Source of the DNA: Loktanella sp. 3ANDIMAR09
GTDB lineage: Bacteria > Pseudomonadota > Alphaproteobacteria > Rhodobacterales > Rhodobacteraceae
Direction of reading: 5' to 3'
DNA length: 64,000 nt
NCBI RefSeq assembly: GCF_001420005.1
Contig: NZ_LJAK01000004.1
Coordinates: forward strand, 124,001-188,000
Shown in pieces: positions 1 through 64,000 of the stretch (position 1 is the stretch's first letter; the number at the start of each line of letters is the position of its first letter). A program made the translations under genes and the position numbers. The notes under the pieces are model-generated. The model was not told the origin of the DNA, did not search any database, and worked only from the letters and a program-made list of their open reading frames with translations.

Positions 1-2
1 AG

Positions 3-410
3 GAGAACAAGGCGCTGGCCGTGGCGCTGATCGAAGACGTGCTGATGGGCAAGAACCCGGCCAAGATCACCGAGTACATCAGTTCTGAAAGCTATGCCCA
101 GCATAACCCGTTCATCGCAGACGGGCTTGAGGGGATCGTCGCGGCGGTCGAGGCGTTGACCGCGCAAGACAACATGTTCGTCTATACCGACATCCACGCA
201 GTGCTGGGTGAGGGCAACTTTGTCCTGACCGTCAGCGAAGGCCAATGGAACGGCACGACCAACGCCTTCTATGACCTGTTCCGCATGGAAGACGGCATGA
301 TCGTCGAGCATTGGGACGTGATCCAGCCCGTCCCGACCGAGGGCCTTGCCAATGACAACGGCATGTTCACCGGCTTTGACGGCGTTGGCCCGGACTCGAT
401 CGGGCAATAG
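3..410 (+). CDS. SnoaL/NTF2-like family protein, 3' part only
   Basis: The reading frame is already open at base 3, so the gene probably begins before the window and the GTG at 21 need not be its start. The 135 visible residues fit the small NTF2/SnoaL fold, including the ending IVEHWDVIQPVP typical of this group. Members are ligand-binding or polyketide-cyclase-like proteins of about 130-150 residues. No catalytic assignment can be made, and no operon partner is visible: 148 bases without a gene follow it. Confidence 0.75.
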   Translation, partial: ENKALAVALIEDVLMGKNPAKITEYISSESYAQHNPFIADGLEGIVAAVEALTAQDNMFVYTDIHAVLGEGNFVLTVSEGQWNGTTNAFYDLFRMEDGMIVEHWDVIQPVPTEGLANDNGMFTGFDGVGPDSIGQ

Positions 411-558
411 ACATCATCACGACATAGCCCGGCCAACGGGCAGAGCCCAAGCAGGCGGGACAGCTGTCTCGCCTGCATAATCGCAACGAACGCACGAGAT
501 CAGAAAACAGCGCACGACCGACCCGAGGTCTGCCTGATGATCGGTAGAAGGAAAGCGA

Positions 559-1305
559 ATGCCCACCGATGAACTGACACCTGCGAGCTTTCGGCAGCGC
601 CCGGACGTTATTCGGGCCGTCGAAAATCCCCGCTCGCCGCGCAGCGTGCTCGACTACATGTGCGGCTGCGATACCGCTGACCCCGAAACCCGGGACAGCC
701 TGAACCGGGACGAAACGGTGCGGCCCTTGATGACGATCTGGTTTCAAAGCGGCCGGGCCCTCGACGCGTTTTGCCAGCCCTTTGCGCCGGTTGTGCGTGA
801 ACTGAAGGCCGACCCACCGAGCTTGATCGGCGAAGAGTGGACCAGCCTTGAAGGCAAGGTTGCCAAGGTGCTGCTGGCCGATCAACTGTCGCGATCCTGT
901 TTTCGGGGCAGCGCAGAAGCCTTTTCCTACGACCCGATAGCCAGAGACCTGATGCGCGCATTGATGGCCCCGCAGATGATCGAAACCACGCTGACCCTGC
1001 CTGCCGCTATCCTCTATCTGCTTCCATGGGCGCTGGCGCATTCCGAAAATGCTGATGATCTGGACCTTGCCTGCGACTTTGTCGATCTGGCCATTGAGGC
1101 CTATCCGAATTTCAGATTGTTTACCGAGCGCAACAAACCAGCCATCGACCAGCACCGCCAGGTCCTGCAAAAATTCGGTCGCTACCCGCAACGAAATGCC
1201 GAGTTTGGTCGCGAGACTACGGCGGCTGAGAAAGCATGGCTCGACGACAAGGAAAACCTGCCCATCTGGGCGGGCGGCAAGGCGTCTTTCATCCAAAAGA
1301 TATAG
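559..1305 (+). CDS. DUF924 family protein
   Basis: A 248-residue soluble protein whose middle and end match the DUF924 pattern: ADQLSRSCFRGSAEAFSYD around residues 110-130 corresponds to the family's DQFPRNxFRGxxxAFxxD, and KFGRYPQRN near residue 205 to its FGRFPHRN. The fold is TPR-like and no biochemical role is known to me. The usual family length is about 180-200 residues; here the N-terminal 50 residues are extra. The ATG follows a good AGGAA ribosome-binding site. The gene stands alone, next to the empty region holding the dusA scar. Confidence 0.85.
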   Translation: MPTDELTPASFRQRPDVIRAVENPRSPRSVLDYMCGCDTADPETRDSLNRDETVRPLMTIWFQSGRALDAFCQPFAPVVRELKADPPSLIGEEWTSLEGKVAKVLLADQLSRSCFRGSAEAFSYDPIARDLMRALMAPQMIETTLTLPAAILYLLPWALAHSENADDLDLACDFVDLAIEAYPNFRLFTERNKPAIDQHRQVLQKFGRYPQRNAEFGRETTAAEKAWLDDKENLPIWAGGKASFIQKI

Positions 1306-1646
1306 CGATTGAATGCCGACCACGCCGGCGTGCCGCCGCTGGGCCCTCACCCACAGATCTTTCGCAACGGGCGCATTGTCGGCACTGTCTTCGCGCATTC
1401 TGGTCGGCAACGGTGGTCCCGAACTACCTTGGCGGCTCTGTTGCTGCCGTCTGACCTGATACGCGGGGGGGCAGGGCCAAAGCGAGGCCATCGCGTTCTT
1501 GAGCGAGTCAAAATCCTTGCAGCGCGTCGTTCACGATGCCGCTTCACGAAACAGCACGATCACGCACGAAATCATGCGATCGAAACATGAACATGTGTTG
1601 CACACGACGCCCCGCAACGTATTGAAATACTATCGTAATCTCCATC
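1306..1646. other. Gene-poor stretch beside the dusA scar
   Basis: No convincing gene is visible on either strand. Several open frames cross it, but none has a start with a ribosome-binding site or a recognisable domain. One plus-strand frame (about 1470-1590) reads plausibly like protein, with SEAIAFLSES near its beginning, but an in-frame TGA stands just before it and I could not match it to a family. It may be a decayed gene or cargo of a mobile element. Confidence 0.5.
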
Positions 1647-1709
1647 ATCCATCATCGGGGCGACGGACAGGCGGGCGGCGGTGTGCAGAATGCTGTTGCC
1701 TTGTGTCAT
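1572..1709 (-). pseudogene. dusA: 5' fragment of dusA (tRNA-dihydrouridine synthase A), probable att-site scar
   Basis: On the minus strand a GGAGG sits four bases before an ATG at 1709, followed by 21 codons ending in RLSVAPMMD, the conserved start of DusA. An intact DusA continues WTDRH; here the frame changes to unrelated residues at about base 1646 and stops at 1572 after 45 residues. The break falls where dusA-specific integrases are known to recombine, at the codons for RLSVAPMMD. The simplest reading is a native promoter, ribosome-binding site and truncated 5' end left at one end of an integrated element. No second copy of the core was found in the window. Confidence 0.65.
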
Positions 1710-2072
1710 GGGTCCTCCATCGCGCAATACGTCACGGGTCACTGCCCTTGCGCCGCTCGCTGCGCCGCAGGTCGCTGCATTCCCGCGCCAGCAGTCAACG
1801 TCCCACCCGCGGGCGGCATTTCATTGGCACCAAAGCCTGCATGCAGCCCATTCCGGAGGGTGTTTCATGCGTCCAGAGCCGCACCAAATACTGAACGCCA
1901 CCGCAGAAACGCGCGCGCAGTCAGTGCACTGCCGTTTGGACCCTTGGTAGATCGTCACGCCCAATCGTGAGCAGACCATCATCGCAGCTCAATTGCCAGT
2001 CGCGGCCCAGACCTCGGCCAGGTTTTGGGACAAAAGATGCGTCCGAATGGCGCAGGTCATCTGGAAACTTGA
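1710..2072. other. Intergenic stretch between the dusA fragment and the hemP promoter
   Basis: This stretch should contain the old dusA promoter on the minus strand. A minus-strand frame of about 50 codons (roughly 2090 down to 1925) has protein-like composition, but has no start codon with a ribosome-binding site and no recognised domain. I see no RNA gene or repeat in it. Confidence 0.5.
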
Positions 2073-2085
2073 CTGATTTTGTCAG
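2073..2085. promoter_or_regulatory. Iron-responsive box 1, hemP promoter
   Basis: CTGATTTTGTCAG, an imperfect inverted repeat with CTGA/TCAG arms. It resembles the iron-responsive motif described for Rhodobacterales. It lies about 85 bases before the first gene of the hemP unit, and a related box begins exactly 40 bases downstream. Confidence 0.6.
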
Positions 2086-2112
2086 GTTGCGCTATTGATG
2101 CCACTAACCCGA

Positions 2113-2125
2113 CTTATTTAGTCAG
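2113..2125. promoter_or_regulatory. Iron-responsive box 2, hemP promoter
   Basis: CTTATTTAGTCAG, matching box 1 and the box before exbBD-tonB at most positions. It ends 32 bases before the ATG at 2158, close enough to block a promoter when occupied. Confidence 0.55.
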
Positions 2126-2157
2126 GCAAAACGTAACAGCACGAGAGGGTCTTTTGC

Positions 2158-2367
2158 ATGATCCCTAGAAACGACAGCCAAACGACAGCGCAGGCCGCGA
2201 TGGGCCAACGCGGCGGCACCGCCCTACCCGATCGCCTGACATCGCCGGGTGCCTGGCGCGAGATCATCACCGATGGTGCGGACTTGGCACCAATCGAAGG
2301 TTTCGCACTGGAACAGCTGATCGACCATCAGCGCGCAATGCGGTCCGGCCCTGGGCACAACACATGA
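2158..2367 (+). CDS. Small unknown protein, translationally coupled to hemP
   Basis: A 69-residue protein with no recognised domain, signal peptide or membrane segment. It begins with ATG after GAGAGGG and is the first frame downstream of the two iron boxes. Its stop overlaps the hemP start in an ATGA arrangement at 2364-2367, which supports real translation. The position suggests an iron- or haem-related role or a leader for hemP, but nothing in the protein shows it. Confidence 0.55.
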   Translation: MIPRNDSQTTAQAAMGQRGGTALPDRLTSPGAWREIITDGADLAPIEGFALEQLIDHQRAMRSGPGHNT

Positions 2368-2537
2368 AACGGCTGGACATGACCACGGATCAGCGACCCG
2401 TTTCCGAGTGCGACAACGCGTCGACGCATGATGCACGCCAATTGATCCCGAACGGGGTCAAGGCTGACATCACGCTTGACGGCCAGACCTATACCCTGCG
2501 GATCACCCGTGCAGGCAAACTCATTTTGACGAAATAG
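2364..2537 (+). CDS. hemP: Hemin uptake protein HemP
   Basis: A 57-residue protein starting at the ATGA overlap with the preceding frame. The C-terminal half reads VKADITLDGQTYTLRITRAG followed by KLILTK, the hallmark ending of HemP (xYxLRITRxGKLILTK). HemP is a small cytoplasmic protein of haem-uptake loci; in some bacteria it activates the haem-receptor gene. No haem receptor or hmuSTUV cluster is next to it here. The two iron boxes upstream imply iron-dependent control. Confidence 0.9.
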   Translation: MKRLDMTTDQRPVSECDNASTHDARQLIPNGVKADITLDGQTYTLRITRAGKLILTK

Positions 2538-2613
2538 CGATGGGCGTACCTTCGGTTCCGGACGAACCCACTCTGCCCGGACAAGACCCGCCGCCTGACC
2601 CAGCGAGGACACT

Positions 2614-2874
2614 ATGTCAAAAGTACCCAGCCCCTGCATCAGCGTCTGCAAATTCAAACGCGACGGTCACTGCATTGGATGTTCCATGACCAAGGGCCAG
2701 AAATCGGCCTTTAAGGCGTTAAAAAAGAATACCCAACGCGAAGGGTTTGTCGCGCTCGTCACGGCCCAGCAGGCTGTCATGGGACGCTATGCGCATTGGC
2801 AGGCGGCCTATGAAAAACGTTGCCGCAAAAAGAACGTCAGCCTCAGGTCGCTGGACGGCGGCAAGGCTGCCTGA
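2614..2874 (+). CDS. DUF1289 domain protein
   Basis: An 86-residue protein. Residues 6-24 carry SPCISVCKF...CIGCS, the four-cysteine pattern of DUF1289, which may bind metal. The second half is basic and helical with no known domain. ATG follows an AGGA ribosome-binding site 76 bases after hemP, so it may be read from the same iron-controlled promoter. Function unknown. Confidence 0.85.
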   Translation: MSKVPSPCISVCKFKRDGHCIGCSMTKGQKSAFKALKKNTQREGFVALVTAQQAVMGRYAHWQAAYEKRCRKKNVSLRSLDGGKAA

Positions 2875-2905
2875 CGCCGTGCCCGTGATCCATTCGCGCG
2901 AGACC

Positions 2906-3334
2906 ATGATGACAGCCCTGATACGACACACAAACGACGACACCTGCAACCGCGCACTTGCGCATAGCGCGCCACCAGACAGGCTGCTGGTACATCTGCG
3001 CAAGGTGTCCCGCAGCAACCGCTGCAACGGATATATCGACATGTTCGGGGCCTGCGCCGCCCTGTCGTCCAATCCCCGGATCGCCACGCAGGCCGCCTCG
3101 GAGGTGTTGATGCGCTGCCTGTCACAGGCGCTGGGGCGCAGGCCAGTCCTGTATCACCCCGATGAACCCGACATGTCGTTCGACGAGAAATGGCTGTCAT
3201 CTCTTGCACGCAGCCTGCAGTCCGGTGACGATGACAGCGTGGCGTTCCTGCTGCATTCCCGCGTGCCGCGACATGCGCACCGCAATCTGGTGTTCCTGAT
3301 GCGCTGCATATGCGAGCAATTTTATCAGATTTAG
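2906..3334 (+). CDS. Unknown protein in iron block
   Basis: The best start is ATG at 2906 (or 2909), giving about 142 residues; earlier in-frame starts would run into the DUF1289 gene. The protein is soluble, with several cysteines, including Cys-Asn-Gly-Tyr near residue 40 and a CICEQF ending. No domain recognised. The 31-base gap from the previous gene suggests co-transcription. Its stop codon lies inside the Irr-type palindrome that precedes dps. Confidence 0.6.
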   Translation: MMTALIRHTNDDTCNRALAHSAPPDRLLVHLRKVSRSNRCNGYIDMFGACAALSSNPRIATQAASEVLMRCLSQALGRRPVLYHPDEPDMSFDEKWLSSLARSLQSGDDDSVAFLLHSRVPRHAHRNLVFLMRCICEQFYQI

Positions 3335-3348
3335 AAATGTTCTAAATC
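3328..3348. promoter_or_regulatory. Irr-type operator (iron control element) before dps
   Basis: A perfect palindrome with 9-base arms and a 3-base spacer; its core is TTTAGAAATGTTCTAAA. This matches the known alphaproteobacterial Irr box (TTTAGAA-N3-TTCTAAA). It lies about 90 bases before the dps start and overlaps the preceding gene's stop codon. Irr commonly controls iron-storage genes in this group. Confidence 0.8.
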
Positions 3349-3439
3349 GGCTTGCCACGCCTGTGATCCGGGCCTAGGCTCGACGGGCAAGCCTGCCAGA
3401 CGCCAGCCAGCTCCATCCCATATGTTGCAGGAGGCCAAC

Positions 3440-3910
3440 TTGACTCAAACCGCCCAAACACTTTCCACCAGCGCAAACGCCCAGATCGCAGAGGCGCTGA
3501 ACCAATGCGTGGCTGAAACAGCCGTCACGACGATGATGGCGCAGAATTTTCACTGGAATGTCACCGGCATGGCCTTTGGCCCGCTGCATGAGCTGTTTCA
3601 AAAGATCTACGAGGATCATTTCACCGCACAGGACGATCTGGCTGAACGGATCAAGGCGCTGGACGCGCATGCGCACGGCACGCTTGCCGGGATGCTGTCG
3701 CGGTCCAAGGTGACCGAGGTCGAGGGCGCGCCATCCGCGCAGGACATGATCAGATTGCTGAAAGAAGCGCAGGAAACACTGGCAGAAACCCTTGCAGGCG
3801 CAGGCGAACTGGCCGCAGGACACGGTGACACCCTGACCGAGGACCTGTGCATCGCACGTGGCCAGACGCATGAGAAATTTGCCTGGATCCTGCGCGCGCA
3901 CCTTGCCTGA
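3440..3910 (+). CDS. dps: Dps family DNA-binding ferritin
   Basis: A 156-residue Dps/ferritin-like protein. NFHWNVTG near residue 40 and the EDHFTAQDDLAERI segment about 25 residues later contain the His, Asp and Glu residues that form the Dps inter-subunit ferroxidase site. Dps dodecamers oxidise and store iron and protect DNA. I prefer the TTG start at 3440, since AGGAGG stands five bases before it; the in-frame ATG at 3422 has no ribosome-binding site. The Irr palindrome upstream indicates iron control. Confidence 0.9.
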   Translation: MTQTAQTLSTSANAQIAEALNQCVAETAVTTMMAQNFHWNVTGMAFGPLHELFQKIYEDHFTAQDDLAERIKALDAHAHGTLAGMLSRSKVTEVEGAPSAQDMIRLLKEAQETLAETLAGAGELAAGHGDTLTEDLCIARGQTHEKFAWILRAHLA

Positions 3911-3944
3911 GTCAGTCCGTCAACCTGGAAATGCGCATAGCCGA

Positions 3945-3957
3945 CTGATTTAATCAG
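3945..3957. promoter_or_regulatory. Iron-responsive box before the exbB-exbD-tonB operon
   Basis: CTGATTTAATCAG is a perfect odd palindrome matching the two hemP boxes. It lies about 100 bases before the ATG of the first operon gene at 4055, and no other box is visible before tonB, so the whole unit is probably under this site. Confidence 0.65.
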
Positions 3958-4054
3958 GTATTGAATAGCGCCCTGCTGGATGGTAGCACCCCGCCATCCA
4001 GCCAGGGACCCTGTCCCCAGCCAGATCTCCCACAGGACATCAAAGGCTGGAACC

Positions 4055-4489
4055 ATGCGCAATCCGAACCTTCATCGTGCCGTCATCTGTCTGGCGGCCT
4101 GCACGCTGGGCACTGCCGCCCTGTCACAAGACAACGCAGGCGGCCACGTCGCAATCGAACTGAATGCCGTGCAGCCGGTCGACACGGCCTGCCAGATCAG
4201 TTTCGTGGTTAAAAATTCCCATGCCGCTGACATTGATCAGGCGGTCTTCGAGGCTGTCTTGTTCGATACTGACGGGCGCGTTGCACAGATGACGCTGTTC
4301 GATTTCGGAACCCTGCCCGCCGACCGCCCCCGCGTGCGACAGTTCGTGGTGCCCGGTCTGGCCTGCCCGTCGCTTGGGCGTTTGCTGATCAACGGGGCCG
4401 AAACCTGCACCGGTGACGCCCTGCCAGCGGGCGCTTGTGAAACCGGGCTTGCGCTGCACAGCCGCACGGACATCGAGGTGCTGGGATGA
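4055..4489 (+). CDS. Secreted unknown protein, first gene of the TonB operon
   Basis: A 144-residue protein with a Sec signal peptide (hydrophobic AVICLAACTLGTAALS, cleavage likely before QDNAG). The mature part is a beta-rich domain of about 120 residues with four cysteines that could form disulfides; no family recognised. The stop overlaps the exbB start as ATGA, so it is translated with the energy-transduction genes and probably works in the periplasm beside ExbB-ExbD-TonB. ATG at 4055 is chosen because it begins the signal peptide; in-frame sequence upstream looks non-coding. Confidence 0.7.
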   Translation: MRNPNLHRAVICLAACTLGTAALSQDNAGGHVAIELNAVQPVDTACQISFVVKNSHAADIDQAVFEAVLFDTDGRVAQMTLFDFGTLPADRPRVRQFVVPGLACPSLGRLLINGAETCTGDALPAGACETGLALHSRTDIEVLG

Positions 4490-5136
4490 TCACGCATCTG
4501 CTCGATACGCTGCAACGCATCGCAGCCCTTGGCGGACCTGTCGTCTTGTTGCTTGGCGCTCTTTCGGTGCTGGTGGTCGCGGTTCTGATCTACAAACTGT
4601 GGCAGTTCAACGCAGCCGGCGTCGGCCGTCATCAGTCAGTGCGGCGTGCCATCGCCGCATGGGACGCTGGCGACACAACCGCAGCGCGGGATCATCTGGC
4701 ACAGTCGCGCAGCTATCTGGTGCCGGTCCTGTCCCTTGCCTTTGACGGTCAGACCGACGCTGCCCGTCTCGAGGCCGAGGCCGAAACCCGCTTCGCCCGT
4801 CTTGAGGGTGGGTTCCGTTTTCTGGACACGGTGGCACAGCTTGCCCCGCTGTTGGGGTTGTTCGGGACCGTTCTGGGGATGATTTCCGCGTTCCAGGCGT
4901 TGCAGGACGCGGGCAGCCAGGTCGACCCTGCGATCCTTGCAGGGGGCATCTGGGTCGCGCTGCTGACAACGGCGGTTGGTCTGGCTGTTGCGATGCCGAC
5001 CTCGGTCATTCTTGGCTGGTTCGAATCCCGCATGGATGCCGACCGGGTTCTGACGCAACAGGCGCTGCGCACGGCACGTTCGCCCCTGGAACGCGGCCCG
5101 CAACACATCCCGCAAGGCACACTTGCCCATGCGTAG
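4486..5136 (+). CDS. exbB: ExbB-type proton channel subunit (MotA/TolQ/ExbB)
   Basis: A 216-residue inner-membrane protein. One membrane segment lies near residues 16-36 and two more near 120-140 and 155-175, flanking LAPLLGLFGTVLGMISAF, the diagnostic MotA/TolQ/ExbB motif. ExbB pentamers with ExbD use the proton gradient to energise TonB. It overlaps the genes on both sides. The iron box upstream and the linked tonB favour ExbB over TolQ. Confidence 0.9.
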   Translation: MITHLLDTLQRIAALGGPVVLLLGALSVLVVAVLIYKLWQFNAAGVGRHQSVRRAIAAWDAGDTTAARDHLAQSRSYLVPVLSLAFDGQTDAARLEAEAETRFARLEGGFRFLDTVAQLAPLLGLFGTVLGMISAFQALQDAGSQVDPAILAGGIWVALLTTAVGLAVAMPTSVILGWFESRMDADRVLTQQALRTARSPLERGPQHIPQGTLAHA

Positions 5137-5509
5137 CATGCGGCGCAGGCGCAGATTGTCACTGACGTCATTGATCGACGTGATCTTTCTGCTGCTCCTC
5201 TTTTTCATGCTGTCTTCGACCTTTTCCCAGTTTGCCGAGGTCGAATTTGCATCCGCCCGATCAGGCGGCGCCGCGTCGGACACGCGTCCGGTCTTTTTGT
5301 CGCTGGACGCCGATGTGCTGCGCCTGAACGGAACCGCGACGGCATTTGACGCCATCGCGGCCGCGCTGGACGGACACCGGTCGGGTGCGGACCCTGTCGT
5401 CGTGCTGATTGCGGCGGCACCCGATGTCACCGCACAACGGCTGACCGATCTTCTGGTGACGCTTCGGGACGTATCGGGCGTCACCGTCACCGTCCTGGAG
5501 CCAGCATGA
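5129..5509 (+). CDS. exbD: ExbD/TolR family protein, first copy
   Basis: About 126 residues: a basic N-terminus, a single membrane helix with LTSLIDVIFLLLLFFML (Asp near residue 16 is the conserved proton-carrying residue), and a periplasmic domain. The start is ATG at 5129, overlapping exbB by eight bases; ATG at 5138 is possible. It is followed by a second exbD, so the operon may assemble a hetero-ExbD complex. Confidence 0.88.
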   Translation: MRSMRRRRRLSLTSLIDVIFLLLLFFMLSSTFSQFAEVEFASARSGGAASDTRPVFLSLDADVLRLNGTATAFDAIAAALDGHRSGADPVVVLIAAAPDVTAQRLTDLLVTLRDVSGVTVTVLEPA

Positions 5510-5892
5510 GACGACGTAGCCCCCGGTCCGAACGCGAACCCACCATCGCATTGATCAACATCGTTTTCCTGATGCTCATCTTCTTTCTGGTGGCGGGAAC
5601 GGTTGCAGCGCCCCTGGACCGAGACCTGCGGCTGGTCAACACGACCGATCTCGCAAGGAGCGCCCCTGCAGATGCGCTGGTGTTGCACGCAGACGGGCGG
5701 ATGATCCATCAGGGGACCGAGATCGCGTCAGTGGCCGACTACCTGGCCACTTTGACCGACGATCAACGCGCCCGTGTCAGGATCGTGCCGGACCGGAACC
5801 TGCCCGCAGCGACACTCGTCACGCAGGGCCGGGCCTTGCGCGCGGGTGGTGCCGAACGGGTCGTGATCGTCACCGAAAGGGGGCTGGAATGA
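5506..5892 (+). CDS. exbD: ExbD/TolR family protein, second copy
   Basis: A 128-residue protein with the same plan: charged N-terminus, helix TIALINIVFLMLIFFLVAG near residues 13-31 and a small periplasmic domain. The position of the membrane Asp in the first copy is occupied by Asn (LINIVF against LIDVIF), so this copy may not carry protons. It overlaps both neighbours by four bases (ATGA). Confidence 0.85.
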   Translation: MRRRSPRSEREPTIALINIVFLMLIFFLVAGTVAAPLDRDLRLVNTTDLARSAPADALVLHADGRMIHQGTEIASVADYLATLTDDQRARVRIVPDRNLPAATLVTQGRALRAGGAERVVIVTERGLE

Positions 5893-6689
5893 TCCGTCGC
5901 GCGACATCCGTCAAACTGGCGGCCCTGACTGCCGCGCTGCTCTTGCATGCAGGATTGGCGGTGACAGTATCCACACGGCCCACTGTCCAGACGACGGGTG
6001 GGACCGGTGCAGCAGAGGTCAGTTTGGGCAATGCCTTTGCCGATATGACCGCAGGCACGCTGCACAGCACGCGTCCCGTTGCGGCAGCACCCGTCACACC
6101 GGTTGCGCCCGCGGCGCGCCCTGCCACGTCGCAGGCGCAACCGACCGCCGCGATGCCAGCGTCACCGTCCGCCCCGCTACAGCCGTCACCCACCACCGCG
6201 CGCGTCACGGCGCAGGCAACCGACAGTGCTGCGGTGGCACGCACGCCGCGTCCACCGCAACGCAGCGCCGCTTTCGAGGAAACCCATAGCGCCAGACCAC
6301 AGCCAGCCCCGGCTGCCGCCCCACAGGGCAACGCGGCAAACAGCACGCAGGCGGGTGCCGCGACAGGTACACGGTCCGCAACCGCCCGCCAAAGCGGGAC
6401 CGAAGGCACGGCCCCGGCCGCGGGAAACGCGGCGGCCAGCAATTACCCCGGTCAGGTCATGCGCAGATTGTCACGCGCCGGCAGACCGCGCGTCAACGCT
6501 CGCGGCACCGCTGTCGTGGCCTTTAGCGTGGGCGCACAGGGCCAGGTCGCGACCGTCGCCCTCGCGCGTAGTTCGGGATCAGCAGCACTGGACGAAGCCG
6601 CGGTCAGGCTAGTGCAGAATGTCGGATCGTTCCCGATACCGCCCGCGGGGGCGCAGCGCAGTTTTTCCGTCCAGATCCAGGGCCGCTGA
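5889..6689 (+). CDS. tonB: TonB family energy transducer
   Basis: A 266-residue protein: N-terminal membrane anchor (residues about 8-28), a long Pro/Ala/Thr-rich periplasm-spanning linker (about 40-180), and a C-terminal TonB domain beginning YPGQVMRRLSRAGRP with the later ALDEAAVRLV and SFPIPP elements. It passes ExbBD energy to outer-membrane iron or haem receptors, none of which is in this window. Last gene of the iron-box operon. Confidence 0.9.
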   Translation: MIRRATSVKLAALTAALLLHAGLAVTVSTRPTVQTTGGTGAAEVSLGNAFADMTAGTLHSTRPVAAAPVTPVAPAARPATSQAQPTAAMPASPSAPLQPSPTTARVTAQATDSAAVARTPRPPQRSAAFEETHSARPQPAPAAAPQGNAANSTQAGAATGTRSATARQSGTEGTAPAAGNAAASNYPGQVMRRLSRAGRPRVNARGTAVVAFSVGAQGQVATVALARSSGSAALDEAAVRLVQNVGSFPIPPAGAQRSFSVQIQGR

Positions 6690-6826
6690 CGCCACAGCCA
6701 CATGCACGCTGACATGGACCCCCCCGATAGGCGGCATTGCGGAAATCAATTTCCGGGGATCCTACGCAGGACCTAGGGTCGCAGAAACCACCGGAGCGAC
6801 GCCGGTGAAACTTTGGGGGATTTGCG

Positions 6827-7723
6827 ATGTATCCAACGTCATGCGTCATCACGCTTGGCACCGCAGGCGGGCCCATGCAGAACCCGGCGCGCGCGCAACC
6901 GGCCCATGTTTTCATGCATGGCACACAGCCCATTCTGATTGACTGCGGCGAGGCGGCGATGGGCCAGTTGAAACGGGCCGGGATCGAATTTCGCGACGTG
7001 CACCACATTTTTCTGACGCACCATCACTTTGACCATATCGGCAGCCTGTTTGCCTGTCTTGGGCTGAACATGATGACCCAGCGCCGCCAGCCCCTGACGA
7101 TCTACGGGCCGCCCGGCACCCGATCGATCGTCGAAGGATTGTGCGCGGCCTGCGATGTCCCAAATGCCATCGGCTTTGGCATTCCGGGCCAGCAGTTGCC
7201 GCATCCGCGCGATTTTACACAGGTGCGCGAAATCACCCCCGCCGATGCGGTCACCCTCGATGATCTGACCGTCACCTGCTGCGAAAACACCCACTACCGG
7301 ACAGAGGACGCGTTTGGGCAAGACGGGCATCTGTCATTGTCGCTGCGGTTCACCCGGCCAGAGCGCAGCGTCGTGTTCACGGGCGATACAGGCCCGTGCC
7401 GCGCGCTGGAAACGCTGGCCCAGGGGGCCGATCTGATCGTGGGTGAAATGATGGACCTCGACGTCACCATGAAGCGCATCCGCGCCATGAACGAAGGCAT
7501 GCCAGAGGATCGCATCCAGATGATCAGGGACCACCTGTCCAAACACCACATCAACGCCGCGGATCTGGGCCAGCTGGCCGCAACCGCCGGGGCACGGGCC
7601 GTGGTCGCGGTGCTTTTCCCGCCCGGCATTGCCACCCCCGACACCGCTCAAGTCTATGTCGATCGCGTGGGCAAGGTGTTTGCCGGCACATTTTCCATCG
7701 GTCAGGATCTTGCGGTCCATTAG
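6827..7723 (+). CDS. MBL-fold metallohydrolase (RNase Z/arylsulfatase-like)
   Basis: A 298-residue metallo-beta-lactamase-fold protein. THHHFDHIG at about 64-72 is the zinc-binding HxHxDH motif, FTGDTGP near 184 supplies the bridging Asp, and SKHH near 235 the later histidine. This arrangement is typical of the RNase Z-like branch, which includes arylsulfatases and other phospho- or sulfo-ester hydrolases; the substrate is unknown. ATG follows a GGGGGA ribosome-binding site. The 88-base gap and shared direction suggest a possible link with the next, exported dioxygenase-like gene. Confidence 0.85.
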   Translation: MYPTSCVITLGTAGGPMQNPARAQPAHVFMHGTQPILIDCGEAAMGQLKRAGIEFRDVHHIFLTHHHFDHIGSLFACLGLNMMTQRRQPLTIYGPPGTRSIVEGLCAACDVPNAIGFGIPGQQLPHPRDFTQVREITPADAVTLDDLTVTCCENTHYRTEDAFGQDGHLSLSLRFTRPERSVVFTGDTGPCRALETLAQGADLIVGEMMDLDVTMKRIRAMNEGMPEDRIQMIRDHLSKHHINAADLGQLAATAGARAVVAVLFPPGIATPDTAQVYVDRVGKVFAGTFSIGQDLAVH

Positions 7724-7810
7724 GCGGCACGCCGCCAACGCCGGGCAAGCGGCGCTTGTGCATGGCGGATCTGGGACCATCTCTTTGCCACACACCATGA
7801 AAGGCATCAC

Positions 7811-8437
7811 ATGCAGACACCGTTTTTCAACCGGCGCAGCGCCATCGGACGCACTCTGGCCGCCTGTGCTGCCGTCGTCACGGGTACGCGCGCCAGCGCA
7901 GATAGCCTGACACCGCCCGCCACCGAAGGTCCGTTCTACCCCACGCCCGCCATGCGGATGCCGGATGTGGACAACGACCTGGTCAAGGTCATGGGGCTGG
8001 TGCAAGAGGCCGGGGGCGAGGTCATCACTCTGCGCGGACGCGTGCTGGACGCGGATGGTGGCCCCCTGCCCGGCCTGCGCGTCGAAATCTGGCAATGCGA
8101 CGTGAACGGCAAATACATGCACCCCGGTGACCGCCGTGACATCGCCTATGACACCGGGTTCCAGGGCTTTGGCCACGATATCACAGGCGACGACGGGGCC
8201 TACAGTTTCCGCACCATCCGGCCGACAGAATACCCCGGCCGTACCCCCCATATCCACGTCAAGGTTTTCGACGACGGGGCGGAACTGCTGACCACACAAT
8301 TCTATCTGCCCGATCATCCCGCAAATGCCCGCGACAGGATCTACAACCAGCTGTCTGACGCGGAAAAGACACAAGTGACGATGTTCATGACCGACGGCGC
8401 TGACGGTCCTGAAACCACGGTCGATATCGTCGTCTGA
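7811..8437 (+). CDS. Exported intradiol ring-cleavage dioxygenase-like protein
   Basis: A 208-residue protein with an N-terminal export signal starting NRRSAIGRTLAACAAVV; the twin arginine suggests Tat export, though the motif is not a full match. The body is an intradiol dioxygenase domain: EIWQCDVNGKYMH near 98, then YPGRTPHIHVKV near 145, giving the Tyr, Arg and HxH residues that bind Fe(III). It lacks the long N-terminal helical domain of catechol 1,2-dioxygenases. Extracytoplasmic members of this group exist, but many have no known substrate. Confidence 0.8.
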   Translation: MQTPFFNRRSAIGRTLAACAAVVTGTRASADSLTPPATEGPFYPTPAMRMPDVDNDLVKVMGLVQEAGGEVITLRGRVLDADGGPLPGLRVEIWQCDVNGKYMHPGDRRDIAYDTGFQGFGHDITGDDGAYSFRTIRPTEYPGRTPHIHVKVFDDGAELLTTQFYLPDHPANARDRIYNQLSDAEKTQVTMFMTDGADGPETTVDIVV

Positions 8438-8453
8438 GCCCGGATTTTCCCAT

Positions 8454-8486
8454 AAAAAAAAAGCCCGCCCTGTGATCAGGGCGGGC
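8454..8486 (-). terminator. Rho-independent terminator of the spondin-like gene
   Basis: A 10-bp perfect GC stem (GCCCGCCCTG / CAGGGCGGGC) with loop TGAT, followed on the minus strand by nine T. It lies 24 bases after the minus-strand stop at 8510. The hairpin alone may also help end the convergent dioxygenase-like transcript. Confidence 0.9.
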
Positions 8487-8509
8487 CTGTCCTGCAGTGT
8501 CGCAGAATA

Positions 8510-9025
8510 TCAGTTTTCGATGATCACGACTTCGACCACACCTTCGGCCACGCGTGTGATTTCATTCGTGCCTTCGGAAATGCCGGTGTCGTACAGGTCC
8601 AGCTGGATCGTGCCGTCACCCATGGCAATATCGTAGACGCCGCTGACGATGGTATCGGCACCATCGGCATAATCCAGTTTGGCATAGAACCGCAGCGTGT
8701 TGGATTCGATGAACATATCCGCGCTCCCGGTTTCACCCGGGGCAAACCAGACCTCGGGCGGACCGGACGTGCCGAACACCGGACCCGCCACACCGGCCCC
8801 GACTTTGCCGTTCATCGGGCGCGGGTCGCCCTCGAGTGCGACACCCTTGAACTCCTCGGACAGGCCGCCGTCCGCAAACAGAAGCGGATCGGATAAGGCT
8901 GAATCGAGAACGATCAGCGGTGCCATGTCGAATTCGGAATTGTTGGTTACCGTGAATTTGTAATCCTGAGCGATGGCGGGCATCGCGAACACGGCAGCAG
9001 CCGCGGTGATATAGGCAAGCTTCAT
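8510..9025 (-). CDS. Secreted spondin-domain-like protein
   Basis: A 171-residue protein with a clear Sec signal peptide (MKLAYITAAAAVFAMPAIAQ). The mature part begins YKFTVTNNSEFDMAPLIV and continues with a PxEVWFAPGETGS segment, resembling bacterial Spondin_N-type domains, beta-sandwich proteins of unknown role. ATG at 9025 follows GGAGGAGAA; an upstream in-frame ATG would overlap that site. It is a single-gene unit with its own terminator. Confidence 0.7.
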   Translation of the reverse strand: MKLAYITAAAAVFAMPAIAQDYKFTVTNNSEFDMAPLIVLDSALSDPLLFADGGLSEEFKGVALEGDPRPMNGKVGAGVAGPVFGTSGPPEVWFAPGETGSADMFIESNTLRFYAKLDYADGADTIVSGVYDIAMGDGTIQLDLYDTGISEGTNEITRVAEGVVEVVIIEN

Positions 9026-9307
9026 ATGGTTCTCCTCCTGCACGCGGGCTTCACTCCTGACCGCCAGACCGATGGCCCTCCTCCCGCATGTGATGAGAAG
9101 CTAGGCAGATGTGGTGCATTCCAAAAACGAAATTGATTAATACATCCCATTGATAACATGGAAAAATAGGGGCGCAGTTTTACGGTTCAATCCATTGATG
9201 AAATGAATGCAATAGATTGAATCAATCCAATACTGAAACATCTGCATCCCGGCTATCATGCAAACCGACGGCCACCAGTGGTCCTTTTTTGTTTTTGGGA
9301 GGAAACG
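9026..9307. promoter_or_regulatory. AT-rich divergent promoter region with inverted repeats
   Basis: About 280 bases of markedly lower GC than their surroundings between the spondin-like gene and the TRAP binding-protein gene. It contains the perfect palindrome GATTGAATCAATC at 9215-9227 and a TTCA-N9-TGAA repeat at 9186-9202. AGATTGAAT at 9214 recurs at 14661 in the lysR/dioxygenase promoter, so the same regulator could act on both. Confidence 0.5.
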
Positions 9308-10330
9308 ATGCGTAAGAAACTAACAGCCATGTGTCTGGCCGGGATGACGGCCCTGACGCCTGTAGCCTCTGCCGCCGAAACACTGACATTCGGCACCGGC
9401 AATGTGGTCATTCACCCGCTGAATGAACGGATCATGACCCCCTGGGCGGAACGTGTGAACGCGTCCGCTGATGGCGCGGTCGAGATCGTGGTGCGTCACG
9501 GGCAAATGCTGGTGAACGCCGACAACTACATGGATCGCGTGACCGACGACGTCGTGCAGATCGCATTCGGAATGCTGGTGTTCAACCCTGGCCGCTTCCC
9601 CCGTGCGCTGGTTTCGACCATTCCGCTGATCGAAGGCTCTGCAGAGGCATCCGCGATGGCGTTCTGTTCGATGTACGAGGCGGGCGCATTCGACGCAGAA
9701 CTGGGCGATCTTGTACCGCTGTTCTTTGTTCCGTTTCCGCAATCATCGGCCCATCTGAACGGCGCGCCCCTGACCAGCCTGTCAGACCTGGAAGGCAAGA
9801 AGATCATGGTCGGCAGCCCGACCACATCGCAGATCGTGTCAGCCTATGGCGGCACGCCATTGTCGATCATCCTGCCCGAACATTACCAATCCATGCAGCG
9901 CGGCACGGCAGACGGCAGTTTCATGACCTTTACCGCCTTCCCCGCGTTCCGGCTGGACGAGGTGACGACCGACCACTTGAAACTGCCCTTGGGCGGGGCG
10001 ACTGGCATGGTGTTCATGGACCGCGCCCGCTTTGAAGCCCTGCCTGACGCGGCGCGGGCCGTTCTGGATGCCAATTCCGGCTGTGCAGTGACCCGCGAAG
10101 TCGGCGCCGAAGTCGACCGCTGGGAGGCGGATTCCCAAGCCTACGTCGAGGCCAAGGGCAGCCATACGATCAATCAGATCGCCCCGGCAGAGCTTGAGAC
10201 GTTGCGCGCTGATCTGGGCGAACAGCTGTTTGCGTCATTCATCGACCGGGCACCCGATGGTCAGGTCATCCTAGATCAGTGGATGGCCGCGATGGCGGCC
10301 GCGCGCCGCGAGCTTGGCGAAATCGACTGA
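9308..10330 (+). CDS. TRAP transporter substrate-binding protein (DctP type)
   Basis: A 340-residue periplasmic protein with signal peptide MRKKLTAMCLAGMTALTPVASA. The body has the DctP plan, including LEGKKIMVGSPTTSQIV near 165 and a QSMQRGTADG segment near 195, where DctP proteins bind and count substrate passages. ATG at 9308 follows GGGAGGAAAC. The only nearby TRAP permease without its own binding protein is the fused one at 10532-12460, which faces this gene; they are probably partners although on opposite strands. Confidence 0.88.
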   Translation: MRKKLTAMCLAGMTALTPVASAAETLTFGTGNVVIHPLNERIMTPWAERVNASADGAVEIVVRHGQMLVNADNYMDRVTDDVVQIAFGMLVFNPGRFPRALVSTIPLIEGSAEASAMAFCSMYEAGAFDAELGDLVPLFFVPFPQSSAHLNGAPLTSLSDLEGKKIMVGSPTTSQIVSAYGGTPLSIILPEHYQSMQRGTADGSFMTFTAFPAFRLDEVTTDHLKLPLGGATGMVFMDRARFEALPDAARAVLDANSGCAVTREVGAEVDRWEADSQAYVEAKGSHTINQIAPAELETLRADLGEQLFASFIDRAPDGQVILDQWMAAMAAARRELGEID

Positions 10331-10354
10331 CCCTGGGGTTCATTTCAACACATC

Positions 10355-10384
10355 AGCCGACCGGATCGCTCCGGTCGGCTTTTT
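10355..10384 (+). terminator. Rho-independent terminator of the TRAP binding-protein gene
   Basis: A 10-bp perfect stem (AGCCGACCGG / CCGGTCGGCT) with loop ATCGCT followed by TTTT, starting 24 bases after the stop codon. Confidence 0.9.
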
Positions 10385-10470
10385 CGTGCGCACATGACGG
10401 TGCAGATCAGGGCAACATCGCAGGACCAAACCGGACAGACGCCCCCTGCAATTACCCTGTTTGCGCGATG

Positions 10471-10503
10471 CAAAACGGGGCGCAGCCAACGGGCTGCGCC
10501 CCG
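10471..10503 (-). terminator. Terminator of the dioxygenase-Rieske-cyclase-TRAP unit
   Basis: A 12-bp GC stem (GGCTGCGCCCCG at 10492-10503 and its complement at 10476-10487) followed on the minus strand by TTTTG. It lies about 30 bases after the stop of the fused permease. Confidence 0.8.
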
Positions 10504-10531
10504 CAAACGCGATGTAGAGGATGGCATCGCG

Positions 10532-12460
10532 CTATTGCATGGTCGAAGGCAGCCACAAAGACAGTGCCGGGATGGAAACGATCAGGACGATCTTGACGAA
10601 ATCCGCGCAGATGAATGGCAAGATACCGCGCATGACCGTGCCCAGACGCGTATCGGGATCGATACTCTTGATGATGAACAGGTTCATGCCGAACGGCGGT
10701 GTGATCATGCCGATTTCCACCACCACCAGCATCAGCACGCCCCAGAACAACATGTCATAACCCAGATCCAGGATGATCGGTGTCACGACCGGCAATGTGA
10801 TGATCATCACGCCAAAGCTGTCCATGATCGATCCCAACAGCAGATAGATGATGATCAGCAGCGTCAGGATCAGCACCGGCCGCGCGTCGATGCTGGCGAT
10901 CCATGCGCTGACCATGTCGGGCGCACCGCCAAGGTTGATGAAAAACGCGAACATCAAACCGCCAAAGATCAGTGAATAGATCATCGCGGTGGTCGCCGTC
11001 GTTTCCGCAAAGACCCGCAGGATACTGTCGCGGGTCAGACGCCCCCGCGCGATCGTGATGCCAAAGGCGCTGATCGCCCCGACGGCAGCACTTTCGATTG
11101 CGGTGAACACGCCACCATATAGACCGCCGATCACGATGGCGAACATCACGACCACGGGCAAAGACCCCTTGATCGCGGGCCACAGGTCAGCCCCGCTGTC
11201 CACATCGGCGGCAGGCGCGGCATCCGGGTTCAGGCGCACAGTGACGAATACGGCAGCAAAATAAAGCAAGATCGCAACAAGCGCCGGGATCATCGCCGCC
11301 ACGAACAGATCCCCGATCGAGGTTTCGGTCAGCAGGGCAAACAGGATGATCACGCCCGATGGCGGGACCAATGCACCAAGGGTGCCCCCCGCTGCAACGC
11401 TGGCGGTGGACAAGGTCGGCGCATACCCCGCCTTTTTCATGGCAGGCAGCGCCATGCGGCCAAAGGTGGCAGAGGTCGCGATGGAATTACCCGACACCGC
11501 CCCGAACCCCGCACAGCCGGCAATCGTGGCATAGGCCAGCCCGCCCTTGAACCGGCCCAACAGCGCCTGTCCCAGCCGGAACAAATCATCCGAAACCCCG
11601 GCGGCAACCGAAAACGCCCCCATGATCAGGAACATCGGCAGGGTCGCTACCTGTTCATTGCGCAGGAACGATGCGGCATCGCCTGCGAATGTATTCATCG
11701 CGGCCCCCCCGCCGATGACCGCAAGTGCGCCGCCAATGCCGATCAGTGCCGTGACCGTCGCCAGCGGCATCTGTGCCAGAACCGCCAGCCAGAGGATCAC
11801 GAATCCGGTGATGGTGGCCGTGCCGGGGTTCATCAGGACAAATGTGGCGTAGCTGTCAAAGGCGAACACGGCCCAGCCACCGATCCCGATCGTCGACACA
11901 AGGAACAATCCAACCACCAGCAACACCACGACATGCGACCTTTGCCCGGCAGATTGCGCACGTGCGAGGGCGAAATCCTCGAGCGTGTTCAGCACCTGCA
12001 CCAAGGCTGCCGCAGCCATCGCCACGGCAATCGCAAAATAGACCGGGGCCAGCGGCAGTTGCAGCAGCGCAGAGGCGCGGCCCTGATCGTCATAGCGGAT
12101 CGCAAGCCCGAACAGGCTCCATGCCAGAATGCCGAAAAACAGCCCCAGCATCACTGAACCAAGGCATTGCAACCATGCCGTCAGACGCGGACTGGTCAGA
12201 TGCGCCAACAGGTCGATCCTGAGGTTGACGCGGTTTGCCGCACCCGCAGGCAAGGTCAGTGCAATCGCAACTGCAAAAATTGCGGACATGACTTCGTTCA
12301 GTGCGAAAACCGAGACGCCGAACAGCCAGCGTCCCAGCACGTCGATCACGATGGTCAGCGCACCCAGAAGCGCAGCGCCGATCGAAATCACGGAAATGAC
12401 GCCCGTGATCTTTTTCACGCGGATCTGGCCGGGCAGAACGTTGGTTGCGACACTAGTCAT
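10532..12460 (-). CDS. TRAP transporter fused permease (DctQM)
   Basis: A 642-residue membrane protein. Residues about 20-180 form the four-helix small subunit (DctQ) and about 210-640 the large DctM subunit, with TRAP motifs such as ATSATFGRMALPAMKKAGY, SVAAGGTLGALVPPSG and a late MITPPFGMNLF. TRAP carriers use a sodium gradient to import organic acids and similar solutes. ATG at 12460 follows GGAG and overlaps the cyclase gene's stop by eight bases, tying transport to the dioxygenase-Rieske-cyclase unit. Confidence 0.9.
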   Translation of the reverse strand: MTSVATNVLPGQIRVKKITGVISVISIGAALLGALTIVIDVLGRWLFGVSVFALNEVMSAIFAVAIALTLPAGAANRVNLRIDLLAHLTSPRLTAWLQCLGSVMLGLFFGILAWSLFGLAIRYDDQGRASALLQLPLAPVYFAIAVAMAAAALVQVLNTLEDFALARAQSAGQRSHVVVLLVVGLFLVSTIGIGGWAVFAFDSYATFVLMNPGTATITGFVILWLAVLAQMPLATVTALIGIGGALAVIGGGAAMNTFAGDAASFLRNEQVATLPMFLIMGAFSVAAGVSDDLFRLGQALLGRFKGGLAYATIAGCAGFGAVSGNSIATSATFGRMALPAMKKAGYAPTLSTASVAAGGTLGALVPPSGVIILFALLTETSIGDLFVAAMIPALVAILLYFAAVFVTVRLNPDAAPAADVDSGADLWPAIKGSLPVVVMFAIVIGGLYGGVFTAIESAAVGAISAFGITIARGRLTRDSILRVFAETTATTAMIYSLIFGGLMFAFFINLGGAPDMVSAWIASIDARPVLILTLLIIIYLLLGSIMDSFGVMIITLPVVTPIILDLGYDMLFWGVLMLVVVEIGMITPPFGMNLFIIKSIDPDTRLGTVMRGILPFICADFVKIVLIVSIPALSLWLPSTMQ

Positions 12461-13256
12461 GATCCATGTCTCCTGCCTGTGACGGACCATCGATGATGGC
12501 GACCGGGCGGCACCAACCCGCCGAACCGCCCGCGACCTTGACCGGCAATGCGATCACATCGAAACCGGTTCCGGGCAGCATGTCGAGATTGGCCAGCTTT
12601 TCCATGTGGCAATAGACCGTATCGGCCCCGGCCTTGTGGCCTTCCCAGAAAATCGACCAATCGCCTGTTTCACGGGCGCGCGCGGCCTGTCCCATCAGGG
12701 GTGGGTCCCAACTCCAGGCATCGGTGCCGCAGACCTTGACGCCGCGGGCCGTCAGATAAAGCGTCGCCTCGCGCCCCATGCCACAGCCCGTGCCGACATA
12801 GTCGGGATGACCATAGCGCGCGCCCGCAGCCGTGTTGACCAGCACGATGTCACCGGGCGCAAGCGTATGATTGATGCGGGCGAGTTCGGCCGCGACCTCT
12901 GCGGCGGTGATCGTGTGGCCATTGGGGCGGTCACGGAAATCAAGCTTTACCCCGCGACCAAAGCACCATTCCAGCGGCACCTCATCGATGGTGATCGCGC
13001 GTTTGCCGCCGTCCATCGTCGGGTGATAGTGCCAGGGCGCATCCATATGCGTGCCGTTATGCGTGGTCAGCTGGCAGCGTTCGACCGCAGCACCGGCCCC
13101 GTCACGCAGCGCGCCATCCGGCAGGCCGAACATGGCGCTGAATTCGGCCGCACCCGCACTGTGATCGACATGGGTGATCTGGGGGCCAAGCCCCGGCGGA
13201 TCACTGGGCACGGCGTCCGTCAGGCTGACCGCAAGGTCGATGATCTGTCTGGCCAT
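12453..13256 (-). CDS. Cyclase family protein (kynurenine-formamidase-type hydrolase)
   Basis: A 267-residue protein of the Cyclase/KynB-type family. TTHNGTHMDAPWHYHP near residues 64-79 carries the HxGTHxDxPxH metal-binding motif. Members hydrolyse amides or lactones, for example formylkynurenine or isatin. ATG at 13256 follows GGGAGGAG. It lies between the Rieske ferredoxin and the TRAP permease in a tight minus-strand unit, so it probably acts on a metabolite of the imported compound. Confidence 0.85.
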   Translation of the reverse strand: MARQIIDLAVSLTDAVPSDPPGLGPQITHVDHSAGAAEFSAMFGLPDGALRDGAGAAVERCQLTTHNGTHMDAPWHYHPTMDGGKRAITIDEVPLEWCFGRGVKLDFRDRPNGHTITAAEVAAELARINHTLAPGDIVLVNTAAGARYGHPDYVGTGCGMGREATLYLTARGVKVCGTDAWSWDPPLMGQAARARETGDWSIFWEGHKAGADTVYCHMEKLANLDMLPGTGFDVIALPVKVAGGSAGWCRPVAIIDGPSQAGDMDHD

Positions 13257-13293
13257 CTTGTCACTCCTCCCAAAGTGCCGCAGCGGGTGCGGA

Positions 13294-13641
13294 TTAATGT
13301 GGCGGCTCGGTAAAAACATGGCCCTCGCGGACACGCACCGCGATCGGTCGCAAGGATTGGCCAATGCAGGGTCCGATTTCGCATTTGCCATCCGTGATGC
13401 GAAACAGCGCGCCATGTGACGCGCACATGATCCGGTCGCCGGGACCGTTCAGGAACGCGTCCTTTTTCCAGCCCAATCGGGCGCGGTCATAGTGCGGGCA
13501 ATTGTTCACATAGCCGTAAACCTGCCCGCCCTGCCGCACCACAAAGGCCTGATGCTGACCCCGGGCGTTGGGCCAGATGCCCCGCGAGCCACCGTCGGGG
13601 ATATCGGCCAGCGCGCACACGGCCTGCATGGCGGCTGTCAT
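13294..13641 (-). CDS. Rieske [2Fe-2S] ferredoxin
   Basis: A 115-residue Rieske protein without a membrane anchor. CPHYDRARLGW near residues 43-53 and CASHGALF near 70 give the C-x-H and C-x2-H ligand pairs. This size fits the soluble ferredoxin of a multicomponent oxygenase, although no terminal oxygenase or reductase is next to it. The start overlaps the upstream dioxygenase stop as ATGA. Longer in-frame starts would lie inside the dioxygenase gene. Confidence 0.85.
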   Translation of the reverse strand: MTAAMQAVCALADIPDGGSRGIWPNARGQHQAFVVRQGGQVYGYVNNCPHYDRARLGWKKDAFLNGPGDRIMCASHGALFRITDGKCEIGPCIGQSLRPIAVRVREGHVFTEPPH

Positions 13642-14597
13642 GGACCCTCGGGGGCCGTTCCGGCTTTGGTTCCGCCCGCGGGCGGCGGCCCACCTGGTGC
13701 CCATTTTTCGACATTCTCGAACAGGAACAGCTGGGCAGCCTCCTTGTCCATCGGCACTTCGCGTTCGATCCATGCGCCGTCGTGCATGTCCATATCCGCA
13801 TCATACTCGACATGCGTCCCCAAAGGAGAGCTGAAGTACCAGAACCAGTTGGACCCGAACTTGTGCCGACCCGGCCCCCAAAAGCTTTCGTAGCCTTTCT
13901 GGACCATGCGGCTGCCCGCCAGCATCAATTCGGTGGGGCCCTGCATGTGGAACGCCAGATGTTCGATCCCCTGCATGTAGGCCGGGGTCTGGATCATGAA
14001 CAACACGTGGTGATCATTGTTGGCCTGCGGACGCAGGAACGGTCCGGTGTTGGTGAATTTGTCGGTCACGACAAAGCCCAGCCGGTCGATATAGAAATTC
14101 GCCATCAGGTCCATGTCGGGCACGAAATAGACGATATGGCTCAATGTGCGCGGCTTGGCCTCGGCGTCCTGGTTGGCACCGATTGCGTTCATGGCGCGGC
14201 CGGGTGCGGCACCGGGCGAATTGATCAGCTCTGCCGGCAGGTCCAGCTTGACCCGGTGGCTGATGCGAAACGCGATTTCAAAACCGGCGTCATCCTTGCA
14301 GCGCAACATGCCACTGTCGTCCTTGATGACCGGACGGTCGGTGCCCAGCTCGGCCTCAATCGCATCGAGCGTGGCCTGATCCTCGACGCCCCAGATGGTC
14401 AGACGCAATAGACTGGCCGTCGGCAGCGGCGGCGGCAGATCGGCGTCGTCCTTGGCGCGCAGCGTGATGGCCGTCTTGTCCAGCGCCTCGAACCGGCCAT
14501 CCCCGGCGGACGTCAGGCCGTAATCCGTCAGGAACGCAGTGGATGCATCCAGATTGTCGACCCCAAAAACCAGCTCGTCCGGCCCGATGATACGCAT
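13638..14597 (-). CDS. VOC-superfamily extradiol-type dioxygenase
   Basis: A 319-residue protein with two vicinal-oxygen-chelate modules. The second holds the likely metal ligands: His in LSHIVYFVPD near 165, His in EHLAFHM near 225 and Glu in THVEYD near 280, the His-His-Glu set of type I extradiol dioxygenases. These cleave catecholic rings next to the diol using Fe(II). ATG at 14597 follows GGAGAGGG. It is the first gene of the minus-strand unit, divergent from lysR. Confidence 0.82.
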   Translation of the reverse strand: MRIIGPDELVFGVDNLDASTAFLTDYGLTSAGDGRFEALDKTAITLRAKDDADLPPPLPTASLLRLTIWGVEDQATLDAIEAELGTDRPVIKDDSGMLRCKDDAGFEIAFRISHRVKLDLPAELINSPGAAPGRAMNAIGANQDAEAKPRTLSHIVYFVPDMDLMANFYIDRLGFVVTDKFTNTGPFLRPQANNDHHVLFMIQTPAYMQGIEHLAFHMQGPTELMLAGSRMVQKGYESFWGPGRHKFGSNWFWYFSSPLGTHVEYDADMDMHDGAWIEREVPMDKEAAQLFLFENVEKWAPGGPPPAGGTKAGTAPEGP

Positions 14598-14747
14598 GTC
14601 GTTGATCCCTCTCCTCGTTGACCTCAACCTAGCCAAACCGCGTGCATCCATGAAATTGTAAGATTGAATAAGATGCATTGACTGCGTAAATGTCATGCGG
14701 CGGCTGTCACCAGCCCGCACGGATTGTTTTCGACCCGAGGATTGCGC
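14598..14747. promoter_or_regulatory. Divergent dioxygenase/lysR promoter region
   Basis: 150 bases between a LysR gene and its probable target. It contains AGATTGAATAAGATGCATTG at 14661-14680. The string TTGAATAAGATGCA recurs, two bases shorter and on the other strand, at 15679-15690 before the FAD monooxygenase gene. These are candidate LysR sites. Confidence 0.5.
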
Positions 14748-15659
14748 ATGCGTTTCAAGAAACTGGATTTGAACCTGTTGGTCGCCCTCGATCACATGCT
14801 GGAACTGCGGTCGGTGTCGGCTGCGGCAGACCGGATGTTCATGAGCCAGTCTGCCATGTCCAACGCGTTGAATCGCTTGCGCGATTATTTCAATGACCCA
14901 CTCTTGGTGCAGGTGGGACGCCGCATGGAAATCACGCCGCGCGCGGAATCCATGCGCCCCGCGATCCGCGACATTCTGGTGCGGGTCGAGGCAACGATCG
15001 AATCACAGCCTGAATTCCGTCCGGCCGAATCCGACCGCACGTTCAACATCTTGCTGTCGGATTACACGATGCGGGTGCTGATGCCGCGCGTTCTGCGATT
15101 GCTGAACGAACAGGATGCGACCGTGAAAATGAATTTTCGTGCACAGACCGATTTGCCGGAAACCCTTCTGGACAAGGGCGAAATCGATCTGTTGGTGACG
15201 CCAGAGGCGTTCAGTTCGGACAATCACCCCGCATCGCTCTTGTACGAGGACGATTACGTCATCGTCGCATGGGCACAGGGCAAACACGGCAGAACCCCCG
15301 TTGATCTCGACACTTATCAGGCTGCATCCCATGCCGTCATGGTGCCCCCGAACGCGGCCAAGTCACTGGAAACCGCCATGCTGGCCAAGGCCGGCGTGAA
15401 ACGGCAGATCGACGTTCAGACCTTTTCGTTTTCGGTTCTGCCGCACCTCATCACCGGGACAGACCGCATCGCGACCGTGCACCGCAGGCTTGCGCGGTTG
15501 ATGGCGCCGCAGGCAGAGCTGGTCATCTCGCCCTGTCCCGTGGCCTTGCCGTTGCTGCGGCAGATGTTGCAATGGCACGCCTATCGGGAAAATGACCCAG
15601 GTATCATCTGGCTGCGCGACGTCATGACCCGTGCAGCGGCATCACTCCCGACGCATTGA
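14748..15659 (+). CDS. LysR family transcriptional regulator
   Basis: A 303-residue regulator. The winged helix-turn-helix begins RFKKLDLNLLVALDHMLEL and contains SVSAAADRMFMSQSAMSNAL, close to the NodD/PcpR branch of LysR proteins; the remainder is the effector-binding domain. Placed between the dioxygenase unit and the FAD monooxygenase unit, it is the obvious regulator of both. ATG at 14748 is chosen because residues upstream of RFKK are not part of the family. Confidence 0.92.
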   Translation: MRFKKLDLNLLVALDHMLELRSVSAAADRMFMSQSAMSNALNRLRDYFNDPLLVQVGRRMEITPRAESMRPAIRDILVRVEATIESQPEFRPAESDRTFNILLSDYTMRVLMPRVLRLLNEQDATVKMNFRAQTDLPETLLDKGEIDLLVTPEAFSSDNHPASLLYEDDYVIVAWAQGKHGRTPVDLDTYQAASHAVMVPPNAAKSLETAMLAKAGVKRQIDVQTFSFSVLPHLITGTDRIATVHRRLARLMAPQAELVISPCPVALPLLRQMLQWHAYRENDPGIIWLRDVMTRAAASLPTH

Positions 15660-15678
15660 TCCTGTCGATAGGTTTGAT

Positions 15679-15690
15679 TGCATCTTTCAA
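15679..15690 (-). promoter_or_regulatory. Candidate LysR site before the FAD monooxygenase operon
   Basis: Read on the minus strand, TTGAAAGATGCA matches TTGAATAAGATGCA of the lysR/dioxygenase promoter apart from two missing bases. It lies about 60 bases before the monooxygenase ATG. Confidence 0.4.
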
Positions 15691-15746
15691 TTTTCAAAAT
15701 GGTATCCTGCTGCTTAACCTGCCCTCGCAAGGGGAGGAATGCGCAT

Positions 15747-16868
15747 ATGGACATCGGCTCGGCACTTATCATCGGCGGGGGTATCGGCGGTTTGACGGCG
15801 GGGATTGCGCTGCGGCAGCGCGGCATTCCGGTCGAGATCATCGAACGCGACCCCGACTGGACGGTCTACGGCGTGGGTATCATCCAGCAGATGAATGTCA
15901 TCCGCGCGATGAAGGAACTGGGCGTTCTGGACGACTACCTTGCACGATCCTACGGATTTGACAGCACCACGATCTATGTAGGTCCGGGCGGCGTGCAGGA
16001 CGCGCATTTCAACACCCCCAAACTGGCAGGGCCGGATTATCCGTCCAACGCAGGCATTCGCCGCACGGATTTGCAAAAGGTGCTGGCAGGCGGGGCAGAA
16101 CGGGCCGGCGCAAAGGTCCGGCTGGGGCTGACCGTCACCGACATGCAGGACGACGGCACCGGCGTGGATGTCACCTTTTCCGACGGCAGCACGGGCCGCT
16201 ATGACGTGGTGATCGGCGCGGACGGGGTGTTTTCTGCCACGCGTCAGGCCATTTTGCCCGACGCGCCCAAGCCACATTATACCGGCCAATGGGTCTGGCG
16301 CTACAACCTGCCCCGCCCGGCCCATGTCGATGGCATCCAGATTTTCGCAGGCCCGTTCAACGGTGGCTTTGTCCCGATGACCGAGGACCTGATGTATATC
16401 TTTCTGCTCAGCACCGAACCAACGACCGATTTCATGCCGGTCGCGGGTGCGGCGGCGGCGATGCGCGACCGGGCCACGATGGTGCCGCCCCAGTTTGCGG
16501 CCATTCTGGACCAGATTACCGATGACGCGGGCGTCGTCGCGCGTCCGCTGGAAACCATCATGCTGGACGGCGACTGGCACAAGGGGCGCATCGGCCTGAT
16601 CGGTGATGCGGTCCATGCGTCCACCCCGCATCTGGCACAGGGGGCCGGCATGGCCATCGAGGACGGCCTTGTGCTGGCAGACGAACTGACAAAGGCCAAA
16701 TCCGTTGATGAAGCCTTTGCAGCCTACCGCGCCCGCCGGATGCCGCGCGTCGCCCATGTGGCCAAGAATTCTGTCCGCATCGGTGAAATGCAGATGGGCA
16801 AGATCCCACCCTTCAACGTCGGGGAACTGACGGGCCAGACCATCGGCCTGATGTGTCAGCCGATCTGA
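15747..16868 (+). CDS. FAD-dependent aromatic monooxygenase
   Basis: A 373-residue flavoprotein hydroxylase. ALIIGGGIGGLTAGIAL at the N-terminus binds the FAD ADP moiety, DVVIGADGVFSATR near 155 is the DG motif, and GLIGDAVHASTPHLAQGAG near 285 is the GD motif that binds the FAD ribose. The overall pattern is that of salicylate and 6-hydroxynicotinate 3-monooxygenases, which hydroxylate, sometimes with decarboxylation, using NAD(P)H. ATG at 15747 follows GGGGAGGAA. First gene of the plus-strand catabolic operon. Confidence 0.88.
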   Translation: MDIGSALIIGGGIGGLTAGIALRQRGIPVEIIERDPDWTVYGVGIIQQMNVIRAMKELGVLDDYLARSYGFDSTTIYVGPGGVQDAHFNTPKLAGPDYPSNAGIRRTDLQKVLAGGAERAGAKVRLGLTVTDMQDDGTGVDVTFSDGSTGRYDVVIGADGVFSATRQAILPDAPKPHYTGQWVWRYNLPRPAHVDGIQIFAGPFNGGFVPMTEDLMYIFLLSTEPTTDFMPVAGAAAAMRDRATMVPPQFAAILDQITDDAGVVARPLETIMLDGDWHKGRIGLIGDAVHASTPHLAQGAGMAIEDGLVLADELTKAKSVDEAFAAYRARRMPRVAHVAKNSVRIGEMQMGKIPPFNVGELTGQTIGLMCQPI

Positions 16869-16904
16869 ACCGACCTGTTATCCGACTGAAAAGGACCGCC
16901 TGAT

Positions 16905-18065
16905 ATGGCTTTGTTTGAATATTTCCCCAATTACGTGTGGAATCTGTCTGTCTCCATTGCCATGGCCAGTGGTGCAGAAATTGGGGAAATCATGGACATG
17001 TGCCAGCCCCTGCTGGCCAAGGCCGAAGCTGGCGAAGACGCTGGTACCGTTGAATTCATGCAAGAATGGATGAAGATGGCCGACAAGCTGGTGGCCCTCG
17101 CCGAAGAGGACGAGGCCAAGGGCCGCCTGCTGTCGGCGGGTCCAAAACGCCAGCGCGCCGCATTGTATTATCTGACGGCGGAACGGATGCAGGCCCACGG
17201 CAGTGAAAACCGCCTTGCCACGTTCAAAAAAGGCATCGCGAACTTTTTGCGCGGCACGTCACAGGCGGGTGAAACCGTCACCCGGGTCGAGGTCCCCTAC
17301 GGCGACACCACGCTGGCAGCGCTGTTCACCCCGGCCGAGGGCGTCGAAGGCCCCGCGCCCTGCGTCGTTTATCTGAACGGTTTGGACAGCAACAAAGAGC
17401 TGCTCTACTGGTCCCGCCTGCCCCAAGAGCTTGCGAAACGGGGGGTCGCATCGCTATGCGTCGACCAACCCGGCACCGGCGAAAGCCTGCGCCTGCAAGG
17501 CCTGCCCGCCACATGGAAATCAGAGGACTGGGGCACACCGGTCTATGACTACCTCGATGCGCGCGACGATATCGACAGCGCCCGCATCGGGATCACGGGC
17601 ATTTCGTTGGGGGGCTATTATGCGCCGCGTGTCTGCGCGAACGAACCGCGCTACGCCTCTGGTGCGGTCTGGGGGGCGAACCACAACTGGGCCGAGGTCC
17701 AGCAGAAACGGATCAACCGCGAAGGCGAAAACCCCGTGCCGCACTACTGGAAACACGTGCATTGGGTGTTCGGTGCCAAGGACCAGGCGGATTTCATCGC
17801 CAAGTCAGCGGGCATGAACCTGAATGGCCAGATGGAAAAGATCAAAGTGCCGTTTCTGGTGACGCACGGCGAATTCGACCGCCAGATCGCATTGGATTAC
17901 GCGCATCAAAGCTATGACCAGCTGGTCAATTCACCCCGCCGCGCGCTGAAGATCTTTACCCCGCGCGAGGGGGGCGTCGAACACGTCGGGGCCGACAACA
18001 TGAGCTTTGGCCGTCACTACATCGCCGATTGGTTCGCCGAAACGCTGGGCGGACGGCTGGCGTGA
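16905..18065 (+). CDS. Alpha/beta hydrolase, C-C bond hydrolase-like
   Basis: A 386-residue protein: a helical N-terminal region of about 120 residues, then an alpha/beta-hydrolase core. GISLGGYYAPR near 232 holds the nucleophilic Ser, THGEFDRQ near 320 the acid, and EHVGADN near 362 the His. The layout is like 2,6-dihydroxypseudooxynicotine hydrolase, which cleaves a C-C bond in nicotine breakdown, and the FrsA/DUF1100 group. It lies 36 bases after the monooxygenase, so it may cleave the hydroxylated product. Confidence 0.8.
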   Translation: MALFEYFPNYVWNLSVSIAMASGAEIGEIMDMCQPLLAKAEAGEDAGTVEFMQEWMKMADKLVALAEEDEAKGRLLSAGPKRQRAALYYLTAERMQAHGSENRLATFKKGIANFLRGTSQAGETVTRVEVPYGDTTLAALFTPAEGVEGPAPCVVYLNGLDSNKELLYWSRLPQELAKRGVASLCVDQPGTGESLRLQGLPATWKSEDWGTPVYDYLDARDDIDSARIGITGISLGGYYAPRVCANEPRYASGAVWGANHNWAEVQQKRINREGENPVPHYWKHVHWVFGAKDQADFIAKSAGMNLNGQMEKIKVPFLVTHGEFDRQIALDYAHQSYDQLVNSPRRALKIFTPREGGVEHVGADNMSFGRHYIADWFAETLGGRLA

Positions 18066-18096
18066 TGGCCCCCGACACATGCAAAAGGACGTCCAT

Positions 18097-18702
18097 ATGA
18101 CTGAAACCGCTATCCGCCGCGTCGTGACCGGCCATGACCGCATGGGCCGCGCCGTGGTCTGCTCTGACGGTGACTTGCCACATGTCATCCGTCCCCCAGC
18201 GCAACCCGGCCTTGCGTTTCACGAGGTCTGGCACACGGCACAATGCCCAGCGCGCATCACGTTCACGCAAGCAGACCCGACCCACGACTACCGTGACACA
18301 GCCCCACCACCGGGTGGGACGATCATCAGGTTCGTGGATATCCCGCCCGAGGGCCACGATGGCCCCGATTTTGACGCCAAACAGGCCGAGGCGCTCTTTG
18401 CCGCTGTGGGGCTGGCCGAAAACGCGGCCCATACGATCAAGGGCCGCCACCCCCTGATGCACCGCACCGAGAGCGTGGACTACGGTATCGTCATCGCAGG
18501 CGAAATCACGCTGCTGCTGGACGATGCAGAGGTCACGTTGCACCCCGGCGACGTCGTCGTCCAGCGTGGCACGATCCACGCCTGGGCCAACCGGTCCGAT
18601 GCGTCCTGCCGGATGCTGTTCGTGCTGACCGACGGCACATTCGATCCGGCCCTGCGCGCTGCACAGGTGGAACAGGACGCAAGGGTCAAGAGCCAGGCAT
18701 GA
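18097..18702 (+). CDS. Cupin domain protein
   Basis: A 201-residue protein with a C-terminal cupin barrel: HRTESVDYGIVIAGEITLLL near 123 and HPGDVVVQRGTIHAW near 150 are the two cupin motifs with possible metal-binding His and Glu. Relatives in aromatic clusters include dioxygenases and isomerases, but the specific activity is open. The chosen ATG at 18097 follows AAAGGA; ATG at 18079 is possible. Its stop overlaps the next gene (ATGA). Confidence 0.8.
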   Translation: MTETAIRRVVTGHDRMGRAVVCSDGDLPHVIRPPAQPGLAFHEVWHTAQCPARITFTQADPTHDYRDTAPPPGGTIIRFVDIPPEGHDGPDFDAKQAEALFAAVGLAENAAHTIKGRHPLMHRTESVDYGIVIAGEITLLLDDAEVTLHPGDVVVQRGTIHAWANRSDASCRMLFVLTDGTFDPALRAAQVEQDARVKSQA

Positions 18703-19595
18703 CCCGCATGGTCATCACCGGCGCGGGCGGGTTTCTGGGGCGCGCGACCCTTGCGGCAGCCCTTGCCGATCCCCGGGTGTCGCATGTCGTGGCCAGTGAT
18801 CTGGCTGAACTGAACTTCGCGCATCCGCGGTTGACCGTCCTGCAATGCGACCTGACGGACCCCGCACTGCTGGACGCCGCGGCATCGGCGGATGTGGTGA
18901 TCCATCTGGCTGGCATTCTGGGCGGCGCTGCCGCGGCAAACCCCGTCGCGGCAGAGGCTGTCAACATCGACGCCAGTCGGCGTCTGATGGCCGCCTGCGC
19001 GCGCGGGGCGCGGTTCGTCTTTGCGTCCAGCCTGGCAGTGCTGGGCGACACCCGTGACAGCCGCGCACCGGTCATGATCTACGGCAAACACAAGGCCACG
19101 ATCGAACTGGCGGTCGAGGATGCCACCCAGCGCGGTCTGTTGGATGGTGTATCGCTGCGCCCTGGTGGTATCGTTGCCCGTCCGGATGATGGCGCCGCGC
19201 TGAAATCGGGTTTCCTGTCCGCCGTATTCTGGGCCGTGCGCCAAGGACGCGACATCACGCTGCCTGTCTCGGCCACGGCGCAGACCTGGCTGGCCTCTGC
19301 CCCCGTGGTGGCCGCGCAGTTCATGCGCGCCGCGATGATCCCCGCGCTTGGCCCGCAGCGCAGCATCACGCTGCCGATGCTACGGGCGGGTTTCGGTGAT
19401 CTGGTGGCGGGGTTGCACCAGGCCTGTCCCGACAGCACCGCCCGGGTCACCTATGCACCGCAGCCAGACATGATGCGTCTGTTCGGCCAGGCCCAGCCGT
19501 TGAATTTTGCGCCTGGCCGCGCGCTGCACCTCGCACCCGACCCGGACATCGCCACCCTGATCGCAAACGCCACACCCCACGGAGACACGCCATGA
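18699..19595 (+). CDS. Extended SDR (NAD-dependent epimerase/dehydratase family)
   Basis: A 298-residue Rossmann protein. VITGAGGFLGRATLAAAL at the start is the NAD-binding TGxxGxxG, and FASSLAVLG...YGKHKATIE near 107-130 contains the Ser, Tyr and Lys of the catalytic triad. It resembles D-erythronate-dehydrogenase-like members used in acid-sugar and lignin-type catabolism. ATGA overlaps on both sides show tight coupling to the cupin and FAH genes. Confidence 0.85.
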   Translation: MTRMVITGAGGFLGRATLAAALADPRVSHVVASDLAELNFAHPRLTVLQCDLTDPALLDAAASADVVIHLAGILGGAAAANPVAAEAVNIDASRRLMAACARGARFVFASSLAVLGDTRDSRAPVMIYGKHKATIELAVEDATQRGLLDGVSLRPGGIVARPDDGAALKSGFLSAVFWAVRQGRDITLPVSATAQTWLASAPVVAAQFMRAAMIPALGPQRSITLPMLRAGFGDLVAGLHQACPDSTARVTYAPQPDMMRLFGQAQPLNFAPGRALHLAPDPDIATLIANATPHGDTP

Positions 19596-20563
19596 AATTC
19601 GCAACCCTGCCGAATGGCACGCCGGACGGCGTGCTGCACTTGGTAAGTCGTGACCTGACCCGCACGGCCCCGGCCCTTGGCGTGACGACGCTTCAGGCGC
19701 TGATGGACGCCTGGGATGACCACGCACCTGCCCTTGAACGGCAATACGCCGACCTCAATGCCGGTGGTGGCACGGATTTCGATCCCGCATCCGCGCTCGC
19801 GCCGCTGCCGCGCGCGTGGCAGTGGCTGGACGGCTCTGCCTATGACAGCCACGGCGATCTGATGCAGGCCGTGTTCAACCTCGCCCCCAATCCCAAGGGC
19901 CGTCCGTTGATGTATCAGGGGATGTCGCACAGCTTCTTGTCGGGGGTGGCTGATGTGCCCTTTCCGTCAGAGGCGGACGGGATCGATTTCGAAGGCGAAT
20001 TCGGCGTCATCTGCGATGCCGTACCGATGGGCACCACCGCGGCCGAGGCGCGCCGCCATATCCGGTTGGTGGTGCAGATCAACGATTGGTCCTTGCGCAC
20101 ACTTGCACCGATCGAAATGAAAACGGGATTTGGCTGGATACAGGCCAAACCCGCCTGTTCCATTGCCCCTGTCGCCATCACGCCCGACGAATTGGGCGCC
20201 GCATGGCGCGATGCGCGGGTCGATCTGCCCCTGACCGTCGATCTGAACGGCGCACGGTTCGGCAATGCCGAAGGCTATCACATGTCCTACGGTTTTGACG
20301 AACTGCTGGCCCATGCCGCCTATTCCCGCGCCCTGTGTGCCGGGACGTTGCTGGGGTCAGGGACCGTGTCCAACGCCAATTTCCGCGAGATCGGATCGTC
20401 CTGTCTGGCCGAACGCCGTGGGATCGAATTGCTGGACGAAGGCGCGCCGCGCACACCCTATCTGTCCTATGGCGATCACGTGCGGATGGAATGCCGCACC
20501 CGCGACGACCAGCCGCTGTTCGGCGCGATCAAGCAGCGCGCCATCGCGCCTCCCACGTCTTAG
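19592..20563 (+). CDS. Fumarylacetoacetate hydrolase family protein
   Basis: A 323-residue protein of the FAH superfamily. DFEGEFGVICD near 130 supplies the ExE metal ligands, then QINDWSLRTLAPIEM and FGWIQAKPACS near 170-190, with the late LGSGTVSNANFREIGSSC. Members hydrolyse C-C bonds of ring-fission products such as fumarylacetoacetate. In this operon it is a candidate for the last C-C cleavage before malonate. Confidence 0.88.
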   Translation: MKFATLPNGTPDGVLHLVSRDLTRTAPALGVTTLQALMDAWDDHAPALERQYADLNAGGGTDFDPASALAPLPRAWQWLDGSAYDSHGDLMQAVFNLAPNPKGRPLMYQGMSHSFLSGVADVPFPSEADGIDFEGEFGVICDAVPMGTTAAEARRHIRLVVQINDWSLRTLAPIEMKTGFGWIQAKPACSIAPVAITPDELGAAWRDARVDLPLTVDLNGARFGNAEGYHMSYGFDELLAHAAYSRALCAGTLLGSGTVSNANFREIGSSCLAERRGIELLDEGAPRTPYLSYGDHVRMECRTRDDQPLFGAIKQRAIAPPTS

Positions 20564-20642
20564 CCCGGCGGCGCATGGCTTGCACGGGACACGCAAAGTG
20601 GCGACACTGACGGACCGTAGCAGCCAGGCAGGACAGGCCGAT

Positions 20643-22157
20643 ATGACGAACCCGCTTTATGATGCGCTCTTTGGCTGTCATGCCGGACGGCAGACCCCGT
20701 TTCTGCACCTGCCCGATGGAGACACGATCACGCATGACGCATTCCTGCGGATGGCCGCACGATTTGCCCATGCGATCAGTGACCTGGGGTTGGCCGCTGG
20801 GGACCGGCTGGCCGTGCAGATCGACAAATCGCCTCAGGCGCTGGCCGTCTATGCGGCCTGCGCGCAGACAGGCGTCATTTTCCTGCCGTTGAACACTGGA
20901 TACACGGCGGCAGAGCTGGATTATTTCATCGGCAACGCAGGCGCGAAACTGGTACTGGCCAGCCCGCAACGGTCAACGGATCTGGGACCTGTCGCGCAAT
21001 CGCATGGTGCCGTGCTGCACACCCTGGACGCGCATGGGGCAGGCAGTTTCGCGGACCTTGCAGCCGGCTGTCCCGATCAGTTCGACACGGTGCCGCGCAG
21101 CGGCGATGATCTGGCGGCCTTCCTCTATACATCCGGCACCACAGGCCGGTCCAAGGGGGCCATGCTGACACAGGACAACCTGCTGTCCAACGCGCGGACG
21201 CTGACCGACTACTGGCAGTTCACCGCGCAGGACGTGCTGCTGCATGCGCTGCCGATCTTTCACACGCATGGGCTGTTCGTGGCGACCAACATCACGTTGC
21301 TGGCCGGTGGCGCGATGATTTTCCTGCCGAAATTCGAGTCCGACCAGATCATGGCCCATCTGCCCCGCGCCACGGCGCTGATGGGGGTGCCCACGTTCTA
21401 TACCCGCCTGCTGGACGAGGACCGGTTTGATGCCGACCTCTGCGCCAACATGCGGTTGTTCGTGTCGGGCTCTGCACCGCTGCTGGCAGAAACGCACGCC
21501 CGGTTCGTCGCACGGACCGGGCACCGCATCCTTGAACGCTACGGGATGACGGAAACCAACATGAACACCTCGAACCCTTATGCCGGCGACAGGCGGGCGG
21601 GCACCGTCGGTCTGCCGCTGCCGGGGATTGAGGTCAAGATTACCGACCCGGCCACCGGGGCTGAGCTGGCCCCCGGCACCATCGGCCAGATCGAGGTGCG
21701 CGGCCCCAACGTGTTCAAGGGGTATTGGCAGATGCCCGAGAAAACCGCCCAGGAACTGCGCCCGGACGGTTTCTTCATCACCGGGGACCTCGGCCTGATC
21801 GACGCCGACGGCTATGTCAGCATTGTGGGGCGCAACAAGGACCTGATCATCTCTGGCGGGTTCAACATCTACCCCAAGGAAGTCGAGGCGGTCCTGGACG
21901 CACAGCCCGGCGTTCTGGAAAGTGCTGTCATCGGCGCACCCCACCCCGATTTCGGAGAGGGCGTCGTCGCCGTACTGGTCCCAGCAACGGGAGCCGCGAT
22001 CGATCCGGGTGCGATCATGGCGCAGCTTGGTGCGAGTTTGGCGCGGTTCAAACAGCCCAAGCGAATCGTCATTCTGGATGCCCTGCCCCGCAACACCATG
22101 GGCAAGGTGCAGAAAAACATCCTGCGCGAGGCCTATGCGGACAGTTTCAACGCGTGA
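20643..22157 (+). CDS. matB: Malonyl-CoA synthetase (MatB-like)
   Basis: A 504-residue AMP-forming acyl-CoA ligase. LYTSGTTGRSKGAMLTQDN near 161 is the ATP-binding P-loop, RYGMTETNMNTSNPY near 299 the malonate-type substrate motif, and GDLGLIDADGYVSIVGRNKD near 380 the hinge. Length and motifs match MatB, which makes malonyl-CoA from malonate, CoA and ATP. ATG at 20643 is preferred over longer readings through the FAH gene. Its presence at the operon end suggests the pathway releases malonate. Confidence 0.88.
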   Translation: MTNPLYDALFGCHAGRQTPFLHLPDGDTITHDAFLRMAARFAHAISDLGLAAGDRLAVQIDKSPQALAVYAACAQTGVIFLPLNTGYTAAELDYFIGNAGAKLVLASPQRSTDLGPVAQSHGAVLHTLDAHGAGSFADLAAGCPDQFDTVPRSGDDLAAFLYTSGTTGRSKGAMLTQDNLLSNARTLTDYWQFTAQDVLLHALPIFHTHGLFVATNITLLAGGAMIFLPKFESDQIMAHLPRATALMGVPTFYTRLLDEDRFDADLCANMRLFVSGSAPLLAETHARFVARTGHRILERYGMTETNMNTSNPYAGDRRAGTVGLPLPGIEVKITDPATGAELAPGTIGQIEVRGPNVFKGYWQMPEKTAQELRPDGFFITGDLGLIDADGYVSIVGRNKDLIISGGFNIYPKEVEAVLDAQPGVLESAVIGAPHPDFGEGVVAVLVPATGAAIDPGAIMAQLGASLARFKQPKRIVILDALPRNTMGKVQKNILREAYADSFNA

Positions 22158-23210
22158 TCAATCCTGCCTGCGGGCGGCCATATCCGCGACCGAGGCCGCG
22201 GTGTTGACCGCCGTCAGACTGGCCATGCGCGCCGCATCGGCGCGGGCCAGATGGCACGGTGCCTTGCCCGCGCACAACAGATCCAGATCATCCAGTATCA
22301 GCCGCCCGATCAACTGCCGCCCGCCCGGCACAGCTGCTGCGCGATGGGGTGACAGGATCACCCCGGGCAGGCTGCGGATCGGATGATCGACGGCCAGCGG
22401 CTCGGTTGGAAACACGTCGATGGCCGCCTGAATGCGCCCTGCCACCAATGCCACCATCAGCGCGTCGAAATCCACCAGATGCGCCCGGCTCAGGAGGACC
22501 AATCGCGCGCCCTGCGACATCAGCGCCAGCTGGTCCGCACCGATCAATTTGTGGTTTTCCGATGTTGGCACCGCGACGACGAACACCACGTCAGACGCGC
22601 CCATGACCGTATCAAGATCGCACAAACTGGCCCCATGATCCTGTGCGACCGCCTCTGGCAGCCAGGGATCATGTGCCCGGATGGTCACCCCAAAGGGGGC
22701 CAGCAAGGGGCAAAGCGCCCGTGCGATTTGTCCAAAACCGACAAACCCGATATGCGCCCCGAACAGCGTTCTGTCGCGGCCGTTCATGTCGTCCAGCCAG
22801 TTTTCAGTCCCGATGCGGAACCTTTCGTGTTCCGCCACCAGCCCCCGTGCCGAACCCAGCGCCATCGCCAGCCCCATTTCCGCAACCGATTGCCTGAACC
22901 CCGGTGCACAACTGAGCACGGGAATGCCAGCCGCATCACAGGCCGCATAGTCGATGGTGGCGGGAAATTCGCCCGACACCTCGATCACGGCCCGCAAGTG
23001 CGGTGCGCGGTCCAGCGTCGCCTGATCGATGCGCGGATCGGTCGTGATGATGACTGCCGCATCGGACAGGGCCACGTCATACATATCCGGCGGGATCGGC
23101 CCATCCTTGCCCCAGACCACATCATAGGCCTGTAGCCGCGACAGGCTGTCTGCGTCGAACAGTTCGGTCATGCCGCGCCAATGCGGCGCGAGGATGATCT
23201 TGGGTTTCAT
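22158..23210 (-). CDS. D-2-hydroxyacid dehydrogenase family protein
   Basis: A 350-residue NAD(P)-dependent dehydrogenase. HIGFVGFGQIARALCPLL near 157 is the Rossmann GxGxxG. The catalytic Arg, Glu and His of the family are seen in LLSRAHLVDF near 241, DVFPTEPL near 266 and SPHRAA near 285; the usual 'RG' is 'RA' here. ATG at 23210 follows GGAGGAGAA. It directly abuts the convergent matB stop. The substrate may be an acid formed by the neighbouring catabolic genes. Confidence 0.85.
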   Translation of the reverse strand: MKPKIILAPHWRGMTELFDADSLSRLQAYDVVWGKDGPIPPDMYDVALSDAAVIITTDPRIDQATLDRAPHLRAVIEVSGEFPATIDYAACDAAGIPVLSCAPGFRQSVAEMGLAMALGSARGLVAEHERFRIGTENWLDDMNGRDRTLFGAHIGFVGFGQIARALCPLLAPFGVTIRAHDPWLPEAVAQDHGASLCDLDTVMGASDVVFVVAVPTSENHKLIGADQLALMSQGARLVLLSRAHLVDFDALMVALVAGRIQAAIDVFPTEPLAVDHPIRSLPGVILSPHRAAAVPGGRQLIGRLILDDLDLLCAGKAPCHLARADAARMASLTAVNTAASVADMAARRQD

Positions 23211-23331
23211 CGCGGCTTCTCCTCCTCCGGTTCGGGACAGCATGTCCGGTTTCGCGCAACCTGCAAAGTCCGCATTGCTCCTGTCCCGCGCGGTGCTAGG
23301 CTCAGGGCATCCCCCACAACAGGAGCCCGCC

Positions 23332-24156
23332 ATGCTGGACCCGATCAGGGACTGGGACGATGCCTTTTCCAACAGCGCCCATATTCCGGGGTCCGAGACC
23401 CTGCCGGCACAATGGGCGATGGCCGCTGCGACCTTTCGCGACAGCGGTGTGCGGATCGAACGCGATCTGCCCTACGGTGCAGCACCGCGCGCGCGATATG
23501 ATCTGGTCTGGCCAAAGGGCACGCCGCGCGGGCTCGCGGTCTTTGTCCACGGCGGATACTGGCTGCAAACGGACAAATCCGACTGGACGCATCTGGCCGC
23601 GGGTGCGGTCGCTGCCGGTTGGGCCGTCTGTTTGCCGGGCTACACGCTGGCACCGCAGGCACGGATCAATGAAATCACATCACTAGTCGGGGCGGCGATC
23701 AGCGCCGCGGCCCAGCGCGTTGACGGCCCCATCCGGCTGGCGGGTCATTCCGCCGGCGGGCATCTGGCCACCCGGATGATCTGCGCCGACACCCCACTTT
23801 CTGGCCGCGTGCTGGACCGGGTGGCGCATGTCACTGCGATCAGCGGGCTGTTCGACCTGCGCCCGCTGCTGCGCACGGCAATGAATGACCGTCTGTGCCT
23901 GGACCAGGCCGAGGCCGTGGCCGAAAGCCCCGCGTTACTAGCTCCGGCCCGCGCCATTCCCCTGACCTGCTGGGTCGGCGGCGGTGAGAGGCCCGAATTC
24001 CTGCGTCAATCGCGGCTGATGGCGGCGATCTGGGACGGGCTGGATGTGCCAACCACGCTGCACATCGACGTTGATCATAACCATTTTTCCGTCATCGCGG
24101 ACTTGCGCGATCCTGACAGCGCGCTGATGCGGCACTGGCTGACGACGGATCACTGA
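23332..24156 (+). CDS. Alpha/beta hydrolase, arylformamidase-like
   Basis: A 274-residue alpha/beta hydrolase. VFVHGGYWLQTDKSDW near 67 has the HGGxW oxyanion motif typical of eukaryotic-type arylformamidases (AFMID/BNA7) and related esterases; GHSAGGHLA near 140 holds the nucleophilic Ser, and the late DHNHFSV gives the His. It could hydrolyse N-formyl or ester intermediates. ATG at 23332 follows AGGAG. Its end overlaps the convergent SDR gene by seven bases. Confidence 0.82.
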   Translation: MLDPIRDWDDAFSNSAHIPGSETLPAQWAMAAATFRDSGVRIERDLPYGAAPRARYDLVWPKGTPRGLAVFVHGGYWLQTDKSDWTHLAAGAVAAGWAVCLPGYTLAPQARINEITSLVGAAISAAAQRVDGPIRLAGHSAGGHLATRMICADTPLSGRVLDRVAHVTAISGLFDLRPLLRTAMNDRLCLDQAEAVAESPALLAPARAIPLTCWVGGGERPEFLRQSRLMAAIWDGLDVPTTLHIDVDHNHFSVIADLRDPDSALMRHWLTTDH

Positions 24157-24914
24157 CCGTTCCGAAACCTGCGGTTCAGCTTGCGCATGCCGCCGATCCA
24201 ACGATCGGTGTCATCGGCCTTGTTCCGGATGTAGTCGCGGACCTGGCGATGCGGCAGGATCAGGAACACCTCGTCCCGCACCCCCTGCACGCAGGCCTCT
24301 GCAACGGCCTGCGGCGGTATGACACCATCGATCCCGGCAACCCCCGCACCACCCGCGATCATGGCGGTATCGACCCCCTGCGGGCACAGCACAGAAACCC
24401 TGATTCCGTCGTCGCCGTGGGTCAGCGCCAGCCATTCAGCCAGTCCTACAGCCGCATGTTTCGTCACACCGTAGGGGGCCGCGCCGATCTGGTTCAAAAG
24501 GCCGGCAGCAGAGGCGGTGTTCAGCAGATAACCACCGCCCCGCGCGATCATGCGCGGTACCAGATGACGCGCGGCATAGACATGCGCCATGACGTTGACT
24601 TGCCAGATCCGCTGCCAGTCGGCATCGGGCACCTCGACCCCGCCGGACACAAAGATACCGGCGTTCGAGCAGAACAGGTCGATGGGTCCTGTATCACGCT
24701 CGATCCTGTCGATCATGGCGGCGACCTGCGCCTCGTCGGCCACGTCCACGGTCGCGGCCTGTCCGTTCACCAGCACAGCCGTTGCGGCAGCACCTGCACC
24801 GTCACGATCAACACAGACCAGTCGCGCACCGGCCTGAGCAAATGCCATGCACAGCGCCCGTCCGATTCCTGCGGCGGCCCCGGTGACGACCACCAGTTTG
24901 TCCCGTGGATCCAT
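24150..24914 (-). CDS. Short-chain dehydrogenase/reductase (classical SDR)
   Basis: A 254-residue SDR. VVVTGAAAGIGRALCMAF at residue 8 is the TGxxxGIG nucleotide site, NAG follows near 86, and the Ser, Tyr and Lys triad lies in NTASAAGLLNQIGAAPYGVTK split across 135-155. ATG at 24914 follows AAAGGGGA; the frame stays open far upstream but that sequence belongs to the divergent kinase gene. SDRs paired with APH-like kinases occur in hydroxyacyl-CoA catabolism, which may be its role. Confidence 0.88.
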   Translation of the reverse strand: MDPRDKLVVVTGAAAGIGRALCMAFAQAGARLVCVDRDGAGAAATAVLVNGQAATVDVADEAQVAAMIDRIERDTGPIDLFCSNAGIFVSGGVEVPDADWQRIWQVNVMAHVYAARHLVPRMIARGGGYLLNTASAAGLLNQIGAAPYGVTKHAAVGLAEWLALTHGDDGIRVSVLCPQGVDTAMIAGGAGVAGIDGVIPPQAVAEACVQGVRDEVFLILPHRQVRDYIRNKADDTDRWIGGMRKLNRRFRNGQ

Positions 24915-25043
24915 GATGTCCCCTTTCGCCAATGCGTGCCACGATGACCGGGGCCACGTCGCGTGACAAGCGGGGCTGCGGCATTGCACGGGCGCGGGCT
25001 TTGCGCTTTGCTGTTCGGACAGAGCGAACAGACAGGACAGCAC

Positions 25044-26072
25044 ATGCCAAAAGAGACCCAAACCTTGGACCTTGCTGCGGTCGAACGCTATCTGACGGCG
25101 CATATGCCCGGGTTTTCCGGTCCGGTCACGGCAGAGAAATTTCAGGTAGGCCAATCCAACCCGACGTTTCTGCTGACGACGGCTGCTGGCAAATATGTGC
25201 TGCGGCGCAAACCGCCCGGCGCGCTGCTGAAATCGGCGCATGCGGTTGACCGTGAATTTCGGGTACAGCGCGCACTGGCGGGGACGGATGTGCCGGTCGT
25301 CCCCGTGCATCTTCTGTGTCAGGACCCATCGGTGATCGGGTCGGATTTCTACGTCATGGACCATGTGCAAGGGCGCAATTTCAACGAACCCACGCTGGAC
25401 GGGCTGACAATACAGGAACGTGCCGCCCTGATGGACGACTGGAACCGCGTTCTGGCCGCCCTGCACAACGTCGATATCGACGCGGTCGGGCTGGGCGACT
25501 TTGGTCCGCCTGGCAATTACTTTGAACGGCAGATCGCGCGCTGGACCAAGCAATATGCAGCCTCCGAAACGTCCCGTCTGCCCGACATGGATGCGCTGAG
25601 TGCGGCGATGGCGCGCCACCTGCCCCCCGACGACGGCCAGCGCAGGCTGGTGCATGGCGACTACCGGATCGACAACATGATGTTCGCGCAGGACGGGACG
25701 GCCTGTGTCGCGGTGCTGGACTGGGAATTGTCGACGACAGGCCACCCTTACGCCGACCTCGCGGCAGTGTTGATGCAATGGCAGATGCCGACAGGGCCGG
25801 ATACTCGTGGTCTGGACGGTGTTGATCGTGCAGCCCTTGGCCTGCCGTCGGATGCGGATTTTGTCGCGGCCTATTGCGCGCGGCGCGGCATCGACGGGAT
25901 CGCACACCTTGGGTTTTACGTGGCATTCTGCTTTTTCCGGATGGCCGCGATCCTGCAGGGCGTCTATCGCCGGTCGCTGGACGGCAATGCATCAAACCCC
26001 GAGGCCGGTCGCCGCGCCGGTCAGATGGTCCCGATGTTCGCAGCCAAGGGGATGGCGGCGCTGGACGGCTAG
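25044..26072 (+). CDS. APH-family phosphotransferase (ACAD10/LvaA-like kinase)
   Basis: A 342-residue aminoglycoside-phosphotransferase-fold protein. KYVLRRKPPG near 50 contains the ATP-binding Lys, RLVHGDYRIDNMMF near 207 is the Brenner motif with catalytic Asp, and VLDWELSTTGHPYADLA near 230 the metal-binding Asp. It matches the phosphotransferases linked to acyl-CoA dehydrogenases (ACAD10/11, LvaA), which phosphorylate 4-hydroxyacyl-CoAs; antibiotic resistance is unlikely. ATG follows AGGACAG. Its end overlaps the convergent histidine kinase by four bases. Confidence 0.82.
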   Translation: MPKETQTLDLAAVERYLTAHMPGFSGPVTAEKFQVGQSNPTFLLTTAAGKYVLRRKPPGALLKSAHAVDREFRVQRALAGTDVPVVPVHLLCQDPSVIGSDFYVMDHVQGRNFNEPTLDGLTIQERAALMDDWNRVLAALHNVDIDAVGLGDFGPPGNYFERQIARWTKQYAASETSRLPDMDALSAAMARHLPPDDGQRRLVHGDYRIDNMMFAQDGTACVAVLDWELSTTGHPYADLAAVLMQWQMPTGPDTRGLDGVDRAALGLPSDADFVAAYCARRGIDGIAHLGFYVAFCFFRMAAILQGVYRRSLDGNASNPEAGRRAGQMVPMFAAKGMAALDG

Positions 26073-27391
26073 GCCCGCGGTAACGTCACACGCGCGCGCA
26101 AACCGCCGCCGTCGCGGTTGGCCAGCGTGATCGTGCCGCCATGCGACAGGACGATATTGCGGGCGATCGACAGCCCCAGACCCGCACCGCCGGTATCGGC
26201 GTTGCGACTGTTGTCACCGCGCACAAAGGGGTCGAACGTCGCATCCAGCCTTGTGGGATCGATCCCCGGACCCCTGTCGCTGACCGTGACCACCGCCGCG
26301 CCATCTGCGGTGCTGACAGCAACCTGCGCCTGACCGGCATAACGGACCGCGTTGTCGATCAGATTGCCCAGCGCCCGGCCCAGCGCCACGGGCCGTGCCT
26401 GCACCCAGACAGACCCTGCTTTGGTCATCACCGCACCCCGTTCGGCGCAGAGCCGTGTCACCAATGCAGTCAGATCGACGCGGTTGACCTCTTCGGCCTC
26501 GGCTGCGCCACGGGCAAAGGCCACAAGGCCATCGGCCATCACCGTCATTTCGTCCAGCGTGCGGATCATTGCACCCGCCTCCGGGCTGTCCAGCATTTCC
26601 GCCCTGATCCGCAACGAGGTGATCGGCGTGCGCAGGTCGTGGCCCACCGCCCCCATCGTGCGCATCCGTTCCGCATCGAACTGCGCGATGCTTGCCTGCA
26701 TGGCGTTGAACGCCGCACCCAGCTCGCGCAGCTCGCGCGCGCCGCCTTCGACCACGCGAACGCTGCGGTCACCGCGCCCGGCCGCGCGGGTGGCGGCCGT
26801 CAGGCGGGTCAGCGGCCCGGTCAACCGCCGCAAAAACAGCCAGCTGACCCCAAGAGTGGACACAAGCGACAGGCTCAACAACAAAAAGAACAGCCGATCG
26901 TCAAAGCCCGGACCGTCCTGCGGCAATGGCCGTGTCGCGACATTCAGCCATTGCCCCACAGGCCCGCGCAACTGGATCGAGATCGCCAGCGCCTCGATCC
27001 GCAACCGGCCCCGGTCCTCGCCGCGTGCGGGGATCAGTGACGCCCTCACTTCTCTGCCCGGCAGCACATCCCCTAGGGATTGCACCAAACGCTGCACACG
27101 CGGCAGACCGCCCGCAGCGGGTCCGACCAACGCATCTGCCGTGACCGTCACGCGGGAAAACCGGGTCGATGCCTCGGCGGCGATCCGCATCCGTTCGGCG
27201 GCGGCGACGGCCTCGATGGCGGGCACCAGCGACACCACGCGTTCGATTTCGCGTTGGGCCAATGCGGCGCGGTCGCCCTGCACCCGGTCCACCGATAACA
27301 GGATCAGCGCCGCGACATTGGCGGCGATCAGGGCTGCCGCCAGCAGCAGCATGAACCGCCCTGCAAGACCCTCGGGAAACAACCGCCTCAT
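26069..27391 (-). CDS. Sensor histidine kinase (EnvZ/OmpR-type)
   Basis: A 440-residue sensor: membrane segments near 12-33 and 165-188, a periplasmic sensing domain of about 130 residues between them, a HAMP domain about 188-240, a dimerisation helix with AVGHDLRTPITSL (His 251), and an ATPase domain with NLIDNAVRYAG, DRGPGID and GAGLGLSI. It overlaps the response regulator gene by ATGA. The convergent neighbour across the strand is unrelated. Confidence 0.92.
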   Translation of the reverse strand: MRRLFPEGLAGRFMLLLAAALIAANVAALILLSVDRVQGDRAALAQREIERVVSLVPAIEAVAAAERMRIAAEASTRFSRVTVTADALVGPAAGGLPRVQRLVQSLGDVLPGREVRASLIPARGEDRGRLRIEALAISIQLRGPVGQWLNVATRPLPQDGPGFDDRLFFLLLSLSLVSTLGVSWLFLRRLTGPLTRLTAATRAAGRGDRSVRVVEGGARELRELGAAFNAMQASIAQFDAERMRTMGAVGHDLRTPITSLRIRAEMLDSPEAGAMIRTLDEMTVMADGLVAFARGAAEAEEVNRVDLTALVTRLCAERGAVMTKAGSVWVQARPVALGRALGNLIDNAVRYAGQAQVAVSTADGAAVVTVSDRGPGIDPTRLDATFDPFVRGDNSRNADTGGAGLGLSIARNIVLSHGGTITLANRDGGGLRARVTLPRA

Positions 27392-28104
27392 GCCGGGGTC
27401 ACTTCGGCCGCAAGACGGTATCCACCGCCCCATTCGGTCACGATCAACACGGGGCGTGCCGGATCATCCTCGATCTTGCGACGCAGGCGGCTGACGGCAT
27501 TGTCGATGGCGCGGTCATAGGCCTTGCTGTCGCGCCCGGCGGTCAGATCCAACAGACGCGCCCGGCTGAGCACGGTCGCTGGGTGATCGAGGAAAATCCC
27601 CATCAGGCGGCTCTCGCCCGTGGTCAGATCAACCCCGCGCCCGTCGTCATGGACCAGCGACTGGGCGGCAGGATCATGCACCCAGGCCCCGAACCGCCTG
27701 CGGTCACTGGCAACCACGGCCGCCGGTTCCGGCACGCGGCGCAACACGGCCCTGATCCGCGCCAGCAGTTCGCGCGGATTGAACGGCTTGGTGACATAAT
27801 CGTCGGCCCCCATTTCCAGCCCGACAATCTGGTCAGTGCCGTCGGCCATCGCAGTCAGCAGGATGATCGGCGGTCCCTTGTGTTCGACCAGCCAACGGCA
27901 CAGGCTCAATCCGTCTTCGCCCGGCATCATGATGTCGAGGATCACCAGCGCGATCCGCGCCTCGTCCAGCGTGCGACGGGCCTCGCCTGCATTCGCGGCA
28001 AGCTGTGTGCGGTATCCCTGTTTGCGCAGGTATTGACCCAGCGGTTCGCGGATGTCGCGGGCATCATCCACGATCAGGATCTGGGGGGCGTCGGCCTCGG
28101 TCAT
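27388..28104 (-). CDS. OmpR-family response regulator
   Basis: A 238-residue regulator. The receiver domain has the acidic pair in IVDDARD, phospho-acceptor Asp57 in VILDIMMPGEDG and Lys106 in DDYVTKPF. The C-terminal winged helix has LTTGESRLMGIFLDHPATVL and the YDRAIDNAVSRLRRKIE recognition region. It is encoded just before its histidine kinase and divergently from the EF-hand/MsrQ-like unit, its most likely target. Confidence 0.92.
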   Translation of the reverse strand: MTEADAPQILIVDDARDIREPLGQYLRKQGYRTQLAANAGEARRTLDEARIALVILDIMMPGEDGLSLCRWLVEHKGPPIILLTAMADGTDQIVGLEMGADDYVTKPFNPRELLARIRAVLRRVPEPAAVVASDRRRFGAWVHDPAAQSLVHDDGRGVDLTTGESRLMGIFLDHPATVLSRARLLDLTAGRDSKAYDRAIDNAVSRLRRKIEDDPARPVLIVTEWGGGYRLAAEVTPA

Positions 28105-28338
28105 CGGTGAAATCCACTTGTTGCCCCCCTGTCATAGCGGGGTCAGCCCCTGCCGATCCAGTGGGCAGCGCCCCTGCGGCGCAGAACTTTGTCGCAAGAT
28201 GTATCAGGACCCGCCCCTGTGACACATGGCGACAAAACCCTGCTGTCGCTGACACACATCGCAGGCGATGAACGGCTAGATCACGGTCATCGGGGCGCAT
28301 GCCGCGCCTCTGCCAACCGATCTTGAAAGGATCATACG
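28105..28338. promoter_or_regulatory. Divergent region between response regulator and EF-hand gene, with TGTCGC repeats
   Basis: The motif TGTCGC or its complement GCGACA occurs at 28190-28195, 28230-28235 and 28245-28250, and TGACACA is directly repeated at 28221 and 28251, 30 bases apart. OmpR-type regulators bind tandem repeats, so these are candidate sites for the adjacent regulator. Confidence 0.4.
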
Positions 28339-28869
28339 ATGAAAAACGCAAACATTCTGCCGATGACATTCCTCGCCGTGGCACTGGCTGCAAGCGGTGC
28401 AATGGTTGCAACGGCCCAAGAGGCAGCCACCCCCGAGGCGGCCGTGACCCAGACCGCACCGACCGACGACACCGCGACCAAGGCACGCCACCCCCGCGGT
28501 GAGCGCGGCGAAGGCCGCAAGGGCCACAACGGGCGTGACGGCGGCCGCAACATCATGGGCCAGATCATCATGCAGGCCGACACCGATGGCGACGGCACAC
28601 TGACCGTGGCGGAAATCGACGCCTTTCGCACGGCCAAGGTGACCGAGGCCGATACATCGGGCGACGGCGCGCTGACCCTGGAAGAGTTCAACACGCTCTA
28701 CGCGGAATTCATCCGCGAACGGATGGTCGATGCGTTCCAGAACCTCGATGCGGACGGCGACGGCGTGATTTCGGCGCAGGAAATGGACAGCCGTTTCGAT
28801 GCGCTCACCCAGCGGCTGGACCGTGACGGTGACGGCACGCTGGACCTGGGACGCCGCAACCGCGGCTGA
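28339..28869 (+). CDS. Secreted EF-hand calcium-binding protein
   Basis: A 176-residue protein with a Sec signal peptide ending near TAQ (residue 27), a Gly/Arg/His-rich low-complexity segment about 45-70, then four EF-hand-type loops: DTDGDGTLTVAE, DTSGDGALTLEE, DADGDGVISAQE and DRDGDGTLDL. The last loop is near the C-terminus and incomplete. Probably a periplasmic calcium-binding or sensing protein. ATG follows AAAGGATC; a strong terminator comes directly after. Confidence 0.88.
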   Translation: MKNANILPMTFLAVALAASGAMVATAQEAATPEAAVTQTAPTDDTATKARHPRGERGEGRKGHNGRDGGRNIMGQIIMQADTDGDGTLTVAEIDAFRTAKVTEADTSGDGALTLEEFNTLYAEFIRERMVDAFQNLDADGDGVISAQEMDSRFDALTQRLDRDGDGTLDLGRRNRG

Positions 28870-28878
28870 ACCTGAACC

Positions 28879-28907
28879 GGGCGGCACCTGATGGTGCCGC
28901 CCTTTTT
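28879..28907 (+). terminator. Terminator between the EF-hand and MsrQ-like genes
   Basis: A 10-bp perfect stem (GGGCGGCACC / GGTGCCGCCC) with loop TGAT and five T. The next gene starts only 25 bases later, so it depends on read-through or a promoter within this short gap. Confidence 0.88.
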
Positions 28908-28931
28908 CATGATCAAGACAGGACCAATGCC

Positions 28932-29534
28932 ATGCTGCAACGCCTCAACCCCTATCCGCTCTGGGCCTTGCTGGCCCTGCAACCCGTGCTGTGGATCATC
29001 GTCAGTCTGACCTCGGACAATCCACGCATGATCCATATCCTCGTGCATCCCACGGGCGAATGGGCCGCGCGGCTGCTGATCATCACCCTGATGATGACGC
29101 CGCTGGCGATGTTGCTGAAGGGGCGTCCCATCGCGCGCTGGTTGCGCAAGAGCCGCCGCCATTTCGGTGTGGCATCATTCTTTTACGCAGCCATTCACAC
29201 GGCGTTCTACCTGATCGACACATCCAGCGTCGCAACGGTGATTACCGAATTGCCGCGGCTCTATATCTGGACCGGCTGGATCGCCTTTCTCATCTTTGTC
29301 CCGCTGGCGCTGACCTCGACCGACGCGATGGTGCGACGCCTGGGCCGCCGCTGGAAGACGTTGCAACGCTGGGTCTATCCTGCCGCCGTGCTGACGCTGG
29401 TGCATTGGGCCAGCATCCACAACTGGGAAAGCCCCGGTGCCGCAATCGTGCACTTTGCCCCGCTGGCCGCGCTGGAACTGTGGCGCCTGTGGTATTGGCA
29501 GACCCGCCAGCCCAGCCAGGCGACCCCGGCCTGA
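28932..29534 (+). CDS. MsrQ-like haem-binding membrane protein (ferric reductase-like domain)
   Basis: A 200-residue protein with about five or six membrane helices. The plan and motifs (HPTGEWAARLLIITLMMTPL, RRHFGVASFFYAAIHTAFYL, PLALTSTDAMVRRLGRRWK, VLTLVHW) match MsrQ/YedZ; conserved histidines in helices near 77, 91 and 158 are likely haem ligands. MsrQ passes electrons to the periplasmic methionine-sulfoxide reductase MsrP, but no msrP is adjacent. It follows the EF-hand gene and may serve another partner. Confidence 0.82.
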   Translation: MLQRLNPYPLWALLALQPVLWIIVSLTSDNPRMIHILVHPTGEWAARLLIITLMMTPLAMLLKGRPIARWLRKSRRHFGVASFFYAAIHTAFYLIDTSSVATVITELPRLYIWTGWIAFLIFVPLALTSTDAMVRRLGRRWKTLQRWVYPAAVLTLVHWASIHNWESPGAAIVHFAPLAALELWRLWYWQTRQPSQATPA

Positions 29535-29694
29535 TCCGCAGATTGGTCGCAGGCGGCGCATCACGCGCCGCCTTTGCGCGACGCGCGCCGGATTTGTCGC
29601 CTAATTTGCGTCCTGTGGCAAAGCGCCCATTGACGCCACGCCCCACCCGCCCAAGAAGTGCGCCAACCGACAAAACGACCGAAAAGAGACCCCG

Positions 29695-30579
29695 ATGGAT
29701 ACCTTTGCACTGCGCGTCACCTGCCTATCCCGCCGTGGCATCGTCGCCGCGATTGCCGTGTTTCTGGCGGATCACGGTTGCAACATCACCGACTCCGCGC
29801 AATTCGACGACGCAGACACCGGCATGTTTTTCATGCGGGTCAGTTTCCAGTCCGAACAGGGCAAGACGCTGGACGCGCTGACGCAGGCCTTTGGCGCGCT
29901 GGCGACCGATTTCGACATGACGTTCGATTTCTTTGACGAGGCGATCAAGCCCAAGGTCGTGATCATGGTCAGCCGGTTCGGCCATTGCCTGAACGATCTC
30001 CTGTATCGCTGGCGGATCGGCGCCCTGCCCATCGAAATCGCAGCCGTGGTGTCGAACCACATGGATTATCAAAAGGTTGTCGTGAACCACGACATCCCGT
30101 TCCACTGCATCAAGGTCACAGCGGAAAACAAGCCCGAGGCCGAAGCCCGCATCATGCAGGTGGTTGACGACACCGGCGCGGACCTGATCGTGCTGGCCCG
30201 CTACATGCAGATCCTGTCGGACCAGATGTGCAAACAGATGTCCGGGCGGATCATCAACATTCACCATTCGTTCCTGCCCAGCTTCAAGGGGGCCAACCCC
30301 TACAAACAGGCGTTCGAGCGTGGCGTGAAACTGATCGGGGCCACCTCGCATTATGTCACCGCCGATCTGGACGAGGGTCCGATCATCGAACAGGACACGA
30401 TCCGCGTGACCCATGCGCAATCGGCCAACGATTACGTCAGCCTTGGCCGGGATGTAGAGGCACAGGTGCTGGCCCGTGCGATCCACGCCCATGTGCACGG
30501 CCGCGTGTTCATCAACGGAAACAAGACGGTGGTCTTTCCAGCCTCGCCGGGGTCCTACACCAGCGAACGGATGGGCTAG
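29695..30579 (+). CDS. purU: Formyltetrahydrofolate deformylase PurU
   Basis: A 294-residue enzyme with an N-terminal ACT domain (residues 1-80) and a formyltransferase-type catalytic domain. NIHHSFLPSFKGANPY near 190-205 and the Asp in HYVTADLDEGPIIEQ near 228 are the hydrolase active-site residues. PurU releases formate from 10-formyl-THF, balancing one-carbon pools. It is a single gene; its stop overlaps that of the convergent DUF4166 gene by four bases. Confidence 0.94.
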   Translation: MDTFALRVTCLSRRGIVAAIAVFLADHGCNITDSAQFDDADTGMFFMRVSFQSEQGKTLDALTQAFGALATDFDMTFDFFDEAIKPKVVIMVSRFGHCLNDLLYRWRIGALPIEIAAVVSNHMDYQKVVVNHDIPFHCIKVTAENKPEAEARIMQVVDDTGADLIVLARYMQILSDQMCKQMSGRIINIHHSFLPSFKGANPYKQAFERGVKLIGATSHYVTADLDEGPIIEQDTIRVTHAQSANDYVSLGRDVEAQVLARAIHAHVHGRVFINGNKTVVFPASPGSYTSERMG

Positions 30580-31106
30580 GCCTGCTGCAAATGACCGCGA
30601 TAGCGCACCATCGCCTGCCGGGTGATCGGGGCGCGCAGGGCCACGTCAAAATGAAACAGCCCATCCACGACGTATTCACGCGCGACCGAAATCGGCAGCA
30701 ACCACCGTGGCAGCGGGATCGGCCCCAGTCGCCCCGCCTGCACCGGGTAGTGCAGTGCGCCATCCGCAACCGTCAGCCCGATCGCAAAGGTGAACGGGCC
30801 AAAACGTTCGTGCATCACGCCGTCGCGGACTGACAGATGCGACTGAAAACGGTGACGCCCGAATTGCCGGACCCAGGTTTCACCCCTTGGGGTCACGGTC
30901 TTTGTCACCGTCACGGCGATATCGTCCTGCGCCGGCGGAAACCGGAACAACGCGCACAAGAGGCGCGGCCAGATCCCCGGCCCCTGGTCAATCGCACTGC
31001 GGCCCTGCCACCGAGAGGTATCGGTTGTCAGATGGGTGCGCTGAATTTCGGACGGGAGTTTTGCGAAATCATCGCCAAGCACCCGTTTGAAGATCGGCAT
31101 TGTCAT
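30576..31106 (-). CDS. DUF4166 domain protein
   Basis: A 176-residue soluble protein matching DUF4166: MPIFKRVLGDDFAKLPSEIQ at the start and TWVRQFGRHRFQSHL near 78 are family-like. The function is unknown; such domains are often fused to, or next to, oxidoreductases and DCC proteins, as here. The start overlaps the upstream DCC gene's stop (ATGA), so the two are co-translated. Confidence 0.82.
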   Translation of the reverse strand: MTMPIFKRVLGDDFAKLPSEIQRTHLTTDTSRWQGRSAIDQGPGIWPRLLCALFRFPPAQDDIAVTVTKTVTPRGETWVRQFGRHRFQSHLSVRDGVMHERFGPFTFAIGLTVADGALHYPVQAGRLGPIPLPRWLLPISVAREYVVDGLFHFDVALRAPITRQAMVRYRGHLQQA

Positions 31107-31552
31107 GTCATCAGCCTTTTTTGATACGCGGGATCAGGCAGCGCGCATAGATCATCACGTCCAAAGATCGCGTAGCGATTGCGCGCCAGCCGCAGATACA
31201 GCCAATCACGCAGCGGACGCGGAAGGACCAGCAGCGCCCCAGCCAATCGTCCCCATCCACCAAAACTGCGGGCGGCGTGTATCACGCCTTCCATGTCGCG
31301 GTGTGCTGCACCGGCATCAAGATACAGCCAGCTGACCGGATCGTCGGGGTCCATCCCGTAATGCCGCAGCAGGGCCGCCCCCAGCGGCGTCTGGATCGGG
31401 CAGATGCGCACGCGCCCCGTGCGGTCCATCCGGTGGATCATCCGCGCCCCCCAGCTACAGACGGCACAGGTGGCGTCCATCACGGCAACCGGGTCGGTGT
31501 CGTCGAACACCGGCACCTGTGGATCATGGCGATAGGAATAGAGGTTTGTCAT
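31103..31552 (-). CDS. DCC-family thiol-disulfide oxidoreductase-like protein (DUF393)
   Basis: A 149-residue protein. VMDATCAVCSWGARMI near residues 24-39 corresponds to the DxxCxxC motif that gives the DCC family its name, and ARSFGGWGRLAGALLVLP near 92 matches the second family block. It may be a thiol-redox protein. ATG at 31552 has only a weak ribosome-binding site, and a longer start is possible. Confidence 0.82.
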   Translation of the reverse strand: MTNLYSYRHDPQVPVFDDTDPVAVMDATCAVCSWGARMIHRMDRTGRVRICPIQTPLGAALLRHYGMDPDDPVSWLYLDAGAAHRDMEGVIHAARSFGGWGRLAGALLVLPRPLRDWLYLRLARNRYAIFGRDDLCALPDPAYQKRLMT

Positions 31553-31633
31553 GTGCCCGACAGTCCTGGTTTGGACACCGCAGCACAAGGTTGGCGTGAC
31601 GCGCGGCCTGTGCCACGTCGTCACGCCACTGGA

Positions 31634-32413
31634 TCAGGCCGCAGCCTGCCCCGGTTTTTTGCCCAGAATGATCATGCCAAGGATGTCATCGTCGGTCACA
31701 TCCTCGACCTTTTCGGTGCCGACCAGCTGTCCGTTCTTCATCACGGACACGCGGTCGCACAATTCCATGACATCGGCGATGTCGTGGCTGATCAGGAAAA
31801 TGCCCAGACCCTGGCGCTTCAACTCTTGCACCAGCTCGGCCACCATCTGGGTTTCCTGTGGACCAAGTGCTGCGGTCGGTTCGTCCATGATCAGGATTTT
31901 CGCATCGAAATAAACCGCCCGCGCGATGGCGACGGACTGACGCTGACCGCCCGACAATGCGCTGACCGGTTCCGCGAATTTTTTGAAATTCGGGTTCAGG
32001 CGGTGCATGATCTTGCGAGCCTCGGCCTCCATCTGGGCATCGTCCAGCATCCCGGCCCGGGTGGTCAGCTCGCGGCCCAGAAACAGGTTGCTTGCCGCAT
32101 CCAGGTTATCGGCAAGCGCCAGCGTCTGATAGATGGTTTCGATGTTATAGGCCCGGGCATCACGGGGGTTGTTGATCTCGGCCTTTTCGCCGTTGACGTA
32201 GATTTCGCCGCTATCGGCGGCATAGGCGCCGGACAGGATCTTGATCAGCGTCGATTTGCCAGCGCCGTTGTGCCCCAGCAGGCCCACGACCTCGCCGGGA
32301 TAGAGGTCGACGGTGACATTATCGACAGCCTGAATACCGCCAAAGGCGATCGATATATTGCGCATCTCGACCAATGGGGTCCCGCTGCGGTCGATTGTAG
32401 TTTGCTCAGCCAT
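31634..32413 (-). CDS. xylG: Sugar ABC transporter ATP-binding protein, xylose type
   Basis: A 259-residue single ABC domain: Walker [10 protein letters not shown] near 48, signature [14 protein letters not shown] near 154, Walker [14 protein letters not shown] near 175, and His in LISHDIAD near 207. Classical XylG is a tandem protein of about 500 residues; this half-size form is like FrcA-type ATPases and should work as a homodimer. Last gene of the xylF-xylH-xylG order on the minus strand. Confidence 0.88.
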
Positions 32414-32422
32414 GTCAGACCC

Positions 32423-33763
32423 TTACTTTGATTTGCGACGGTAGAGAATGTCGAGGAACACAGCCAGCACCAGCACGGAGCCCACGACGACCTGCTGCAT
32501 GCCGGCGTCAAATCCGATCAGCACCATGCCCGATTGCAGCGACTGCATAACCAGCGCGCCCAGGATCGCGCCAAAGATCGTGCCGACGCCGCCCGCAAGC
32601 GATGTGCCACCGATGACGGCAGCGGCAATGACGTAGAGCTCGTCCAGCGTGCCCAGTGCGTTGGTGGCGGAATTCAGACGCGCCGACGCCACGACAGAGG
32701 CGAGGCCCGCCAGACCGCCCATGATCGCGAAAATCTTGACCGTCATCCATTTGGTGTCGATGCCGGCAAGGGCTGCCGCCTCGGGGTTGCCACCGATGGC
32801 AAAGACGTAGCGCCCGAACCGCGTGCGGGTCAGCAGGAAATTCATGCCCACCGCGACAACCGCCAGGATCAGCACGGGAATCGCAAAACCATAGCTGATC
32901 TGCAGGCCGGTTTCCGGGACGACCACATCATTGGCCGCCGCCCATTGGTTCACGATGCCACGGGGCCAGTAGTATGAATTGACCAAAATGACCGCGCCGA
33001 TCGTCGCCCCGCATCCCAGCAATGCCAAGAAGCTGTCGGCCCAGACCGGGCGCTGCTTGAACTGGAACTTGGTCCGCTGACGGCGGCCGTTCAGCACGCC
33101 AAAGATGATGCCGCCACAGACGACCAGACCCACGATCCAGCTGCCCGTGGCACCGACCGCGCCGTAAGGCCCGCCGCCCAGCAGGGCAAAGGTGCTGTCC
33201 ACAGGTGAAATCGTCTCGCCGCGTGCAATCAGGAAGGCCGCACCGCGCCAGACCAACAGACCGCCCAGCGTCACGATGAACGCAGGAATTGCACCATAGG
33301 CAATCAGCGACCCCTGGAATGCACCAATGATCGCACCGCACAGGATGCCCGCCAGAACCGCGATGATCCAGATCAGCGGATGGCCCAGCCCCAGGATCGG
33401 CGGCAGGATATAGACCTGCAACATGCCCATGACGATGGCGCAGAACCCCAGGATGGACCCCACCGACAGATCGATGTGGCGCGTGATGATGACCAGCACC
33501 ATGCCCGTCGCCATGATCCCGATGCTCGACGTCTGCACGCTGAGGTTCCACAGGTTGCGCGGCGTCAGAAACGCACCAAAGTTGTTCACGATGGCCCCAT
33601 ACATGTGGAAACCGACCCAGATCAGTGCCAGCGCGGCCACCATGCCGATCAGCCGCGTGTCCAGCTCGGTCGCGGTCAGGAACCGGGACCAGATGCCCGG
33701 TCGGTCCGCAGCGGGCGGTGGGTTCGAAGGCGACGCGGGCGTCGCGGCAGTGCTGTCAGTCAT
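32423..33763 (-). CDS. xylH: Sugar ABC transporter permease, xylose type
   Basis: A 446-residue permease of the ribose/xylose family with about ten helices. It shows ITRHIDLSVGSILGF near 103, IPAFIVTLGGLLVWRG near 170 and the EAA-like AIGGNPEAAALAGID near 325, the usual landmarks for XylH/RbsC. The N-terminal 35 residues are Pro/Ala-rich and cytosolic. ATG at 33763 follows AGGACAG; an earlier in-frame ATG has no such site. Confidence 0.9.
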   Translation of the reverse strand: MTDSTAATPASPSNPPPAADRPGIWSRFLTATELDTRLIGMVAALALIWVGFHMYGAIVNNFGAFLTPRNLWNLSVQTSSIGIMATGMVLVIITRHIDLSVGSILGFCAIVMGMLQVYILPPILGLGHPLIWIIAVLAGILCGAIIGAFQGSLIAYGAIPAFIVTLGGLLVWRGAAFLIARGETISPVDSTFALLGGGPYGAVGATGSWIVGLVVCGGIIFGVLNGRRQRTKFQFKQRPVWADSFLALLGCGATIGAVILVNSYYWPRGIVNQWAAANDVVVPETGLQISYGFAIPVLILAVVAVGMNFLLTRTRFGRYVFAIGGNPEAAALAGIDTKWMTVKIFAIMGGLAGLASVVASARLNSATNALGTLDELYVIAAAVIGGTSLAGGVGTIFGAILGALVMQSLQSGMVLIGFDAGMQQVVVGSVLVLAVFLDILYRRKSK

Positions 33764-33876
33764 GTTCTGTCCTGCGCGTGTAATCTGATCTGTCAATGAG
33801 GGCCCGCAACCGGCGCAAAGGCGCAGCGGTCTATGCAGGCAAACATGATCGCGGCAGCACCGCGGTCATGCGGGTG

Positions 33877-33903
33877 TCCGGCGCGGGGCAGGCCCGCGCC
33901 GGA
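33877..33903 (-). promoter_or_regulatory. Stem-loop between xylF and xylH
   Basis: An 11-bp perfect GC stem (TCCGGCGCGGG / CCCGCGCCGGA) with a 5-base loop. On the coding (minus) strand no T run follows, so it fits an mRNA-stabilising or attenuating hairpin after the binding-protein gene better than a full terminator. Confidence 0.6.
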
Positions 33904-33915
33904 TTTTCGGTTGCC

Positions 33916-34947
33916 TTACTGGCAGGCTGCGACGGTTTCCATCGCGCCTTCACATGCCTGCTCTTTCGAGATGTGGCCTGCGTCGATCGCGAGGTTCAGG
34001 TTGTCGGCGGTGATCGGCGTTGGTGCGAGGAAGATGGCGTTCATCTCCACACCGTTTTCGCCACCGGCCCACTTTTGTGCCTCGGGCACGGCGTCCAGTG
34101 CGGTGCCGCTGGCCAGTGCGACAGCGATATCAGCGGCACGACGGCCCAGATCACGGCTGTTTTTCCACACGGACACGGTCTGCGTGCCACGTGCAACGCG
34201 GTTCAGCGCAGCAAGATCGCCGTCCTGACCACCGACCGGCACGTCCAGACCCTGCGCTGCAAGTGCTGCAATCGCACCACCGGCCATACCGTCGTTCTGG
34301 GACAGCACGGCGTCGATGTTGTTGTCGTTCGACGTCAGGATCTGTTCCATGTTGCGCTGAGCGTTCTCGGGCTTCCAGCCGTCGGTGAATGCCTCGCCTG
34401 CGATGGTGACGGCACCGCTGTCGATCATCGGCTGCAACACTTCCATCATGCCTTCCAGCAGGAACAGCGCGTTGGGGTCACCGGGATCGCCCTTGATGAT
34501 GGCATAGTTGCCTTCGGGGGCAGCGGCGGACACGGTTTCGGCGATGATCGTGCCGACACCCTTGTTGTCAAAGGTCAGGTAGAATGCACGGTCGTCCTCG
34601 ATCAGACGGTCATAGCCGACAACGGGGATGCCTTCGGCAGCGGCTTGGTCGATTGCCGGCCCGATCGCGTCCTTGTCCATCGCAAGGATGATCAGCGCGT
34701 CAGCACCCTGTGCGATCAGGGCTTCGATGTCGGTCAGCTGCTTGGCCGCAGACGCCTGCGCGTCAGCAGAAATATAGCTTGCGCCAGCCGCTTCGAGGGC
34801 GGCCTGGATGGCTGCTTCGTCGGTTTTCCAGCGCTCTTCCTGAAAGTTGGACCAGCTCACGCCAACAGTGACGCTGTGGCTTTCGGCCAGCGCGGCAGAG
34901 CTGAAACCGACCGTCGCGATGACGGCGGCGATAATTGACTTGTTCAT
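33916..34947 (-). CDS. xylF: D-xylose ABC transporter substrate-binding protein
   Basis: A 343-residue periplasmic protein with signal peptide MNKSIIAAVIATVGFSSAALA. It aligns by eye with E. coli XylF: YDRLIEDDRAFYLTFDNKGVG near 119-139, DGWKPENAQRNME near 202, QNDGMAGGAIAALAAQGL near 227 and GTQTVSVWK near 263. ATG at 34947 follows GGGAGGACAC. The divergent ROK gene is the probable xylose-responsive regulator; no xylA or xylB lies in the window. Confidence 0.92.
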   Translation of the reverse strand: MNKSIIAAVIATVGFSSAALAESHSVTVGVSWSNFQEERWKTDEAAIQAALEAAGASYISADAQASAAKQLTDIEALIAQGADALIILAMDKDAIGPAIDQAAAEGIPVVGYDRLIEDDRAFYLTFDNKGVGTIIAETVSAAAPEGNYAIIKGDPGDPNALFLLEGMMEVLQPMIDSGAVTIAGEAFTDGWKPENAQRNMEQILTSNDNNIDAVLSQNDGMAGGAIAALAAQGLDVPVGGQDGDLAALNRVARGTQTVSVWKNSRDLGRRAADIAVALASGTALDAVPEAQKWAGGENGVEMNAIFLAPTPITADNLNLAIDAGHISKEQACEGAMETVAACQ

Positions 34948-35021
34948 TGTGTCCTCCCAGACGGTTGTGCCGCGCAACGCGCGGATTCGGGATCTCCCCC
35001 GGTGCACAAGAGCATGCCCAC

Positions 35022-35044
35022 TTTATTTCAGTTGTCAAAATAAA
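35022..35044. promoter_or_regulatory. Candidate ROK-repressor operator between xylF and the regulator
   Basis: TTTATTT and AAATAAA, perfect inverted arms with a 9-base spacer, about 75 bases before xylF. Long AT-rich inverted arms of this kind are typical of ROK (XylR, NagC, Mlc) operators. Confidence 0.55.
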
Positions 35045-35133
35045 TTACGCCAGCCCGTGAAATATTCTTGCCATATCCGCCATCAATCGGCGTAATGCAC
35101 CGCATGCACGGCAATGGAGGGCCGTGCGATCCG

Positions 35134-35159
35134 AATAATGGCCGCATGCGGCGATTATT
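35134..35159. promoter_or_regulatory. Compound inverted repeat before the ROK gene
   Basis: AATAAT and ATTATT arms flank the perfect palindrome GCCGCATGCGGC, with one mismatched base on each side between arm and core. It lies 20 bases before the regulator's ATG and could be a second operator for autoregulation, or a hairpin in its leader. Confidence 0.45.
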
Positions 35160-35178
35160 TATTTCGGGAGGTAAAGAA

Positions 35179-36420
35179 ATGGATGCCGAAGCGCCCGACA
35201 TCAGCGCCGTGCCGGGGTGTGGACCACGCGTCGGAACGCAGGACGGTCAGACGCTGTCCCTGCGCCAGCAGGTCTTTGCCCATGTGCGCGCCGTCGGACA
35301 GGCATCGCGGGCTGACATTGCACGTGGGCTCGATGTCTCTGCGGGGTCGGTGACGGCGATCACGGCCGATCTGATCCAGCTGGGTTTACTGACGGAATGC
35401 ACAGCCCCCGCCCGCGAACAGGGCCGCGGGCGCCCGCCCGTCGCCTTGTCCGTCGTGCCGGGCTTTGCCTGTGTGGTGGGGGTCAAGATCGCCGATGCCA
35501 GCCTGTCCGCGGTTGTGACCGATTTTGCGGGCATCACACGCGCCGACATCAGCAGGCCCAGCGCGCGCAGCCGCAAGACACCCGAAGACCTGATCACCGA
35601 ACTGGACCAGCTGATTTCCGACCTTCTGGCGGGTGCGGGTTTGACCATGCCGGACATTTCCGGGATCGGGCTGGGCCTGTCCGGAATCGTCGATCATGAA
35701 ACGGGTATCGTGCCGTGGTCGCCCTTGCTGTGGGGGGTCGACATACCACTGGCACAGCTGGCCCGCGCCCGTTTCGGCGTGCCCGTCACGCTGGACAACG
35801 ATGCAAATGTGCTGACACTTGCTGAACTGTGGTTCGGTCAGGGGCGCAATCGCCCCGATTTCGCCGTGGTCACCATCGAACACGGTGTCGGCATGGGGCT
35901 GGTCCTGAACAACCGCTTGTTCCGCGGCAGCCGCGGCATGGGTCTGGAACTGGGCCATACCAAGGTTGCGCTGGACGGAGCGCTGTGCCGCTGTGGCCAG
36001 CGTGGCTGTCTGGAGGCCTATCTGGCGGATTATGCACTGGCCCGCGAGGCTGCGACCGCATTGAACGACACCGACCCCACGACAGACCCCGGACATCTGA
36101 TCGAACGGCTCTATGCGCAGGCGCAGGCGGGCAATGTGGCGGCGCGCACGATCTTTGACCGCGCGGGGCGCTATCTGGCCGTCGGGCTGGCCAATGTAGT
36201 CCAGTTGTTCGATCCCGCGCTCGTGATCCTTGCGGGCGAACGGATACGCTATAATTATCTTTTCTCGCAGGATGTTGTGACCGACATGGAAACCCTGACC
36301 CTGACCGAAGGCCGGTCGCGTTGCCAGATCGTGACCCATGTCTGGGATGATCTGGTCTGGGCGCGTGGTGCGGCCGCACTCGCGCTGTCGGCACTGACAG
36401 ACAGGCTGCTGTCCGCATGA
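35179..36420 (+). CDS. ROK-family transcriptional regulator (XylR-like)
   Basis: A 413-residue regulator. The N-terminal helix-turn-helix is ASRADIARGLDVSAGSVTAI near 45-65; the C-terminal sugar-kinase-like ROK domain includes TLDNDANVLTLAELWFGQG near 205 and the zinc signature CRCGQRGCLEAY near 270. It is divergent from the xylFHG genes and probably represses them without xylose. ATG at 35179 follows GGGAGGT. Its stop overlaps the start of the next gene. Confidence 0.9.
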   Translation: MDAEAPDISAVPGCGPRVGTQDGQTLSLRQQVFAHVRAVGQASRADIARGLDVSAGSVTAITADLIQLGLLTECTAPAREQGRGRPPVALSVVPGFACVVGVKIADASLSAVVTDFAGITRADISRPSARSRKTPEDLITELDQLISDLLAGAGLTMPDISGIGLGLSGIVDHETGIVPWSPLLWGVDIPLAQLARARFGVPVTLDNDANVLTLAELWFGQGRNRPDFAVVTIEHGVGMGLVLNNRLFRGSRGMGLELGHTKVALDGALCRCGQRGCLEAYLADYALAREAATALNDTDPTTDPGHLIERLYAQAQAGNVAARTIFDRAGRYLAVGLANVVQLFDPALVILAGERIRYNYLFSQDVVTDMETLTLTEGRSRCQIVTHVWDDLVWARGAAALALSALTDRLLSA

Positions 36421-37895
36421 TCCGGGCGTTGGTCCTGATCGCCTGGGCTGCACCTGCCGCAGCACAGGTCAGTTTCGCCGACGTCTCGGACAGGCTGGGC
36501 GGTCACGTCTATGACGGCGGTTGGGAACATTTCGTCGGCGGTGGCGTGGCGGTCATGGATTGCGACGGCGACGCGCGGCCCGATCTCTTTGCCGCGGGCG
36601 GCAGCAATCCCGCGGCCCTGTGGCGCAATACAGGTGACATGCAGTTCGCGCCAATGCCTTTGCCCAGGCTGACCGGCGTCACGGGGGCCTATCCGCTGGA
36701 TATCGACGCCGATGGCCACATGGACCTCTATGTGATGCGCGTGGGCCCCGACGTGGCCCTGCGCGGCGGACCGGGTTGCGCCTTTAGCGACGCCACGCAG
36801 CAATGGGGCATCCCGCAGTCCGATCAATGGACAACCGCCTTCACCGCCTGGTGGGAGGACGACAACCGCCCAATCATGGCCGTGGGTCACTATGTCGATC
36901 GCGCAGACCCCGACGGCCCGTTCGAGGCCTGCGACACCAACACGATCCTGCGCCCGACACCCGAAGGCTACCGGGCGGAAACCCTTGAACCGGGGTTCTG
37001 CGCCCTGTCGATGCTTGCCGCATCCGATGCGCGGGGCCGCATGGCGCTGCGGATCTCCAACGACAGGCATTATTACGTTCGGACCGGTTACGAACAGATG
37101 TGGGACATCGCGGACCGCCGGTTCCTGGGTCCGGCCGACGGCTGGGAGGATGTCTCGCTCTGGGGCATGGGGATCGCCAGTGCCGATCTGACAGGCGACG
37201 GCCGCGACGAGGTGATGCTGACCTCCATGGGGGATCAATTGATGCAACTCGCCCAGCCAGACGGCACCTATGCGCGCGCGCCGTTCGGCCTGGGCACCTA
37301 TGCGCAGCGCCCCTTCATCGGTGACGATGGCCGCCCCTCGACGGGCTGGCATGCGGAATTCGGCGATGTGGACAATGATGCGCGCCCCGATCTGTTCATC
37401 GCCAAGGGCAATGTCGACCAGATGCCAACCAATGCCATGGCCGACCCCAACAACCTGCTGATCCAGCAGTCGGACGGCAATTTTGCCGAGGCTGCCGAAA
37501 CCGCAGGTGTCGCCGATACCGCGCGGGCACGGGGCGCGGCGCTGGCGGATTTCGACGGTGACGGCCTGCTGGATCTGGTGGTCGTCAACAGACGGGCCAA
37601 TATGCTGCTGTACCGGAACACCACGGCACAAGCGGGCCACTGGATCGGATTGTCCCTCAGCCAGCCCGGCGGCAACCGCAATGCAATCGGCGCGCGGGTC
37701 AGCGTGACGACAGACCAGGGCAGCCAGATCAGGGAACTGCGCGTGGGCGGCGGGCACGCCGGCGGACAGGCGCTGCCGCTGCACGTCGGGCTCGGCTCTG
37801 CCAGGCAGGCCGATGTCACGATCACCTGGACCGATGGCACCACGTCACGCGCAACCTATGCAGCCGGCCTCATCCACAACATCCAACGCCCCTGA
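36417..37895 (+). CDS. CRTAC1-family secreted protein (FG-GAP/VCBS repeats plus ASPIC/UnbV domain)
   Basis: A 492-residue protein with a short signal peptide (MIRALVLIAWAAPAAAQ). The body is a beta-propeller with Asp-rich calcium-binding repeats: DCDGDARPDLF near 43, DIDADGHMDLY near 98, DVDNDARPDLF near 317 and DFDGDGLLDLV near 378. The C-terminal ~90 residues form the ASPIC/UnbV domain (NAIGARVSVTT...). The role of bacterial CRTAC1 proteins is unclear. Its ATG overlaps the ROK gene stop (ATGA), an unexpected link between a regulator and a secreted protein. Confidence 0.88.
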   Translation: MIRALVLIAWAAPAAAQVSFADVSDRLGGHVYDGGWEHFVGGGVAVMDCDGDARPDLFAAGGSNPAALWRNTGDMQFAPMPLPRLTGVTGAYPLDIDADGHMDLYVMRVGPDVALRGGPGCAFSDATQQWGIPQSDQWTTAFTAWWEDDNRPIMAVGHYVDRADPDGPFEACDTNTILRPTPEGYRAETLEPGFCALSMLAASDARGRMALRISNDRHYYVRTGYEQMWDIADRRFLGPADGWEDVSLWGMGIASADLTGDGRDEVMLTSMGDQLMQLAQPDGTYARAPFGLGTYAQRPFIGDDGRPSTGWHAEFGDVDNDARPDLFIAKGNVDQMPTNAMADPNNLLIQQSDGNFAEAAETAGVADTARARGAALADFDGDGLLDLVVVNRRANMLLYRNTTAQAGHWIGLSLSQPGGNRNAIGARVSVTTDQGSQIRELRVGGGHAGGQALPLHVGLGSARQADVTITWTDGTTSRATYAAGLIHNIQRP

Positions 37896-37995
37896 CCCGC
37901 CTTGCAGGTCAGCGACCCGGTGCCGATCCCTGTATCATCTTGCCCGAAATACTCCCGCCGGAGGCACCCACCCGCGCCACCGGCGCACCGCTTGG

Positions 37996-39324
37996 TCAGT
38001 CCGGAACAGGCAGACCTGACGGGACGCTGTCCGGTACGCCCAACCGGCCGTCGATCGCCACAGGATCGGTCAGCGTATCCAGAAACGCCACCAGTGCCGC
38101 GATGTCCGCGTCCGACAGTGCGACCGGCGCGGCCGTGACGGCTGCCGCGATGGCATTCACCTGTGCGGTGTCTTCCAGCGCGCGCGCATCCGCCACCGGC
38201 AGGTCAGGCAGGGCCGCCTGCCCCAAATCATAGCGAGCAAGTGCCGCCACAGGATCCGCGTGATCGGCAATGAAACCGGCCAGCGTCGCATGGCTGCCTG
38301 CGTGCCCATAAGGTGCGGTCAATGCGATGTTGCGCAGGCTCGGCGTTCGGAACGCATAGAGGTCATCGGGGTTGCCCGTCACCTCGGCGCGGCCCCGGTC
38401 GTCATAGCGTGTCTCGAACCGTGCCCCCTTGCCAGGTCCGATCTGCGGAACCCCCATGGCGTGGAAATCATGGTCCGTCAGAAACGGGCCGCTGTGGCAA
38501 TCCGCGCAGCCGGCCGCTCCATAGAACAGCTCCATGCCCTGCTGTGCCGCGCCCGTCAGTCTGGCCTCGCCACGCAACACCGCGTCGAACGGCGCTGTGT
38601 CGGACCGCCATTCCAGCGCCATGAAGGCCGCGACGGCATCAGAAATATCCGTGAACCCTATGTCATCGGCCGTTTCGATATCATCAAAGGCCGCGATGAA
38701 CATGTCCGTATAGGCAGGCACCCCCGCCACCTTGCGCGAGATCAGGTCCCAGGCCCCGCCCGGCCCGGTCAACCGCCCCTGCCGCACCGCCAGCGCGATC
38801 GGGTTTTCCTGATAATGACCCGCCATTTCGTCGGGGCTGAGCACCGGGAACATCGTTTGTGCCGACAACAAGGAGGCAAAACCGCTGGCCATGTCCTCGG
38901 CCAGTGGCGTGCGCAGCCCGCCGGGGCGGCTTTCGTCCACGGCGATGCGCCCGTCATGGAACAGGGTCGTGAATTCATGCGCACCCAGATTGAACAGCGC
39001 GGGCGCATTGCGCGGGATGCGTTGTTCGGGCAGGTTGTCGGGATCCGCACGCCTGTCCGGACCCAGCCCCGTGGCCCCGTCGCCCAGCCCCAGCGACAGC
39101 CCGTCGCCGGTGCCAAATTTCGGATGATGGCAGGTGGCGCAGGCGACCTGATCGCTGCCCGACAGGATCGGATCGTAAAACAGCAATTGACCCAGTTCTG
39201 CCTGCGCAGGATCTACCGGCGCATAATCGGCATCCGTGATCGCAGGCGGCAACACCGTTTCCGCAGCCCAGACCGCACCGGCAAGCATCGTCACCGCACC
39301 TGCGCCCAACATCCGTTTCTTCAC
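37996..39324 (-). CDS. Di-haem cytochrome c peroxidase (CcpA/MauG family)
   Basis: A 442-residue periplasmic protein. The start is GTG at 39324 after GGTGGAGGACA, giving signal peptide MKKRMLGAGAVTMLAGAVWA. CATCHH near residue 62 and CADCH near 262 attach two c-type haems; FRTPSLRNIALTAPYGHAG near 320 is a family motif with a distal ligand region. Members reduce hydrogen peroxide or oxidise protein partners. It is larger than typical CcpA (about 330), as in MauG-like subgroups. It converges on the CRTAC1 gene. Confidence 0.87.
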   Translation of the reverse strand: MKKRMLGAGAVTMLAGAVWAAETVLPPAITDADYAPVDPAQAELGQLLFYDPILSGSDQVACATCHHPKFGTGDGLSLGLGDGATGLGPDRRADPDNLPEQRIPRNAPALFNLGAHEFTTLFHDGRIAVDESRPGGLRTPLAEDMASGFASLLSAQTMFPVLSPDEMAGHYQENPIALAVRQGRLTGPGGAWDLISRKVAGVPAYTDMFIAAFDDIETADDIGFTDISDAVAAFMALEWRSDTAPFDAVLRGEARLTGAAQQGMELFYGAAGCADCHSGPFLTDHDFHAMGVPQIGPGKGARFETRYDDRGRAEVTGNPDDLYAFRTPSLRNIALTAPYGHAGSHATLAGFIADHADPVAALARYDLGQAALPDLPVADARALEDTAQVNAIAAAVTAAPVALSDADIAALVAFLDTLTDPVAIDGRLGVPDSVPSGLPVPD

Positions 39325-39391
39325 TGATTGTCCTCCACCCTCGGGCGTAGAATGCAACAGCGCAGAACGTCGGGCAACGCGATTTTGCGCC

Positions 39392-40456
39392 TCAGGCGCT
39401 CAGGCGACGCGCCGGGTCAGAGGCCTCGACCGGGACAAGCGCGCGCACCAGATCGCGCATGTGCAGCAGGCCGACCTGTTGACCGTCCTGCATCACACGG
39501 TAATGCAGGTTGGTGTCGCCCTCTGACATGGCAATCACGCGTTCAAGGTTGGAATTGGCGTCCACCTCGCCTGCGATGTTCGGCACTTCGGTCGTGGTGG
39601 GCTTCATCACCGACCGGACCCGCAGCACGCGCGCCCGATTGATGTCAGCGATAAAGTCCATGATATAAGGATCATTGGGGTGCAGCAGGATGTCCTGCGG
39701 CTCGCCTTGCTGGATGACTGCCCCGTCCTTGAGGATCACGAGGTGATCGGCCAGTTTCAGCGCCTCGTCCAGATCATGCGTGATAAAGACAATGGTCTTG
39801 TGCAGCTCTCGCTGCAATTCCAGCAGCAGGTCCTGCATGTCGGTGCGGATCAGCGGGTCGAGGGCGGAAAATGCCTCGTCCATCAACATGATCTCACTGT
39901 CGGATGCCAGCGCGCGCGCGATGCCGACACGCTGCTGCATGCCGCCCGACAGCTGGTTGGGATAATGCCCGCCATACCCATCAAGGCCCACGCGTTCCAG
40001 CCACTTTTTACCTTCGGTATCGGCGGCGGCGGCATTTTCGCCGCGCACGCGGCGCGCCATGCCTGCGTTTTCCAACACCGTGCGATGCGGGAACAACGCG
40101 AATTTCTGGAATACCATCGACATGGTATTTTGGCGCAGGCTGTGCAGTTTGGTTTCGTTGTAGGACAGCACGTCCTCGCCGTTGACGATGATCTCGCCGG
40201 CGGTGGGTTCGATCAGGCGGTTGAGGTGCCGGATCAGCGTTGATTTGCCTGACCCCGACAACCCCATGATGACCGTCACCTCGCCTGCGCGAATATCGAC
40301 GTTGATGTCCTGCAGGCCCAGCACGTGATGGTGCTGTTCCAGCAGTTCGGGTTTGCCCAGCCCTGCGCGGACGTATTCCAGCGCGGATTTCGGATTGTCG
40401 CCGAAAATCTTGTAGAGGTTGCGGATCGAAACCTTGATGTCTTTTTGGTCTGTCAT
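39392..40456 (-). CDS. proV: Glycine betaine/proline ABC transporter ATP-binding protein
   Basis: A 354-residue ATPase: Walker A GLSGSGKST near 65, signature LSGGMQQRVGIARA near 169, Walker B IMLMDEAFSALDPLI near 190, H-loop FITHDLDEA near 221. The N-terminal LYKIFGDNPKSALEYV and a CBS-like C-terminal domain (about 280-350) are typical of ProV/OpuAA, where CBS domains sense ionic strength. It lies 4 bases after the permease gene. Confidence 0.9.
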   Translation of the reverse strand: MTDQKDIKVSIRNLYKIFGDNPKSALEYVRAGLGKPELLEQHHHVLGLQDINVDIRAGEVTVIMGLSGSGKSTLIRHLNRLIEPTAGEIIVNGEDVLSYNETKLHSLRQNTMSMVFQKFALFPHRTVLENAGMARRVRGENAAAADTEGKKWLERVGLDGYGGHYPNQLSGGMQQRVGIARALASDSEIMLMDEAFSALDPLIRTDMQDLLLELQRELHKTIVFITHDLDEALKLADHLVILKDGAVIQQGEPQDILLHPNDPYIMDFIADINRARVLRVRSVMKPTTTEVPNIAGEVDANSNLERVIAMSEGDTNLHYRVMQDGQQVGLLHMRDLVRALVPVEASDPARRLSA

Positions 40457-40460
40457 GGTT

Positions 40461-41495
40461 TCACTGCTCGCTCGTGTTGATGCGGCCCAGTGCCGCCTTG
40501 GTTGCGCGGTCCAGCAGGATCGCCAGCAGCACGATACAGAATCCTGCGACTAGCCCGACGCCCAGTTCCAGATTGTTGATGCCGCGCAGCACCAGACGGC
40601 CCAGCCCCGGTGCGGACACCAGCGATGCGATGACCACCATGGCAAGGCTCATCATGATGGTCTGGTTGATACCGGCCATGATGTTGGGCAAGGCCAGCGG
40701 GATCTGTACGCCCGTCAGCTTTTGTCGGCTGGACATGCCGAATGCGTCGGCGGCCTCGATCACGTCCTTGTCCACAAGCCTGATCCCGAGGTCGGTCAGT
40801 CGAATGACCGGCACGATAGCATAAAGGATGATTGCGATACCGTAGAGCTTGCTCTCGGTCACGGAGAACAGGAAGATCAGGGGGATCAGATAGACAAAGG
40901 TCGGCAGCGTCTGCAGCATGTCCAGAATGGGGATCGTGATGCGCTGCATCGTGTTGCTCTTGGACATGGCGATGCCGATGGGCACGCCAAGAACGACCGA
41001 GAATATCGTACAGACAAAGACGATCGACAGGGTCGCGATCGCCGCGTCGTAGTGGTCGATGATCGCCATGAACAGGAACGAGAACGTCACCAGCACCAGC
41101 ACCCCGACGGACCGCGCGGTGAACCAGGTCAGAAGCATCAACAGCGGGATCATGATAAACCACGGCGTTGCCTGAAACCAGACCAGCGCCTGATCCAGCA
41201 GCCAGCCCAGTGGGGCCGTGATGGGGTCCAGCACGAACCGCAGCTCGTCCTTGATCCCGATAAAGCTTTGTTCGACCGCCTCTGTCATGTCACGTGTGCG
41301 CGGAATGGTATTGCAGGATCCGTGCAGCACATCGAGCGACGGAAACGGCGTGTCCATCAGCGGCGTGGCGGCGGCGCTGTTGTCGGCCCCCGTGGCCTGC
41401 GCCATCAGTTCGGCCATCGTCATCGGCCCGCCGGTGGCTTCGCCACACCAGGCCTGCAGGCCCAACGCCTCAAAGAATTTGTCGTAAAAGGCCAT
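40461..41495 (-). CDS. proW: Glycine betaine/proline ABC transporter permease
   Basis: A 344-residue permease: a cytosolic N-terminal region of about 100 residues, then about seven helices with IEAADAFGMSSRQKLTGVQIPLALPNIM near 250-277 as the EAA loop. ATG at 41495 is my choice; an alternative in-frame ATG at 41552 cannot be excluded because the ribosome-binding site is poor for both. It follows the binding-protein gene after a stem-loop. Confidence 0.88.
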   Translation of the reverse strand: MAFYDKFFEALGLQAWCGEATGGPMTMAELMAQATGADNSAAATPLMDTPFPSLDVLHGSCNTIPRTRDMTEAVEQSFIGIKDELRFVLDPITAPLGWLLDQALVWFQATPWFIMIPLLMLLTWFTARSVGVLVLVTFSFLFMAIIDHYDAAIATLSIVFVCTIFSVVLGVPIGIAMSKSNTMQRITIPILDMLQTLPTFVYLIPLIFLFSVTESKLYGIAIILYAIVPVIRLTDLGIRLVDKDVIEAADAFGMSSRQKLTGVQIPLALPNIMAGINQTIMMSLAMVVIASLVSAPGLGRLVLRGINNLELGVGLVAGFCIVLLAILLDRATKAALGRINTSEQ

Positions 41496-41561
41496 GAAAC
41501 ACCCGTCCCGTTCGCGCAAATGCAAAGGCCAGCGGAGCGCGGCCTTTGCCATTCATATTGG

Positions 41562-41589
41562 AAAAGGCCCCTGCCGCACGGCAAGGGCC
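41562..41589 (-). terminator. Attenuator-like terminator between betaine binding-protein and permease genes
   Basis: An 11-bp stem at 41566-41576 and 41579-41589, followed on the minus strand by TTTT. The arms pair fully only in minus-strand RNA, where one position is a G-U pair; on the plus strand it is a C-A mismatch. Partial termination would give more binding protein than permease. Confidence 0.75.
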
Positions 41590-41599
41590 AATTTTCGGA

Positions 41600-42559
41600 T
41601 TACTGGATCAGGCCGGCCAGGTTGGTGGCTGCCTCTTCGTTCAGCCACTGCGACCAGACGTCAGAGTTGTTGGTGATGAAGTAGACAGCGGCCTCTTCGG
41701 CAGAGGCGTTGTTCTCCTCTTTCCATGCCAGCACTTCACCCATCTGCGCGTTGGTGAACGACACCTTGGACATCATGTCGGCGATCTCGGGGTTATCGTC
41801 CTGAAAGGTCGTGGTCACGATCGTCTTGACAGGACCGACGGGATAGGACGACAGGCCGACGCCTTCGCATTCGGGGTTGGAGTTACACATGTGCACCTCC
41901 TCGTTGAAGGGGCCCAGATCGACCATCGTCATGTCATACTTGCCCAGAACAGAGGTCGGTGCCCAGTAGTAGCCCAGCCAGGGTTCCTGGTTTTCGAAGG
42001 CCGCCGCGATGGATGCGGCCATCGTCTCGCCCGAGCCATGCTGGAAAATTTCGAACCCGTTGTCCGCCAGACCAGCGGCCTCGGTCAGCGATGCGTTGGT
42101 GTTCTTGCAGCCCCATCCGTCAGGGCAGTTGTGGAAACGGTTGTCCAGCAGGTCGGCGTTGGCCTTCACACCTTCGAGCGTGGCAAGCTCCGGGTGCTGT
42201 TCGACCAGATAGGTCGGAATCCACCAGCCCTCGACACCGCCGTCGGACAGCACGTCGCCCAGCGTGACGATGCGGCCAGCCTCGGACAGCTCGCCATATG
42301 CGGGGGTCCCGTTGATCCACAGCTCGGTCACGATGTCGGGCTTGCCGGTTTCGGACACCGACGCCAGCGATGTGACGGTCGCGGACGGCACGGTGGTGAC
42401 TGTGCAGCCATAGCCCTGTTCCATCAGGAATTTGGACACATAGGTCACAACAGCAGAGCTGTCCCAGTTCATCTCGGTGATCGACACCTCGCCACAATCG
42501 GCAAGCGCCATGGTCGGTGCTGCAAATGCGACGGCAGAAGCCAGTAGTGCTTTTTTCAT
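41600..42559 (-). CDS. proX: Glycine betaine-type ABC transporter substrate-binding protein
   Basis: A 319-residue periplasmic protein with signal peptide MKKALLASAVAFAAPTMALA. The OpuAC/ProX-type body includes ITEMNWDSSAVVTYVSKF near 27, ELWINGTPAYGEL near 79, EPWLGYYWAPTSVLGKY near 195 and the Cys pairs in HMCNSNPECEG near 225. Aromatic residues in these blocks form the usual cage for quaternary ammonium. Choline is an alternative ligand. First gene of its operon. Confidence 0.88.
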   Translation of the reverse strand: MKKALLASAVAFAAPTMALADCGEVSITEMNWDSSAVVTYVSKFLMEQGYGCTVTTVPSATVTSLASVSETGKPDIVTELWINGTPAYGELSEAGRIVTLGDVLSDGGVEGWWIPTYLVEQHPELATLEGVKANADLLDNRFHNCPDGWGCKNTNASLTEAAGLADNGFEIFQHGSGETMAASIAAAFENQEPWLGYYWAPTSVLGKYDMTMVDLGPFNEEVHMCNSNPECEGVGLSSYPVGPVKTIVTTTFQDDNPEIADMMSKVSFTNAQMGEVLAWKEENNASAEEAAVYFITNNSDVWSQWLNEEAATNLAGLIQ

Positions 42560-42743
42560 GAATACATCCCTGTTTTGCGCCGGTCGCGATCAGAACAATC
42601 GGCGTCGTTTTTGTGATAGGTACAAGAGACAATAGCCTGTCCTCTATTGCAACCCTGCCTTCCGACTGATTCAAACAAATGAAATGTACGGCAGGCCGTT
42701 TCGACAAAGTGCCGCAACGTCACCCGCCAGAACTGGACCCCAT
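42560..42743. promoter_or_regulatory. Divergent promoter region of the betaine transporter and choline-sulfatase genes
   Basis: 184 bases containing the inverted repeat CAATAG-N8-CTATTG at 42630-42649. A common operator for both directions is plausible; no betI-like regulator lies in the window. Confidence 0.45.
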
Positions 42744-44252
42744 GTGACCCATCCCAACATCCTCATCATCATGGTCGATCAGCTGAACGGCACCCTGTTT
42801 CCCGATGGCCCTGCCCCCTGGCTGCATGCGCCGCACCTGAAACGGCTGGCGGCGCAATCGGTGCGGTTCGCCAATTGCTACACGGCATCGCCCCTATGTG
42901 CGCCGAGCCGGGGTGGGTTCATGTCGGGCCAGTTGCCATCGGTGACTGGCATCTACGACAATGCGGCCGAATTTCCGTCGGACCTGCCCACCTATGCCCA
43001 TCACCTGCGGCGCTCTGGCTACCAAACCTGTTTGTCGGGCAAGATGCATTTCGTCGGTCCCGACCAGTTGCACGGGTTCGAGGAACGCACGACAACCGAC
43101 ATCTACCCCGCCGATTTCGGCTGGACGCCCGACTATCGCAAACCGGGCGAACGCATCGACTGGTGGTATCACAACATGGGGTCCGTCACCGGTGCCGGCG
43201 TGGCCGAAACCACCAACCAGATGGAATACGATGACGAGGTCGCCTATCACGCGGTGCGCAAGATCCGCGAATACGGGCGCGGACTGGACCCGCGGCCCTG
43301 GTGCCTGACCGCCAGCTTTACCCATCCGCATGACCCCTATGTGGCGCGGCAGAAATACTGGGATTTGTATAACGATTGCGACCACCTGGACCCGCAGGTT
43401 GCAGCGCTCGACTATGCCGTGCATGATCCGCATTCCCAGCGTATTTTTGATGCCAACAACTGGCGCGATTTCGACATCACCGACCGCGATATCCGCCGGT
43501 CGCGTCAGGCCTATTTCGCGAACATCTCTTACCTCGACGACAAGGTGGGCGAGATGCTGGATGCCCTCGCAGCCACGCGCCAGGAGGCAGTGATCCTGTT
43601 CGTTTCCGACCACGGAGACATGCTGGGCGAACGCGGTCTGTGGTTCAAGATGAGCTTTCGCGAGGGATCGGCCCGCGTGCCGATGATGATCAGCGCACCG
43701 GGCCTGACACCCGGTCTGGTCACTGACGCCGTATCCAACATCGACGTCTGCCCCACGCTATGCGATCTGGCGGGGATTTCGATGGCCGAGGTCATGCCAT
43801 GGACCCAAGGCGAAAGCCTGATCCCGGTGGCAAATGGCACCCCGCGCAGCACGCCAGTCGCGATGGAATACGCGGCAGAGGCCAGCTATGCCCCGATGGT
43901 CGCATTGGTGCAGGACGGCTGGAAATATACGCGTTGCGCGCTGGACCCTGACCAGCTGTTCGATCTGAACACCGACCCGCATGAAATGGTGAACCGCGCG
44001 GATGATCCCGCAGCGCAGGCCATCATGGACCGGATGCGCGCCATGGCCGATGCGCGCTGGGATCTGGACCGTTTCGACGCGGACGTGCGCAAATCGCAGG
44101 CCCGCCGCTGGGTTGTCTACGAGGCACTACGTCAGGGCGGCTATTATCCGTGGGATTTCCAGCCGCTGCAAAAGGCGTCCGAACGGTTCATGCGCAACCA
44201 CATGGACCTGAACATCGTCGAGGAAAACGCCCGTTTCCCGCGCGGCGAATAG
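42744..44252 (+). CDS. betC: Choline-sulfatase BetC
   Basis: A 502-residue sulfatase. Cys52 in SPLCAPSRGGFMSGQ is the formylglycine precursor; DQLNGTLFPDG, LSGKMHFVGPDQLHGFEE, TDIYPADFGWTPDYRKPGE (19 residues) and WVVYEALRQGGYYPW are near-identical to rhizobial BetC. It releases choline from choline-O-sulfate in the cytoplasm for betaine synthesis or growth. The GTG start at 42744 matches the family N-terminus; ATG at 42684 would add 20 poorly conserved residues. betA and betB are not in the window. Confidence 0.93.
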   Translation: MTHPNILIIMVDQLNGTLFPDGPAPWLHAPHLKRLAAQSVRFANCYTASPLCAPSRGGFMSGQLPSVTGIYDNAAEFPSDLPTYAHHLRRSGYQTCLSGKMHFVGPDQLHGFEERTTTDIYPADFGWTPDYRKPGERIDWWYHNMGSVTGAGVAETTNQMEYDDEVAYHAVRKIREYGRGLDPRPWCLTASFTHPHDPYVARQKYWDLYNDCDHLDPQVAALDYAVHDPHSQRIFDANNWRDFDITDRDIRRSRQAYFANISYLDDKVGEMLDALAATRQEAVILFVSDHGDMLGERGLWFKMSFREGSARVPMMISAPGLTPGLVTDAVSNIDVCPTLCDLAGISMAEVMPWTQGESLIPVANGTPRSTPVAMEYAAEASYAPMVALVQDGWKYTRCALDPDQLFDLNTDPHEMVNRADDPAAQAIMDRMRAMADARWDLDRFDADVRKSQARRWVVYEALRQGGYYPWDFQPLQKASERFMRNHMDLNIVEENARFPRGE

Positions 44253-44275
44253 CACCGGGCGCGCGGCCCGGTGCT
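44251..44275. terminator. Stem-loop between convergent betC and glutaryl-CoA dehydrogenase genes
   Basis: A 10-bp perfect stem (AGCACCGGGC / GCCCGGTGCT) with a 5-base loop, overlapping the betC stop codon. Only three T follow on the plus strand and none on the minus strand, so it may serve both genes weakly. Confidence 0.6.
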
Positions 44276-44284
44276 GTTTGCGTC

Positions 44285-45496
44285 CTAGAAAAACGCCTGC
44301 AATCCGGTCATTGCACGCCCCAGGATCAGCGCATGAACGTCATGCGTGCCCTCGTAGGTGTTGACGGTTTCCAGGTTGATCATGTGGCGCATGATATGGA
44401 ATTCGTCGGAAATTCCGTTGCCGCCATGCATGTCGCGGCTGTGACGGGCGATATCCAGCGCCTTGCCGCAGTTGTTGCGTTTGATCAGGCTGATCATTTC
44501 GGGTGCGGCCTGACCTGTGTCCATCAACCGACCGACCTGCAATGCCGCCTGCAAACCCAGAGTGATTTCGGTCTGCATATCCGCCAGCTTTTTCTGGAAT
44601 AGCTGGGTCTGCGCCAATGGTTTGCCAAATTGCTTACGGTCCAGCCCGTATTGACGGGCGGCATGGAAGCAGAACTCTGCGGCCCCCATCGTGCCCCATG
44701 CGATACCGTATCGCGCACGGTTCAGGCAGCCGAACGGCCCCTTGAGGCCCTGCACACCCGGCAACAGCGCATCCTCGCCCACGGCCACGTCCTTCATGAC
44801 GATCTCGCCGGTGGTCGAGGCCCGCAACGACAGCTTGCCGCCGATCTTGGGCGCGGAAAGGCCGTCCATCCCCTTTTCCAACACAAAGCCGCGGATCTTG
44901 CCGTCATGCGCCTCTGATTTCGCCCAGACGACAAAGACATCCGCGAATGGTGCGTTTGAAATCCACATCTTGGACCCGTTCAGCACGTATCCATCGGCGG
45001 TTTTGCGGGCGGTGGTTTTCATGCCGCCCGGATCGGACCCCGCATCAGGTTCCGTCAGGCCGAAACAGCCGATCAATTCACCGCTGACCAGACCGGGCAG
45101 GTATTTCTGACGCTGCTCTTCGGACCCGTAGGCGTGGATCGGATACATCACCAACGAGGATTGCACCGACATCATCGACCGATAGCCGCTGTCCACACGT
45201 TCCACCTCGCGCGCGATCAACCCGTAGGTGACATAGGACGCGCCCAGCCCGCCGTATTCTTCGGGGATGGTGCAGCCCAGCAGACCCGCCTGCCCCATCA
45301 GCGGGAACAGTTCAGGGGCCGCCGCCTCGTCGCGGTAGGCCTGCGTGACGCGCGGTTGCAGTTCGGATTGGGCAAAGTCGCGGGCGGCATCGCGCAGCAT
45401 GCGCTCATCCTCGGTCAGCTGGGTTTCCAGCAAGAGCGCGTCGCTCCAGTCAAAGCTGCCCAGGTCGGGGCCCATGCCAATCATGTCTTTTGCCAT
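44285..45496 (-). CDS. gcdH: Glutaryl-CoA dehydrogenase
   Basis: A 403-residue acyl-CoA dehydrogenase of the GcdH type. [16 protein letters not shown] near 105 contains the Arg that binds the glutaryl carboxylate, [17 protein letters not shown] near 143 binds FAD, and [20 protein letters not shown] near the end holds the catalytic Glu. It oxidises and decarboxylates glutaryl-CoA to crotonyl-CoA. It follows the pim-like genes by 4 bases and would consume the glutaryl-CoA they produce from odd-chain dicarboxylates. Confidence 0.92.
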
Positions 45497-45500
45497 GTCG

Positions 45501-46994
45501 TTATCCCTCTTTCATCAGCAGGTCCGCAAAGGCGTCCAGCAGTTTATGTTTCAGTATCTTGCCCGTCGGGGCCGCAGGTAGCGCATCTACCGCAAAAATC
45601 CGTGTTGGCCGCTTATAGCCGCTTAATCGCCCCGCGACAAAGTGCGCGAGGGCCGCCGTATCAAATGTCGCAGGATCGCGACATTGCACAAAGGCGAGGA
45701 TATCCTCGTCCCCCACCGAATTGGCGGCACCGATCACGGCACTCTGGATCACCTCTGCATGGTCGTTCAGGGCTGTTTCCACCTCTGGCGGGTAGACGTT
45801 GAAGCCGCCACGGATGATCAGCTCCTTGGCGCGGCCGACGATATGCAGGTTTCCGGCCGCGTCCAGCTGGCCCAGATCGCCGGTGCGCAGCCAGCCATCC
45901 TGCACCGTTTGCGCGGTCAGATCGGGGGCGCGGTAATAGCCTTTCATCACATGCGGGCCACGGGTCAATACCTCGCCGACCTGCACCCCGGCTGGCGCAT
46001 CTATCCTGACATCAACCCCCGGCAATGGGCGGCCCGCGCTGGTGTCGGGGTCACCGATTGCATTGCGACTGCCGCTGACGCCAGCGGTGCTTTCGGTCAT
46101 GCCGTAGCCATTTTGCAGCGGCAGGCCATAGAACGCCTCCGCCTTGGCCTTCCACGCGGGATCGAGGGGGGCCGCCCCGGACGAGACATAGCGCAACACG
46201 CTGTCCGTCAGCCGGGTCAACCCCCGGTCAGCCGCATATTGCATCAGCAGCGCGTGCATCTGCGGCACGCCCGGAAAAACCGTCACACCGCCGGTCAGGG
46301 CCGCGTGCAGGCGTGCCGGGCTGAACCGCGTTTCCAACTGCAACGCAGCCCCCGACAGCGCGCAGGCGATCAGCACGGACGCCAGACCAAAGACATGGGT
46401 CAGGGGCAGCACGCCGTAGATCCGGTCCTGCGCGGTCATGCTGCGCAACTGCACCGACAGCCCACCGGCAAAGATCAGGTTGGCGTGGGTCAGCATCACC
46501 CCCTTGGGCGCACCCGTCGTGCCTGTTGTGTAGAGGATGACGGCAACATCACCCACCTCAGCCTCGGCGGGGCCTGTATCACGTTGCATCAGGTGCAACG
46601 GGCCAAAACCGATGTCATGCGACACGGCGGATGTTGCGTGGGCCAGCGCCTCGGCGGAACAGCCAGAGGTATAGATCACCACCCGTGGCTGCGCGTGATC
46701 CGTGACACGGGCAATTTCCGGTGCGGTCATGCGCGCATTCACCGGCACCGCGATCGCACCGACCCGGCTGGCGGCAAAGATGAAAACCGCCGTTGCAAGG
46801 CAGTTTTCCGCCACGATCAGCACGCGGTCGCCAGCCATGACGCCCGATTGCGCCAGCAGTGCGCCCGCTGCCGCGATATTGCGATCATATTGCGCGAAAC
46901 TGACGGCACCATCGGGATCGATGATGGCCGTGGCGTCCGGCCATAGCGCCGACTGCCGTGCGATCAGCGCGTCGATGCGGTCTGCGTTTTGCAT
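45501..46994 (-). CDS. pimA: AMP-forming acyl-CoA ligase (pimeloyl-CoA ligase-like)
   Basis: A 497-residue adenylate-forming enzyme: [20 protein letters not shown] near 152 (P-loop), [11 protein letters not shown] near 294, and [20 protein letters not shown] near 370, with the late Lys in [10 protein letters not shown]. It would activate free dicarboxylic or fatty acids with CoA and ATP. The assignment as PimA rests on its place after pimC/pimD-like genes; the substrate is inferred. ATG follows GGGGAGGCGG. Confidence 0.82.
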
Positions 46995-47027
46995 GTGAAC
47001 ACCGCCTCCCCACGGTGGTCGGTTGCG

Positions 47028-48140
47028 TCAGGCCACGGCCAGCGCCACGAACCGTTCGGTATGATAAAGTGTGTCGCCAAAACGGTGATCGACCATGACC
47101 AACCGCCGCGCGAGATGCGCCAGCGCATATTCCTGCGTCATGCCGATGCCGCCGTGCAGCTGGATCGATTCCTCGGCCACCAGACGCGCCGCCTGCCCCA
47201 CCAGCGTCTTGGTCGCCGACACATGGGTATCGCGCACCAGCGCATCGGCATCGACATGCCCGGCCAGGTTGATGACAGCGGACCGGGCCTGTTCGATCTC
47301 GATCAGCATGTCGGCCATGCGGTGTTGCAGCGCCTGAAATTTGCCGATCGGCTGGCCGAATTGCTTGCGCGTTTTCAGGTAGTCAGTGGTTAGCGTGCGG
47401 ATCGCGTCCATCAGGCCGACGGCCTCGGCGCTGATGGCAAGCGTGGCGCGGGCGTGAACCTGTGCCAGCGCCTGATACCCCTCACCCGCTGCGCCAAGCG
47501 GCGTGCCGGGGGTGTTGTCCAGCGTGATTTCCGCCGCATGGCCGCCACCCGTCAACGGATAGCCACGCCGGGTCAATCCGGGCGCATCCGCGTCCACGAT
47601 GAACAGGCTGATCCCCGCCTCATCCGCCACATCCCCGCTGCTGCGCGCGCTGACGATCAGCCTGTCCGCTGCCCCGCCGTTCACGACAACCGCCTTGCGA
47701 CCCGACAGTTTGCCGTCCGTCACGGTGGTGGCAACCCGAGACAGGTCGTAGCGGCTGCCGGGCTCAGAATGAGCCAGCGCCATCTGACGATGGCCTGCGA
47801 TGACCTCCTCCAGTAGTGCCTGTTGATCCGCATCACCCAGCGCCGCGATCAACCCACCGCCCAACAGCCCGGTGTCGATCAGCGGTTCGGTCGCCCCGAC
47901 ACGGCCCAACTCCTCGGCCACCAGCGCAATATCGAAACCCGCCCCGCCAAAACCGCCCTGATCTTCGGTAAACAGCGCGCCGATGACCCCGATCTCGGCC
48001 AGCCCAGCCCAGACAGCATCGGACCAGCCCGTTTCACTGTCTGCGATCTGCGACAGCAAGGCGGGGGTATATTGGTCACGCAGGTAACGGCGCAGGCCGT
48101 CCTGCAACATCTGGCGTTCTTCGGTCAGGTCAAAGTTCAT
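47028..48140 (-). CDS. pimD: Acyl-CoA dehydrogenase, small-subunit type (PimD-like)
   Basis: A 370-residue acyl-CoA dehydrogenase-fold protein (N-domain MNFDLTEERQMLQDGLRRYL, C-domain with TRKQFGQPIGKFQALQHRMAD and QLHGGIGMTQEYALAH). It lacks the usual catalytic Glu near the end and is shorter and more divergent than its neighbour, typical of the second subunit of heteromeric dehydrogenases such as PimCD. It follows the pimC-like gene by 7 bases. Confidence 0.85.
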   Translation of the reverse strand: MNFDLTEERQMLQDGLRRYLRDQYTPALLSQIADSETGWSDAVWAGLAEIGVIGALFTEDQGGFGGAGFDIALVAEELGRVGATEPLIDTGLLGGGLIAALGDADQQALLEEVIAGHRQMALAHSEPGSRYDLSRVATTVTDGKLSGRKAVVVNGGAADRLIVSARSSGDVADEAGISLFIVDADAPGLTRRGYPLTGGGHAAEITLDNTPGTPLGAAGEGYQALAQVHARATLAISAEAVGLMDAIRTLTTDYLKTRKQFGQPIGKFQALQHRMADMLIEIEQARSAVINLAGHVDADALVRDTHVSATKTLVGQAARLVAEESIQLHGGIGMTQEYALAHLARRLVMVDHRFGDTLYHTERFVALAVA

Positions 48141-48147
48141 GGCTGTC

Positions 48148-49338
48148 TCACAATTCCAGAATGGCTTTGGCGATGATCGACCGCTGCACCTCGTTCGAGC
48201 CACCGTAGATCGACAGTTTGCGGTTGTTCAGGTATTGCCGCGTGCGCGCCTGCGCATAGGCGGGACCCACGGGGTCGTTGTCGCCCTCAAGTGCCTCGGA
48301 CACATACGGCATGGCATAGGGACCGACGGCCTGCATGGTCAGCGCGTTGATTTCCTGACGCACCTGCGTGCCCTTGATTTTCAACATCGAGCTTTCGGCA
48401 CCCGGGGCCTGGCCCGCGGCGGCGGCACTGACGACACGCAGATTGGTCGTGGCCATGGCCATCAGGTCGATCTGCACCTGTGCGATGCGCGCGGCAAACA
48501 GCGGGTTCTTGATCAATGGCTGACCGCCCGACTGTTCGGCCCGTGCGATCCGTTTCAGCTGTTCCAGCCCGGCGCTGGCAAATCCGACGCCCGCGATGTT
48601 GGTGCGTTCATGCGTCAGCAGATATTTGGCGTAGGTCCAGCCCTTGTTTTCCTCACCGACCAGATTGGCGGCAGGCACGCGAACGTTGTCGAAAAATACC
48701 TCGTTCACCTCGGCCCCTCCGTCGATCAGCACGATGGGCCGCACCGTGATGCCGGGACTGTTCATGTCGATCAGCAAAAAGGAAATGCCTTCCTGCCGCT
48801 TGCCTTCGGTGCTGGTGCGCACGAGGCAGAAAATCATGTTCGCGTGCTGGCCCAGCGTGGTCCATGTTTTCTGCCCGTTGACGATGTAATCATCGCCGTC
48901 ACGCACAGCAGAGGTCCGCACCGCAGCCAGATCGGACCCGGCCCCCGGTTCGGAATAACCCTGACACCACCAGTCGTCGCCGTTCAGAATACGCGGCAGC
49001 CAATAGGATTTCTGATCCTCGGACCCGAATGCCATCAGAACCGGCCCCAACATCGCAAGCCCGAACGGCACGATGCGCGGCGCGTGCGCCTTGGTCATTT
49101 CATCCTCAAAGATGTGGCGCTGCACCGCGTCCCAGCCCGTGCCGCCGTGTTCAACCGGCCAGTTGCCCGCCAGCCAGCCCCGCGCGTTCAGAATCGCGTG
49201 CCATTCCTCGTGATCGGCCTTGGTCAAGGACTGGCCATTGCGGACCTTGTCCGACAGGCGGCTCGGCAGATGCTCGGCCAGAAAATCGCGGACCTCGGTC
49301 CGGAATGCCGTCTGGGCGTCGGTGTAGTGCAGATCCAT
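48148..49338 (-). CDS. pimC: Acyl-CoA dehydrogenase, large-subunit type (PimC-like)
   Basis: A 396-residue acyl-CoA dehydrogenase: WCQGYSEPGAGSDLAAVRT near 125 binds FAD, VNGQKTWTTLGQHANMIF near 154. Near the C-terminus the motif reads SIYGGSNEVQRSIIAKAIL, where single-type enzymes have YEG with the catalytic Glu, so Gly replaces that residue. The arrangement with the next gene matches pimeloyl-CoA dehydrogenase PimC/PimD. ATG follows GAGGGGGACC. Confidence 0.87.
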   Translation of the reverse strand: MDLHYTDAQTAFRTEVRDFLAEHLPSRLSDKVRNGQSLTKADHEEWHAILNARGWLAGNWPVEHGGTGWDAVQRHIFEDEMTKAHAPRIVPFGLAMLGPVLMAFGSEDQKSYWLPRILNGDDWWCQGYSEPGAGSDLAAVRTSAVRDGDDYIVNGQKTWTTLGQHANMIFCLVRTSTEGKRQEGISFLLIDMNSPGITVRPIVLIDGGAEVNEVFFDNVRVPAANLVGEENKGWTYAKYLLTHERTNIAGVGFASAGLEQLKRIARAEQSGGQPLIKNPLFAARIAQVQIDLMAMATTNLRVVSAAAAGQAPGAESSMLKIKGTQVRQEINALTMQAVGPYAMPYVSEALEGDNDPVGPAYAQARTRQYLNNRKLSIYGGSNEVQRSIIAKAILEL

Positions 49339-49349
49339 GACGGTCCCCC

Positions 49350-50525
49350 TCAGTAGATTTCAAACAGGCCAGCGGCCCCTTGGCCACCGCCGATGCACAT
49401 GGTGACAACGCCCAGTTTCGCACCCCGGCGGCGGCCCTCGATCAGCAGGTGCCCGGTCATGCGCGCGCCTGTCATGCCGAACGGATGACCCAGCGCGATG
49501 GACCCACCGTTCACGTTCAAACGGTCGTTGTCGATGCCCAGCACATCGCGGCAATAGATCAGCTGACTGGCAAAGGCCTCGTTCAGCTCCCACAGATCAA
49601 TGTCGGCAACGGTCAGGCCCGCGCGTTCCAGCAGGCGCGGCACGGCGTAGATCGGCCCGATGCCCATCTCGTCGGGTTCGCAGCCCGCCACGGCAAAACC
49701 GCGAAACGCACCCAGCGGCGCAAGCCCCGCACGGCTGGCCGCATCTGCATCCATCATCACCAGCGCCGCCGCCCCGTCAGACAGCTGCGAGGCGTTTCCG
49801 GCCGTGATGAACTGATCGTCACCCCGCACGGGCGACAGGCCTTGCAGCGCCTCCAGCGTCGTGGTCGGGCGGTTGCATTCGTCCTTGGCGATCGTCACCT
49901 CACGCACGGAGGTCTGCTTGGTCGCCTTGTCCGTCACCTGCATCGTCACGGTGATCGGCACGATTTCATCGTCGAACAGCCCCGCATCCTGCGCGGCCGC
50001 CGTGCGCTGCTGGCTTTGCAATCCCAGCGCATCCTGATCGGCGCGGCTGATGCCATAGCGGGACGCCACGATATCGGCGGTTTCGACCATCGGCATGTAG
50101 AGGTCGGGTTTGTTGTCCAAAATCCAGGCGTCGCGCGAATGGCGCGCGGGCGGCTGCACCATCGAAATGCTCTCGACCCCGCCGACCAGCACGGCCTGCG
50201 CACCTTCCTGGGCGATCATGTGACCGCCCATCGCGATGGCCTGCAAGCCGCTGGCACAGAACCGATTGACCGTGGTGCCTGCGATGCTGACGGGCAGTCC
50301 CGCGCGGATCACGGCCTGACGCGCGATGTTACCGCCCGTGACATATTCCGGATAGCCGGTCCCCCAGATGCTGTCCTCGATCAGGGCAGGATCGATCCCC
50401 GCCCTGTCGACGGCATGGCGCGCGACATGACCGGTCAGGGTCGCCCCGTGGGTCATGTTGAACGCACCGCGCCCGGCCTTGCCGATTGCGGTGCGGGCGA
50501 CGGAAACGATGACGGGCAATGACAT
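49350..50525 (-). CDS. pimB: Acetyl-CoA C-acyltransferase (thiolase, PimB-like)
   Basis: A 391-residue thiolase. Cys90 in [14 protein letters not shown] is the nucleophile; NEAFASQ near 334, [16 protein letters not shown] near 364-379 and [14 protein letters not shown] carry the His and second Cys. It cleaves 3-oxoacyl-CoA to acetyl-CoA and a shortened acyl-CoA. The start is ATG at 50525 after GAGG; an in-frame TTG two codons earlier is less likely. It lies 9 bases after the pimF-like gene. Confidence 0.88.
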
Positions 50526-50534
50526 AGGCAATCC

Positions 50535-52622
50535 TCAGGTATTCAGGCTGGCAAAGGTCCGGCGGTCCCGCACGAGACGTTCCAGCAGCGGGGCGGGTTT
50601 CCAGAAATGATCGTCCAGAACCGCAAAATCGCGGATATCCGACAAGATGACGTCCAGCCCCACGGTGTCGGCATGGTGCATGGGCCCACCCCGGAAACGG
50701 GGGAAACCGTAACCGGACAGGAACACCACATCCACGTCAGAGGGGCGTTGGGCGATGCCTTCGTCCACCACGCGGGCGGCCTCGTTCACCATGGCCGCCA
50801 TGGTGCGGCGCACGATCTGTTCTGCGCTGAATTCGCGTGGTTTCAGGCGCAGGCTGTCACGCACATCGCGGATGATCGGTGGCACATCATCATTGGGCCG
50901 GCCCTTGGGCGTCGCATCGTCGTAAATGTAATAGCCACGTCCGGTTTTCTGCCCCAGCCAGCCTGCGTGATACAGCGCATCCGCAAACAGGGGCGCGCGG
51001 TCACGCGGGTGGGCCTGCGCTGCCTTGCGCTGGCGGGTCATGTAGCCAATGTCGAGGCCCGCCAGATCACCGACCTGATAGGGCCCCATCGCAAAGCCGA
51101 ATTCCACCAGCGCGCGGTCGATCGCATAGGGGCTGGCCCCGTCAAGGACCATGTGATCCACCGCCGTGCGATAATGCGACAAGATCCGGTTGCCGATGAA
51201 CCCGTCGCAAACACCTGCGCGCACGCCGACCTTACCCAGCGTTTTTGCCAGCTGAAACGCCGTTGCCGTCACATCGACAGCCGTTTCATTTGTCACGACG
51301 ATTTCCAGCAGCTTCATCACATGCGCAGGCGAAAAGAAATGCAGCCCGATCACATCCTCCGGGCGATGTGTGGCCCCTGCGATCAGGTTCACGTCCAGAT
51401 AGGACGTGTTGGTGGCAAGGACCGCGCCCGGTTTGCAGACACGGTCAAGTTGGCGGAAAACCTCGGCCTTGACGGCCATGTCCTCGAACACGGCCTCGAC
51501 CACCAGATCAGCCTGTGACAACGCGGCGTAATCTGTCGCTGTGGCCAGCGCGTCCGACAGGATCGCATCGCGACCAGCTTCGGTCAGCTTGCCACGTTTC
51601 ACGGCGCTGGACAGGTTGCGGGTGATGGTGTCGCGGGCCCGTGCAGCACTGGCCGCGTCACGTTCCACCAAGGTGACGTGCAGCCCTGACAACACCATCG
51701 CCGTGGCGATCCCTGCCCCCATCGTGCCGCCGCCGACAACACCGGCACGGGTCACGGGACGTGGGGCGATACCCTTGATCTGCGGGACCTTTGCCACTGC
51801 ACGTTCCGCGAAAAATGCGTGCATCAGACCCGCGCGCTGCGGTGTTTTCAGCAATGACAGGAAGGCCTTGCGTTCTGCCGCCAAGGCCTGCGCAAATGGC
51901 ATCCTTGCGCCTGCCACGACGGCATCCAGCACCGCCAGAGGTGCCACCTGACCGCGCGCCGACTGGGTCAGACGCTTGCGCCAGCCATCCACCAGATCGG
52001 CGTCGAGCTGCGGAAACGGCATGTCACTGACTCGGCGCGGACCGGTCCCGCCCTGCACAAGCTTTGCCGCATAAGCCATTGCATCTGCGCGTAAATTGTC
52101 ACCCGCCAAAACATCCACAAACCCCATGTCCAGCGCCTGCGCGCCCGTCACCGGCCGGCCGGCTGTCATCAGGGTCAGCGCATTTTCTGCGCCCACCAGC
52201 CGCGGCATGCGCTGCGTGCCACCGGCACCGGGCATGACCCCCAGCGTGACCTCTGGCAGGCCCAGTTTCGCGGTCGGCGTGGCAATCCGGTAGTGCGCGC
52301 CCAGCGCGACCTCTAGCCCGCCGCCCAGGGCGGTGCCGTGGATCGCAGCCACCACGGGCTTGGGACTGTCCGCGATCCGGTTGATGACATCAGGCAGATA
52401 GGGTTCCACAGGCGGTTTGCCGAATTCGGTGATATCCGCGCCACCGATGAACAAACGGCCTGCGCCGATGATGACGGCGGCATCCGCGCCGTCATCGGCG
52501 TCAAATCGCGTGATGGCATCCCATAGACCCTGGCGCACCGCCTGCCCCAGCGCATTCACTGGTGGATTGTCGACGGTGAGAACCGCCACGCGGTCCTGCA
52601 AATCATAACTGACGTGGGTCAC
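50535..52622 (-). CDS. pimF: Bifunctional enoyl-CoA hydratase/3-hydroxyacyl-CoA dehydrogenase (PimF/FadJ-like)
   Basis: A 695-residue fusion. Residues 1-180 form the crotonase domain, with the oxyanion loops IIGAGRLFIGGADITEFG and ALGGGLEVALGAHYRIA. From about 295 comes the dehydrogenase: AGVVGGGTMGAGIATAMVLSG binds NAD, and GLHFFSPAHVMKLLEIV near 438 holds the catalytic His. The GTG at 52622 follows GGGAGGAGG and matches the family start. It leads the operon, downstream of a double IclR-type operator. Confidence 0.92.
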   Translation of the reverse strand: MTHVSYDLQDRVAVLTVDNPPVNALGQAVRQGLWDAITRFDADDGADAAVIIGAGRLFIGGADITEFGKPPVEPYLPDVINRIADSPKPVVAAIHGTALGGGLEVALGAHYRIATPTAKLGLPEVTLGVMPGAGGTQRMPRLVGAENALTLMTAGRPVTGAQALDMGFVDVLAGDNLRADAMAYAAKLVQGGTGPRRVSDMPFPQLDADLVDGWRKRLTQSARGQVAPLAVLDAVVAGARMPFAQALAAERKAFLSLLKTPQRAGLMHAFFAERAVAKVPQIKGIAPRPVTRAGVVGGGTMGAGIATAMVLSGLHVTLVERDAASAARARDTITRNLSSAVKRGKLTEAGRDAILSDALATATDYAALSQADLVVEAVFEDMAVKAEVFRQLDRVCKPGAVLATNTSYLDVNLIAGATHRPEDVIGLHFFSPAHVMKLLEIVVTNETAVDVTATAFQLAKTLGKVGVRAGVCDGFIGNRILSHYRTAVDHMVLDGASPYAIDRALVEFGFAMGPYQVGDLAGLDIGYMTRQRKAAQAHPRDRAPLFADALYHAGWLGQKTGRGYYIYDDATPKGRPNDDVPPIIRDVRDSLRLKPREFSAEQIVRRTMAAMVNEAARVVDEGIAQRPSDVDVVFLSGYGFPRFRGGPMHHADTVGLDVILSDIRDFAVLDDHFWKPAPLLERLVRDRRTFASLNT

Positions 52623-52680
52623 GCGTGCCTCCTCCCGGTCCTCGTACCCGGCATACCGCACTGGTCAAATATTTCAATAT

Positions 52681-52719
52681 GCAAAATGATATTCCGCTAT
52701 GCGGAATATATTACAGATC
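52681..52719. promoter_or_regulatory. Double IclR-type operator at the pim-like promoter
   Basis: The strong site is ATTCCGCTATGCGGAAT at 52701-52717, part of a 21-bp perfect palindrome at 52699-52719. A weaker copy, ATTTCAATATGCAAAAT at 52681-52697 (12 of 17 identical), begins exactly 20 bases closer to the gene. The strong site overlaps the stop codon of the iclR gene. The same pair occurs before the TRAP operon at 56554-56590. Confidence 0.75.
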
Positions 52720-53520
52720 TCTTGATCCGGTCGCCCCACCCTGCCCCATCATGCGTTCCAGATCGCGCACGGTGCCCGCCAGCTTGGGCCCCACTTCTTC
52801 GCGCATCCGTGCCACGCTCAGCGCGGCGGGCATGGCACCACAGGTGAAAACAACCGGTTCACCCAGTTCACGCGCATGAAACGGCACGGCCACGGCGTGA
52901 ATGTTGGCCGCGAAATAGCTGTCGGGATCGGTGATCACATAGCCTTGGGTCATCAACTGGTTCTGGGCATCGGCCCGGTCGGTCTGCGCCTGCTGGACCG
53001 TCAGCCCCTTGTCGCCAACGGCCTCTTGCAATGTCGCGGCAAAGGCATCGTCGCCAAGCGCGCCGAACATCGCATGCCCCGACGACGATCCGTGGAACGG
53101 CAGACGGTGCCCCACCTCAAGCCAGAGTGAAGCGACATTGCGCGGACGCCATGTCTTGACGATCAGCATGCGCCCCGCATCCCGCACCAGCAGCAGCGAC
53201 AAGGTGCCGGTGTCATCGGCCAGCCGCTGCATCAGCGGCCCCGACAGATCCACAAAGGACAGCGACGCGCTGGCCATGTTGCCCAGCGCCAGCAAGGCGG
53301 GTCCGGGACGGTAACGGTCGTGGCGCCGGGCATGCGTCAGATATCCCAGCGACTGCAACGTGAATGTCAGCCGCGAAACCGTCGATTTCGGCAGCCCGGT
53401 CCGGTCTGCGATTTCAGCGTTGCCCAACCCGTCGTCCGATGGCCGGAAGGCCCGTAAAACACTCAGCCCCCGTGCGAGGGTCGTGGCAAAGCGCCGGTCC
53501 TTTTCCAGATCACCGTCCAT
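52711..53520 (-). CDS. IclR-family transcriptional regulator
   Basis: A 269-residue regulator. The winged helix includes GLGNAEIADRTGLPKSTVSR near 33-52 and TLQSLGYL; the effector domain includes FHGSSSGHAMFGAL near 145. IclR proteins respond to small organic acids. It sits between the pim-like operon and the TRAP operon on the same strand, and both have matching double palindromes. ATG at 53520 follows AGGAG with 8-base spacing; a GTG three codons earlier overlaps that site. Confidence 0.9.
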   Translation of the reverse strand: MDGDLEKDRRFATTLARGLSVLRAFRPSDDGLGNAEIADRTGLPKSTVSRLTFTLQSLGYLTHARRHDRYRPGPALLALGNMASASLSFVDLSGPLMQRLADDTGTLSLLLVRDAGRMLIVKTWRPRNVASLWLEVGHRLPFHGSSSGHAMFGALGDDAFAATLQEAVGDKGLTVQQAQTDRADAQNQLMTQGYVITDPDSYFAANIHAVAVPFHARELGEPVVFTCGAMPAALSVARMREEVGPKLAGTVRDLERMMGQGGATGSRDL

Positions 53521-53553
53521 CCGGGTCACTCCTGTTCGTTATGTCCCGACCAG

Positions 53554-54894
53554 CTATAGCGAATTCGGAATCAAAAGCGAAATGATCGGAAAGGACATGA
53601 TGAGGATCAGCACCAGCACATCAATCGCCAGAAACCGCGTGATCCCAGAAAAGATGCGGTCGATTGGCACGGCCTTGCCGACCACGTTGCTGATGACGAA
53701 CACGTTCAGGCCCACAGGCGGTGTGATCAGGCCGATTTCCAGCAGCTTGATCACGACGACGCCGAACCAGATCAGGTTGAAACCATAGCTTTCGACCAGC
53801 GGCACCATCAGGGGCAGCGTCAGCACCATGATCCCGATGGGATCAAGGAACATCCCCAGCACCAGGTAGATCAGCGCGATTGCGGCCAGCAGCACGACGG
53901 GCGACAGCTGTGCATCGCTGACACCATTGACGATCACCGGGGCCACGCCGGTCAGCGCGATGAAGGCCACGAAAATCTTGGCCGCAGCGGCGATCAGGAA
54001 AATGGCAGAGGTCTGGATGCAGGTTTCCCGCAGGCTTTCCCACAGGTCGGTCAGCGTCAGCTTGCGCTGCGCGAAACCGATCAGGATGGCGGCCGCCACG
54101 CAGATCGCCGCAGCCTCGGTCGCAGTGAAAAATCCACCATAGATCCCACCGACGATCAGACCGAACAGCGCCAATGCCGGCCATGCGCCGACGGCCGCTA
54201 GCCACTTGTCACGCCCGGTGATCACGCCTGTGAACGCCGGTGCCGCACTCGGCTTGCGTTTCACCCAGATAAAGATCGTCAGCAAAAAGCCCAGCAAAGA
54301 CAGAATGCCCGGCAGGATACCGGCCAGAAACAGCGACGAGATCGAGGTCTCGGTGAAAATCCCGTAGATGATGAACAACACCGACGGCGGGATCAGCGAT
54401 CCCAGCGTGCCGCCAGCGGCCACCGATGCGGTGGCAAGGCTCTTGTCATAGCCCATGCGCAGCATTTCGGGCGAACAGATGCGGCCCATCGTGGATGCAC
54501 AGGCGATGGATGACCCCGTGATCGCGGAAAATCCGCCGCAGCCCACGACCGACGCCATTGCAACGCCGCCCGGCACGCGAGCCAGCCAGACCCGCGCTGC
54601 GTCGTAGATTCGCGTCGTGATATCGGCCCGATAGGCAATATGGCCCAACGCGATGAACAGCGGGATCATCGAAAGATCATAAGAGTGGATGAGGTCGAAC
54701 GAATTGGAAAACACCAGTGATGTCGTCGGCCTGACCGCACGATCCGGCGTGAACGCCCCCGTCCGCGTGGCAAAGATGACGAATGTGCCGATCGTTCCGA
54801 TGGCCGCCAGTGCGAATGCAATCGGCACCCGGATGGCCAGCAGGCCGATCACGGCGGCAAAGGCACAAAGGCCGATGATGGATCCGTCGATCAT
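53554..54894 (-). CDS. TRAP transporter large permease (DctM)
   Basis: A 446-residue membrane protein with about 12 helices. GCGGFSAITGSSIACASTMG near 126, ATASVAAGGTLGSLIPPSVL near 160 and a late GLITPPVGLNVFV are DctM landmarks. ATG at 54894 overlaps the dctQ stop (ATGA). With the DctQ and DctP proteins it probably imports a dicarboxylate or similar acid feeding the neighbouring beta-oxidation operon. An open frame extends further upstream but overlaps dctQ. Confidence 0.92.
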   Translation of the reverse strand: MIDGSIIGLCAFAAVIGLLAIRVPIAFALAAIGTIGTFVIFATRTGAFTPDRAVRPTTSLVFSNSFDLIHSYDLSMIPLFIALGHIAYRADITTRIYDAARVWLARVPGGVAMASVVGCGGFSAITGSSIACASTMGRICSPEMLRMGYDKSLATASVAAGGTLGSLIPPSVLFIIYGIFTETSISSLFLAGILPGILSLLGFLLTIFIWVKRKPSAAPAFTGVITGRDKWLAAVGAWPALALFGLIVGGIYGGFFTATEAAAICVAAAILIGFAQRKLTLTDLWESLRETCIQTSAIFLIAAAAKIFVAFIALTGVAPVIVNGVSDAQLSPVVLLAAIALIYLVLGMFLDPIGIMVLTLPLMVPLVESYGFNLIWFGVVVIKLLEIGLITPPVGLNVFVISNVVGKAVPIDRIFSGITRFLAIDVLVLILIMSFPIISLLIPNSL

Positions 54895-55424
54895 GACTTG
54901 TCCCCGTCTTCGGTAAAGCTGGCGGTGGTGGTTTGCGACATCTGCGGAACACCGCCGCGGCGCAGGGTGCGGACATCCCCGATCACCAGCAACAGCAGGC
55001 GCAGCCAGCAAAACGACATGCCGATCAGGAACAGCACGCGGCCGGGCCATTTCGGCAGGTTCAGCTGTCCGAAATAATACGAACCACCCGTGATCGCATG
55101 CGCGGCCTCGTTCCAGCCCGCATAGAGCAGCGGCGACAGGGCCAGCAGGCCCATCACGCCACCGACCACAACCAGCCAGCCCTGGGTGCGCAGTGGCATC
55201 CGGTTTGACAGAAATTCCACGACGATATGCGCCCGGGCCGTCGTGGCAGCGGCCAGCGGCAGCACGATGGCCATGACCATCAATTCGCGCACCATGACGA
55301 TGGTGTCGGGAATACCCCCATTGACCGTCACGCGCAGCGCCACGCTGATCGTGATCAGCGCACCCAGTGCCACCACGGCGCAACACGCCAGGTCAAGCAG
55401 CAGCCGTTCGATGCGATACAGCAT
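54891..55424 (-). CDS. TRAP transporter small permease (DctQ)
   Basis: A 177-residue protein with four predicted helices (about 12-30, 48-65, 83-103, 130-150) and the DctQ-type sequence LPLAAATTARAHIVVEFLSN in the second. It joins DctM in the TRAP membrane complex. It is separated from the binding-protein gene by a hairpin and overlaps dctM by 4 bases. Confidence 0.88.
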   Translation of the reverse strand: MLYRIERLLLDLACCAVVALGALITISVALRVTVNGGIPDTIVMVRELMVMAIVLPLAAATTARAHIVVEFLSNRMPLRTQGWLVVVGGVMGLLALSPLLYAGWNEAAHAITGGSYYFGQLNLPKWPGRVLFLIGMSFCWLRLLLLVIGDVRTLRRGGVPQMSQTTTASFTEDGDKS

Positions 55425-55446
55425 CTGTTGTCCTCAAACTGTCAGA

Positions 55447-55484
55447 AAAGAAAAGGCCCGCGATGCAAATAAGCACCGCGGGCC
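55447..55484 (-). terminator. Attenuator-like terminator after the TRAP dctP gene
   Basis: An 8-bp stem (GGCCCGCG / CGCGGGCC at 55455-55462 and 55477-55484) with a 14-base loop, followed on the minus strand by TTTTCTTTTC. It stands between dctP and dctQ, so read-through would give less permease than binding protein. Confidence 0.75.
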
Positions 55485-55492
55485 CGCCGGTT

Positions 55493-56536
55493 TCAGCGAT
55501 CCCAGGGATAGCCCTGGGCGTCGCGCTCTGCCGTGAATTCGGCCAGCAGCGTGCGATAGCGATCCAGCATGCCCGCGCCGTCCAGACCTGCGGCGTTGGC
55601 CTGTTCGATCCAGGTGTCGATATAGGGCGCACCGCGCGCCACCAGCTTGTCGCGTTCCGCCGCGTCCAGCGTGATCACCTCGACACCGGCGTCTTGCATG
55701 GTCTGCACTGCGGCGTCGTTGTCGGCATTGATCAGCCGGCCCAGCGTATCGGCCATGCCGACACCGGCGTCATTCAGCGCCTGCTGGTGTTCCGGGCTGA
55801 GCGCGTCGTAGGCGAACTTGTTCATGAAGATGCCCAGCGCACCGACCTGACCCCAATCCATCAGCGTGTAGCTGGTCATGACCTCTTGCTGTTTCAGCGC
55901 GGCCACGGCGTAGGAATACCCCTGAGAGCAATCCAGCAACCCGGTGTCCAGGCCCTGATATGCGTCATAGATCGACATGGCGACCATGTTGGCCCCCAGA
56001 TCATTGAACACCTTGCCATAGGCACCGACGCCACGCACCTTCAGACCGTCGATGTCTTCAGCCGTGCGGATCGCCGTATCCTTGCAGCCGATATTGACGG
56101 CGGATGTGGTGAATGTGCCCAGATAAACCAGACCCTGATCGGCCAGATTGGCGGCGATTGACGGATCGGTGCGCATCAGCGCATCCGTCGCACGCATCCC
56201 GACCCAGGCGTCGGCGTTTTGCAAGGGCAGATCTGCGATGCCGTAAGCCACCATTTCCTGCGGAAAATACACGCCAATGATCGTGCCGAGGTCTGCCACA
56301 CCATCGCTGACCCCCTGCAATGCCGCATCGGCCTTGAACAGGGCACCGCCCCATTGGATGTCAATTTGCAGATCGCCATTCGTGCGGGCCGTCACATCAT
56401 CCGCGAACGCCTGCGTGGCGACAGCGCGCGCGCCCCGGTTCGGCCCCGCCTCACCCAAGATCAGCGTGGTCTGCGCGGCTACCGATGTTGCCATCAAACC
56501 CAGCGATACCGCCGCCGCTGCCAAAGTCCTCGTCAT
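55493..56536 (-). CDS. TRAP transporter substrate-binding protein (DctP)
   Basis: A 347-residue periplasmic protein with signal peptide MTRTLAAAAVSLGLMATSVAAQ. The DctP body has DLQIDIQWGGALFKADAALQ near 55, IDGLKVRGVGAYGKVFNDLG near 160 and a QGLDTGLLDC segment near 190. ATG at 56536 follows GGGAGGAGCG. It is the first gene of the TRAP operon downstream of the double IclR-type operator; a dicarboxylate ligand is inferred from regulation and context only. Confidence 0.9.
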   Translation of the reverse strand: MTRTLAAAAVSLGLMATSVAAQTTLILGEAGPNRGARAVATQAFADDVTARTNGDLQIDIQWGGALFKADAALQGVSDGVADLGTIIGVYFPQEMVAYGIADLPLQNADAWVGMRATDALMRTDPSIAANLADQGLVYLGTFTTSAVNIGCKDTAIRTAEDIDGLKVRGVGAYGKVFNDLGANMVAMSIYDAYQGLDTGLLDCSQGYSYAVAALKQQEVMTSYTLMDWGQVGALGIFMNKFAYDALSPEHQQALNDAGVGMADTLGRLINADNDAAVQTMQDAGVEVITLDAAERDKLVARGAPYIDTWIEQANAAGLDGAGMLDRYRTLLAEFTAERDAQGYPWDR

Positions 56537-56553
56537 CGTCGCTCCTCCCAGAA

Positions 56554-56590
56554 CTTCCAATAAGTAGAATACCATTCCACTATACGGAAT
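56554..56590. promoter_or_regulatory. Double IclR-type operator at the TRAP promoter
   Basis: The strong site ATTCCACTATACGGAAT at 56574-56590 differs from the pim-promoter site at two symmetric positions. A weaker copy, CTTCCAATAAGTAGAAT at 56554-56570, lies 20 bases nearer the gene, the same spacing and order as at 52681-52717. Confidence 0.75.
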
Positions 56591-56692
56591 TGAGATTCGG
56601 AGCAAGCCAGCATTCACCCGCGCCGCGACATGCGCGATCCGCCACCAGCCACGACAGGCGGCGGACCAATATTCACGATGAAAATGGGGGCG

Positions 56693-57481
56693 TCAGACCG
56701 ACGTGGTGTCCGAAATGTCTGACCGACAGACCTGCACCTGCGTGTCCCAGCCCGCGCACCGCTCGGCCAGATCGGGCGAAACAGGTGCATCGGTTACAAA
56801 GATATCGATCCCCGACAAGGACCCGATCTGTGCGGGGGCCTTGCGTTTGAACTTGGTATGGTCGGCGAGCAGGATCTTGCGGCGGGACTGCCCCAGGATC
56901 GTCTGGCTGACGCCGACCTCGCGCAGGTCGAAATCCAGAATATCGCCGTCATGATCGACCGCCGAACACCCGATGACGCCAAAGTCGAACTTGAATTTCC
57001 GGATTGCGGCCGTGGTAATGTCACCGGTCAGACCGCCATCCGACTGGCGCAACGCGCCGCCGGTCACGACGACCTCGCAGTCGGGGTTGCGCGCGAGGAT
57101 GTTGGCCACGTTCATGTTGTTGGTGACGACCAGCAGGTTGCGATGATGCAGCAGCTCGTTTGCGACAGCTTCGGTGCTGGTCCCGATATTGAGAAAGATC
57201 GCGCAATCCTCGGGGATCATGGCCGCACAGGCACGCGCCATCGCGGTCTTGCCTTCGGCATTCAGGCGGCGGCGTTCCTCGTAGGCGATGTTGATCGTGC
57301 CCGACGGCAGCACGGCACCGCCGTGGACCCGTTCCAGCTTACCCGCGTCGGCCAGATCGCTGAGGTCGCGCCGGATCGTCTGCAAGGTCACACCCAGATG
57401 CTCGGCCAGATGTTCCACCGTCACCTTGCCGTCGCGTCGCGCAATTTCGAGGATTTCAGGGTGTCTGATGCTTTGCGACAT
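56693..57481 (-). CDS. glpR: DeoR-family repressor GlpR
   Basis: A 262-residue DeoR-type regulator. The helix-turn-helix VTVEHLAEHLGVTLQTIRRD lies near 20-39, followed by LERVHGGAV; the sugar-phosphate domain includes EGKTAMARACAAMIPEDC near 76 and NIGTSTEAVANEL. Divergence from glpD identifies it as the glycerol-3-phosphate repressor. ATG at 57481 is set by the family N-terminus. The frame is open upstream, but that part is the shared promoter. Confidence 0.9.
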   Translation of the reverse strand: MSQSIRHPEILEIARRDGKVTVEHLAEHLGVTLQTIRRDLSDLADAGKLERVHGGAVLPSGTINIAYEERRRLNAEGKTAMARACAAMIPEDCAIFLNIGTSTEAVANELLHHRNLLVVTNNMNVANILARNPDCEVVVTGGALRQSDGGLTGDITTAAIRKFKFDFGVIGCSAVDHDGDILDFDLREVGVSQTILGQSRRKILLADHTKFKRKAPAQIGSLSGIDIFVTDAPVSPDLAERCAGWDTQVQVCRSDISDTTSV

Positions 57482-57705
57482 GAACGTGATCCAATGGCTT
57501 TTCTTGCAATATGACAGGAAAACCGAACATCGCCCATCCCATACCGCACCTGTGATTGTCGAAAACACGACGAAACGCGCGAAATTCGTCCCGAAACCGG
57601 CTTCTAACATGCGCATTTCCGCAAAAACGAAAATAACCGAAAAAATATCTTTTCTTTTCTGCACGCCCTTGCAATGCTGAACGCAGGAATTTGGGGGGAT
57701 TCACT
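57482..57705. promoter_or_regulatory. glpR/glpD divergent promoter with phased CGAAA repeats
   Basis: CGAAA occurs on the plus strand at 57560, 57571, 57580, 57592, 57628 and 57638, with spacings of 11, 9, 12, 36 and 10 bases, close to multiples of one helix turn. Direct repeats on one helix face are typical of DeoR-family operators. The last ~70 bases before glpD are A/T-rich and probably include its promoter. Confidence 0.6.
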
Positions 57706-59289
57706 TTGGCGAACGATCGCGAGATCCGCGACCTGCTGGTCATCGGCGGTGGCATCAATGGCTGTGGGATTGCGCGTGATGCGGCGGGGCGCGGCCTGAC
57801 CGTCACCCTGGCCGAGATGTCGGACCTTGCCTCTGCGACCTCCTCTGCGTCGACCAAACTGTTTCACGGCGGATTGCGCTATCTGGAATTCTTTGAATTC
57901 CGGCTGGTCCGCGAGGCGTTGTTGGAACGTGAAACACTGCTGCGGGCGATGCCGCACATCAGCTGGCCGATGCGGTTTGTGCTGCCCTACCACGCCGACA
58001 TGCGGTTCGACAGCGACACACCGACGTCGAAAATCCTGTCGCGTGTCATGCCATGGATGCGCGGACGCCGCCCCGCCTGGCTGATCCGACTGGGTCTGTT
58101 CCTCTATGACAACCTGGGCGGACGCCAGATCCTGCCGGGGACGAAAACGCTGGACCTGACCCGCGGACCAGAGGGCGCGCCGCTGAACCCGCGTTTCGCC
58201 AAGGCCTATGAATACAGCGATTGCTGGGTCGAGGATTCGCGACTGGTGGTGCTGAACGCGCGCGACGCGGAACTGCGCGGCGCGCAGGTGCTGACCCGGA
58301 CCAAGGTGATGTCGGCCAAGGTGCAGGACGGACTGTGGTCGGTGACGATGCAGGACACCGAAACAGGCCACCAGCGCGTGATCCGTGCACGGATGGTCGT
58401 CAATGCAGGCGGTCCCTGGGTGGGTCAGATCCTGCGACAGCAGATCGGGTCCAACAGCCAGGACGACGTGCGGCTGGTGCGGGGCAGCCATATCGTGACC
58501 AAACGCCTCTTTGACCACGACAAATGCTATTTCTTTCAGGGGACCGACGGGCGCATCATGTTCGCCATCCCCTACGAGACGGATTTCACCCTGATCGGCA
58601 CAACCGACCAGGAACACGATGACCTGTCTGCACGTCCCGTCTGCACGCCTGCTGAAAAACAATACATGATCGATTTCGTGAACGCCTATCTGCGTGACCC
58701 GATTTCCACCAAGGACATCGTCTGGTCCTATTCCGGTGTACGCCCGCTGTTCGACGAAGGGGCCAGTTCCGCCACGGCAGCGACCCGCGACTATACGCTG
58801 AAACTGGACGACAGCGCAGGTGCGCCCGCGCTGAACATCTTTGGCGGCAAGATCACGACCTACCGCCGCCTGGCCGAAAGCGCGCTGGAAAAGATCGGCC
58901 AGCGGCTGGACGTGGCACAGGGTCCTTGGACCGCAGGCGTACCGCTGCCCGGTGGCGATTTTCCGGTCGGTGACGTGGATCGCCAGATCGCGACCCTGCG
59001 CAATGCCTACCCGTTTCTGGACGATCGCTGGGCCACCCGCCTGATCCGCGCCTATGGCACCGATGCACAGCTGATCCTGGGCGATGCCGCCAGCGCAGCA
59101 GACCTTGGGCCTGCGTTCGGTGCCACGCTGACAGCCGCAGAGGTCGATTGGCTGATGACCCGCGAATACGCCCGCACCGCCGAGGACATCCTGTTTCGCC
59201 GCAGCAAACTGGGTCTGCGCGACACCGATACAGCCGCACTTGACGCCTATATGACCGACCGCCGCCAGCAATTGAAGGACATCGCATGA
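57706..59289 (+). CDS. glpD: Glycerol-3-phosphate dehydrogenase (FAD)
   Basis: A 527-residue flavoenzyme. DLLVIGGGINGCGIARDAAG near residue 8 binds FAD, STKLFHGGLRYLEFFEF near 52 is the GlpD signature, and FGGKITTYRRLAE near 383 the second. It oxidises glycerol-3-phosphate to DHAP at the membrane and passes electrons to quinone. TTG at 57706 is preferred because the G-rich ribosome-binding site lies 6 bases before it; a TTG at 57691 would contain that site. It overlaps glpS by four bases. Confidence 0.93.
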   Translation: MANDREIRDLLVIGGGINGCGIARDAAGRGLTVTLAEMSDLASATSSASTKLFHGGLRYLEFFEFRLVREALLERETLLRAMPHISWPMRFVLPYHADMRFDSDTPTSKILSRVMPWMRGRRPAWLIRLGLFLYDNLGGRQILPGTKTLDLTRGPEGAPLNPRFAKAYEYSDCWVEDSRLVVLNARDAELRGAQVLTRTKVMSAKVQDGLWSVTMQDTETGHQRVIRARMVVNAGGPWVGQILRQQIGSNSQDDVRLVRGSHIVTKRLFDHDKCYFFQGTDGRIMFAIPYETDFTLIGTTDQEHDDLSARPVCTPAEKQYMIDFVNAYLRDPISTKDIVWSYSGVRPLFDEGASSATAATRDYTLKLDDSAGAPALNIFGGKITTYRRLAESALEKIGQRLDVAQGPWTAGVPLPGGDFPVGDVDRQIATLRNAYPFLDDRWATRLIRAYGTDAQLILGDAASAADLGPAFGATLTAAEVDWLMTREYARTAEDILFRRSKLGLRDTDTAALDAYMTDRRQQLKDIA

Positions 59290-60365
59290 CACTGGAACTT
59301 GACAGCGTCAGCCATGTGGTCGGCGCTCAGACCTATATCCATCCGACTGACCTGACCTTGGAAAAGGGCACGATGAACGTGCTGCTGGGGCCGACCTCGG
59401 CGGGCAAGACCACGTTGATGCGCCTGATGGCCGGGCTGGACGTGCCGACCCAAGGCCGGATCCGCTGGAACGGGACCGATGTCACCGGCGTGCGCGTGCA
59501 GGACCGTCAGATCGCGATGGTTTACCAGCAGTTCATCAACTATCCCGCGATGAGCGTTTACGACAACATCGCCTCGCCCATGAAACTGATGGGGCTGGCG
59601 AAATCCGAAATCGACCGCCGCGTGCGCGACACGGCAGAGCTGATGCAGCTGACGCCCATGCTGGACCGCAAGCCGCTGGAACTGTCGGGCGGCCAGCAGC
59701 AACGCTGCGCGCTGGCGCGGGCCTTGGTGAAAAACGCAGGTCTGGTCCTGCTGGACGAACCGCTGGCCAACCTCGACTACAAACTGCGCGAGGAATTGCG
59801 CGCGGAAATCCCGCGCATCTTTGCGGAATCCGGGTCGATCTTTGTCTATGCAACGACCGAACCCGAAGAAGCGCTGCTGTTGGGTGGCAACTGCGCCACC
59901 CTGTGGGAAGGCCGCGTGACGCAATTCGGCCCGACCGCGCAGGTGTACCGCAACCCGCAAGATGCGACGACGGCGCGGGTGTTTTCCGACCCACCGATGA
60001 ATTTCCTGACGGTCGAAAAACGCGGCGACACGCTGCATTTCGGTCAGAACGAAACCATGCCCGCAGGCCGCATCACAGCCGCCGACGGCACCTATCAGCT
60101 GGGGTTCCGCCCCAATCACCTGACACTGGAGGCCGGACCGGACAGCATCCGTTTCGACACCAGGCTGTCGGTCATGGAAATCACCGGGTCCGAAACCTTT
60201 GTGCATCTGTCCCATCATGGTGCTGCCTGGGTCGGACTGATCCACGGCATCCGCGACCTGACACCGGGGCAGGCCCTGCCCGTCTACCTTGATCCATCCC
60301 GCGTCTATCTGTTCGCGCAGGATGGTGCACTGGTCGCCACGGCCCCCTATGCGGAGGCCGCGTAG
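59286..60365 (+). CDS. glpS: Glycerol ABC transporter ATP-binding protein GlpS
   Basis: A 359-residue ATPase: Walker A GPTSAGKTT near 35, signature LSGGQQQRCALARA near 134, Walker B LVLLDEPLANLDY near 154, and a C-terminal regulatory OB domain (about 240-355). The H-loop position reads YATTEPEEA, with Thr instead of the usual His. Coupled to glpD by ATGA, as in the rhizobial glpDSTPQUV operon for glycerol uptake. Confidence 0.9.
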   Translation: MTLELDSVSHVVGAQTYIHPTDLTLEKGTMNVLLGPTSAGKTTLMRLMAGLDVPTQGRIRWNGTDVTGVRVQDRQIAMVYQQFINYPAMSVYDNIASPMKLMGLAKSEIDRRVRDTAELMQLTPMLDRKPLELSGGQQQRCALARALVKNAGLVLLDEPLANLDYKLREELRAEIPRIFAESGSIFVYATTEPEEALLLGGNCATLWEGRVTQFGPTAQVYRNPQDATTARVFSDPPMNFLTVEKRGDTLHFGQNETMPAGRITAADGTYQLGFRPNHLTLEAGPDSIRFDTRLSVMEITGSETFVHLSHHGAAWVGLIHGIRDLTPGQALPVYLDPSRVYLFAQDGALVATAPYAEAA

Positions 60366-60366
60366 C

Positions 60367-61445
<1,079 letters not shown>

Positions 61446-61449
<4 letters not shown>

Positions 61450-62318
61450 ACAAGACCGTCAATCAAAAGGCGTGGTTCCTGATCCTGCCCGTGCTGATCC
61501 TTGTCGCGTTTTCCGCCGTGATCCCGCTGATGACAGTGGTGAACTATTCGGTGCAGGACACATTCGGGAACAACCAGTTTTTCTGGGCGGGCCTCGATTG
61601 GTTCGATGATATGCTGCATTCGGACCGGATGTGGGACGCATTGGGCCGTCAGTTGTTGTTCTCTGGCATCATTCTGGCGATCGAGGTGCCGCTGGGCATC
61701 CTTGTCGCGCTCAACATGCCGAAAAAGGGGTTTTGGGCCTCATTCTGTCTGGTCGTGATGTCACTGCCGCTGCTGATCCCGTGGAACGTCGTCGGCACGA
61801 TCTGGCAGATCTTTGGCCGGGTCGATATCGGGCTGCTGGGCTACACGCTGGATGCGCTGGGGATCGACTACAACTATACCCAAGACACGCTGGACGCCTG
61901 GATCACGGTGATCGTCATGGACGTCTGGCACTGGACGTCGCTGGTGGCGCTTCTGGCCTATGCGGGCCTGCGGTCCATCCCTGACGCCTATTATCAGGCC
62001 GCCAAGATCGATCAGGCCAGCCGCTGGGCCGTGTTCCGCTATATCGAACTGCCCAAGATGGCGGGCGTGCTGATGATCGCGATCCTGTTGCGGTTCATGG
62101 ACAGCTTCATGATCTACACCGAACCATTCGTCGTCACCGGTGGCGGTCCGGGCAATGCCACGACCTTCTTGTCGATCGACCTGGTGAAAATGGCGCTGGG
62201 TCAATTCGACCTGGGCCCGGCGGCGGCGTTCAGCCTGATGTATTTCCTCGTGATCCTCGCGATTTCATGGGTGTTCTACACCGTCATGACGACCTTAGAT
62301 AACCGGGATGGCAAATGA
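61446..62318 (+). CDS. glpP: Glycerol ABC transporter permease GlpP
   Basis: A 290-residue permease with six helices, beginning AWFLILPVLILVAFSAVIPL. The EAA loop is DAYYQAAKIDQASRWAVFRY near 180-199, typical of the MalF-type (CUT1) sugar permeases. ATG overlaps the glpT stop, and its stop overlaps the glpQ start. Confidence 0.9.
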
Positions 62319-63202
62319 TGACCGACACAACCATGCCAAGCGTCGCCCAGACCGATGACGCGATGACCATCGAAAAACCCCGCACCGCGCAGCGCCGGTT
62401 CCGCCCGTCGGGCAGTGCGGTGGTGATGGGTCTGTATCTGCTGTTCCTGATGCTGCCGATCTATTGGCTGCTGAACATGAGCCTCAAGACGAACTCTGAA
62501 ATCCTCGGCTCGTTCAGCCTGTGGCCGCGTGACCTGACATTCGCCAATTATGCGCTGATCCTGACGGATTCCAGCTGGTACATGGGCTACGTCAATTCGC
62601 TGATCTACGTTGTGTTGAATACGGCGATCAGCCTCGCCGTCGCCCTGCCCGCGGCCTATGCCTTCAGCCGCTACAGCTTCATGGGGGACAAGCACCTGTT
62701 CTTTTGGTTGCTGACGAACCGCATGGCCCCGCCTGCCGTTTTCGCGCTGCCGTTCTTTCAGCTCTATTCGTCCATCGGACTGTTCGACACACATATCGCC
62801 GTGGCGCTGGCGCATTGCCTGTTCAACGTGCCGCTGGCTGTTTGGATCCTTGAGGGATTCATGCGCGGCGTGCCCAAGGAAATCGACGAGACCGCCTATA
62901 TCGACGGCTATTCGTTCCCGGCGTTTTTCATCAAGATTTTCACCCCGCTGATCGCCAGCGGCATCGGGGTGGCTGCGTTTTTCTGTTTCATGTTCTCTTG
63001 GGTGGAACTGCTGCTGAGCCGGACACTGACATCCGTGGATGCAAAACCGATCGCCGCCACCATGACCCGCACCGTGGGCGCCGCCGGGGTCGACTGGGGC
63101 GTGCTGGCCGCCGCCGGTGTCCTGACCATCGTGCCCGGTGCCTTGGTCATCTATTTCGTACGCAACTACATCGCCAAGGGCTTTGCCCTGGGGCGGGTGT
63201 GA
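62315..63202 (+). CDS. glpQ: Glycerol ABC transporter permease GlpQ
   Basis: A 295-residue MalG-type permease with six helices after a cytosolic N-terminus of about 35 residues. The EAA loop GVPKEIDETAYIDGYSFPAF near 188-207 contacts the ATPases. The start overlaps glpP by ATGA. It is not the glycerophosphodiester phosphodiesterase also named GlpQ. Confidence 0.9.
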   Translation: MMTDTTMPSVAQTDDAMTIEKPRTAQRRFRPSGSAVVMGLYLLFLMLPIYWLLNMSLKTNSEILGSFSLWPRDLTFANYALILTDSSWYMGYVNSLIYVVLNTAISLAVALPAAYAFSRYSFMGDKHLFFWLLTNRMAPPAVFALPFFQLYSSIGLFDTHIAVALAHCLFNVPLAVWILEGFMRGVPKEIDETAYIDGYSFPAFFIKIFTPLIASGIGVAAFFCFMFSWVELLLSRTLTSVDAKPIAATMTRTVGAAGVDWGVLAAAGVLTIVPGALVIYFVRNYIAKGFALGRV

Positions 63203-63226
63203 TGCGCGCCTTGAGAGGAACCTATC

Positions 63227-63502
63227 ATGCTTGACTGGATGGCATGGACCTGGCCCACGGCCACGTTCTTTATCGTGATCGCAACGCTGCTGGTGACCTT
63301 TACCGTGCTTGCGATCAAATTTCCCGAAACACCCCGCAAGGGTGTGCTACGGATCGAGACCACGCGCGGTGACCGTTTGTTCATCACGCTTCTGGGGTCT
63401 GCATTTCTCAATCTGGCGTGGTTGGGTCTGGGGCTTGGGCCCCAGCCATACGCGCTGATCGTCTGTCTGGTCTTTGCCGCTGCGGTATTCCGCTGGGTCT
63501 AG
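63227..63502 (+). CDS. DUF2160 small membrane protein of the glycerol operon
   Basis: A 91-residue protein with helices near 10-30, 50-70 and 73-90, matching DUF2160. Genes of this family stand between the permease and binding-protein genes in glpSTPQV-type operons (called glpU), and may be an accessory subunit. ATG follows GAGAGGAAC. Confidence 0.85.
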   Translation: MLDWMAWTWPTATFFIVIATLLVTFTVLAIKFPETPRKGVLRIETTRGDRLFITLLGSAFLNLAWLGLGLGPQPYALIVCLVFAAAVFRWV

Positions 63503-63515
63503 ACCACGTCAAACC

Positions 63516-63537
63516 CCATCCCAGCCGATCGGGATGG
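63516..63537 (+). promoter_or_regulatory. Stem-loop before glpV
   Basis: CCATCCC and GGGATGG form a 7-bp stem with an 8-base loop, 36 bases before the binding-protein ATG. No T run follows, so it may stabilise the downstream glpV mRNA rather than terminate. Confidence 0.45.
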
Positions 63538-63573
63538 ATAACCAACGTTCGAACTTATGGGAGGAAACCTAAA

Positions 63574-64000
63574 ATGAACGTTCTATTGAAATCCTCGACC
63601 GCGCTGGGACTGGCACTTGCCATGACACAGCCGGCATGGGCCGACATGGCGGCTGCCATCGAATTTCTGGATGCGGAAATCGGTGACGTCTCGACCCTGA
63701 CCCGCGCCGAACAAGAGGCGGAAATGCAGTGGTTCGTGGACGCCGCCGCACCGTTCCAGGGCATGTCGATCAACGTCGTGTCCGAAACGATCACGACGCA
63801 TGAATACGAATCCCAGGTGCTGGCACCCGCGTTTTCCGCCATCACCGGCATCAACGTGACCCACGACCTGATCGGCGAAGGCGACGTTGTCGAGAAACTG
63901 CAAACGCAGATGCAGTCGGGCGAAAACATCTATGACGCCTTTGTCAACGATTCCGACCTGATCGGCACCCACTGGCGCTATCAGCAGGTGCGCAACCTGA
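63574..64000 (+). CDS. glpV: Glycerol ABC transporter substrate-binding protein GlpV, 5' part
   Basis: The first 142 residues of a periplasmic binding protein, cut by the window end. Signal peptide NVLLKSSTALGLALAMTQPA and cleavage after WADM are clear; the mature part has AFSAITGINVTHDLIGEG near 97 and EKLQTQMQSGENIYDAFVND near 116, typical of the large CUT1-type solute-binding proteins. ATG at 63574 follows GGGAGGAAACC. Its place at the operon end fits GlpV. Confidence 0.88.
   Translation, partial: MNVLLKSSTALGLALAMTQPAWADMAAAIEFLDAEIGDVSTLTRAEQEAEMQWFVDAAAPFQGMSINVVSETITTHEYESQVLAPAFSAITGINVTHDLIGEGDVVEKLQTQMQSGENIYDAFVNDSDLIGTHWRYQQVRNL

Follow-up and report, generated by a model that had tools for sequence, protein, structure and literature searches.

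Tandem IclR-type operators before a TRAP transporter and a beta-oxidation operon in Loktanella: a probable local regulon for dicarboxylate uptake and degradation

The pimFABCDE dicarboxylate operon of Rhodopseudomonas palustris comprises genes for a FadJ-like protein, a thiolase, paired PimC and PimD dehydrogenases and a ligase. Paired PimCD-like dehydrogenases are described as necessary for the use of C8–C12 dicarboxylates in Ralstonia (PMC12543098). For uptake, the closest described system is azeTSLR of Phycobacter azelaicus, a putative transporter for which a knock-out failed (Shibl et al., 2024; PMC10945470). According to the text of that paper, azeTSL is induced by azelaic acid, AzeR is described from co-expression as an activator of uptake and degradation, and a transcript separate from those of the permeases and azeR is predicted for the binding-protein gene (PMC10945470).

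For the WTT-11-AAW subgroup of group 1 of the IclR family, the published consensus is WTTYCRYW3RYGRAAW, and tandem IclR sites 18–22 nt apart occur in 94 orthologous groups (Suvorova & Gelfand, 2021; PMC8222616). The main text of that paper names neither Loktanella, Jannaschia nor Roseobacter, and the terms acyl-CoA, fatty acid and azelaic acid are likewise absent from it; its supplementary tables may list the regulon. A literature search, with a coverage that ended short of those tables and of the Pseudomonas AzeR paper, recognised no report of the operator described here.

Genes and tandem motif copies

The window (the whole stretch of DNA analysed, 64,000 nucleotides) carries, on one strand, genes for a TRAP transporter, an IclR-family regulator and a beta-oxidation operon:

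55493–56536, minus strand: TRAP solute-binding protein, DctP family (domain and family profiles)
54891–55424, minus strand: TRAP small permease DctQ (domain profile)
53554–54894, minus strand: TRAP large permease DctM (domain profile; scan from 54897, ATG at 54894 taken from the sequence)
52711–53529, minus strand: IclR-family regulator, the predicted binder (Pfam HTH_IclR 65.8 bits, IclR_C 35.2 bits)
50535–52622, minus strand: FadJ-like enoyl-CoA hydratase/3-hydroxyacyl-CoA dehydrogenase, first in the beta-oxidation operon (profiles)
49350–50531, minus strand: thiolase (profiles)
48148–49338, minus strand: PimC-like acyl-CoA dehydrogenase (TIGR03204, 475.2 bits, cut-off 623.85)
47028–48140, minus strand: PimD-like acyl-CoA dehydrogenase (TIGR03203, 300.9 bits, cut-off 652.7)
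45501–46994, minus strand: acyl-CoA ligase (profiles)

The one-direction order TRAP P-Q-M then iclR, as in azeTSLR-type systems, is thus present. Both domains of the regulator exceed their gathering scores, and its nearest NCBIfam family is PcaR/PcaU/PobR (TIGR02431), at 108 bits and under the cut-off of 284.75. TIGR03204 and TIGR03203 were the best matches of the two dehydrogenases, yet both fell under the curated equivalog cut-offs. The fadJ-like gene has a GTG start at 52622, preceded by GGGAGGAGG.

Four copies of a palindromic motif, two at each promoter, accompany these genes:

56574–56590, minus strand: strong distal operator copy, 5′ of the TRAP binding-protein gene, ATTCCGTATAGTGGAAT (motif comparison)
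56554–56570, minus strand: weak gene-proximal operator copy, TRAP promoter, with 17 bases between it and the dctP start codon
52691–52707, minus strand: strong distal operator copy, fadJ-like promoter, coding-strand letters ATTCCGCATAGCGGAAT (no mismatch to the IclR WTT-11-AAW consensus)
52671–52687, minus strand: weak gene-proximal operator copy, fadJ-like promoter, ATTTTGCATATTGAAAT (motif comparison)

The double motif announced before both units in the preliminary description is there: a strong copy (ATTCCGCTATGCGGAAT at 52691–52707; ATTCCACTATACGGAAT at 56574–56590) is followed, exactly 20 bases gene-ward, by a weak one (ATTTCAATATGCAAAAT at 52671–52687; CTTCCAATAAGTAGAAT at 56554–56570), the weak copies carrying four and five mismatches, respectively, to ATTCCRCTATRCGGAAT. 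Some details needed correction. One strong copy had been placed at 52701, 10 bases from its true site, and the strong copies had been said to differ at two symmetric positions; the differences lie at positions 6 and 11, whereas the mirror pairs are 6/12 and 7/11, and the upstream strong copy (56574–56590) is therefore the less perfect palindrome, with five of seven arm pairs against seven of seven in the other.

Both strong copies fit WTTYCRYW3RYGRAAW without mismatch. At up to three mismatches, the window holds four matches to the pattern (one place being matched on both strands) against a shuffle mean of 0.37, with none of 100 shuffles reaching four; across the whole 3.67-Mb genome, the two strong copies are the only matches with zero mismatches. 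The right half of the weak copy at 52671–52687 holds a −35-like TTGAAA (52672–52677, read from the sequence), a hexamer that a sequence logo of 24 fadJ promoters shows to be conserved, and the weak copy at 56554–56570 adjoins the dctP ribosome-binding site, as it does in the near-identical locus L070. A promoter scanner found no sigma-70-like site at either operator place in the window.

Conservation and genomic distribution

The genes keep exactly the window order—TRAP P-Q-M, then iclR, fadJ, the thiolase, the pair of dehydrogenases and the ligase—in 62 of 80 named loci. With a pair defined by no more than six mismatches in total and no more than two in one copy, 63 of 73 loci of named relatives carry the 37-base pair before the gene for the TRAP binding protein (10 regions without a match at this threshold), and in the iclR–fadJ gap it occurs in 27 of the 37 gaps of at least 84 bases (10 without), against none of 32 shorter gaps; 20 rounds of first-order resampled sequence yielded no pair. 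At five mismatches, the 20-base spacing accounted for 58 of 73 TRAP regions and 23 of 37 gaps, while any other spacing from 17 to 31 gave at most three. The operator pattern was built from the window and the first relatives, and related loci are non-independent; with loci grouped by hand, the pair occurs in 25 of 26 groups at TRAP and in 10 of 23 in the iclR–fadJ gap.

The strong-then-weak order holds at both window sites and fails as a general rule at the TRAP promoters of relatives, where the stronger copy (n = 63) comes first in five (L070, L072, L073, L118 and L148), is equalled in three and is gene-proximal in 55. At fadJ promoters the second copy fits the operator pattern poorly (mean 2.0 mismatches per 7-base box).

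A −10-like hexamer starts 4 bases 5′ of the first copy in 11 of 63 TRAP regions of relatives, too few for building a promoter model.

The 40 whole genomes scanned contain 33 motif places, of which 30 lie at genes of the TRAP/iclR/fadJ cluster; the motif, within one mismatch, is absent from 11 of these genomes, and in the other 29 it accompanies the iclR, TRAP and fadJ genes. The pair is retained where the locus has been rearranged, as in two azeTSLR-like genomes whose fadJ operon lies about 85 kb away (G439) or on another contig (G441). In Pseudovibrio it occupies the gap between iclR and a dehydrogenase gene in five of five loci, and in a Lentibacter locus with the TRAP genes missing (L074) the pair stands directly 5′ of iclR.

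The genome that contains the window has 23 distinct motif places at up to three mismatches; of the 19 examined, all but the two window sites lack a partner at 20 bases with fewer than eight mismatches. An unbiased search of 394 family genomes—which at up to three mismatches misses weaker pairs, such as that of the Loktanella genome G006—gave 19 places in 16 genomes, against two genomes for a reversed control. Seven of the 19 places (17 examined) lay at a TRAP–iclR–fadJ cluster and four more loci had another iclR relative (tblastn), while one further place, L152, has an IclR-like ORF judged solely by eye. Other IclR systems thus share the double architecture.

A single operator with one mismatch, ATTCCGCATAGTGGATT, lies on contig 9 (G000:C9:103621) before an esterase gene with PETase-like, esterase and cutinase matches in Pfam and PDB. 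The site recurs in G396, where the gene is 96% identical, whereas four more distant congeners (G394, G399, G400 and G006) have the gene without the site, so it offers only a lead towards a wider regulon; the gene is missing from three of nine genus genomes, and the divergent gene at the site is an alternative candidate target. It seems to us improbable that, in the Loktanella lineage, the same IclR also acts on this unlinked single operator to control the esterase, which is probably secreted and of polyester or cutin type; if it did, freeing dicarboxylates from esters, importing them and degrading them by beta-oxidation would belong to one regulon.

Proposed regulon and competing readings

The motif, its spacing of 20 bases, its conservation, its locality in genomes and the retention of the pair after rearrangement were all computed directly; together with the fit to the IclR consensus they support the earlier proposal that uptake and beta-oxidation belong to one local IclR regulon, and no observation contradicted it. 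Judged from sequence, one local IclR-family regulator probably co-regulates the two units, and we think it highly likely that tandem operators of the IclR at 52711–53529 control importer and degradation genes, the regulator being a likely repressor released by a dicarboxylate. We infer that the two 37-base elements would be tandem operators of this regulator, each bound by two IclR dimers, which would sit two helical turns apart on the same DNA face as a tetramer. One element would control the TRAP genes and iclR—as iclR begins 24 bases after dctM, the regulator is proposed also to control its own gene—and the other the beta-oxidation operon (fadJ-like gene, thiolase, PimC/PimD-like dehydrogenases and ligase). 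The IclR protein is most likely a repressor that a medium-chain dicarboxylate, or the corresponding CoA ester, would release: the pair lies near the ribosome-binding site at the TRAP promoter, which is most simply read as occlusion, and at the fadJ promoter the second copy would cover the −35-like TTGAAA. Importer and degradation enzymes would then be made only with the dicarboxylate present, the best guess being azelaic acid or one of neighbouring chain length.

Activation, at the fadJ promoter or at both, is a less likely reading that deserves to be taken seriously: a pair 5′ of and over the −35 would recruit RNA polymerase when dicarboxylate is bound. Some PcaU/PobR-type relatives act as activators, and PcaR/PcaU/PobR is the closest NCBIfam family of our regulator, though under cut-off. 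In the fadJ logo TTGAAA closes the pair and a weak −10 (TTA) follows after about 17 bases; a −10-like hexamer stands at the expected fadJ position in seven of 27 cases and one base earlier in three. The Phycobacter study likewise describes AzeR, on the basis of co-expression, as an activator of both uptake and degradation (PMC10945470). At TRAP promoters, however, the gene-proximal copy ends 6–49 bases from the start codon (starts extrapolated, tblastn), a position that suits repression.

The operators could also be real and the TRAP substrate an aromatic or other carboxylic acid degraded via CoA esters, which we consider unlikely. The binding protein, modelled with a mean pLDDT of 74.0, resembles many TRAP binding proteins to much the same degree, so structure does not tell the substrate; its close solved folds include the marine aromatic-acid binders 5izz, 5iga and 5i5p and the cinnamate/coumarate binder TarP, but identity to aromatic-acid binders is just 20–24%. 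Against such a substrate stand the requirement for a PimCD-like dehydrogenase pair for C8–C12 dicarboxylates in Ralstonia (PMC12543098) and the response of the azeTSL genes to azelaic acid (PMC10945470). Likeness to azeTSLR and the presence of PimC/PimD-like dehydrogenases, albeit under cut-off, make import of the dicarboxylate by the TRAP system plausible.

Very little probability attaches to the palindrome at 52691 being an intrinsic terminator of iclR, its resemblance to the upstream site secondary. A scanner flagged 52689–52709 as terminator-like on the coding strand (nine pairs, a 3-base loop and a T-rich tail), the stem starts one base after the iclR stop codon, and at least five T follow in the next eight bases in eight of 27 relatives. 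The stem has just four G-C pairs, however, and all seven arm pairs are Watson–Crick in only two of 27 relatives while the mean motif mismatch is 0.56 of 14 scored positions, so it is the letters and not the pairing that are conserved at the iclR–fadJ site; moreover, the same motif 5′ of dctP has no terminator flagged, and this reading does not account for a second copy 20 bases away. A double role as operator and terminator is possible. That some other regulator uses the pairs, for instance a neighbouring DeoR-type protein or the second likely IclR of the genome—which adjoins a sugar-type transport locus on contig 9 and has a similar upstream motif, GTTTCAAATAATGGAAC, so that cross-binding is possible—is hardly credible, given GTT/AAC ends in that site against ATT/AAT in the window sites, the company the motif keeps in the 29 genomes and its place 5′ of this iclR in L074.

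Comparison with known systems

The window resembles the pim operon of Rhodopseudomonas palustris in uniting FadJ-like, thiolase, paired dehydrogenase and ligase genes, and differs in the attached TRAP system and IclR regulator and in dehydrogenases that fall under the PimC/PimD curated cut-offs.

With azeTSLR it shares, as far as that system is described, the gene order, in which the TRAP binding protein is followed by the small permease, the large permease and the IclR regulator, and uptake that feeds beta-oxidation (PMC10945470). Two loci that we equate with azeTSLR by gene order and kinship rather than by comparison with Phycobacter proteins (L141 and L142) have the same double operator 5′ of the TRAP gene, and their TRAP P, Q, M and iclR proteins match those of the window at 57–77%. 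In a regulator tree with long branches elsewhere, and with Phycobacter AzeR itself absent, they group with L134, a full window-type cluster (support 100/98), inside an 80-row family that includes the window. Whereas the window has a full beta-oxidation operon directly after iclR, azeTSLR-like genomes have it elsewhere; the text on azeTSLR gives no operator (PMC10945470).

Control of azeTSLR was earlier inferred from co-expression (PMC10945470); the regulator group that includes azeTSLR-like roseobacter loci now has a concrete conserved candidate operator and a proposed regulon. How dicarboxylate sensing is tied to TRAP import and beta-oxidation becomes directly testable, and the system might furnish a sensor element for dicarboxylates derived from algae or plastics.

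Tandem IclR operators are already known as a class: the 20-nt spacing of the window pairs falls within the 18–22 nt between centres given for group 1, whose regulons are mostly small, as proposed here (PMC8222616), and the proposed window regulon is another case of that class.

Paired predicted operators in the cluster

The preliminary description proposed a local IclR regulon joining TRAP-type uptake to a beta-oxidation operon through two 17-base predicted operator copies—together a 37-base pair—upstream of dctP (the TRAP promoter) and again in the iclR-fadJ gap (the fadJ promoter).

Features of the window
Minus strand: gene cluster, in order dctP, dctQ, dctM (TRAP transporter), iclR, FadJ-like protein, thiolase, two acyl-CoA dehydrogenases, acyl-CoA ligase
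52691-52707 and 56574-56590: strong copies (motif matches)
52671-52687 and 56554-56570: weak copies, each 20 bases closer to its gene than the strong copy

The double motif was present with 20-base spacing at both promoters, but the position reported as 52701 was wrong by 10 bases, and the two sites at which the strong copies differ, described as symmetric, are positions 6 and 11, which do not mirror each other. The palindrome is less perfect in the upstream strong copy than in the other. At ≤3 mismatches the window contains four motif matches against 0.37 expected, a count reached in 0/100 shuffles. Exact matches in the 3.67-Mb genome were confined to the two window places and a whole-genome scan for the motif gave 23 distinct places at ≤3 mismatches, with a good 20-base partner only at the two window sites (19/23 examined). 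A promoter scanner found no promoter at the TRAP or fadJ site within the window.

As only 24 bases part iclR from dctM, iclR is probably in one transcript with the transporter genes. Its product shares 99% identity with IclR of Loktanella sp. DSM 29012. Beside the cluster (56693-63202), a DeoR-type regulator diverges from an apparent glycerol-3-phosphate dehydrogenase gene and ABC transporter (read by eye from ORFs). Elsewhere in the genome, a third site, ATTCCGCATAGTGGATT (L003:1501-1517; G000:C9:103621-103637), lies upstream of a gene for an alpha/beta hydrolase (Pfam PETase-like, 44 bits) that is probably secreted; the site also precedes the gene in G396, but is absent in the four more distant congeners examined.

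Conservation and locality

Relatives were found with a profile of nine IclR orthologues, taking the best 80 of 129 as named loci; 62 of these 80 keep the exact nine-gene order, and 73 TRAP upstream regions and 69 iclR-fadJ gaps were usable. Roseobacter-like clusters in records titled Nocardioides, Methylophaga and Mesoflavibacter (L076, L083, L128) perhaps reflect contamination or mislabelling.

A single copy (≤2 mismatches) occurred in 71/73 TRAP upstream regions and the pair (≤6 mismatches in all, one copy with ≤2) in 63/73. The pair was also found in 27 of the 37 gaps of ≥84 bases and in 0/32 shorter gaps, where transcription from the TRAP promoter probably continues into the downstream genes. 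Resampled sequences yielded 0 pairs in 20 rounds. At 5 mismatches, a spacing of 20 recovered 58 TRAP and 23 gap loci, any other spacing between 17 and 31 at most 3 and 2, respectively. The loci are related, hence not independent; in hand-made groups from record titles, the pair was present at TRAP in 25/26 groups and in the gap in 10/23.

Across 40 genomes having the cluster or part of it, the motif (≤1 mismatch) occurred at 33 places in 29 genomes and was missing from 11 (reversed control, 1). Thirty of the 33 were at cluster genes: 28 of the 30 examined as loci, one upstream of a fadJ operon (G439:C51:63617) and one with letters identical to the TRAP site of L134, a locus itself in that genome (G437:C3:13965). 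Another place, on G437:C105, had no cluster gene nearby.

Co-regulation is best backed where genes have moved, because the pair travels with them; this is our strongest evidence. In G439 about 85 kb separate the fadJ-thiolase-dehydrogenase operon from TRAP-iclR, and in G441 the two lie on different contigs; the operon still has the pair in both. All five Pseudovibrio loci with dehydrogenases following iclR have it in the iclR-dehydrogenase gap, and in Lentibacter (L074), where no TRAP genes precede iclR, it lies directly upstream of iclR. Judged from sequence, the proposed regulon appears right in substance: conserved, local and kept when genes are unlinked.

Anatomy of the two promoters

The same strong-weak order at both promoters, claimed earlier, holds in few loci, because the TRAP promoter mostly has the stronger copy proximal (55/63; distal in 5/63, namely three Loktanella loci, L118 and L148; equal in 3/63); at the fadJ promoter it is distal in 27/27. 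Mean mismatches per 7-base box were 2.05, 0.97, 0.24 and 0.57 at TRAP, the outermost box being weak, and 0.26, 0.30, 2.00 and 1.96 at fadJ, with a poor match in the second copy. Three-box sites are reported for 32 orthologous groups in PMC8222616. In the logo of 24 fadJ promoter sequences TTGAAA closes the second copy and a weak -10-like TTA follows ~17 bases further; conservation of the second copy's letters here may owe as much to the promoter as to the operator.

Regulator, substrate and known systems

In the regulator both IclR domains were recognised; its closest family is PcaR/PcaU/PobR, with a score below that family's cut-off. Both strong copies fit the published IclR consensus WTTYCRYW3RYGRAAW (PMC8222616) with 0 mismatches. 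Of twelve places in the genome that pass the HTH_IclR model, only two have good scores, the window iclR at 68 bits and a contig 9 gene at 50 bits; the rest (21.7-28.3 bits) are probably other winged-helix proteins. The contig 9 gene, a second likely IclR regulator (L196:5878-6764), adjoins a sugar-type transport locus, as judged by eye from the ORFs, and has a similar upstream site, GTTTCAAATAATGGAAC; double sites adjoin similar-looking loci in G013 and G240. In G297 (L155:571-3037), a 37-base pair stands between a different IclR relative (34%) and a neighbouring FadJ-like gene (45%), possibly a related regulon.

The paired dehydrogenases resemble PimC/PimD, with scores below cut-offs; Ralstonia requires a PimCD-similar pair for C8-C12 dicarboxylates (PMC12543098). 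Best fold matches of the binding protein include aromatic-acid binders at 20-24% identity, and the fold does not decide the substrate. The TRAP-iclR order is the same as in azeTSLR of Phycobacter azelaicus, a system that azelaic acid strongly induces and whose proposed transport role is putative; knock-out attempts failed (PMC10945470). L141 and L142 share the azeTSLR arrangement; iclR is followed by a 4HBT-family thioesterase in L141 and by a ligase in L142. In these two loci, TRAP P, Q, M and iclR products match the window proteins at 57-77%, and their regulators cluster with that of L134, which holds the full window-type cluster (tree of 79/80 loci). L142 (Pseudophaeobacter) has a further pair between iclR and the ligase gene (10813-10849), ending TTGAAAT.

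Tandem IclR sites 18-22 nt apart, taken as tetramer binding, are reported for 94 groups in PMC8222616. Tandem-operator local IclR regulons are thus a known class, to which the predicted regulon would belong as ordinary in kind; it is of value for its wide conservation, the unlinked-gene test and its connection with the uptake of azelaic acid by roseobacters.
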